From: Saprospiraceae bacterium
GTDB lineage: Bacteria > Bacteroidota > Bacteroidia > Chitinophagales > Saprospiraceae
Reading direction: 5' to 3'
DNA: 34,216 bases
NCBI GenBank assembly: GCA_027008645.1
Contig: JALVEE010000119.1
Span: 1-34,216, forward strand
The notes beneath the pieces are model-generated. The model was not told the origin of the DNA, did not search any database, and saw only the letters and a program-made list of their open reading frames with translations. Position numbers and translations under genes: made by a program. Below, piece after piece: positions 1 to 34,216 of this stretch (within the stretch, counting starts at the first letter, position 1; each line of letters opens with the position of its first letter).

Positions 1-103
1 TTTACTGTTAATGGGAGAGCTGGTGCTTTCCCTCTCATAATTTTTGTTTTTTGGTTATTCTCTTTAAACGTTTTAATATTGGATTTATTTTGTTCTTGGC
101 GCA

Positions 104-270
104 CTAGTGTCAAGTCAAGTGTAATGTTTCGGTTAAGTTGATGTTATTTTTGTCGAGAACAACGCATATAATTTTAAGCATAGCCGTAGCTATGGTGGAA
201 ATTATTAATGCAGTTATCGGCAAAAAGAACGATTACTTATCGTGAAAGAGTATTCTTGACTTAACACTAG
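104..270. repeat. 167-bp imperfect palindrome (MITE-like or structured element)
   Basis: The outer arms CTAGTGTCAAGTCAAG (104-119) and CTTGACTTAACACTAG (255-270) are reverse complements with one mismatch. At the centre CATAGC (179-184) pairs with GCTATG (189-194) around CGTA, and ATAATTT (168-174) pairs with AAATTAT (199-205). All three pairs share the same centre near 187, and the sequence between them is also partly complementary. The whole element could therefore fold as one long hairpin. No open frame of useful length lies inside and no target duplication is evident. The rest of 1-479 shows no gene. Confidence 0.7.
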
Positions 271-479
271 GAGTATTTAAGTAGATATATGTAGTGTTTT
301 GCCTAGATATGGATTTTTCTTGCTGAGATCAGAAAAATTTAAGCAAAGGTTAACAAGAAAATTCAAATGTAATTAATAAGGACTATTTGGTATAAAAACC
401 TACTTTGCGAGACTCAGCATTACTTTTGTTGTGCTAGGGGGGTATTCAATATTAAATCGTATAATTCTTAATATTACAG

Positions 480-1292
480 TCACAATTTTCTTACGATAAT
501 ATTTATTTCCGGTACAATAAAAAGTAATTTTTTTCCTAAATATCTTGACAAGTTATAAAACCATTTCCAATTTTCAAACGGTAATTTTTTTCTGCCTGAT
601 ATTATACGAAAGCCCCTTTTATCTATAACCGCTTTTTTGGGAAGATTTAAGGAATCAAGTATCATTTTTTCCAGATTATTATGTGTAAATGCTTGTTGTG
701 TATCACCGGTTTTTCTATTGCTTATATTGTGGTAAAAACTATCCAATTGGGCTATACCGGGTGGTTTCACAGGTGTTGCTACCAATAATATTCCATTTTT
801 TTTCAATACTCTTCCCATATCTTTTACTATTTGCTTTGGATTGGGAAGGTGTTCTATTACGTGAGATGCCAAAACAATATCAAAGTATTTATCACTATAT
901 GGTATTTTTTCTTTTTCTAAATTTATCTCTTTTATTTCATATCCGATATGTCTGCAAAATTCAACTCTTTCTTTCCAGACTTCTATTCCATACCATTTCA
1001 ATTTATCTTTAAAGTGTTGGTCAAAGAAAAATTTAAAAAATCCTTCTCCTGCTCCAACATCCAGTATTTTCATTCCTTCTTTCAAATCTCCGTTGTTTAT
1101 CAGCAATTCCACTGCACTTTTGTACCTTTCATAAAAAAGATCATAATTTCTATATCCGGGGATTGTTCCGAATGAAAGTTTTTTATGAATATCTCTACCG
1201 AATGGTTTTATTGGGGATTTACTCCATTTATTTTGATATTCATAAAACTCATCAATATGGTATTTTGAAAAAAAATCATCAATTGTTTTCAT
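480..1292 (-). CDS. Class I SAM-dependent methyltransferase
   Basis: Predicted 270-residue cytosolic methyltransferase of the Methyltransf_11/25 type. The SAM-binding glycine-rich motif I LDVGAGEG is at residues 77-84, the acidic residue ending strand 2 is in GIEVW (about 102-106), and the motif FDIVLASHVIEHL (137-149) is typical of UbiE/BioC-like enzymes. There is no signal peptide or membrane segment. The N-terminal 70 residues, rich in Tyr, Phe and Lys, are a family-specific cap that I cannot assign. The substrate cannot be read from the sequence; small molecules, sugars of surface glycans or lipids are all possible. The gene stands alone between two long non-coding stretches, so context gives no pathway. 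The start is supported by a -7 box about 20 bases upstream. Confidence 0.85.
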   Translation of the reverse strand: MKTIDDFFSKYHIDEFYEYQNKWSKSPIKPFGRDIHKKLSFGTIPGYRNYDLFYERYKSAVELLINNGDLKEGMKILDVGAGEGFFKFFFDQHFKDKLKWYGIEVWKERVEFCRHIGYEIKEINLEKEKIPYSDKYFDIVLASHVIEHLPNPKQIVKDMGRVLKKNGILLVATPVKPPGIAQLDSFYHNISNRKTGDTQQAFTHNNLEKMILDSLNLPKKAVIDKRGFRIISGRKKLPFENWKWFYNLSRYLGKKLLFIVPEINIIVRKL

Positions 1293-1312
1293 ATTATTGA
1301 TATTAGTGGAAG

Positions 1313-1320
1313 CAAAAATA
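1313..1320 (-). promoter_or_regulatory. Bacteroidota-type -7 box for the methyltransferase gene
   Basis: On the minus strand the sequence reads TATTTTTG, a full match to TAnnTTTG, ending 20 bases before the ATG at 1292. No clear TTG -33 element is visible at the expected distance. Confidence 0.45.
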
Positions 1321-1690
1321 CTTATAATTTTGAGAAGAATACTTGATTTTTAATTATTTTTGCTGTATTGGTATTGTGAGATTTTTCTTATAAGTGAAAG
1401 CTGTCTGTAATTAATATAAAACGAAATTACAATTTCCGATTTTTGTTGCAGTTGCATATTGAAATCCGGCAATTAATTTAGTGCTGTAATTGTATGGGTT
1501 TTGATTCTTTAATTTGAAACTTCCTAAGTCAAATATTTAGTAAAAAATCTTAAATCGTATATCGTTAATCAGTGTTCGATATTTAACCCGAATTTCGAGA
1601 CTTTGTTTAAGTAAAATCAAATAGCTAACTTTGAATCGTAGAAACAAAGCTTAAAAAATACCGTAGATTAAGAGCCGTCACAACTCCTTT

Positions 1691-2180
1691 CCCTTGCTAA
1701 GGGCTTACGTTATGACACATCTTTTAATAAGTGTGATAACGATAGCTTTCTCTTGAGAGATTTGATTCCGGTTTTAGCACCCATCCCCAGCCCTTCCCTC
1801 ACAAAGGGAAGGGAGAAGTGGAGGTGCTTGATTACTAAAAATAGCTATTTGAGAATCATCTTGTTTTATAACTAAATTGTATTATTTTGTGAAAAAAGCG
1901 TTGCTATTGCGGGTTGCAGCTTCCTCCCTTGTAAGGGAGGATTGAGGTGGGTTCTAAATAAAAGATCATGCAAATATTATTACACAAATGTGGAGTTTTA
2001 ACGTATTTCACTTTATTTGTACCAAATATCTAACTTGTGTAGTTGCTATATATGTACAAAAAAAGACAACTTTTGACCAAAATATAAATATAGCTTCCGT
2101 TATGATAAATCTTAATTTTTTTTGCTTTAAGATGTGTCATAACGTAAGCCTTGCCAAGGGAAGGGTCGGGGATGGGTTCT
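1691..2180. repeat. Cluster of GC-rich hairpin repeats bounded by a 22-bp inverted repeat
   Basis: This lies in a gene-free stretch (1293-2519). A perfect 22-bp inverted repeat, beginning GGCTTACGTTATGACACATC, sits at 1702-1723 and 2129-2150. Four hairpins lie in or beside it: CCCTTGCTAAGGG (1691-1703), CCCTTCCCT with AGGGAAGGG (1791-1813), CCTCCCTT with AAGGGAGG (1923-1940), and CCTTGCCAAGG (2149-2159). Conserved tails such as CCCATCCCC (1781-1789) and GGGGATGGG (2168-2176) are also inverted copies. Such CCCTTCCCT/AGGGAAGGG units resemble dispersed intergenic repeats of many environmental bacteria. The remainder of 1293-2519 shows no credible gene. Confidence 0.75.
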
Positions 2181-2457
2181 TACATCCGAATTACTAATGA
2201 CTAAACAGTTTAGTTAGATGGAATTATTCACAAGTATTTCTATTACGAGCTTAAACTACATGCAATTAAAGGAAATGCTTAAAAATTTTATACATCAAAA
2301 ATAGGGGGCCATTTACTCAGTAAAAATTTCTTGCGCTTCCATTTACTATTGGTATTTTGAACTCTCACTACGAAAACCCGTGAATAATGCGGCTTGAATG
2401 GAATAATGAATTTCGATCAATTATCAATGAATGATGAATTTTGGAAGTTTCAAACTG

Positions 2458-2490
2458 AAAAAAAAAGAGGCTGCCTGTATGACAACCTCT
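2458..2490 (-). terminator. Rho-independent terminator of hppA
   Basis: Read on the minus strand, AGAGGTTGTC, loop ATACA and GGCAGCCTCT form a 10-bp stem with two G-U pairs, followed by a run of about eight T. It begins 30 bases after the hppA stop codon. Confidence 0.85.
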
Positions 2491-2519
2491 ATATATAATT
2501 TAGTTTATTCTATTTAGCT

Positions 2520-4670
2520 TTACAACATAGCAGCGATTATAAGAGCTACTACAGACATAAGTTTTATCAAGATATTCAAAGATGGACCGGAAGTATCCTT
2601 GAAAGGATCACCAACAGTATCGCCTGTTACGGCAGCTGCATGAGCTTCCGAGCCTTTTTTAACAATTTTTCCATCTATTTCAAATCCTTCTTCAATCATT
2701 TTCTTTGCATTGTCCCATGCACCTCCGGCATTGGATTGGAATATTGCCATTAAAACTCCGGTTACAGTCACACCTGCGAGTAAGCCTCCCAACATTTCTG
2801 CTCCTCCTAAGAAACCTATCACAATAGGTGATAAAACGGCTATTAGACCGGGGATTACCATTTCTCTAATGGATGCTTTTGTTGAGATTTCAACACATTT
2901 TTCATATTCAGCTTTCTCACTGGCTAAATGTAATGTTTCTATATCTTCTTTGCTCCATTTGCTTTCATCCTCTTCATCATTTCTTTGCATTACTTTCAGG
3001 GCAGCAGCTAGTTCGGGGATATTGTGAAACTGTCTTCTTACTTCATCAATCATATCTTTTGCTGCTTTTCCAACAGCTCCCATAGCCAAAGATGAAAACA
3101 AAAAAGGAAGCATACCACCAAGTAATAATCCTGCCATTACAAAAGGTTTGGAGATATCTATACTTTGGATATTAGCAGTTTTCATAAATGCAGAAAACAA
3201 TGCTAATGCTGTCAATGCAGCACTACCAATTGCAAATCCTTTTCCAATAGCTGCTGTAGTGTTACCAATTGCATCAAGTTTATCAGTTCTTTCTCTAACT
3301 TCGGGGGGTAATTTGGACATTTCTGCAATTCCACCTGCGTTATCTGCGATAGGTCCATAAGCGTCAACAGCCAATTGGATTCCCAGATTGGATAACATTC
3401 CTACTGCGGCAATGGCAATTCCATATAAACCTGCGAATTTATAAGCTCCTATTATTGCTGCTGATAAAATGATTATAGGGAAGAATGTTGATTCCATTCC
3501 AACACTAAGTCCGGAGATAATATTGGTTGCTGATCCTGTTGTTGATTGTTTCAATATACGAATAACAGGTTTTTTTCCTGTTCCGGTATAAAATTCAGTT
3601 GCTAAACCGATCAGCGTTCCTGATACAAGCCCTATAATAATAGCCATGAATATTCCAAAAGAGCTATAATCTTTTCCTCCATATTCCCAATGGTGTGGCA
3701 TTAGCCATTCGACAACAAAATATGTTGATATTATCATAATAGCTGCAGATATCAATTCTCCTTTGTGTAGAGCTGTACCCGGATTTCCGCCGTCTTTAAC
3801 CCTTACAAAAAAAGTACCTAAAATGGAAGTGAGGATACCTGTTGCAGCAATGACTAAAGGTAATATTACTGCATTCAATTCAAGATCTCCTGTAAATCCG
3901 GTTACTCCTATAAATAGTGCTCCGAGTACCATTGTACTGATGATAGAACCTACATAGGACTCAAAAAGGTCGGCTCCCATGCCGGCAACATCACCTACAT
4001 TGTCTCCTACATTATCAGCTATTGTAGCGGGATTAAGCGGATGGTCTTCAGGAATACCTGCTTCTACTTTTCCAACTAAATCTGCTCCTACATCTGCTGC
4101 TTTGGTATATATACCTCCACCTACACGAGCAAATAAAGCTATTGACGAAGCACCAAAAGAAAAACCTGTGACTACAGATATTACCTTATTAACATCCCAT
4201 CCTAAACCTGAATATATTAAAAATAATGACCCTAAGCCCACTATTCCCAATCCTACAACTGCTAAGCCCATAACACTTCCTCCTGTAAAAGCTACCTCTA
4301 AAGCTTCTCCCAAACCTTTTCTTGCAGCATTAGTAGTTCTTACATTGGCATTTGTTGCAACTCTCATACCGATAAAACCTGCAAGTGCCGAAGCAAAAGC
4401 TCCTAACATAAATGATATTCCTATCAACCATGACGAGGTTTGTGGATTTGCACTAAATGCCAATAAGCCAATAGCTATAAGCACAAAAATCCATAGAACT
4501 TTGTATTCTGCAAATAAAAATGCCATAGCACCTTTTTTGATATGTGATGCTATTTCAGACATTCTCTCAGTTCCCTCATCTTTCTTTGCAACCCAAGAAG
4601 CTCTCCAATATGTGAAGAGCAAAGCAATTACTCCAACAGCAATTACTCCATAAATAATTTGATTTACCAT
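2520..4670 (-). CDS. hppA: K+-dependent membrane-bound ion-pumping pyrophosphatase
   Basis: Integral-membrane pyrophosphatase (716 residues, about 16 helices expected for the family) that hydrolyses pyrophosphate and exports Na+ and/or H+. The substrate-binding loop from [20 protein letters not shown] (190-209) through DNVGDNVGD (219-227), and the C-terminal [15 protein letters not shown], are all present. The determinant [10 protein letters not shown] (469-478) has Ala and Gly where K+-independent enzymes carry Lys and Thr, so this is the K+-dependent class. Many Bacteroidota members of that class pump Na+, but I cannot fix ion specificity by eye. The frame stays open 20 codons further upstream. 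I chose the ATG at 4670 because it gives the standard N-terminus (MVNQIIYG) and because a -7 box lies inside the extension. The gene is divergent from pta and ends in a clear terminator. Confidence 0.96.
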
Positions 4671-4701
4671 AAGCGTAGTGTGTTTTGTTTTTATTAATGC
4701 A

Positions 4702-4709
4702 CAAAAATA
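4702..4709 (-). promoter_or_regulatory. -7 box for hppA
   Basis: The minus strand reads TATTTTTG, matching TAnnTTTG, about 31 bases before the ATG at 4670. It supports that start over the upstream ATG at 4730. No good -33 TTG is seen. Confidence 0.4.
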
Positions 4710-4872
4710 ACTATTTATCTTTATTTTCATTTAAAATAAAGATAGTTTTTGTACTCAGAGTGAAAAAAAAGTATAATATCTCACTAATTTAGATTGGTTA
4801 TATATATATCCTGTTAACATATGAATTAAATATTTTTTCCGATAATTTGCTGTCATATAAAAGTAATGAATG

Positions 4873-4880
4873 TACATTTG
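4873..4880 (+). promoter_or_regulatory. -7 box for the pta-ackA operon
   Basis: TACATTTG followed by CGCC is a strong match to the Bacteroidota TAnnTTTG promoter element, 29 bases before the pta ATG. A TTTG about 23 bases upstream could serve as the -33 element, with spacing a little longer than usual. Confidence 0.65.
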
Positions 4881-4909
4881 CGCCTTAAAAAAATAAAAAT
4901 TATAATAAA

Positions 4910-7006
4910 ATGAGCAAAGCAGTTTATATAGCAACGATGGAACCGGGAAGCGGTAAGTCAATTGTAACTCTTGGATTGATGAGGATGCTATTGGGAAAAG
5001 TAGCCAAAGTGGGCTATTTTAGACCAATAATAGGAGACTTAGAAAAAGGAGAAGTGGATAATCACATAAATACGGTATTAAAGCATTTTAATTTATCAAT
5101 AAAGTATGAAGATGCGTATGCATTTAGCAAAAGTGAAGTTTTATCCAAAATTCATGATGGAGAACTCGATGAAGTTTTTGATACGATAATCGAAAAGTAC
5201 AAAACTCTTGAGGAAATCTATGATTTTGTGCTTGTGGAGGGAACGGATTTTTCGGGTGAAGGTACTGCAACTGAATTGGAGATTAATACCGATATAGCCA
5301 AGAACCTTGGAATTCCTGCAATAATTGTGGAGGGAGGAAAAGGCAAAACCATGACTGAATTTGTGAATAATCTGCTATCTGCCTATGATTTGTTTGAAAG
5401 TAAAGAAGTCAAAGTGCTTTCCGTAGTCGCAAATATGATTCAGCCTGAGAATTTGGATTGGGTAAAAGAAGAGTTGTGCAAAGAGTTAAAGGGTAAAGTA
5501 TTGGTCAATGTTATTCCTTTGAATGATTTTCTTGGAAATCCGACAGTTAAGGAGGTAGCTCGAAGCTTAAATGCCGAGGTCATTTGTGAGAACCCAAAAA
5601 AACTCAACAAACAGATAGATAATTATGTGATAGGGGCGATGCAGCTTAGAAATTATTTGCCCAGGCTTAAAGATAATTCTTTAATAGTAACTCCCGGAGA
5701 TAGATATGATATTATACTTGGTGCTATTCAAGCGAATATATCTGAAAATTATCCACCTATATCTGGAATAGTGCTTACAGGTGGTTTGAGGCCTGAGGCG
5801 ACAATTCTCGATTTGATTGAAGGAATACCTAATAAATTACCGCTTTTGATTGTAGATAAAAATACTTATGAGATTTCGCAGGCCATTGGTGAAATAAAAC
5901 CTAGAATTTATGCGGCTAATCGCGATAAAATAATGACATCTATTAGAGTATTTGATAATCATGTTGATGGTCAAAGACTTTCTGATGCTTTAATCACATT
6001 TGAGACAAAAGGGATTACTCCAAGGATGTTTCAATACAACTTGCTTAAAAGAGCACAGAAGCACAAAAAACGAATTGTACTTCCGGAGGGGAATGATGAC
6101 AGGGTATTGACGGCAGCTTCACGTCTGATTAATCAAAATGTTGTAGATCTGATTATTCTGGGAAAGGAAGCTGAAATAAGGAAAAGGGTTAGGTTTCTTG
6201 GCTTGAGAATGGATTTTGACAAAGTACGAATCATTGACCCGGTTGAATCCGAATATTTTGATGATTATGCAAAGACGCTTTATGAGTTGAGAAAGCACAA
6301 AAATATGAATTTGGCAATGGCACAAGACAAAATGGAAGATGTTTCTTATTTTGGTACCATGATGGTTTACAAAGGCGATGCAGATGGAATGGTTTCCGGA
6401 GCAGCTCACGCTACTCAACATACGATTCTTCCCGCATTGCAATTTATTAAAACAAAACCCGGAGTCTCCGTAGTATCGTCTATTTTCTTTATGTGTCTCG
6501 AGGACAGAGTATCTGTATTTGGAGATTGTGCTATAAATCCAAATCCTACTGCTGAGCAATTGGCTGAAATAGCAATTTCATCAGCAGATTCTGCAACTGC
6601 GTTTGATATTGAACCTTTGGTCGCCATGCTTTCTTATTCATCTGGAAAGTCAGGGATAGGAGAAGATGTAGATAAAGTAAGAAAAGCGACTGAAATAGTA
6701 AAAGCAAAACGTCCGGATATAAAAATAGAGGGGCCAATCCAGTATGATGCTGCTGTTGACCCGTATATTGCAGGAAATAAGTTGCCTGATTCTGAAGTGG
6801 CCGGGAAAGCTAGTGTCCTTATATTTCCCGATCTTAATACCGGCAATAATACATACAAGGCTGTCCAACGTGAAACCGGAACAATAGCAATTGGCCCAAT
6901 GCTTCAAGGCTTGAACAAGCCGGTCAATGATTTGAGTAGAGGATGTACCATTGACGATATATATAATACAGTTATTATTACGGCAATTCAAGCTCAAGGG
7001 CTCTAA
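4910..7006 (+). CDS. pta: Phosphate acetyltransferase, long (three-domain) form
   Basis: Converts acetyl-CoA and phosphate to acetyl phosphate, the step before acetate kinase. The 698-residue length matches the long form. It has an N-terminal BioD-like P-loop domain (EPGSGKS at 11-17), a middle DRTGG domain (roughly 215-330), and a C-terminal catalytic PTA/PTB domain from about residue 375. The catalytic domain is marked by RIVLPEGNDDRVL, DGMVSGAAHATQHTI and SGKSGIGEDVDKV. Cytosolic. ackA follows in the same direction with 46 bases between the pta stop and the preferred ackA start, so the two almost certainly form an operon. The start is supported by the -7 box at 4873-4880. Confidence 0.97.
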   Translation: MSKAVYIATMEPGSGKSIVTLGLMRMLLGKVAKVGYFRPIIGDLEKGEVDNHINTVLKHFNLSIKYEDAYAFSKSEVLSKIHDGELDEVFDTIIEKYKTLEEIYDFVLVEGTDFSGEGTATELEINTDIAKNLGIPAIIVEGGKGKTMTEFVNNLLSAYDLFESKEVKVLSVVANMIQPENLDWVKEELCKELKGKVLVNVIPLNDFLGNPTVKEVARSLNAEVICENPKKLNKQIDNYVIGAMQLRNYLPRLKDNSLIVTPGDRYDIILGAIQANISENYPPISGIVLTGGLRPEATILDLIEGIPNKLPLLIVDKNTYEISQAIGEIKPRIYAANRDKIMTSIRVFDNHVDGQRLSDALITFETKGITPRMFQYNLLKRAQKHKKRIVLPEGNDDRVLTAASRLINQNVVDLIILGKEAEIRKRVRFLGLRMDFDKVRIIDPVESEYFDDYAKTLYELRKHKNMNLAMAQDKMEDVSYFGTMMVYKGDADGMVSGAAHATQHTILPALQFIKTKPGVSVVSSIFFMCLEDRVSVFGDCAINPNPTAEQLAEIAISSADSATAFDIEPLVAMLSYSSGKSGIGEDVDKVRKATEIVKAKRPDIKIEGPIQYDAAVDPYIAGNKLPDSEVAGKASVLIFPDLNTGNNTYKAVQRETGTIAIGPMLQGLNKPVNDLSRGCTIDDIYNTVIITAIQAQGL

Positions 7007-7052
7007 AAAATAAATACTTGAATCCGGAATGACTAAGGTAAATAATAAACAT

Positions 7053-8237
7053 ATGAAAATATTGGTTGTAAATTCGGGAAGTTCATCTATCAAATATCAA
7101 CTTATAAGTATTCCCGAAAAAGAAGTTATTTGTAAAGGTTTGGTCGAAAGAATCGGATATGACAATGCGGTTATTCATTTTAAATCTGCCAAGTATTCCT
7201 TTGATATGGAATTGCCTATACCTGATCATCAAGCGGGTTTGGAAAAAGTAGCAGGCTTGCTACTCGATTCTAAAAAAGGAGTTATCTCTGATGCAAATGA
7301 GGTATATGCAGTCGGTCATAGGGTAGTGCATGGTGGAAGCACTTTTGTGAAAACTACTGTTATTGACGATAAGGTTAAGCGGGAAATTAAATCGTTGTTT
7401 TCTCTCGCTCCTTTACATAATCCTCCAAATCTGACAGGAATAGAAGTTGCTGAAAAGGTATTCGGAGGAGCAATACAAGTTGCGGTTTTTGACACGGCAT
7501 TTCATCAGACTATTCCTGAAGCAGCTCATAGATATGCCATACCCAATGAGTTTTACGATAAGGAACATATCAGATTATACGGTTTTCACGGTACCAGCCA
7601 TCAATATGTATCAAGAAAAGCCATAGAAGCCTTGAATAAAAAATCTACCAAGATAATCACAATTCATCTTGGAAACGGTTGTAGTATGACAGCTGTAAAA
7701 GATGGTAAAAGTGTCGATCACAGTCTTGGCTTTGGTCCGATGAATGGATTGATTATGGGAACTAGAAGTGGTGATATTGATCAATCTGTGGTGCTTTATC
7801 TCCAGGAAAAATTAGGATATAGTTCTGAAGAAGTCGGTACATTGCTCCAGAAGAAAAGTGGAATGTTGGGATTGACAGGAGTAAGTGACTTGCGTGATAT
7901 AGAATCAGCTGCTGCCCGTGGTGATAAACAGGCTCAATTGGCTCTTGAAATGAATGCATATCGAATCAGGAAATATATCGGTAGTTATGCTGCTGCTATG
8001 AATGGTTTGGATGCTATTGTATTTACAGCGGGAATAGGTGAAAATTCTGAATTGATTAGAGAAATGGTATGCAGAGATATGGATTTTATGGGAATATCAA
8101 TAGATGCTTATAAGAATGCCGGACGAATAACCGAAATGAAATCTATTGAATCCAAAAGCTCTACGGTAAAAATATTTGTAATCCCTACAAACGAAGAATT
8201 GGAGATTGCAATGCAAACTTATTCGTTGTTGAAGTAA
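7053..8237 (+). CDS. ackA: Acetate kinase
   Basis: Makes ATP and acetate from acetyl phosphate, completing the Pta-AckA route of substrate-level phosphorylation. Family motifs run in order: VVNSGSSSIKYQL at the N-terminus, GHRVVHGG, the LAPLHNPPNL loop, FDTAFHQTIPEAA, YGFHGTSHQYVS, the phosphate-binding THLGNGCSMTAVKDGKSVDH, MGTRSGDIDQSV, and FTAGIGENS. The ATG at 7053 gives 394 residues and the canonical MKILVVNSGSS start. An ATG eight codons earlier (7029) is open but would add a non-conserved tail. Second gene of the pta operon, followed by a bidirectional terminator. Confidence 0.97.
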   Translation: MKILVVNSGSSSIKYQLISIPEKEVICKGLVERIGYDNAVIHFKSAKYSFDMELPIPDHQAGLEKVAGLLLDSKKGVISDANEVYAVGHRVVHGGSTFVKTTVIDDKVKREIKSLFSLAPLHNPPNLTGIEVAEKVFGGAIQVAVFDTAFHQTIPEAAHRYAIPNEFYDKEHIRLYGFHGTSHQYVSRKAIEALNKKSTKIITIHLGNGCSMTAVKDGKSVDHSLGFGPMNGLIMGTRSGDIDQSVVLYLQEKLGYSSEEVGTLLQKKSGMLGLTGVSDLRDIESAAARGDKQAQLALEMNAYRIRKYIGSYAAAMNGLDAIVFTAGIGENSELIREMVCRDMDFMGISIDAYKNAGRITEMKSIESKSSTVKIFVIPTNEELEIAMQTYSLLK

Positions 8238-8450
8238 GTTTCAGAATCTTTTCGAGTTTCTTGGTTTCAAGGCGAGTGTATTTATATTATGCAAGAGTCT
8301 TGGATTTGTTTTCAAAAGCCAGCTTCAGAATCTCTTTTAAACATGAGACGTAGGACTCGCAAGCCGACGTAGGAGGATTGTGAAGCCGGGTAAAATATGT
8401 CAGTTTAAATCAATCCAGCTTCAGAATCTCTTCGAGCTTCTGAGTCTTAC
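8238..8450. repeat. Intergenic repeats downstream of ackA
   Basis: A short unit built on CTTCAGAATCTCTT occurs at 8322-8335 and 8417-8430, with a variant TTTCAGAATCTTTT at 8240-8253. A second unit, 8345-8390 (GACGTAGGACTCGCAAGCC to TGAAGCCGG), recurs in opposite orientation at 14652-14699. No gene is seen here. Confidence 0.55.
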
Positions 8451-8466
8451 TTACAAGGACAAAAAA

Positions 8467-8494
8467 AGGCTGCCTTTTCAGACAGCCTCTTTTT
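8467..8494. terminator. Bidirectional terminator between ackA and the convergent T9SS gene
   Basis: AGGCTGCC (8467-8474), loop TTTTCA and GACAGCCT (8481-8488) form an 8-bp stem. A T run follows on the plus strand, and the run of A before the stem gives a T run on the minus strand. It can end transcripts from both sides and shares its core with the hppA terminator. Confidence 0.88.
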
Positions 8495-8512
8495 ATATAA
8501 AATTATCTTAAA

Positions 8513-10450
8513 TTATTTCGCAACTACAAATTTCTTTGATAATAATTTATCTTTTGTAAATATTGTGAAAATATAAGTTCCGGTAGGAAGATTGTTTGTG
8601 TAGAAATTAAATGTACCTCTATTCAAATCTTTAACAGTTCTCATGTCAATGATTTGACCGTTTATATCATGAATAACCATAGTGGCTTTTTCAATATTTT
8701 TTTGGAAATCAACGTCAACTGTTAGCCTATCTCTTACTGGATTTTCTTTGATAATCACAGTATTTTCAGGCAATAAATCCTCCTCATCAATACTTTCAGG
8801 GAATGGTACAACTAATTTGAGTAATAATCCCATATGCCATCCACCTCCTGTGGATCCGGAAAATCGACTAAACCCACCATCAGAGGTATATAGTAGATAT
8901 TCAAGTTGTCCACTAAAATAATACCTAGGATATACACTATATTTGTTGTCTATTCCTTGATAATAAGTCTGATCTGTTCCCCATCTTGCCGCGATTAAAT
9001 ATTTTGAATTAGGTTCCAAAGCAATATCCTTGTCATCATCTCCATTGTACAGCGGTGTTATAAACTCGCTATACTCAACTACTGTATCAAAATGTTCAGC
9101 AGAATATCCAATACTCTCCATTTGTGGATTTGGTTTATTGTCCACAACTAAGCCCTCTCCACTTAGATTCTGTAAAAGAGGTAAGATTGTATCAGCTAGT
9201 TTTAAAACAGATACATCTGTATCGAATACTAGTGTGTCATCCTGTTCTCCTATTGCTAATGACATTGTTACATCAGTGGCTACAATACTAACATAATCAT
9301 TATCAGCCCAATCACCGGTTCTGTAATGGTTAACATTATACTCTTCTTTTTCTTCACCTATTTTTATATAAGATTCAGTATCATCGTCATTTGTTGTTAA
9401 TGCATTGGTATATAAACGACCATTATCAACTTTTTTCACCAACATGTTACCTGTTACATCGAAGTATTGGATAAAACGTTTCCAAGCATCTGTGGCGGCG
9501 CTATCAACAAAAATATCATAAACTGCTGCGTAATGACCAGTATCCATGTCCGTACTTGGCATAAAAGAACTAAATTCAATTGTATCTGTTTCTCCCGTAG
9601 CGATGTCAAATTTCACACTATCAGTATGGTATGTTGTTGATGTCGATGTATTGACTAAAGTGACTTTTCCTAAGATATCTTTAGACTCTGAACCACCTTT
9701 GTTTTGAACCTCCATAATAAAATAGAAAGAATCTGCTGCTATGAAAGCTTGGGGCGTATTAAAGAATTGTGGAGGAAACCAAGTTCCTGTTATCTGAGGA
9801 TCGGCTTTAGGACTATCAATAACATAAACATCATCAATTACCCAAAAATAAAAACACCTGTTGTCTTGTGGATTAGGAGCAAAAACAAATCTAAATCTAA
9901 CATCCGGTTGATTCTTTGCAAAATTGGTAATATCAATTAATTTTACATCATCATCACTTGTTTCATCGTTATAGGAATAATCCGGATTTACATTTCCAAC
10001 TGATTCCCAATTTTCACCACCATCTACCGAAACTTCTAAAGAAGTAATTGATGCAAAATTTCTAAAATACTGATTGAACTGTACCCAAACAGATTCGTGA
10101 CCTACACATGAAAATGCTGGTGATTCTAAATATCCTGTATGAGGTGTTGGAGCGATTTTATTGTAACCGTAATAATCGGAGTCAAATGTTGCTGCTCCAT
10201 TTGCAACGGATGGAGATTGGATTGGGCCTCTGTTTCCAAAATAATTTCCCTTGTCTGCTGCTCCATTTTCTTTCCATTCCCAAAGAGCATTTTCAGGCTC
10301 ACCATATGTAGTCCAATCATTTAAACCACCGTCAAATTCACTGTTTTTATCTCCGGGGCCTCCCCAAATATAGGTTTGAGATACTCCTATTTGTCCAAGT
10401 AGAACCATAGTTAGAAAGGTAAATACGAATTTTGTAAAATGTTTTTTCAT
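8513..10450 (-). CDS. Secreted T9SS cargo protein with jelly-roll-like N-terminal domain
   Basis: 645-residue secreted protein of unknown function. A signal peptide (1 to about 24, ending VGVSQ-like at GQIGVSQ) is followed by a beta-rich region (about 25-215). The motifs LESPAFSCVG, LEVSVDGGENWESVG and WVIDDVYV there are typical of MAM or concanavalin-like folds in Bacteroidota surface proteins. A CARDB/Ig-like segment with alternating TDSVKF and GETDTIEF strands follows (about 215-330). The last 80 residues (ENPVRDRLTVDV, IHDINGQII, LPTGTYIFTIFTKDKLLSKK) are a type A T9SS C-terminal sorting domain, so the mature protein should cross the outer membrane and be attached or released. No catalytic motif was recognised; adhesion or substrate binding is a guess. 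It has its own promoter and terminator. Confidence 0.88.
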   Translation of the reverse strand: MKKHFTKFVFTFLTMVLLGQIGVSQTYIWGGPGDKNSEFDGGLNDWTTYGEPENALWEWKENGAADKGNYFGNRGPIQSPSVANGAATFDSDYYGYNKIAPTPHTGYLESPAFSCVGHESVWVQFNQYFRNFASITSLEVSVDGGENWESVGNVNPDYSYNDETSDDDVKLIDITNFAKNQPDVRFRFVFAPNPQDNRCFYFWVIDDVYVIDSPKADPQITGTWFPPQFFNTPQAFIAADSFYFIMEVQNKGGSESKDILGKVTLVNTSTSTTYHTDSVKFDIATGETDTIEFSSFMPSTDMDTGHYAAVYDIFVDSAATDAWKRFIQYFDVTGNMLVKKVDNGRLYTNALTTNDDDTESYIKIGEEKEEYNVNHYRTGDWADNDYVSIVATDVTMSLAIGEQDDTLVFDTDVSVLKLADTILPLLQNLSGEGLVVDNKPNPQMESIGYSAEHFDTVVEYSEFITPLYNGDDDKDIALEPNSKYLIAARWGTDQTYYQGIDNKYSVYPRYYFSGQLEYLLYTSDGGFSRFSGSTGGGWHMGLLLKLVVPFPESIDEEDLLPENTVIIKENPVRDRLTVDVDFQKNIEKATMVIHDINGQIIDMRTVKDLNRGTFNFYTNNLPTGTYIFTIFTKDKLLSKKFVVAK

Positions 10451-10519
10451 AAGTTTGACTTTTTTAATTTAAAAATATATTTCGTGAATGTAAATAACCA
10501 ATTTCACATTAATTATTGA

Positions 10520-10550
10520 CAAAGATATAGCAATCCTTACTACTTTCCAA
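10520..10550 (-). promoter_or_regulatory. Promoter of the T9SS cargo gene
   Basis: On the minus strand, TTG (10550-10548), a 20-base spacer and TATCTTTG (10527-10520) match the Bacteroidota -33/-7 architecture. The untranslated leader would be about 60 bases. The rest of the divergent gap 10451-10767 is AT-rich; nothing else is supported there except a weak TATCTTG-like box upstream of the plus-strand gene. Confidence 0.65.
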
Positions 10551-10767
10551 GATTTAAATGAAATTTATTTGTTAAAACTACTATCCCTTCTGTGTTAATT
10601 GGTGTTATATTTGATTTTCGTCCCAATGTTTATTGTTTTTTTTGATAGTAACTACTCAGGTAGAATCATTTTGATTGATATTGGTTGAAGAAAACACCAT
10701 TTATTTATATTTAGTATAAATAATTTCATATCTTGCGTTTTTTTAGTATAATATAAAACAGATAAAA

Positions 10768-11580
10768 ATGAAAAAGATTTTAATCAATAGCTTGGTAATC
10801 ATATTTGTAATAGTACTCGGATTTTCTTTTAAGAAAGGGGTGGCTAAAAAAGGACATGATAAGACAGGTTCTCCATTGAGTGACGGAAAATGCTTTAATT
10901 GCCATAAAGCCGGTAAATACGGGGTGTCTTTGGAAATGAAAATATTTGAAGATAGCACTGAAGTACAGAACTATGAACCCGGGCACAGGTATAAACTAAA
11001 ATTTCATATCAAACATACAGGAAATCCCTCGAAATACGGATTTCAATTGACAGCACTTAGTAAAGATAAGAAAAGTGCAGGAAAATTTGAAAATCTTCCA
11101 AGCGGATTTGCTTTGAGGAAACTTAAGGGAGTTGATTATATCGATCATACAAGCCCGAGATCGTTAGAGTTTCTCAATGTTGACTGGGTAGCACCCGACA
11201 GTAATTCAGGGGATGTTACGGTTTATTTCGGAGGTATAGCAGCTAATGGAAATGGGAGTACAAGTGGAGATGGTGCTGCGGTAAATTCATTCAAAATACC
11301 AGATGGGACTTCAAGTTCAAATGACATTGTACATAATAGTGATTTATTTGATATGAATGGAAATATATCTACAGGAGTTATTAATCTCGTTAACTTGAAA
11401 TATTCGGAGTTTACTTATCGGATTATATCAAGAGATGGACTGATTTTAAGAAAAAGCAACCTTGAAACCCCAAATTCAAATACTGTTAGAATCGACATTA
11501 GGGATTTGAAAAATGGTTTGTATTTTATTCAGATGATTTCCGGTAAAGAAATAACTTCAAAATCATTTGTTGTTCTATGA
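10768..11580 (+). CDS. Reeler-like (choice-of-anchor V) T9SS protein with a CxxCH motif
   Basis: 270-residue exported protein. An N-terminal signal segment (1 to about 20) is followed by GKCFNCHKAG, in which C42-x-x-C45-H46 is a formal c-type haem attachment motif. Next is a Reeler-like beta domain (about 50-175; YEPGHRYKLKFHIKH, GFQLTAL, VTVYFGGIAANGNGSTSGD). The C-terminal 75 residues (YRIISRDGLIL, RIDIRDLKNGLYFIQMISGKEITSKSFVVL) form a T9SS sorting domain. Families with this layout usually keep the short CxxCH segment just before the Reeler domain; whether haem is bound is unknown. The gene converges on pduO with only eight bases between stop codons. Role unassigned; a surface or extracellular location is likely. 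Confidence 0.82.
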   Translation: MKKILINSLVIIFVIVLGFSFKKGVAKKGHDKTGSPLSDGKCFNCHKAGKYGVSLEMKIFEDSTEVQNYEPGHRYKLKFHIKHTGNPSKYGFQLTALSKDKKSAGKFENLPSGFALRKLKGVDYIDHTSPRSLEFLNVDWVAPDSNSGDVTVYFGGIAANGNGSTSGDGAAVNSFKIPDGTSSSNDIVHNSDLFDMNGNISTGVINLVNLKYSEFTYRIISRDGLILRKSNLETPNSNTVRIDIRDLKNGLYFIQMISGKEITSKSFVVL

Positions 11581-11588
11581 AAATAGGA

Positions 11589-12125
11589 TCAATCCCAGAT
11601 ATTTTCTTGTACGCCGCTTTCTTTAGCGAGTTTTCTGGACAGTACAAATAGATAATCCGATAGTCTATTGATATATTTTATCAGTGTGGCATATTTATTT
11701 TCTTCATCCGGGATTGCAACTATTCTACGTTCAGCTCTACGGCATACGGTTCTAACGATATGCGTTAGGGAAATCATTTTGGAGCCTGAGGGTAAAATGA
11801 AATTTTTCAATGGCTCTAATTCACTTTCCATAATATCTATTTGTTCTTCCAAAAAAGTGATCTCATTTTCATTGAATGGCCGGATTAATTCAGGTTTATC
11901 AGGATTAGTAGCAAGGATGGCTCCTATGTCGAATAATCTTTTTTGTATTCTCAGAAGTTTATTGTTTGTGTCTTCATTTGTAATCTCTGATATAAGCAGA
12001 CCGATAAATGAATTTAATTCATCAATGGTTCCATAGGCTTCGATCCTGATGTCAGATTTTGACAGTCGCATGCCTCCAAAAAGCGATGTCATACCGCTAT
12101 CTCCTTTTTTTGTATATATCTTCAT
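11589..12125 (-). CDS. pduO: PduO-type ATP:cob(I)alamin adenosyltransferase
   Basis: 178-residue cytosolic enzyme that transfers the adenosyl group of ATP to cob(I)alamin, giving adenosylcobalamin. The N-terminal ATP-binding motif TKKGDSGMTSLFGG (about 5-18), the GTIDELNSFIG helix, RTVCRRAERRIV with the conserved arginines, and YINRLSDYLFVLSRKLA near the end are all present. Length is normal. Its ATG immediately follows the TAA of the methylmalonyl-CoA mutase gene, so the two are very likely translationally coupled and the enzyme loads cofactor for that mutase. Also described as the MMAB family. Confidence 0.94.
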   Translation of the reverse strand: MKIYTKKGDSGMTSLFGGMRLSKSDIRIEAYGTIDELNSFIGLLISEITNEDTNNKLLRIQKRLFDIGAILATNPDKPELIRPFNENEITFLEEQIDIMESELEPLKNFILPSGSKMISLTHIVRTVCRRAERRIVAIPDEENKYATLIKYINRLSDYLFVLSRKLAKESGVQENIWD

Positions 12126-14258
12126 TTATTTATATGCTTCAATTAATACCTTTAGAATTTGGATTGCAGAATCGGGAATGACGGTACCCGGACCAAATAC
12201 ACCGGCGACACCGGCTTCAAACAGAAAATCATAGTCTTTTTTAGGTATTACACCTCCGACGATGAGTAAAATATCATCTCTACCGATTTTTTTCAGTTCA
12301 CTAATCGTTTCCGGAACCAATGTCTTATGACCTGCTGCAAGTGATGATATACCCAGGATATGGACATCGTTTTCAGCTGCTTGTTTTGCTGCTTCAGCCG
12401 GAGTCTGGAACATCGGACCTATATCGACATCAAATCCTATATCTGCGAATGCTGTTGCAATCACTTTTGCTCCTCTATCATGACCGTCTTGACCCAATTT
12501 TGCAATCATTATTCGAGGTCTTCTTCCTACTAATCTCGCAAATTCATCAGCGTATTTTATAGCCTCCATAAAATGTTTATCTTTTTCAATTTCGTGAGAA
12601 TATACCCCGGCGATAGTTTGTGATTTGAAATTATATCTGCCGAATGACTTTTCCATTGCATCAGAAATCTCTCCTAATGTTGCCCTTTCTCTTGCTGCAA
12701 TGACCGCGTATTCCAATAGATTACCTGAATTGTTTTTTGCTACTTGAGCTAGGTTATCCAATGCTTTTTGAGTTTTTTTCTCATCTCTTTGGGACTTGAC
12801 CTTATTGATTCTTTCAATTTGTTTGTTTCGGACTTCCGTATTATCAACTTCCAGAGTATCCAATTCCGTATTATCTTCATATTTGAAAGTGTTCACTCCA
12901 ACTACCAAGCTTTTCCCAGCGTCGATTTTGGCTTGTTTTTTTGCTGCGGCCTCTTCGATTCTCATTTTAGGTATTCCTTTTTCTATTGCTGCAGTCATTC
13001 CACCGTATTTCTCTATTTCTTGGATATGTTTCCACGCTTTATCGACCAACTGTTCTGTGAGCGACTCAATAAAATACGCCCCACCGAAAGGATCAACAGT
13101 CTTTGTGATATCGGTATTTTGTTGGAGTAATTTTTGAGTATCTCTGGCGATTTTAGCTGAAAAATCCGTGGGTAATGCTATCGCTTCATCCAATGCATTT
13201 GTATGCAGGGATTGAGTTCCGCCAAAAGCAGCAGCCATAGCCTCGATTGTAGTTCTTGCGATATTATTAAAAGGATCTTGCTCTGTCAAACTGTATCCTG
13301 AAGTTTGAGAGTGAGTTCTAAGGGCAGTAGATTTAGGGTTTTGGGGATTAAACTGATTTACGATTTTAGCCCAAAGTACCCGTCCTGCTCTCATTTTGGC
13401 TATTTCCATAAAGAAATTCATGCCAATGCCCCAGAAAAATGAAAATCTGGGGGCAAAGCTATCTATCTCAAGTCCGGCTTTAAGCCCTGCTCTTATATAT
13501 TCCAATCCGTCTGCCAGTGTATAAGCCAATTCGATATCTGCCGGTGCTCCTGCTTCATGAATATGGTAACCGCTGATACTTATAGAATTAAATTTGGGCA
13601 TATTCTGTGAAGTATAAGCAAAAATATCTGAAATTATTTTCACTGAGGGTGCCGGAGGATAAATATAAGTATTTCTTACCATAAATTCTTTTAGAATATC
13701 ATTTTGTATGGTTCCTGCAAGAAGTTTCTTGTCAACTCCCTGCTCCTCGGCTGCGACAATATAAAATGCCATAATTGGAATCACCGCTCCGTTCATAGTC
13801 ATGGATACACTCATTTTATCCAAGGGTATTCCGTTAAAAAGTATTTTCATATCCTCGACGGAATCAATTGCAACACCTGCCATACCTACATCTCCTTTCA
13901 CGCGTGGATGATCGGAATCGTACCCCCTGTGAGTCGCTAAGTCAAAAGCTACGGACAATCCTTTTTGACCTGCTTTCAGGTTTTTTTTATAAAACTCATT
14001 TGATTTTTCAGCAGTTGAAAAGCCTGCATATTGTCTTATTGTCCACGGTCTTCCCGTGTACATTGTCGTATATGGACCTCTTAGATATGGTTTAGCTCCC
14101 GACACGTATTTATCATATGGGAGAGCCTTGATATCATCTTTCCGATAGTTTGATTTAATCTTAATACTTTCAGCGGTCTTTGATTTGATTTTGCTTTTGG
14201 AAGAAACTCTACCCAAATTCAAATCAAGTTTATCTTTTTTGAACTTTATTGTTTTCAT
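12126..14258 (-). CDS. mutB: Methylmalonyl-CoA mutase large (catalytic) subunit
   Basis: Adenosylcobalamin-dependent interconversion of methylmalonyl-CoA and succinyl-CoA, linking propionate to the TCA cycle. 710 residues, normal for the large subunit. The catalytic barrel carries [16 protein letters not shown] (about 65-80), [13 protein letters not shown], the CoA-contacting [13 protein letters not shown] with its arginine, and [10 protein letters not shown] with the active-site histidine. The C-terminal B12 domain has DGHDRG (591-596), whose His593 is the base-off cobalt ligand, followed by [12 protein letters not shown] and GGVIP. These residues fit a true methylmalonyl-CoA mutase rather than an isobutyryl- or ethylmalonyl-CoA mutase. 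The basic N-terminal tail (about 1-40) is variable. The small-subunit gene usual just upstream in this phylum is absent here; pduO follows directly. Confidence 0.95.
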
Positions 14259-14303
14259 ATTGCGAAAGTATATTTAATTCAATTAAAATCTTCAATGATT
14301 GCA

Positions 14304-14311
14304 CAAATATA
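14304..14311 (-). promoter_or_regulatory. -7 box for the mutB-pduO operon
   Basis: The minus strand reads TATATTTG followed by TGC, a full TAnnTTTG match 45 bases before the mutB ATG. No convincing -33 TTG was found. Confidence 0.5.
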
Positions 14312-14352
14312 AGTCTTATTTTACTTAATACTAAATAAGGGGTTAAATTTTC

Positions 14353-14495
14353 CCTCAACGGACGCTAAGGTTTCACCAAGTATCGCCATTATAATTGGTC
14401 TTTTTAGCATTTTTTAAAGGAATAATCCATATATAAATCATATAATCATATTAATTATCCCGCAACGGACGCCAAGGTTTCGCTACGTATCGCCA
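14353..14495. repeat. Two direct copies of a 36-bp CGCAACGGACGC-type repeat
   Basis: 14353-14388 and 14460-14495 match at 31 of 36 positions (core CAACGGACGC, AAGGTTTC, GTATCGCCA), offset by 107 bases. No gene lies in 14259-15105; this gap holds these repeats, a palindrome, an inverted repeat copy, a MITE and two promoters. Confidence 0.7.
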
Positions 14496-14622
14496 AGACA
14501 TATATAACCCGGATTATTCATGCTTTTAGCTTTATGTAGATGTAAGGCATCGAAATACGCAGATATATAATTATATTTCAAGTGTTTCGTAACGCAACAG
14601 ATATAAAGATAAAAGCAAACGA

Positions 14623-14646
14623 TACCCCAATTTTGGGGTATTAATT
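14623..14646. repeat. Palindrome TACCCCAATTTTGGGGTA, copy 1
   Basis: Eight-base perfect arms TACCCCAA and TTGGGGTA around TT, followed by TTAATT. The whole 24-base string recurs exactly at 19926-19949. It is an orphan hairpin here, not directly after a gene. Confidence 0.7.
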
Positions 14647-14651
14647 ATAAA

Positions 14652-14699
14652 CCGGCTTCAAAATCACTCCCTATGGTCGTGCTTTCGAGTCCTAAGTCT
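14652..14699 (-). repeat. Inverted copy of the 8345-8390 repeat
   Basis: Read on the minus strand this segment gives GACTTAGGACTCGAAAGCAC, then TAGGGAGTG and TGAAGCCGG, aligning with 8347-8389 apart from small indels. Function unknown. Confidence 0.55.
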
Positions 14700-14789
14700 T
14701 TCTTCAATTTTTTTGAAAATCCATTAAACAAGGAACACCAAATAAAAAAATATTCCAATATTCCATCCTACTTGTAAGAGATGCATTTC

Positions 14790-15050
14790 AGGTGCATTTT
14801 ATTTTTTCGCTTTTTTGCCTCACCGCCCTCTAACTCCCTGTTTCTCCATTCTATTCCGAAACCGGGAGAACCGCTACCCGCATTTTCCTCCACGATGAGT
14901 CGTGGGTTGCTACCTCCCCCTATCATTTTTCGTAACAAAGTGGAGAAAAATTATAAGGGGGAGAGCAGAGCTTTTGCGGGCTGGATGAGGGGGTAGATGT
15001 GCCGAGAATAAAGAAAATTAAACTTTAACGCGAAAAAATGAAATGCACCT
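14790..15050. mobile_element. 261-bp MITE-like element, copy 1
   Basis: Terminal inverted repeats of 21 bp: AGGTGCATTTTATTTTTTCG(C) at 14790-14810, and at 15030-15050 the complement of AGGTGCATTTCATTTTTTCG(C), with one mismatch. The body is 95.8% identical (11 differences in 261) to 20785-21045, in the same orientation. It carries no transposase; the small frame crossing it is not credible as a gene. An extra end-like AGATGCATTTC (14779-14789) abuts the left end, suggesting a nested insertion or terminal duplication. TTGTAAG occurs before that extra end and shortly after the right end, a possible degenerate target duplication. It ends 20 bases before the smc -33 element. Confidence 0.85.
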
Positions 15051-15070
15051 TATTGTAAGCCCTAATACTT

Positions 15071-15098
15071 TTGAATAATTTTATTTTTATTACCTTTG
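15071..15098 (+). promoter_or_regulatory. smc promoter, nearly leaderless
   Basis: TTG (15071-15073), a 17-base spacer and TACCTTTG (15091-15098) fit the Bacteroidota promoter. The smc ATG begins only eight bases after the -7 box, so the transcript would start at or within a few bases of the start codon. Confidence 0.6.
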
Positions 15099-15105
15099 TG
15101 TTTGT

Positions 15106-18100
15106 ATGAGATTGAGAAGTATATATATCAAGGGTTTTAAGAGTTTTTACAAGGAGACTGTAATAAACTTTAACGAAAAGGTGACGGGAGTAGTAGGTCC
15201 TAATGGTTCAGGTAAATCCAATATAGTGGATGCAATCAGATGGGTGCTGGGTGAGCAAAAAACTACGGAATTAAGGCTGGACTCAATGTCAGATGTGCTG
15301 TTTAATGGGACAAGTAAGCGCAAGAAAAGTTCGATGGCACAAGTAACCCTTACTTTCGATAATACTAAAAACTTACTTCCTACCGAATATAATACAGTAG
15401 CTATATCCAGAGTTTTGTACCGAAGCGGGGAAAGTGAATATCGTATAAATGATGTAGCATGTAGATTGAAAGATATTAGGTCATTGTTTATTGACACGGG
15501 TATAGGTTCGGATTCTTATGCGATTATAGCTCTGAATATGGTTGAAGATATTTTGGCAGATAGTAATGGCTCGAGGAGAATGATGGTGGAGCAAGCTTCA
15601 GGTATATCAAAATTCAAAAAAAGGAAGAAAGAGACTTTGGCCAAATTGAAATTGACAAAGGTCGATTTGGACAGAATAGAAGATTTGCTTTTTGAAATAG
15701 AATCCAATCTAAAAGACTTGGAAAAACAAGCGAGAAAAGCTGAGAGATATATTAAAATAAGAGATCAATACAAAGATTTTAATATCAAATTGCAATTATT
15801 GAAATACGACAAGGTTGTTGAGTCTTATCGGGATATTTCCGGCAATATCAAAAATGAATTGACAAATTATCGAACCTTAGAAGTTGATATTGTAAAAAAA
15901 GAAGCTATTCTGGAGAAGTTCAAGAAAGAAATTGTAGAAAGTGAGAAAAGCTTGAGCGAATTTCAAAAAAAGATAAATGACCATTTGGATACTCTTAGAA
16001 AAAATGAGAATGAAAAACAGCTTTTAAAACAAAAATACGGATTTAATAAAAATAAACTTACTGATTTAGAAAAAGCTAAGACGGAAATTCATGATAAACT
16101 AAATGTACTTATTTCTTCGATTGAAAAAATTAAAAATAGGATTGAGGAAGAAAAACTTAAGCTGAAGAATTATCAGAATACATTTGATGAAGCAAACAAA
16201 ATCCACCTTGAAATAAAAACCAAGTATGAAGAAGTTAAATCTTTTGCAGATAAATCCAATATTAAAAGAAAAGAACTTGAAGAACAAAAGTTTCAACTGA
16301 TTAAACATCAAGCTGTTTCACTTAATAATATCGAAAATATCTTAGCTGATAATAATAGAAGAATTGAAAAAATTAAGCGAATTGAAGAAGAATTGGAAAA
16401 GCTGAACAAGGATTATAGCAGTATGGAGGAGCATAAAAATCGCTTATCTAAAGATATTGAGGCGCTTGAACATAAAAAAGAAGAGCGGGCTATTTTACAA
16501 AGAAAGGCTGATGAAGAATTGGAGATTTTGAGACAGAATAAATCAGAATTGGGAAGAAAACTTGATGCTAAAAGAAATGAATACAGATTGGTAAAGAGTA
16601 TGGTGGACAATTTGGAAGGATTTCCTGAATCAATCAAATTTCTCAATAAAAAATGGAATTCGGATATACCTTTGCTTACAGATATTATTTCCACAGATGA
16701 TGAATACAAGATTGCAATCGAAACATACTTGGAGCCTTACTTGAATCATTTTGTTGTAGAGAATAGTTTTGAGGCGAGAGAAGCTATTGGACTATTGAGA
16801 AAAACTCAAAAAGGCAAGGCAAATTTCTTTGTTTTGGATAGAATTAAGAAAATAAAAAAGGCAAAAGGAGTTTCAGATAATTATATTCCTGCTATGGATA
16901 TTGTGGAGTATGATTCAAAATACAAGAAACTTGTTGAGATACTTTTGCAAAACGTTTATGTTTCGATAGTGGAAATGGATGAAGTCTATTCCGGCACTGA
17001 CGATGATGGTGTTGTTATCATTGATAAATCCGGTAGTTTTGTTTCCGGAGGATATATGATTTCAGGTGGTTCGTTGGGATTATTTGAAGGGAAAAAAATC
17101 GGCAGAAAAAAGACTCTTGAAAAATTGAATTCAACGGTTTCAAAGCTCGAAAAAGAATTTAATGAAATATCAACATTATTTGAAAACAAAACAGAACAAC
17201 TGAAACTACTTAAAATCGAGTCAACTGATAGCGGAGTGAATAAAATAAAGAAGGATTTTGATAAAGTCAGTGATTCGCTTCTAAGGATAAAATTTCAAAT
17301 TGAGAATAAAAGCAATACTTTAAAAAATATAAAAAAAGAAATCGATTCAGCTAAGAAAAAAATTGCAGAGTTAAAAGAAACTGAAACAGCAAATAAAGAA
17401 AAAATTAGTCAAATAGAAATTAAATTAAAAGAACTTCTTGATAACTATAATAATAAGGGGGGAGATATTGATATTTTGATGGAAAATCTTTCGCAAGCCT
17501 CAGCCAAAATGAACAATGCTAAAATTGAACTAATACGTCACCAAAATTTGATTTCGACTATTGAACAGGATTTGAATTATAAGATAAGTGACAAATCAAA
17601 TTTGGAAAAACAATTAGACTCGAATAAACAACTCTCAAAAAGTCTGGATGCTGAACAAATCAGTATAGAGCAAAGGCTTGATGAGTTAGAGCAGACACTT
17701 GCAAAACTGTATGAGCTCAAATCTACAAATGAAGAAGATTTGAGTGAAATAGAAAAAGAATTTTTTGAAAAAAGAAATAAAGTAAGTTCACTTGAGTCCG
17801 AGATTTCCAAGCTAAAACATCAATTAACAAAATCCCAATATCTAATAAATCAGCTCAAAGAAAAGAAGCTTGATTTGGATTTTAAGAAAAAAGCTATAAA
17901 CGAAAGACTACGGATTGAGTTCAATATTCAGCTCAAAGATATTTTGAATTACGAGAGAACCGAAATTGATGAGTATGTCCTTGAAGACAAGGTGGGGAAG
18001 CTTAGGAATAGGTTGGACAATTATGGAGAAGTGAATACCTTGGCTGTGGAAGCTTACAATGAGATGAAGGAGAGGTATGAAAATATCAAAAAACAGAGGC

Positions 18101-18648
18101 AAGATATTTTGGATGCGGAGAAATCACTGAATAAAACAATCACTGAAATAGAGAAAACTGCAACGACCAGATTTCTTGCTGCTTTTGAGGATATAAGAGA
18201 ACATTTCAAGGTCGTATTTACAACACTTTTTAAGGAGGGTGATACCTGTGATTTGTTTTTGGAGGAGGAGGAAAGACCTTTGGATTCAAAAATAAAAATA
18301 GTTGCAAAACCCAAGGGGAAACGTCCGAAATCATTAAGTCAGTTGTCAGGTGGAGAAAAAACACTGACGGCAATTGCCCTACTATTTTCACTTTACCTGT
18401 ACAAACCTGCCCCATTTTGTATATTTGATGAGGTAGATGCGCCTTTGGATGACGCCAATATTTCAAAATTCAATAATATAATCAGAGAATTCTCAAAGAA
18501 TTCACAGTTTATCGTCGTTACTCATAACAAAGCCACGATGGCAGCTGTTGATGTGTTGTACGGAGTATTTATGCAAGAGCCTGGAATTTCAGAAGTAGCA
18601 CAAGTTGATTTTAGAAATTATGAAAACCTGCATACGGTTGCAGGATGA
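15106..18648 (+). CDS. smc: Chromosome segregation ATPase SMC
   Basis: 1180-residue structural-maintenance-of-chromosomes protein, the usual length. Walker A GPNGSGKS is at residues 31-38, followed by the Q-loop region WVLGEQ. Long Lys/Glu-rich coiled coils run from about 170-500 and 660-1010. The hinge (about 505-650) includes the glycine-rich VSGGYMISGGSLGLFEG. The C-terminal head carries the signature LSGGEK (about 1079-1084) and Walker B FCIFDEVDAPLDD (about 1104-1116). It forms a DNA-entrapping dimer, normally with ScpA and ScpB, which are not in this window. Start chosen from the canonical MRLRSIYIKGFKSF beginning and the promoter just ahead. Confidence 0.98.
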   Translation: MRLRSIYIKGFKSFYKETVINFNEKVTGVVGPNGSGKSNIVDAIRWVLGEQKTTELRLDSMSDVLFNGTSKRKKSSMAQVTLTFDNTKNLLPTEYNTVAISRVLYRSGESEYRINDVACRLKDIRSLFIDTGIGSDSYAIIALNMVEDILADSNGSRRMMVEQASGISKFKKRKKETLAKLKLTKVDLDRIEDLLFEIESNLKDLEKQARKAERYIKIRDQYKDFNIKLQLLKYDKVVESYRDISGNIKNELTNYRTLEVDIVKKEAILEKFKKEIVESEKSLSEFQKKINDHLDTLRKNENEKQLLKQKYGFNKNKLTDLEKAKTEIHDKLNVLISSIEKIKNRIEEEKLKLKNYQNTFDEANKIHLEIKTKYEEVKSFADKSNIKRKELEEQKFQLIKHQAVSLNNIENILADNNRRIEKIKRIEEELEKLNKDYSSMEEHKNRLSKDIEALEHKKEERAILQRKADEELEILRQNKSELGRKLDAKRNEYRLVKSMVDNLEGFPESIKFLNKKWNSDIPLLTDIISTDDEYKIAIETYLEPYLNHFVVENSFEAREAIGLLRKTQKGKANFFVLDRIKKIKKAKGVSDNYIPAMDIVEYDSKYKKLVEILLQNVYVSIVEMDEVYSGTDDDGVVIIDKSGSFVSGGYMISGGSLGLFEGKKIGRKKTLEKLNSTVSKLEKEFNEISTLFENKTEQLKLLKIESTDSGVNKIKKDFDKVSDSLLRIKFQIENKSNTLKNIKKEIDSAKKKIAELKETETANKEKISQIEIKLKELLDNYNNKGGDIDILMENLSQASAKMNNAKIELIRHQNLISTIEQDLNYKISDKSNLEKQLDSNKQLSKSLDAEQISIEQRLDELEQTLAKLYELKSTNEEDLSEIEKEFFEKRNKVSSLESEISKLKHQLTKSQYLINQLKEKKLDLDFKKKAINERLRIEFNIQLKDILNYERTEIDEYVLEDKVGKLRNRLDNYGEVNTLAVEAYNEMKERYENIKKQRQDILDAEKSLNKTITEIEKTATTRFLAAFEDIREHFKVVFTTLFKEGDTCDLFLEEEERPLDSKIKIVAKPKGKRPKSLSQLSGGEKTLTAIALLFSLYLYKPAPFCIFDEVDAPLDDANISKFNNIIREFSKNSQFIVVTHNKATMAAVDVLYGVFMQEPGISEVAQVDFRNYENLHTVAG

Positions 18649-18654
18649 TTTTTC

Positions 18655-19239
18655 TTACTTAGCTCTCCATTTATAGACAAGAAAATCCACAATAAAAAAG
18701 CCTAAAATAAATATGAGGGTGAATGTATTAACATTTAAAGCTTTATTTAAATAAAATCCATGAATGATTCCTGCCAAACCGATTATTGTTAAAATGACTA
18801 TTAACCATTTTATTATTTTAGCTTTTTTGTCATGATAATAATCCAAAATGATGGAATATGAAAAGGCAGACATTATTAGCGAAAAGATCACGATATTCAC
18901 TACAGGGTAATAGTGAGTCATATAATAATATAGTGTGGATAGAATAGATAGTGATGTAAAGAAGTAAACAGCATTATTTGCAATTTTTATTTTTTTATCT
19001 ATAATCCTTGTATTTTTTTGTGCCAATAAATCAATTAATGGGTATATCAGAATGTCAATAGTGAAAACAAAAAAACCAAGCACGATAAACAAGAGAATAT
19101 AGGGTGACATAGTTTCCGAATCCAATACTTTTAGGAATACTTTATAAAGAAGATAGAAACTAAAGGTAAATAATATCTTGTGCAAATAAGTCCAATTTTG
19201 TTCCAAACTGTCTTTTAGTTCCAATAGTTTGTTCAGCAT
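18655..19239 (-). CDS. Small six-helix membrane protein of unknown function
   Basis: 194 residues with about six hydrophobic helices (near 25-41, 47-66, 87-105, 112-130, 142-161 and 170-188) joined by short basic loops. No enzyme or transporter motif was recognised. It converges on smc with six bases between the stop codons and no visible terminator. Base composition and codon use look like those of its neighbours, supporting a real gene, but its role is unknown. Confidence 0.7.
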   Translation of the reverse strand: MLNKLLELKDSLEQNWTYLHKILFTFSFYLLYKVFLKVLDSETMSPYILLFIVLGFFVFTIDILIYPLIDLLAQKNTRIIDKKIKIANNAVYFFTSLSILSTLYYYMTHYYPVVNIVIFSLIMSAFSYSIILDYYHDKKAKIIKWLIVILTIIGLAGIIHGFYLNKALNVNTFTLIFILGFFIVDFLVYKWRAK

Positions 19240-19410
19240 AAGTTAGTTTTTTATTTGTTGAAAACATATTCTATCCGGTAAATAATTCAATTTGGTCAAT
19301 AAACAATTATAAATACAAAATGTTATAGGAAAAGGTGTGATATTTTAAATTTATATTTTGGATATTGTGCAAAAAAATACCTACTACGCTTGGAATAAAA
19401 AAAATTAGCT

Positions 19411-19908
19411 ATGAAATATCTGTTATTTACCATTTCTTTTGTTTTTATCGGATTCTCTTCGTGTAAGAATGAATACAAGCCTGATTTGACAACCGTCAAA
19501 GAGTTTAGTACGATTGAAAATCTGTTTAAAAAACAAAATGATACCGTATATGTGATTAATTTTTGGGCGACTACATGTCCTCCCTGTCTTAAAGAGATGC
19601 CATTATTTGAAGAAGCGAGTAAAAAACATATAAATGATAAATTTCAAGTATATCTCGTTAATATCGATGAGAAAGGGCGGCGAGAGAAACATATCGTTCC
19701 ATTTCTAAAAAAGTTAAAGATAAACAATAAGGTATTTGCTTTAATCGATGAAGATATGAGTAGCTGGACAGCAAAAGTAAATCCAGAATGGTATGGTGCT
19801 TTGCCATATACAGTGATATATAAGGGGAAAAATAAAAAATACTTCTTCGGAGCTTTTAAAGGTGAAGATGAATTGGAAAAAGAGATTCAATCGTTTCTTA
19901 AATTATAA
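19411..19908 (+). CDS. TlpA/ResA-like thioredoxin-fold lipoprotein
   Basis: 165 residues. A signal peptide ends in the lipobox-like FSSC with Cys18, so the protein is probably a lipoprotein facing the periplasm. The thioredoxin fold has NFWATTCPPCLKEMP with redox cysteines 56 and 59, and a cis-proline in ALPYTVIY. The CPPC active site and the WATTC context fit TlpA/ResA reductases that act in cytochrome c maturation or thiol repair. No cytochrome biogenesis gene lies nearby, so the partner is unknown. It appears monocistronic and is followed 17 bases later by the TACCCC palindrome. Confidence 0.86.
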   Translation: MKYLLFTISFVFIGFSSCKNEYKPDLTTVKEFSTIENLFKKQNDTVYVINFWATTCPPCLKEMPLFEEASKKHINDKFQVYLVNIDEKGRREKHIVPFLKKLKINNKVFALIDEDMSSWTAKVNPEWYGALPYTVIYKGKNKKYFFGAFKGEDELEKEIQSFLKL

Positions 19909-19925
19909 ATAGAGTATTTTAACAT

Positions 19926-19949
19926 TACCCCAATTTTGGGGTATTAATT
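19926..19949. repeat. Palindrome TACCCCAATTTTGGGGTA, copy 2
   Basis: Identical over 24 bases to 14623-14646. Its place 17 bases after a stop codon suggests a weak terminator, but the T tract (TTAATTTATTT) is interrupted. Confidence 0.65.
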
Positions 19950-20028
19950 TATTTGTCATTTTGAACATAACACATATGTTTTCAAGAATATATCCATATC
20001 TATAAATAAAAGTGGTGAATAATTAGGG

Positions 20029-20685
20029 TTAATTGCTAAAAGCATATTGGACTATATTTGCTCCCATTTTTAATGCTTGCATTCTTATGTTTTCAGGGTC
20101 ATGATGAACATCGGGATCTTCCCAACCGTCACCAAGATCACATTCATAATCATAAAAGCAAACTAATTTACCTTTTATAAAGATACCAAATCCTTGGGCA
20201 GGTTTACCGTCGTGTTCATGAATCTTGGGCAAGCCGGTTTTAAAATCATATTTTTGGTGATAAATAGGGTGATTCCATGGGACTTCTTTGAATTCATTTT
20301 CGGGAAAAACTTTTTTCATTGCCAGTCTGATATACGGATCCAAACCGTAATTGTCTGAAATGTGTAAAAAGCCTCCTGCGTTTAAGTATTTTCTCAAATT
20401 TTCAGCCTCGCTATCGGACAAAACAATGTTTCCGTGTCCGGTGATATGCAAAAACGGATAGTTAAAGATATCAGGAGAACCTATTTCAACTGTCGCATAA
20501 TTATCATCCAAATCGGTATCCAGGTTTTTATTACAAAAACGGCTCAAGTTCCTTAGAGAAGTAGGATTTGCATACCAATCTCCACCCCCTTGATACTTGA
20601 CAAGAGCCAATTTGATTGAAGATCCATTGCTAAATGCCATTAAAGCAATTAGGAAGGGGAAATACAGAAAAAATTTAAATCTCAT
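20029..20685 (-). CDS. DUF4159 family exported protein
   Basis: 218 residues with an N-terminal signal peptide (about 1-21, ending near FSNGSS). The body (VKYQGGGDWYANPTSLRNLS, FPFLHITGHG-like NYPFLHITGHGNIVLSD, LRKYLNAGGFLHISDNYG, HPIYHQKYDF) matches DUF4159, which resembles glutamine amidotransferase-like folds. The family is often seen near gliding or aerotolerance gene sets in Bacteroidota, but none is present here. A periplasmic location is likely; biochemical role unknown. No clear promoter box was found, and MITE copy 2 begins about 100 bases upstream of its start. Confidence 0.85.
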   Translation of the reverse strand: MRFKFFLYFPFLIALMAFSNGSSIKLALVKYQGGGDWYANPTSLRNLSRFCNKNLDTDLDDNYATVEIGSPDIFNYPFLHITGHGNIVLSDSEAENLRKYLNAGGFLHISDNYGLDPYIRLAMKKVFPENEFKEVPWNHPIYHQKYDFKTGLPKIHEHDGKPAQGFGIFIKGKLVCFYDYECDLGDGWEDPDVHHDPENIRMQALKMGANIVQYAFSN

Positions 20686-20784
20686 ACTGATATTATTTAT
20701 TGATAGCTATTAAAACACGTTTTAAAACTATGAAATAAGATATTTATTGTATGAGATATAAGGTAAAGTAATAACTCAATAAAG

Positions 20785-21045
20785 AGGTGCATTTCATTTT
20801 TACGCTTTTTTGCCTCACCGCCCTCTAACTCCCTGTTTCTCCATTCTATTCCGAAACCGGGAGAACCGCTACCCACATTTTCCTTTAAGATGAGTCGTGG
20901 GTTGCTACCTCCACCTATCATTTTTCGTAACAAAGTGGAGAAAAATTATAAGGGGGAGAGCAGAGCTTTTGCGGGATGGATGAGGGGGTAGATGTGCCGA
21001 AAATCAAGAAAATTAAACTTTAATGCGAAAAAATGAAATGCACCT
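20785..21045. mobile_element. 261-bp MITE-like element, copy 2, with 8-bp target duplication
   Basis: Terminal inverted repeats AGGTGCATTTCATTTTTACG(C) (20785-20805) and its near-complement (21025-21045), two mismatches at most. The direct repeat CAATAAAG flanks it exactly (20777-20784 and 21046-21053), which is a target-site duplication and shows movement by transposition. Same orientation and 95.8% identity as 14790-15050. Non-autonomous: no transposase inside. The gap 20686-21336 otherwise holds nothing recognisable. Confidence 0.92.
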
Positions 21046-21336
21046 CAATAAAGTCACCACTAGTTATCAAAAATTATTTTTTAATAAATTGGTGTATGCG
21101 AGAAAACAGACAGTTTTTTAAATGCAGATAATTATTACTCGGATTTTGCTTATTTCACAATGTTTTGATACTTTTGTATCAGTCACTTGTATTAAAGGCA
21201 AACTCTGATATGTTTTCATGCTGACAATATATATAAATGATATATTCAAGCTCTTAAAATACAGCATTCTAAGATTGTGACTCTCTAGTATAAACACTAT
21301 TTTCATGAATACTCTAACCTTTTAAATAAAACAAAG

Positions 21337-21664
21337 ATGAAATTTAACATTACTTTTATTTTAATATTTTAATAAATTTGCCCTAAAAGATTGGGATTAC
21401 AGAAACGACCTTGCTTGGAGTTATTTTGAAAATAAAGATATTCAAGACAAAAAATTGCTAAAAAGTGCTCTGAAATGGGCAAAGGAATCTGTAAATATAA
21501 AAGAGGAGTATTTGAACACAGACACATACGCTGCATTGCTCTACAAACTAAAAATGTATAAAGAAGCTGAAAAAATAGCATTAAAAGCTATAGAATTAGC
21601 TAAAGAAAGTGGTGAAGATGCTTCTGAAACTGTAAAGCTATTGGAAAAAATACGCAAAGAATAG
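21337..21664 (+). pseudogene. Remnant of a secreted TPR-containing protein
   Basis: From 21389 an open frame reads DWDYRNDLAWSYFENKDI and continues to 21661 with KWAKESVNI, NTDTYAALLYKLKMYKEAEK and AIELAKESGEDASETVKLL. This closely resembles the C-terminal TPR tail of Bacteroidota thioredoxin/TPR proteins. It lacks its own good start (only a TTG at 21455). An ATG at 21337 begins MKFNITFILIF, like a signal peptide, but in another frame and soon stopped. The picture is a gene that lost its middle by deletion plus frameshift. A short translated peptide from the TTG cannot be excluded. Confidence 0.65.
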
Positions 21665-21835
21665 TTCATATTAAATCAATTTAAATTTGATGTTTTTTCT
21701 TGTTGACACTATTTATATTATGGGAGCAATTGAATTAAAATTCACTAATTGCATTTCAATATAAACTTTAATATTTTGCCTTTACATTATTTTAAATATA
21801 TTTACTAAAATTACCGGAATCCTAAATGCTTTGAG

Positions 21836-21843
21836 TATATTTG
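21836..21843 (+). promoter_or_regulatory. -7 box for accD
   Basis: TATATTTG followed by CGGC, a full TAnnTTTG match 51 bases before the accD ATG. The -33 element is not obvious. Confidence 0.55.
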
Positions 21844-21894
21844 CGGCATAATCCTGTGGAATTTGATAACATAAATAAATTTATAAAATAATTT

Positions 21895-22767
21895 ATGGGG
21901 TGGTTTAAAAGATTAAAAAAAGGAGTGCAGACAAGCTCGAATTTGAAGAAAGATACGCCTGACGGACTTTGGTATAAATGCAAAGGATGTGGGCATACTA
22001 CTACAAATAAAGATATATCGGAGAATCTTTATGTCTGTCCTAAGTGTGATTATCACGAAAGGATAGGCCCGGGGGAGTATTTTAAAATAATTTTTGATGG
22101 TAAATACATCAGGTTGTTTACAAATATAAAATCCAAAGATTTTCTAGAATTTACCGACTTGAAATCATATAAGGATCGGTTAAAAGCGGCAGATAAGAAG
22201 AAGCCGGGAAGGGAAGCAATCGAGGTTGCTGTCGGAAAAGTAAAACAAAAGCCTTTGGTCATAGCAGCTATGGATTTTGGATATATTGGTGGTTCAATGG
22301 GTTCTGTAGTAGGTGAAAAAATCAGTAGGGCAGTTGACTATTGTATAGAGCACAGGTTGCCTTTGCTTATTATTTCCAAATCGGGAGGAGCCAGGATGAT
22401 GGAGTCTGCTTTTTCTTTGATGCAGATGGCAAAAACATCTATTCAATTGGCGCAATTGGCCAACGCGGGCTTACCTTATTTTTCCCTTATGACAAATCCT
22501 ACAACAGGAGGTGTGACCGCTTCGTTTTCAATGTTGGGAGATATTAATTTTGCGGAACCCAAGGCCTTGATAGGTTTTGCCGGACCAAGGGTTATTAAGG
22601 AGACTATTAAAAGAGATTTACCGGAAGGTTTTCAGACGTCCGAGTTTCTATTGGAACATGGGTTTTTGGATTTCATAACACATAGAAAAGACTTAAAAGA
22701 TACAATTAATGATATGATTGTACTATTCAATGTGAAATCGGATTTTAAGCTTAGTGATGATAAATGA
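21895..22767 (+). CDS. accD: Acetyl-CoA carboxylase carboxyltransferase beta subunit
   Basis: 290 residues. Together with AccA it transfers the carboxyl group from carboxybiotin to acetyl-CoA, making malonyl-CoA for fatty-acid synthesis. The N-terminal zinc ribbon has Cys29, Cys32, Cys48 and Cys51 (CKGC, CPKC). The crotonase-fold body has GSMGSVVGEKI, SGGARMMESAFSLMQM and PTTGGVTASFSMLGD, which build the acyl-CoA and biotin pockets. Length is normal and it is cytosolic. accA is not adjacent, as is common in this phylum. Monocistronic by position, with its own promoter. Confidence 0.97.
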   Translation: MGWFKRLKKGVQTSSNLKKDTPDGLWYKCKGCGHTTTNKDISENLYVCPKCDYHERIGPGEYFKIIFDGKYIRLFTNIKSKDFLEFTDLKSYKDRLKAADKKKPGREAIEVAVGKVKQKPLVIAAMDFGYIGGSMGSVVGEKISRAVDYCIEHRLPLLIISKSGGARMMESAFSLMQMAKTSIQLAQLANAGLPYFSLMTNPTTGGVTASFSMLGDINFAEPKALIGFAGPRVIKETIKRDLPEGFQTSEFLLEHGFLDFITHRKDLKDTINDMIVLFNVKSDFKLSDDK

Positions 22768-22820
22768 TTGCTATTGAAGAATAATATTAACATTTAAAAT
22801 AAAAATAAATTAAAGAATTA

Positions 22821-22852
22821 TTGATTAATTCAAATTATTAGTTTTACATTTG
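22821..22852 (+). promoter_or_regulatory. Promoter of the DUF3276 gene
   Basis: TTG (22821-22823), a 21-base spacer and TACATTTG (22845-22852) fit the Bacteroidota promoter. The start codon follows 37 bases later. Confidence 0.6.
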
Positions 22853-22889
22853 TATTGATTTTTATTATAACTAAATAAATATTGTAATA

Positions 22890-23258
22890 GTGGAATACGG
22901 AGACAAAAAGAAATTCGAACCAATTTATTCAACAAAGGTTAGAGCAGGTAAAAGGAGAACCTACTTCTTTGATGTAAGAGAAACAAAAGGTGGTGACTAT
23001 TTTGTAACACTAACTGAAAGTACCAGAAAATTTGATGGTGAAGGATATGAAAGACACAAAATTTTCTTGTATAAAGAAGATTTTAACCGGTTTTTGAAAG
23101 AATTGGAAGCAACAATTAATCATGTGAAGAATGATTTGATGCCTGATTATGACTATGATGAGTTTACAAAAAGGCAAGAAGAGTGGGAAAAGCAAAAAGC
23201 TGAAGAGGAAGCAGAAGGAAAAAGTGAGGAGAGTTCTGAGGATGATATGAGTTGGTAA
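22890..23258 (+). CDS. DUF3276 (bacterial PUR-domain) nucleic-acid-binding protein
   Basis: 122 residues. The core (IYSTKVRAGKRRTYFFDVRE, GDYFVTLTESTRKF, RHKIFLYKEDFNRFLKEL) matches DUF3276, a single PUR repeat that dimerises and binds single-stranded DNA or RNA in relatives such as Borrelia BpuR. The C-terminal tail from about residue 95 is highly acidic and probably disordered. The likely start is GTG, which is uncommon among its neighbours; no in-frame ATG is near. It has its own promoter and a strong terminator, so it is transcribed alone. A global nucleic-acid-binding role is inferred from the family. Confidence 0.9.
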   Translation: MEYGDKKKFEPIYSTKVRAGKRRTYFFDVRETKGGDYFVTLTESTRKFDGEGYERHKIFLYKEDFNRFLKELEATINHVKNDLMPDYDYDEFTKRQEEWEKQKAEEEAEGKSEESSEDDMSW

Positions 23259-23297
23259 ATAGACCAACAAAAAACAAAAATATAATCCTATCTTTTT

Positions 23298-23324
23298 TTG
23301 ACATTGTTTGTGTTGCAATGTCAA
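23298..23324 (+). terminator. Hairpin after the DUF3276 gene, weak terminator candidate
   Basis: TTGACATTG (23298-23306) and CAATGTCAA (23316-23324) form a perfect 9-bp stem with a 9-base loop. The T run precedes rather than follows it on the plus strand, so it may be regulatory instead. Confidence 0.45.
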
Positions 23325-23354
23325 GGTATTTTGTGCACTGATAAGATAATTGAA

Positions 23355-23392
23355 ATGAGATATATTTGTTCGCGAATATATCTCATTTTTTT
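23355..23392 (+). terminator. Rho-independent terminator of the DUF3276 gene
   Basis: ATGAGATATATT (23355-23366) and AATATATCTCAT (23375-23386) form a perfect 12-bp stem around TGTTCGCG, followed by a T run. It insulates the gene from the xdh operon. Confidence 0.85.
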
Positions 23393-23409
23393 GGTGTTCA
23401 GGCGCACTT

Positions 23410-23429
23410 AGGCGCATTTTATTTTTTTC
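23410..23429 (+). repeat. Solitary MITE-end-like sequence
   Basis: AGGCGCATTTTATTTTTTTC matches the left end of MITE copy 1 at 18 of 20 positions. No partner end is visible. AGGCGCA also occurs ten bases earlier (23400-23406). Could be a decayed remnant or chance in AT-rich DNA. Confidence 0.4.
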
Positions 23430-23531
23430 ATTTATGTATCTTTTTTGTATGGCGCATAAGCCTTAATCATTCAAAATATACAATTATATTGAAAAATCCT
23501 TAAAAGAGTTTTATTTTAAAATTTTTCGTTG

Positions 23532-23539
23532 TAACTTTA
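23532..23539 (+). promoter_or_regulatory. Possible -7 box of the xdh operon
   Basis: TAACTTTA matches TAnnTTTG at seven of eight positions, 28 bases before the xdhA ATG. It is the best candidate in 23430-23567. Confidence 0.35.
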
Positions 23540-23567
23540 CATGAATTACTAAAGTATAAATCAGTAA

Positions 23568-24968
23568 ATGATAGAATTTATATTGAATGATAGGATTGTC
23601 AAGACGGAGGCAAAATCCGGTATGACATTGTTGCAATTCATCAGGGAAATCGAGGGGCTGAAAGGGACGAAATCAGGGTGTAAAGAGGGAGATTGTGGAG
23701 CTTGTACAGTATTGAGCGGAATACTGCAATATGATGATACAGTAAAATACTCTTCTATCACTTCATGTCTTACTCCCCTGGCAAATGTAGATAAAAGACA
23801 TATTGTTACAGTTGAAGGATTGAATCTTACGGATGAATTGAATGTCTCACAATATGCGATAAAAGAGCATTACGGAACCCAATGTGGCTTTTGTACACCC
23901 GGATTTGTGGTTTCACTGACCGGTTATTCATTGGATACAAAGGTAGATGCTAAAGCAATTAATCATTTAAGCGGCAATATCTGTAGATGTACAGGATACA
24001 AGTCAATAGAAAAAGCCGCAAATACTGTAGAAGAATTAGTAAAAGATAAAAGTATTCAAGGGGATATAAACAAATTGATTGAGCAAAGATTTATCCCTGA
24101 GTATTTTAAAGGCATACCGGAAAAGCTTAAGTCATTAAAATCCAATTGGTCTGAAAAGGGGGATCAATTGGTCGCGGGAGGAACAGATTTATATGTTAGA
24201 TTTGCAAATGAATTAGCAGAAGTAAACATAAAAAGACATATCGATTCGGTAAATACCAAAATCAATCTTGAAAATGATATACTTACTATTGGTGCAGCGG
24301 CAACTGGCACAGATATAATGGAAAATAATCAATTTAATAAACATTTTCCCTATTTGCAGGATCACCTAAAACTTATATCTTCAAGGCAGATTAGAAATAT
24401 GGGAACGATTGCCGGTAATTTTGTCAACGCTTCACCCATTGGAGATATGTCTATATTCTTTTTGGCTTTGGGTAGTAAACTAACTATAATTGACGAAAGA
24501 AATAATGAACGGGAAATTTGGCTTAAAGATTTTTTCAAAGATTATAAGTCATTTGACTTGAAAAAGGGAGAGATTATTAAAAACATATCTTTCCGATTAC
24601 CTAATGCCCAATCAAAATTCAATTTTGAAAAAGTAAGCAAAAGAACTCATTTGGATATTGCTAGTGTCAATAGTGCTATGTTGATTGATGTGGAAAAAGA
24701 TGAAATTAAAAATATAAATATATCCATTGGTGGGGTCGCAGCAATTCCTAAATACCTATTTAACACAAAAAAGTATTTGCTGAATAAAAAAATATCTAAG
24801 GAAAATATAATAAATGCACAAGATATAATGCAATCAGAGATTTCCCCGATAAGTGATATTAGAGGAACTGAAAAGTACAAAAGACTTTTGGCGAGACAAT
24901 TGTTTTATGCCCATTTTATTAAGATATTTCCTGATAGATTTAGTCTAAAGGATTTAATTGAGAATTAG
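23568..24968 (+). CDS. xdhA: Xanthine dehydrogenase small subunit (2x[2Fe-2S] and FAD)
   Basis: 466-residue electron-transfer subunit of xanthine dehydrogenase. The N-terminal plant-type ferredoxin has Cys38, 43, 46 and 67. The second [2Fe-2S] domain has Cys106, 109, 139 and 141 (QCGFC, CRC). The CO-dehydrogenase-type FAD domain follows (about 160-460), with VAGGTDLYVRF and RNMGTIAGNFVNASPIGD as flavin-binding loops. Electrons should pass from the molybdenum centre of the partner subunit through the clusters to FAD and then to NAD+. First gene of a three-gene operon; the next start is three bases after its stop. Cytosolic, no signal peptide. Confidence 0.95.
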   Translation: MIEFILNDRIVKTEAKSGMTLLQFIREIEGLKGTKSGCKEGDCGACTVLSGILQYDDTVKYSSITSCLTPLANVDKRHIVTVEGLNLTDELNVSQYAIKEHYGTQCGFCTPGFVVSLTGYSLDTKVDAKAINHLSGNICRCTGYKSIEKAANTVEELVKDKSIQGDINKLIEQRFIPEYFKGIPEKLKSLKSNWSEKGDQLVAGGTDLYVRFANELAEVNIKRHIDSVNTKINLENDILTIGAAATGTDIMENNQFNKHFPYLQDHLKLISSRQIRNMGTIAGNFVNASPIGDMSIFFLALGSKLTIIDERNNEREIWLKDFFKDYKSFDLKKGEIIKNISFRLPNAQSKFNFEKVSKRTHLDIASVNSAMLIDVEKDEIKNINISIGGVAAIPKYLFNTKKYLLNKKISKENIINAQDIMQSEISPISDIRGTEKYKRLLARQLFYAHFIKIFPDRFSLKDLIEN

Positions 24969-24971
24969 AAA

Positions 24972-27221
24972 ATGAAAAATAAAGATTCATATACACATGT
25001 AAGAGGCGAATCATTATTTGTCGATGATATCAATGTAAGAGAAGGCACTTTGCACGCGGTAGTCTTTGATTCATCTGTCGCTCATGCAAAAATAGTAAAT
25101 ACGGACTATTCGGCAGCGGAAGCACTTCCCGGAGTGGTAAAAATATTGACTTATCAAGATATTCCAGGTCAGAATCAAATCGGAGCTATAATCCAAGATG
25201 AACCCTTATTTGCAGAGGATGAAGTTCATTTTCAAGGTCAGCCTATTGCATTGATAATAGCGGAGACACTGGCGATTGCAAAAAAAGCCGTTAAATTGAT
25301 AAAAATTACTTTTGATGAACTTCCCGTTGTTACAACAGCAAAAGAGGCTTTTGACAAAGCTTTGTTTATTAATCCTGCAAGAACATTTAAAATAGGCAAT
25401 AATGAAGATGCTTTTGACAATTGTAAATATGTTTTTGAGGGAGAAACTTATACAAACGGTCAGGAACATTTGTATCTTGAGACTCAAGGTGCATATGCAT
25501 ATCCATTGGAAAATGGAAATATCAAATTATTATCTTCTACTCAAGGACCTACTTCTGTACAAAAAATAGCAGCAAGGGTTTTGGGTCTTGCAATGCATAA
25601 AATAGAAGTGGAAGTAATAAGATTAGGAGGTGGATTTGGTGGAAAAGAGGATCAAGCAACTGCTTGGGCAACAATGGCAGCTCTTGGAGTTGCAGTATTG
25701 GATAAACCCGTGAAATTGATATTGGAACGCCATGATGACATGCGTATGACCGGTAAAAGACATCCGTATGAATCATTTTTCAAAATTGGATTGAATGAAG
25801 ATTTGAAGATAATGGCATTTGAAGTTGACTATCTGCAAAATAGCGGTGCTGCGGCAGATTTGTCTCCTGCAATAGCAGAAAGAACACTTTTTCACGGTAC
25901 AAACAGCTATTTTGTACCAAATGCTAAACTAACAGTTCATAGTTGTAAGACAAATCTACCGCCCAATACTGCTTTCAGAGGATTTGGAGGTCCTCAAGGA
26001 ATGTTTGTAATTGAAGCTGCAATAGAAATGGCAGCAGAGAAATTAAATATTCCTGCTTACAAAATACAAGAAGCTAATTTGCTGCAAGATTATGATGAAT
26101 TTCCTTATGGTCAAATCGCGAAAAATGTTGAGATAAAAAACAGTTGGAATCAATTAAAAAAAGAGATTGATTTTGAGAATAAGTTAAAGGAAATCGAAGA
26201 TTATAACAATCAAAATGATTCTACAAAATTGGGCTATTCATTTATGCCTGTTACATTCGGTATATCTTTCACAAATACAATGATGAACCACGCGAGGGCT
26301 TTGGTGCATGTTTATCATGATGGGAGTGTGGGCGTAAGTACAGGAGCTGTTGAAATGGGACAATCGGTCAATACTAAACTGCTACAGATAGCAGCGATGA
26401 AATTTGGAATAAGTTCTTCAAAAGTCAAAATAGAAACGACTAATACTACCAGAGTTGCCAATACTTCTCCAACAGCTGCAAGTGCCACAACAGACCTCAA
26501 TGGTAAGGCTTTGATGATGGCTTGTGATGCTATTCAAGATAGGCTTGAAGTGGTTGCTTCCCGTATCTTAAAAGTAGATAAGGAAAGTATATTTTTCAAG
26601 GATAATTTCGTTTATATCAAAGACAAAAAATCCTCTTTGAGTTGGGATAAGCTGATACTGGAAGCTTTTGTAAGAAGGGTTAGCTTGTCGGAAACAGCCC
26701 ATTATAGTACACCAAAAATACATTTTGACAAAACAAAAGAAAAAGGACATCCGTTTGCTTACCACGTTTATGGCACAGCATTTACAGTAGTAAAATTGGA
26801 TTGTCTAAGGGGAATATACGATGTAGAGTCGGTAGATATCGTTCATGATTTCGGTAAATCTATGAATATTGGTATAGATATTGGTCAAGTTGAAGGAGCA
26901 TTGGTGCAAGGAATCGGATGGATGACAATGGAGGAGATCGCATATGATAATAAAGGTAGATTATTGTCCAATTCATTATCGACATATAAAGTGCCGGACA
27001 TTTTTTCAGCGCCCAAAAATATCAATGTGAAGGCGATGGAAACCAATGGGCACTATATGGCAATATTGAAGTCCAAGGCAGTTGGCGAACCTCCGTTAAT
27101 GTATGGTATCGGGACGTATTTCGCCCTACAGAATGCAATAAAAGCATTCAATCCTCAATCCAAATTAAAATTTAATGCTCCGATGACACCGGAAAAAGTA
27201 TTGTTGAGTTTATATGAATAG
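24972..27221 (+). CDS. xdhB: Xanthine dehydrogenase molybdenum-binding large subunit
   Basis: 749-residue catalytic subunit that hydroxylates hypoxanthine and xanthine to urate. The pocket residues known from bovine and Rhodobacter enzymes appear at matching spacing. Glu226 in GGGFGGKE (bovine Glu802) and Arg304 in AIAERTLFH (bovine Arg880) are 78 apart, as in the model. Phe338 in FRGFGGPQ (bovine Phe914) stacks on substrate. Glu706 in VGEPPL (bovine Glu1261) is the catalytic base. Aldehyde oxidases lose the first two, so a true purine hydroxylase is favoured. The residue matching was done by eye from remembered models. The gene sits tightly between xdhA and xdhC. Confidence 0.95.
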   Translation: MKNKDSYTHVRGESLFVDDINVREGTLHAVVFDSSVAHAKIVNTDYSAAEALPGVVKILTYQDIPGQNQIGAIIQDEPLFAEDEVHFQGQPIALIIAETLAIAKKAVKLIKITFDELPVVTTAKEAFDKALFINPARTFKIGNNEDAFDNCKYVFEGETYTNGQEHLYLETQGAYAYPLENGNIKLLSSTQGPTSVQKIAARVLGLAMHKIEVEVIRLGGGFGGKEDQATAWATMAALGVAVLDKPVKLILERHDDMRMTGKRHPYESFFKIGLNEDLKIMAFEVDYLQNSGAAADLSPAIAERTLFHGTNSYFVPNAKLTVHSCKTNLPPNTAFRGFGGPQGMFVIEAAIEMAAEKLNIPAYKIQEANLLQDYDEFPYGQIAKNVEIKNSWNQLKKEIDFENKLKEIEDYNNQNDSTKLGYSFMPVTFGISFTNTMMNHARALVHVYHDGSVGVSTGAVEMGQSVNTKLLQIAAMKFGISSSKVKIETTNTTRVANTSPTAASATTDLNGKALMMACDAIQDRLEVVASRILKVDKESIFFKDNFVYIKDKKSSLSWDKLILEAFVRRVSLSETAHYSTPKIHFDKTKEKGHPFAYHVYGTAFTVVKLDCLRGIYDVESVDIVHDFGKSMNIGIDIGQVEGALVQGIGWMTMEEIAYDNKGRLLSNSLSTYKVPDIFSAPKNINVKAMETNGHYMAILKSKAVGEPPLMYGIGTYFALQNAIKAFNPQSKLKFNAPMTPEKVLLSLYE

Positions 27222-27255
27222 CTGTATCTTACTGCTGTTTGATAAAAAATAATCT

Positions 27256-28218
27256 ATGGAAATTTGGAGTAAGATTGTAGAAAAACTGAGGAATCACAAG
27301 AGGATAATTCTACTTTTGGTATGTTCTCATAAAGGAAGTTCACCCGGTAAGCAGGGATTCAAAATGATGGTATGTGAGGATGGGACTTTATACGGATCGA
27401 TTGGTGGAGGCAGAACTGAGTTCCAAATGGTCGAAAAAGCAAAGGTCTTATTGCAAAAAGACGATTTCAAACCTTTTTTGATCAATCAAGTACACAGGGA
27501 AGATGCAGAAGACAGTTCGGGAATGGTATGTGCCGGAGAGCAATTAGTGCTTTTTTATCCAATAGATAGCGAAAACTTGAGCACGATTAAGGATATTGTT
27601 TTGCAAAAAAAGGGTGTGTTGAAAATCACAAAAGACGAGTTTGTTTTTGATGAAAAAGCGATATTGAAAGACGATTTTATATTTGAAAAATATGAAGAGT
27701 GGAACTATGCCGAAAATGTAAACAGGAAATCAAAAATATTTCTCATCGGGGGAGGGCATGTAGGACTTGCCACATCTCAACTTTTCTCTTTGCTGGATTT
27801 TGAAATAACTGTTTTTGAAAACAGGGAAAATATAAATACATTTGAAAATAATTCTTTTGCAGACAATAAACTTTTAGTTGATTATAATAATATTGTTGAT
27901 TATATACCGGAAGGAAACAATACGTACATTGTGATTTTGACACATGGGCATCAAGTAGATAAATTGGTCTTGTCCAAATTATTTAAAAAAGACTATAAAT
28001 ACATCGGTTTATTAGGAAGCAAATCCAAAGTAAGGAAAATGTTCAATGCATTTGCAAAAGAAGGAATCGACAAAGAAGAATTAGCAAAAGTGGATGCTCC
28101 CGTTGGTTTGGATATCGGAAGCAAGACCCCAGCTGAAATAGCGGTTAGCATTGCCGCAAAAATCATTGCAATGCGGAATAAGGGTAATTTAATTTCTTTA
28201 ACTAATTTAATTCGCTAA
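27256..28218 (+). CDS. xdhC: XdhC-type molybdenum cofactor chaperone
   Basis: 320-residue XdhC/CoxI family protein that binds Moco, helps its sulfuration and inserts it into the XdhB subunit. The N-terminal domain carries CSHKGSSPGKQGFKMMV and GSIGGGRTE. The C-terminal Rossmann-like domain begins at IFLIGGGHVGLATSQL (about 162-177) and contains ILTHGHQVD, YIGLLGSKSK and GLDIGSKTPAEIAVSIAA. The start is 34 bases after the xdhB stop, so it is the third gene of the operon. No purine transporter or urate-degrading gene is adjacent. Confidence 0.93.
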   Translation: MEIWSKIVEKLRNHKRIILLLVCSHKGSSPGKQGFKMMVCEDGTLYGSIGGGRTEFQMVEKAKVLLQKDDFKPFLINQVHREDAEDSSGMVCAGEQLVLFYPIDSENLSTIKDIVLQKKGVLKITKDEFVFDEKAILKDDFIFEKYEEWNYAENVNRKSKIFLIGGGHVGLATSQLFSLLDFEITVFENRENINTFENNSFADNKLLVDYNNIVDYIPEGNNTYIVILTHGHQVDKLVLSKLFKKDYKYIGLLGSKSKVRKMFNAFAKEGIDKEELAKVDAPVGLDIGSKTPAEIAVSIAAKIIAMRNKGNLISLTNLIR

Positions 28219-28225
28219 GAGGTTA

Positions 28226-28245
28226 ATTCCACTGTGCAGTGGAAT
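28226..28245 (+). repeat. Perfect hairpin just after xdhC
   Basis: ATTCCACTG and CAGTGGAAT are perfect 9-bp arms around TG, seven bases after the xdhC stop. No T run follows, so it may protect the mRNA end or act as a factor-dependent terminator. Confidence 0.6.
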
Positions 28246-28696
28246 GTGCCACCACATATTCTTCCCTTTCTTATCATCTGTTAAGATATTTATTAATAGG
28301 TGTATTTCATTTTTTCGCTTTTTCACAAGAAGTTTTGTTAATGTGTTTATATAGCGTACCTACAGCACGCATTTTAGTTAGTTAAGATTTTATGATTCTA
28401 CACTCATATTAAAGAGTATATATGATGTATTGACAAAAATAAAAATAGTCAAGGAATAAAGACTGGTTCAAAGGATTAACGAAATCTGATTTTTGATGTG
28501 AAAGAATGTATTTATGCGAGCCAAGAGGTCGGAGACACTTTGGCTCAGAATAGTGGTCAGCTAGATGGCTTAGTAGTGGAAAAAAGTTTCACTAAGAGAG
28601 GTTGTGTCCTTTTTGAGTTGATTCTGTTATACAGCGGGACTGATTTCTAAACGATATATCCCACAAAGCTTGTTTTTCATTAGTATATCCGTATTA
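28246..28696. other. Gene-free stretch between xdhC and the beta-barrel gene
   Basis: No supported gene. It contains a MITE-end fragment (28298-28323) and an inverted pair GAGCCAA (28518-28524) and TTGGCTC (28540-28546). About 50 open codons on the plus strand from near 28482 to 28650 have no start and no recognised family. The last item could be a gene remnant or chance. Confidence 0.6.
28298..28323 (+). repeat. Truncated end of the 261-bp MITE family
   Basis: AGGTGTATTTCATTTTTTCG followed by CTTTTT matches the MITE left end with one mismatch in 26 bases, then diverges. No right end is seen downstream, so this is probably a deletion remnant. Confidence 0.6.
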
Positions 28697-29875
28697 TCAA
28701 TAACTATATCTCAATCTTAAGTATAGAGCATTTTGGATATTGGAAAATTTGTCGTTTTGTTTACCAAAGAATAATTGTCCGTTGAAGTCTATATCCCAAT
28801 TTTCTTTGATTGAGTACGAATAATTTGGTAATAGGGCTACAGCTTTGAAATCGTACATGTACATAATTCCGATAGCGGCAGAAGATGCCGGATTTATTTG
28901 CAGATTGTTTTGAAGGATAAAGGACAATTTATTTGGCATTAGATTTCTTGCGCTCAATGATTCTCCCAAAAAGTATTGGATATTGAACGATTTGGAATCT
29001 GTAATACCATCTGAATTGTACAATACGGAACCCAGTATCATTAGCCCGTTTTTGAAAAAATAATCCATAGATAGTGATGTTAAAACTACTGTTTTAGCCA
29101 TTGAATTATTGTCTTTTGGTATAAATAATGTGCTTTCTCCTTTGAATCCTGCACTTTTGATATAACCTTCCCAACCAAGCCCCAAAGCTATATCTGTTTT
29201 GTAATTGGCTTCGATTAATTGGATGTCATATGACTTAATACTGAATTGTTGTCTTAATGCTATGATGGAGTGATCTATATCTTTACCGTATGAATATGCT
29301 GCTTGAACCAGAGAGGATTCCCCATAATTGTACAAAATACTAATGGCATCACTACCTGGTCTTTCTTCATAATCAAAGTCCAAAAGATTGTATGTGTTGA
29401 ATAGGTCATTGGCATTCCAAGCCCAAGTTTTCCCCCAGTTAATCCTTTGGCGACCGATTTTGAATTCCCAGTTTCCGGTGTTATAAGTAAGGGAAAGTCT
29501 ATCTATTTTAGAATGAAACAAAAGAGCTTTCTCGTCGATTAGGAAAGCAGATAAGTCAATATCATTTTGCACATCTATATAGTCCTTGAAATATGGATTT
29601 TTTAGTGATTCTCCCCACAAAATCCTGTTTCTGATTTGCATGTCAAAGGTAAAATTATCATTGATATACATCTTGAAATTAATGCGGTTGTGAATCATAT
29701 TATCGGAATAGATATTGTCGAAGTCTCTAAAAGAGGCAGTATTTAGATATTTCACATATCCGGAAATTGACGTATTTTCTTTCCACCAACTTTTCTTTTT
29801 TTCTTGAGAAAGTAGGGTAGTGGTTTGTACTATAAGAAAGATGATAAATAAAAGAATGTTTTTTTTCATAATCAT
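28697..29875 (-). CDS. Outer-membrane beta-barrel protein linked to a Lol-like ABC cassette
   Basis: About 392 residues from the ATG at 29875 (MIMKKN). The ATG at 29869 is equally good, and a GTG at 29908 overlapping the upstream stop codon is less likely. A signal peptide (IIFLIVQTTTLLSQ) precedes about 16 amphipathic strands ending in the aromatic LRLRYSY, typical of barrels inserted by Bam. The conserved segment IGRQRINWGKTWAWNANDLF and the EERPG motif resemble porin-like proteins of the DUF1302 type, but the family is not certain. It is the last gene of the cassette, 29 bases after the ATPase stop. This context suggests it is the outer-membrane endpoint of the export route. Function unproven. 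Confidence 0.78.
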   Translation of the reverse strand: MIMKKNILLFIIFLIVQTTTLLSQEKKKSWWKENTSISGYVKYLNTASFRDFDNIYSDNMIHNRINFKMYINDNFTFDMQIRNRILWGESLKNPYFKDYIDVQNDIDLSAFLIDEKALLFHSKIDRLSLTYNTGNWEFKIGRQRINWGKTWAWNANDLFNTYNLLDFDYEERPGSDAISILYNYGESSLVQAAYSYGKDIDHSIIALRQQFSIKSYDIQLIEANYKTDIALGLGWEGYIKSAGFKGESTLFIPKDNNSMAKTVVLTSLSMDYFFKNGLMILGSVLYNSDGITDSKSFNIQYFLGESLSARNLMPNKLSFILQNNLQINPASSAAIGIMYMYDFKAVALLPNYSYSIKENWDIDFNGQLFFGKQNDKFSNIQNALYLRLRYSY

Positions 29876-29904
29876 TGTTTTACCAGTCAAATCAAATACT
29901 AAAA

Positions 29905-30591
29905 TCACATTTTTTTGTCCTCGACTATTTTCCCATCCTCCAACACGAGAATTCTCTTTGCTCTGTCAATTACTCTTTGGTCGTGAGTAGAAAATATAAA
30001 TGTTATTCCTTCCTCTTCATTCAATTTTGCCATTATATCCAATAATTGTGCGGTAGATTTGGAATCCAAATTGGCTGTGGGTTCATCAGCGAGTATAAAT
30101 CTTGGTTTTGATGCTAGGGCTCTGGCAACAGCCACTCTCTGCTGTTGTCCACCTGAAAGTTGTGTCGGTCTTCGATCCATCATTTTTCCTAATCCCACTT
30201 CTTTCAGCAATTCCTTTGTTCTTTTTTCTCTGTATTCCTTGTCAATGCCCTGCAACAACATAATGAATTCCACATTTTCTTTTGCGGTAAGTACAGGAAT
30301 CAAGTTATAAGCTTGAAAGATGAAACCTATATTGTGCAATCTGAAGTCGATTAATTCTCCACTTTTTAATTTGGTTATATCAGTATTGTCAATAACGACT
30401 TTTCCTGTATTGGGTGAGTCCAATCCACCAATTATATTGAGGAAAGTTGTTTTTCCTGAACCTGATGGGCCAACAATAGCGGTAAATTCCCCTTTGTGAA
30501 ATTCGCAAGATACATCATTTAAGGCTTTGACTTCAATTTCTCCTTGATTGTATATTTTGGATAAGTGTTCTGTTTTAATTACGGTATTCAT
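29905..30591 (-). CDS. LolD/MacB-type ABC transporter ATPase
   Basis: 228 residues, single nucleotide-binding domain: Walker A GPSGSGKT (41-48), Q-loop Gln93, signature LSGGQQQR (145-152), Walker B FILADEP with catalytic Glu170, and His203. It groups by motif with the LolD/MacB/FtsE type VII family that powers extraction of substrates from the outer leaflet of the inner membrane. It starts ten bases after the upstream permease stop and pairs with the two FtsX-like permeases. No periplasmic MacA-like adaptor is encoded, so the set is closer to Lol than to MacAB. Confidence 0.94.
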   Translation of the reverse strand: MNTVIKTEHLSKIYNQGEIEVKALNDVSCEFHKGEFTAIVGPSGSGKTTFLNIIGGLDSPNTGKVVIDNTDITKLKSGELIDFRLHNIGFIFQAYNLIPVLTAKENVEFIMLLQGIDKEYREKRTKELLKEVGLGKMMDRRPTQLSGGQQQRVAVARALASKPRFILADEPTANLDSKSTAQLLDIMAKLNEEEGITFIFSTHDQRVIDRAKRILVLEDGKIVEDKKM

Positions 30592-30601
30592 ATTATTGGT
30601 T

Positions 30602-31825
30602 TTAAAGTGATTTTATAGCTTCTGCCGGATTGAGTTTCAATGCACGTCTGGCAGGGAATAATGAGGAAATAAATGCTACAAGCAAAGTAAGTAGAGTTAC
30701 ATTTACGTACATTTCCCGTGGTAAATAGGTGTACATGATAGCAGCTATACCCAGACTTTCGAGACCTGAAGAAAACATACTCAAATCAATGCCATGAGTT
30801 GAATAGTATTCGATGCTAAGATAAGACAAAAGAAGTCCGAGTGGTGCTGCAAGCATTGTTAAAAACACTGTTTCGAAAGTGATCATCGCAAATACTTTTT
30901 GTTTCTTCATTCCTACTGCCATTAGCATCCCAAGTTCTTTTTTTCTTTCCAAAACAGCCATTAGCATTGAATTGATAATGCCAAATGATAGTGCAGCTAA
31001 AACAATTAGCATAAAAATTATTAAAAATGTTGACATCATTTCTTGTGCATAGCCCAATTCGGGGGATATTTCATCCCATGTTTCGGTTTTATTGTTTTTA
31101 TCCTTTAGTTTTAATTTTTCTGCAATAATTGATGCTTGCTCAAGCGAATTTCCTACATAAGCAATCTCATTTATTTCTCCATTTTTGAAATCAACGATTT
31201 TAGCTAAATCATCTTTCCTTACAAAGATTGTAGAACCGTCAAAAGTTGTATTTTGAGTCTTAAATATTCCTTCTACTCTAAAGGCAGCATTGACCAAATC
31301 CCCCACAGAATTTTGTAAAGTAACAATAATTTTAGAATTGATTTTAATCTTCATTTTGTCAGCAAGTTTCTTGCCAATTACTGCCGGATTCCTTTTGATT
31401 TTTGTAAAATATGTGCCTTCAATAAGATGATTGTAAATTTCCGTCACTTTTATTTCATTTTGCGGGTCGATTCCTGTTAGTTGTGTTCCAAATGTCCCTT
31501 TTGCATTTGCCACCATGCCAGGTGAAATTATTCTTTCAGAATACGCTTTAACCTGTGGGATAGTATTAATACTTGTGATAACAGCTAACCTGTATAAGAT
31601 TGTGTCGTTTATCGTTTGGTCACTGAGGAATTTCGGATTGTGTATTTGACCATGAGAAAGTGTAGTTGTTATAGCTCCGTTAATTCTCTGTTCGTTCAAG
31701 CCATAAGTCATAGCCATTATGAACAATCCCGACCAAATACCAAGAACAATAGATATTATAACCACACTGCTGCGTAGCTTGTTCCTCCAAATATTTCGCC
31801 ATGCTATTTTTATTATTTCCTTCAT
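30602..31825 (-). CDS. FtsX/LolCE-like ABC permease (second)
   Basis: 407-residue inner-membrane protein with the type VII layout. One N-terminal helix after AWRNIWRNKLRSS (about 19-42) is followed by a large periplasmic MacB-PCD-like domain (about 45-265), then three C-terminal helices (about 270-300, 315-345, 370-395). The ELGMLMAVGMKKQKVF coupling helix lies between helices 2 and 3. The C-terminal PARRALKLNPAEAIKSL is a family hallmark. It forms a heteromeric pair with the preceding permease, from which it is separated by 25 bases. Confidence 0.9.
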   Translation of the reverse strand: MKEIIKIAWRNIWRNKLRSSVVIISIVLGIWSGLFIMAMTYGLNEQRINGAITTTLSHGQIHNPKFLSDQTINDTILYRLAVITSINTIPQVKAYSERIISPGMVANAKGTFGTQLTGIDPQNEIKVTEIYNHLIEGTYFTKIKRNPAVIGKKLADKMKIKINSKIIVTLQNSVGDLVNAAFRVEGIFKTQNTTFDGSTIFVRKDDLAKIVDFKNGEINEIAYVGNSLEQASIIAEKLKLKDKNNKTETWDEISPELGYAQEMMSTFLIIFMLIVLAALSFGIINSMLMAVLERKKELGMLMAVGMKKQKVFAMITFETVFLTMLAAPLGLLLSYLSIEYYSTHGIDLSMFSSGLESLGIAAIMYTYLPREMYVNVTLLTLLVAFISSLFPARRALKLNPAEAIKSL

Positions 31826-31850
31826 TTGATTGTTTTTATTGTATTAAAAT

Positions 31851-33077
31851 CTATAATGATCTCATCGCTTTTATTGGTTTCATAAATTTTACTTTCATTA
31901 TAGGATATAGCGAGGCGATTAAAGCTATTGCGAATATTATCATTGCATGAGTAAAGAATATATTTATATCAGTTGACATTGGAATTACCGGCTCAAAACC
32001 AAAATCTTTTAAGGCTTCACCTTTTGGACCGGGTATTACAAAGGGATTGTAGTGGTAATATAAAACGAGTGGTGAAACCAAAAGCATTCCCGCTATGACA
32101 CCAATAAGTGAAAGTATAATAGATTCTATAACAAGCATTAATGTTAATTTGATTTTTTTTGTTCCGATAGCTAGCATAACACCAAGTTCATAAATTCTTT
32201 CTTCGGTCATCATCAGAACAGTCCCCAATATTCCAAAAGATATGATCATATATAGAATGGCGATCATCAAAATGCCGCCAATATTATCTACGGCAATAGT
32301 TTCTTTTAGTTCGGGAATCATTTTTTCCCAAGTCATAATTTCATATTTATTAAGATCGATCTTGTTTGATAATGAATTGTATATGTCGTTCATTTCGGCT
32401 TTGTCTTCTTTGGCAATTATTAAGTTTGTCACTAAGCCGTTTGCCGAACTGAATTCTTGCGCCAATTTTAATGGGAAAAATACAAGCAGTCTATTCAATT
32501 TTGGGTTTGACATATTTATAATTCCTGAGATTGGATATTTTCCGGCAGCACTGACTCCATGATAACCTTGACCTATAAAAACCACGGTATCCCCAACCGT
32601 TTTGTTAAAGAATTTTGCCAATCCTTTTGTTATCATAACGGATCTGTCATTTGACTTAAATAGCTGTCCTGCTACCAGTCTTTTACTCCAGTCAGTTAGT
32701 TTGACTTCTTTTTCCAAATTGATGCCTTGCAACATTACGCCTTTTGTGGTTTTTCCTGCTGACATCAATGAGAAAGTTTGTATTCTGGGTATCAGCTCTA
32801 TTACTCCATCGGTATTGATTAAAGATTTATAAAGTTTATCATCAAAAATCATTGAATTATCAAGGGTTTGCTCATCCCAAAATCCTTTCTTGTGGATTTG
32901 AATATATCCCGAATAAGTATTGACAACATTTTTTATCATATTGCTGTACATCCCCAATTGCATCGACCTCATAAATACAGCGAGAAATACCGCGATTAAT
33001 ACAGAGGCAATCGTTATTAGACTCCGCTTTTTGTTCCGCCAAATATTTCTCCAAGCTAATTTTAATATTAAATTCAT
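31851..33077 (-). CDS. FtsX/LolCE-like ABC permease (first)
   Basis: 408 residues, same architecture as its downstream neighbour: N-terminal AWRNIWRNKKRSLITIASVL helix, periplasmic domain (about 45-260), then three helices. The coupling motif is ELGVMLAIGTKKIKL, and the C-terminus KFMKPIKAMRSL matches the MacB/LolC tail. The two permeases are clearly different in sequence, like LolC and LolE, implying a heterodimer. It follows the LolA-like gene by 65 bases. Substrate unknown; a lipid or lipid-anchored protein fits the architecture. Confidence 0.9.
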   Translation of the reverse strand: MNLILKLAWRNIWRNKKRSLITIASVLIAVFLAVFMRSMQLGMYSNMIKNVVNTYSGYIQIHKKGFWDEQTLDNSMIFDDKLYKSLINTDGVIELIPRIQTFSLMSAGKTTKGVMLQGINLEKEVKLTDWSKRLVAGQLFKSNDRSVMITKGLAKFFNKTVGDTVVFIGQGYHGVSAAGKYPISGIINMSNPKLNRLLVFFPLKLAQEFSSANGLVTNLIIAKEDKAEMNDIYNSLSNKIDLNKYEIMTWEKMIPELKETIAVDNIGGILMIAILYMIISFGILGTVLMMTEERIYELGVMLAIGTKKIKLTLMLVIESIILSLIGVIAGMLLVSPLVLYYHYNPFVIPGPKGEALKDFGFEPVIPMSTDINIFFTHAMIIFAIALIASLYPIMKVKFMKPIKAMRSL

Positions 33078-33142
33078 TTTGTATATTTAAATAGTTGTAT
33101 GAGCGTATCAAATACATTATTATAATCTATTATTTATTTTTT

Positions 33143-33886
33143 TTATCTCAGTCTTTTCATATATGAAGTCGTGAAATACTTTTCAGGTATTTTTGTATTG
33201 AAATTTAATTCAAGATAATCTATTAGAGTCTTGTTGCCGGGATTATCTTCCGGTATAAATTCCATATGAGAGGGGATTTTTCTACCGTCGAATTCTTTGA
33301 TATTTGAACCGATTAGTTTATTTATCAAGAAATTGTCTTCATCGTAATACTCACCTCTCAATTGATTGTACTCCTCTTTATCTATCCACATGATTATTTT
33401 TCCCCAAATGACAGCTGCGTTTTCTTTTGGAGTTAATACTATTTTCCATGTATTATATCCGTCAATTAGTTCTTCTCCTGCTATTTTGTGATTGTAATCT
33501 ACCAATATTGAAGACTGCTTTATCATATCGTCATTTGTCAGATCCGTACCCATCCATCCTTGTGTCATCATTGATGGAGGTAGCTTTATCGTCCTTGAGA
33601 TTGACGGGACATAATTCCAAACCTCTTTGTCACGTCTAAGAAAGACAATTCCTTTTTCTTTTGCCGGGGATGTGACCAAAGCAACAGAATAATTTGAGTT
33701 TTTTGTCCAAGTTTTTATTATCATTTCTTTCGACCAAGATGGTCTTACAGCAGTGATTTTTATTTTGGCAAATGATGTCGCACTTCTCAATTTATCATCT
33801 GATTTTTTGACTATGTCATATGCGTTTTGTGCAGATATGCCTGAGCTTAAAAGCAATACAGGTAGAATTATTTTTATTAATTTCAT
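33143..33886 (-). CDS. LolA-like outer membrane lipoprotein-sorting protein
   Basis: 247-residue exported protein with a signal peptide (about 1-19, VLLLSSGISAQ). The beta-rich body is of the LolA_like (PF17131) type: WNYVPSISRTIKLPPSMMTQ, GWMGTDLTNDDM and HKIAGEELIDGYNTWKIVLTP are family signatures. Relatives have an incomplete barrel with a hydrophobic pocket and carry acyl chains across the periplasm; no cysteine lipobox is seen, so it is probably soluble. Its ATG overlaps the TetR stop by one base (TAATG), giving translational coupling. It is probably the shuttle between the ABC pump and the barrel. Confidence 0.92.
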   Translation of the reverse strand: MKLIKIILPVLLLSSGISAQNAYDIVKKSDDKLRSATSFAKIKITAVRPSWSKEMIIKTWTKNSNYSVALVTSPAKEKGIVFLRRDKEVWNYVPSISRTIKLPPSMMTQGWMGTDLTNDDMIKQSSILVDYNHKIAGEELIDGYNTWKIVLTPKENAAVIWGKIIMWIDKEEYNQLRGEYYDEDNFLINKLIGSNIKEFDGRKIPSHMEFIPEDNPGNKTLIDYLELNFNTKIPEKYFTTSYMKRLR

Positions 33887-34216
33887 TATTTTTGATTTTT
33901 ATACTTTTTTATTATACTTTCTTTTATTTTTTTGTAAGGTAAATTGTCTCCTATTACCAAGTATTGGTACATCACTCCATCTAAAGTTGCCAATAACAAT
34001 CTGGCTTCTTCTTCGGGGTTTTGATAATCCAATTTCTTCAATAGAATTTCTATTTTTTTTACATATTCATCATATTTTTTATAGATCATATCGTTGATGA
34101 AATCAAATTCCTTTATTTGCATTGACAGGGGTATTAGCATCCTTAAAAAGCCTGTGTGGTTTTCGATAATACCAAACATTTTTTCGATAACAATAATCAG
34201 TTCTTCATTTGCAGTC
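33886..34216 (-). CDS. TetR-family regulator, C-terminal part (cut by the window edge)
   Basis: The frame stays open to the end of the window; the DNA-binding N-terminus lies outside. The visible 110 residues are helical (EKMFGIIENHTGFLRMLIPL, DDMIY-like NDMIYKKYDEYVKKIEILL, EEARLLLATLDGVMYQYLVIG) and resemble the ligand-binding domain of TetR regulators that respond to acyl or hydrophobic ligands. Its TAA overlaps the ATG of the LolA-like gene, so it heads the cassette and probably controls it. Assignment rests on fold-like features only. Confidence 0.7.
   Translation of the reverse strand, partial: TANEELIIVIEKMFGIIENHTGFLRMLIPLSMQIKEFDFINDMIYKKYDEYVKKIEILLKKLDYQNPEEEARLLLATLDGVMYQYLVIGDNLPYKKIKESIIKKYKNQK

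Follow-up and report, generated by a model that had tools for sequence, protein, structure and literature searches.

The six genes at positions 28697-34216 of the window, which is the whole 34,216 nt stretch of DNA analysed here, appear to encode a dedicated ATP-driven path that exports a lipid or small hydrophobic molecule from the inner to the outer membrane, and not to serve as the general lipoprotein sorter. We put the probability of this reading at about 0.58, and the cassette is best read as an ABC counterpart of the RND-LolA-DUF1302 systems. The ABC machine would pull a greasy molecule out of the inner membrane and hand it to the LolA-like carrier, from which it would pass to the matching outer-membrane barrel; we infer both the cargo and the direction, export being assumed. 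To our knowledge, little is understood, least of all in Bacteroidota, of how non-LPS lipids and other greasy molecules arrive in the outer membrane or the medium, and a compact five-gene set that is kept together, often with a likely sensor, makes cargo and route testable.

Genes of the cassette, in order of transcription, with their main sequence features
Feature	Position	Strand	Remarks
TetR-family regulator, C-terminal 109 residues	33886..34215	-	open 5' end; N-terminal DNA-binding part lost at contig end
LolA-like periplasmic carrier (PF17131), 247 residues	33143..33886	-	N-terminal hydrophobic signal, without lipobox
FtsX1, FtsX/MacB_PCD permease, 408 residues	31851..33077	-	4 hydrophobic segments
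FtsX2, FtsX/MacB_PCD permease distinct from FtsX1, 407 residues	30602..31825	-	4 hydrophobic segments
LolD/MacB-type ATPase, 228 residues	29905..30591	-	Walker A GPSGSGKT from 41, LSGGQ from 145, H-loop histidine 203
Outer-membrane beta-barrel, 390 residues	28697..29869	-	N-terminal hydrophobic signal; 18 long strands by our count of the model

The six genes are co-directional, as the preliminary description had it, and the overlap it reported is real: the TAA that ends TetR and the ATG that opens the LolA-like gene have the base at 33886 in common. For the barrel gene there is an alternative start, a GTG at 29908, which overlaps the ATPase stop. As the window is one entire contig from a 366-contig draft genome, the TetR gene is cut by the contig end, and the remaining fragment matches TetR_C_31 weakly (E 0.00065), short of the Pfam cut-off. 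Its identity is nevertheless secured by a relative (L015, LolA-like protein 93% identical), where a full TetR of 192 residues (TetR_N, E 2.4e-16) stands at the equivalent place.

The order LolA-FtsX1-FtsX2-LolD-barrel was retained in 51 of the 56 related loci having at least 4.6 kb downstream, and in two further loci the barrel was relocated in front of TetR. The other 24 of the 80 related loci were too short (<4.6 kb downstream), 4 of them nonetheless showing all five genes. Flavobacterium luteum (L054), Salegentibacter flavus (L076) and Echinicola shivajiensis (L083) are among the carriers of the full gene order. When 395 genomes of the phylum were searched, a cassette-type LolA (a score of at least 230 bits) was found in 88, and 87 of these had the barrel as well; the only exception, G300, holds a frameshifted, decayed remnant. 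Of 91 barrels, 78 share the strand of the carrier and follow it at a distance of 2.5-7 kb downstream. Distances among the LolA-like proteins and among the barrels were correlated (0.80), a value equalled or exceeded by 0 of 999 permutations. The gene order is thus kept in relatives and the barrel is dedicated to the cassette as first proposed, rather than being found mainly in other contexts; with such counts a chance gene order is ruled out.

The carrier matched Pfam LolA_like (PF17131) with an E-value of 8.2e-53 and DUF1329 below the cut-off (E 0.004), while the Pfam search gave no match to LolA (PF03548) up to E 1. Its model fitted the DUF1329 structure 4z48, NE2245 (3buu) and LolA3 (9tp6) with TM scores of 0.77-0.84 (0.81/0.83 for 4z48), as against 0.42-0.53 for E. 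coli LolA (7z6w), and its sequence profile recovered the same relatives (DUF1329-like 4z48: E 9e-26). By model and profile the carrier is predicted to be of the DUF1329/LolA3 kind, and the annotation 'outer membrane lipoprotein-sorting protein' in common use for PF17131 may mislead.

For the window barrel Pfam gives just a weak DUF1302 match (E 0.009, below the cut-off), and 15 of 55 barrels match this family at E <= 0.01, the best at 9.5e-7. The window-type barrel resembles a Prevotella barrel (96%, 4.4e-9) that does pass the DUF1302 cut-off. The nearest solved folds of the barrel model are porin-like and tied, with OprD/Occ, MOMP, AlgE and others among the matches listed, so the fold alone names no function; no Omp85 protein stands among the matches listed by this structure search, and the barrel sequence profile found no match at E <= 1 among sequences of solved structures. 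Of the 19 invariant barrel residues 13 are charged or polar (R62, R80, R124, Q141, R142, N144, D155, N158, D166, E169, D215, E245 and Q365), which would suit a polar lumen better than one for bare hydrocarbon and counts against a hydrophobic cargo.

The preliminary description left the cargo as a lipid, pigment or surface lipoprotein. Neighbouring genes were compared by sequence alone, using non-cassette ORFs of at least 80 residues in a region reaching 4 kb upstream and 10 kb downstream from the LolA-like start, and no cargo or biosynthetic neighbour recurred around the Bacteroidota cassette in 82 loci, the widest ORF cluster spanning 5 loci; our view of the cargo is therefore borrowed from distant relatives. 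Related carriers adjoin RND/MMPL pumps together with DUF1302 barrels or barrels homologous to that of the cassette, and distant ABC versions are embedded among fatty-acid/polyketide-type (acyl synthesis) genes. This company and the DUF1329/LolA3 kind of the carrier point, indirectly, to a lipid or small hydrophobic molecule more than to a surface lipoprotein. It should be noted that the carriers of the distant relatives form groups separate from the cassette carriers, and that their outer-membrane-like proteins showed no detectable similarity to the cassette barrel in weak tests of single sequences. Two such proteins that adjoin ABC variants, of 370 residues in G158 and 377 in G034, had no Pfam match at E 0.01, and the G034 protein, the one of the two that was compared with the cassette barrel, showed no clear similarity to it.

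Both permeases carry FtsX and MacB_PCD domains by Pfam, with no MMPL match in the cassette membrane proteins, and both have the LolCE profile as best NCBIfam match without reaching its cut-off, which no permease in the 20 genomes checked did, so that missing it decides nothing alone. The ATPase (ABC_tran, E 9.5e-37) has LolD as its top NCBIfam match (231 bits against a cut-off of 307.75). We give next to no credence to the idea that these genes are simply the organism's housekeeping LolCDE-LolA, misread as special. It is true that just one other permease in the draft genome, C121, scores clearly as LolCE; this permease, however, outscores the cassette pair (197 bits vs 115 and 75), a LolA1-type carrier is present at C340 (NF053572, 123.7 bits, cut-off 100), and 307 of the 395 genomes have no cassette-type LolA. 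Another, better-scoring LolCE permease was found in 20 of the 20 cassette genomes checked, and, provided that C121 and C340 are functional, we reject the housekeeping explanation.

That the cassette is a second Lol pathway, serving one lipoprotein or a small number that the barrel would flip to the cell surface, is rather improbable in our estimate. With LolCE and LolD as the best NCBIfam matches of permeases and ATPase, a lipoprotein cargo may still be entertained, and several LolA/LolB sets are possible in Bacteroidota according to excerpts of one report (PMC11885536). As in LolCDE-LolA, the cassette has two FtsX/MacB_PCD permeases with 4 membrane segments, a separate LolD-type ATPase and a LolA-superfamily carrier. 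In the permease tree, however, housekeeping LolCE grouped with E. coli LolC and LolE (14 rows, 100/100; rows G391b and G059b, of 372 and 356 residues, are seemingly short at the N-terminus through the longest-ORF choice), and the cassette permeases (30 rows) stood apart in two groups, both outside this one; they are thus two different permeases, as originally described. Further differences are the carrier of PF17131 instead of PF03548, the dedicated barrel, the frequent TetR and the coexistence with another LolCE permease. The lack of a recurrent neighbour in the 82 loci also speaks against a lipoprotein path, as does LolA3 of P. gingivalis, which shares the fold of the carrier and is reported to bind LolB only weakly (PMC13103446).

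Inducible efflux of toxic foreign hydrophobic compounds, with TetR as the sensor, we regard as unlikely, if less so than the lipoprotein path; it is a special case of the preferred export path, and the odds of the two overlap. In 43 of 78 loci TetR is the gene next upstream, 42 times on the same strand, which suggests ligand-induced expression of the cassette, and the patchy spread and the lack of recurring biosynthetic neighbours fit efflux too, as does the monoterpene tolerance conferred by the RND-driven cousin AmeABCD (PMC6394551). On the other hand, TetR is missing from this place in 35 of the 78 loci, and the biosynthesis genes around distant ABC versions suggest a self-made cargo there. 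The cassette had been called TetR-led and inducible: the regulator is common without being a fixed part (it is on the opposite strand in L063 and L152), and inducibility has TetR as its sole basis, while the conserved, additional, barrel-dedicated Lol-like path beside the housekeeping LolCE stands.

The preferred export path can be set beside several known systems. MacB is a permease fused to an ATPase, working with the MacA adaptor and TolC; the ABC permease domains of the cassette are of the same type, but its ATPase gene is separate, and no MFP or TolC is present among the six cassette genes, the only ones looked at. A locus of Prevotella nigrescens (TetR-ABC-ABC-MMPL-PF17131-DUF1302) shares TetR, the PF17131 carrier and a homologous barrel with the cassette and differs in its MMPL engine and two fused-type ABC genes. 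Similar operons are reported from P. intermedia and P. gingivalis, and operons so composed are described as strongly induced in low iron (PMC10434189), the gene at the barrel position being labelled 'hypothetical protein' there. AmeABCD of Castellaniella defragrans (PMC6394551) combines an HAE3 RND pump, a DUF1329 carrier and a DUF1302 barrel. Like it, the cassette has a LolA-superfamily (DUF1329-like) carrier and a barrel of probable distant DUF1302 similarity adjoining an inner-membrane engine, but the engine is ABC, not RND, an AmeC-like protein is lacking, and in the tree (without AmeB itself) the carrier does not fall with the MMPL-linked carriers used for comparison. This suggests that both RND and ABC engines can drive exporters of the carrier-plus-barrel type. 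The Borrelia BBJ23-29 cluster likewise combines a barrel with a LolCDE-like ABC and a carrier resembling LolA, but with one permease, an Omp85-type barrel, TPR proteins and a location on spirochaete linear plasmids (PMC13078400). We found no paper on an ABC, PF17131 and barrel operon in Bacteroidota, in a literature that was mainly open-licence, so the absence is unproven.

At slightly under even odds, the cassette may represent a further general inner-to-outer-membrane route in Bacteroidota, in which an ATP-driven Lol-like heterodimeric extractor would come with a dedicated soluble carrier and a dedicated barrel replacing LolB as outer-membrane receptor, would move not lipoproteins but a lipid or an amphiphile, and would often be switched on by its cargo via TetR; by carrier it would occur in about one fifth of the sampled phylum. 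Being patchily distributed, the cassette is probably dispensable. Outside the GTDB phylum sampled, one five-gene set was found, in Vibrio campbellii (plasmid collection). The widest cluster of neighbouring ORFs looks, in our reading, like a sigma factor.

The window is the whole of contig C119, one of 366 contigs of a draft genome of 96.2% completeness; judged by the LolA-like gene, it is closest to two Saprospiraceae MAGs, at 93% and 72% identity. The genes run in the order TetR, LolA-like carrier, FtsX1, FtsX2, LolD-type ATPase and barrel, with intergenic distances from a one-base overlap (TetR/LolA-like) up to a 65-base gap, and a possible GTG start of the barrel overlaps the ATPase stop. 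This confirms the six co-directional genes and the TetR/LolA-like overlap of the preliminary description. The window holds only the C-terminal 109 residues of TetR, identified as such because of a weak Pfam match along with a complete TetR in the related locus L015. By a simple hydropathy and motif scan FtsX1 and FtsX2 have four hydrophobic segments each, Walker A, LSGGQ and H-loop motifs are present in the ATPase, and the carrier and the barrel both have an N-terminal hydrophobic signal and lack a lipobox.

One scan of 84,980 species genomes gave at least 516 confirmed relatives, of which the best 80 were used. Conservation of gene order in relatives had been set for testing, and 51 of the 56 loci with at least 4.6 kb downstream keep LolA-FtsX1-FtsX2-LolD-barrel on one strand; the other 24 of the best 80 have less downstream sequence, and all five genes are still visible in four of them. 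In two of the five exceptions the barrel is placed ahead of TetR (L049, L088), L064 has no barrel within its available stretch, and L035 and L045 have LolA and FtsX1 only. By record title the loci include Chlorobiota, Rhodothermota and Balneolota, which are separate phyla at NCBI. A TetR profile built in this analysis was applied to the 78 loci whose upstream sequence exceeds 700 bases, namely 76 of the best 80 and those of Persicobacter and Vibrio, and TetR was found directly upstream in 43, on the same strand in 42. The six-gene set is complete in the Persicobacter record; that of Vibrio campbellii has five genes, TetR being absent. Of the proposed TetR-led six-gene cassette the five-gene order stands, while the leading TetR is frequent without being a fixed member. 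At two loci (L062, L087) the LolA-like gene and FtsX1 are followed by a putative KilA-N domain gene, judged from its start, and FtsX2 is not there.

We further surveyed 395 genomes sampled evenly across the phylum. At E 1e-8 the barrel profile matched in 91 and the LolA profile in 115, with the best 4 or 6 candidates scored per genome, so that absences are not absolute. A 230-bit LolA cut, set after a gap between 234 and 157 bits had been seen, leaves 88 genomes, and 87 of these also have the barrel. In the remaining one (G300) frameshifts disrupt both the LolA-like gene and FtsX1, the latter being truncated as well, and the next 5 kb contain no further cassette parts. In 78 of 91 cases the barrel shares the strand of the LolA-like gene and is found 2.5-7 kb downstream of it, so the possibility raised beforehand, that the barrel occurs mainly in other contexts, is not borne out. 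Two others lie at 1.2 and 8.5 kb, seven on a different contig from the LolA-like gene (as in G196, L145 on C20), and four within 0.8 kb of weaker LolA-like matches. Intervening genes were read for part of the survey genomes only (L146-L148, L151-L153): the five-gene order is complete in G112, G030 and G353, the last with two additional genes, G003 has no separate ATPase called, and the sets of G223 and G215 are broken or partial. In G389, with 6 contigs, the barrel is located apart from LolA-FtsX1-FtsX2-LolD, so carrier and barrel co-occur there without neighbourhood; it comes after a large outer-membrane barrel gene (L143 and L144, on C2 and C4). LolA-like and barrel distances across 56 sequences (55 loci and the window) correlate at r 0.80, with 0 of 999 permutations as high, a value expected from shared descent that does not demonstrate contact.

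The cassette might have been the housekeeping Lol system itself. This is ruled out by a LolCE model search of 20 cassette genomes, picked for few contigs or closeness, all of which hold another permease with a better score (best 171-299 bits) than the cassette pair (at most 168 bits); the proposed extra path beside a separate LolCE is thereby borne out. The NCBI cut-off of 362 bits is not discriminating here, since no LolCE of the 20 genomes reaches it. PF03548 LolA was detected in 16 of the 20, above cut-off in 15, and was not found in G162, G352, G112 and G389. In the window's own genome the other LolCE-type permease lies on C121 (197 bits) and a LolA1-type carrier on C340 (123.7 bits, cut-off 100). 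The midpoint-rooted permease tree of 54 rows agrees with two distinct permeases: FtsX1 (15 rows, 100/99) and FtsX2 (15 rows, 99/96) form separate groups which join one another (95/88), and E. coli LolC and LolE cluster with the housekeeping LolCE in a group apart (14 rows, 100/100). On these sequences we read FtsX1/FtsX2 as an old heterodimer in its own right.

The carrier model (pLDDT 87.7) gives TM scores of about 0.77-0.84 with four structures, namely NE2245 (3buu), the DUF1329 protein 4z48, LolA3 of P. gingivalis (9tp6) and the Vibrio protein 3bk5, against 0.42-0.53 with LolA of E. coli (7z6w); the former four were also recovered by sequence profile at E 1.5e-20 or better. LolB binding is reported to be no more than weak for LolA3, with Kd 6-10 uM for LolA (PMC13103446). 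LolB is therefore possibly unused by this kind of carrier. PF17131 matched in six of 14 control genomes, above cut-off in four; three of the six are archaea, which have no outer membrane, so the family is broader than outer-membrane sorting.

In the barrel model (pLDDT 91.9) we counted 18 long strands manually, excluding two short elements. Among the solved folds listed, the closest belong to OprD/Occ porins (Z 23-24, with some 300 of the 390 residues aligned), along with MOMP (Z 23.5), AlgE (Z 22.8) and Wzi (Z 20.6), at 7-14% identity for the first three and 8% for Wzi; Foldseek TM is just 0.4-0.6. DUF1302 matches 15 of 55 barrels at E 0.01 or less. Conservation peaks between two strands at residues 139-175 (GRQRINWG...NDIFN...FDYEERPGSDA). 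Charged or polar residues, assumed to face the lumen, are also among the most strongly conserved, which suggests an amphiphile with a polar head as cargo.

Related carriers occur with other engines. Prevotella nigrescens has TetR-ABC-ABC-MMPL-PF17131-DUF1302, its barrel resembling the cassette barrel across most of its length, and two survey genomes (G005, G087) have TetR-LolA-barrel-MMPL. Deletion of AmeABCD (DUF1302 protein, DUF1329 carrier, HAE3 RND pump) is reported to lower monoterpene tolerance (PMC6394551), and expression of MMPL-type operons of P. gingivalis and P. intermedia reportedly rises 13- to 223-fold when iron is low (PMC10434189). Distant PF17131 ABC versions lie amid acyl/polyketide-type synthesis genes in an Enterobacter bugandensis plasmid (L159) and Aliiroseovarius by record annotation, and in an unannotated E. 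coli record (L161) by manual ORF reading; in Haliovirga, a gene for ketoacyl synthase III lies close to an MMPL version. In a tree of 27 related carriers and LolA1 of the window's genome, grouping follows engine and setting: the cassette carriers form one group (14 rows, 96/95), those of biosynthetic clusters a second (3 rows, 100/100), the remaining ABC variants a third (4 rows, 94/98) and the MMPL-linked carriers a fourth (6 rows, 80/81). Engine and carrier have thus mostly been kept together. In L159 and L161 fatty-acid/polyketide-type genes flank the ABC ATPase, FtsX permease and PF17131 carrier, apparently a lipid or polyketide exporter in enterobacteria; a 462-residue hypothetical protein inside the same cluster may be its outer-membrane part. 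Haemagglutinin-type secretion genes lie close to the L159 set.

LolCDE/MacB-type ABC proteins work at the periplasmic side, and for this reason we propose that the ABC engine would extract cargo from the outer leaflet of the inner membrane and hand it to the LolA-like carrier, which would deliver it to the barrel, its presumed partner. Because of the carrier type and its relatives, a hydrophobic small molecule or lipid is favoured as cargo over a lipoprotein. The family or fold of every part is already known, and so is an RND-driven exporter that pairs a carrier with a barrel. The literature searched yielded no description of the ABC-driven set with its own two permeases, which about a fifth of the sampled genomes carry.

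Positions of the cassette and of other genes in the window and in two related loci
Feature	Position	Strand	Remark
Cassette	window 28697-34215	minus	
Membrane H+-pyrophosphatase, phosphate acetyltransferase and acetate kinase	window 2520-8237		pyrophosphatase adjoins the pair formed by the other two
645-residue protein	window 8513-10450		type IX secretion tail; 18 kb from cassette
ORF 42% identical to the 645-residue protein	L016:10513-12468		between ATPase and barrel
Putative molybdenum hydroxylase cluster	window 23568-28218	opposite cassette	runs towards cassette
Aldehyde/xanthine dehydrogenase-type subunit	window 24972-27221	opposite cassette	roles of neighbours are our reading
NAD(P)-binding (NmrA-like) gene and DUF6713 gene	L152:9436-10681		between ATPase and barrel; TetR divergent
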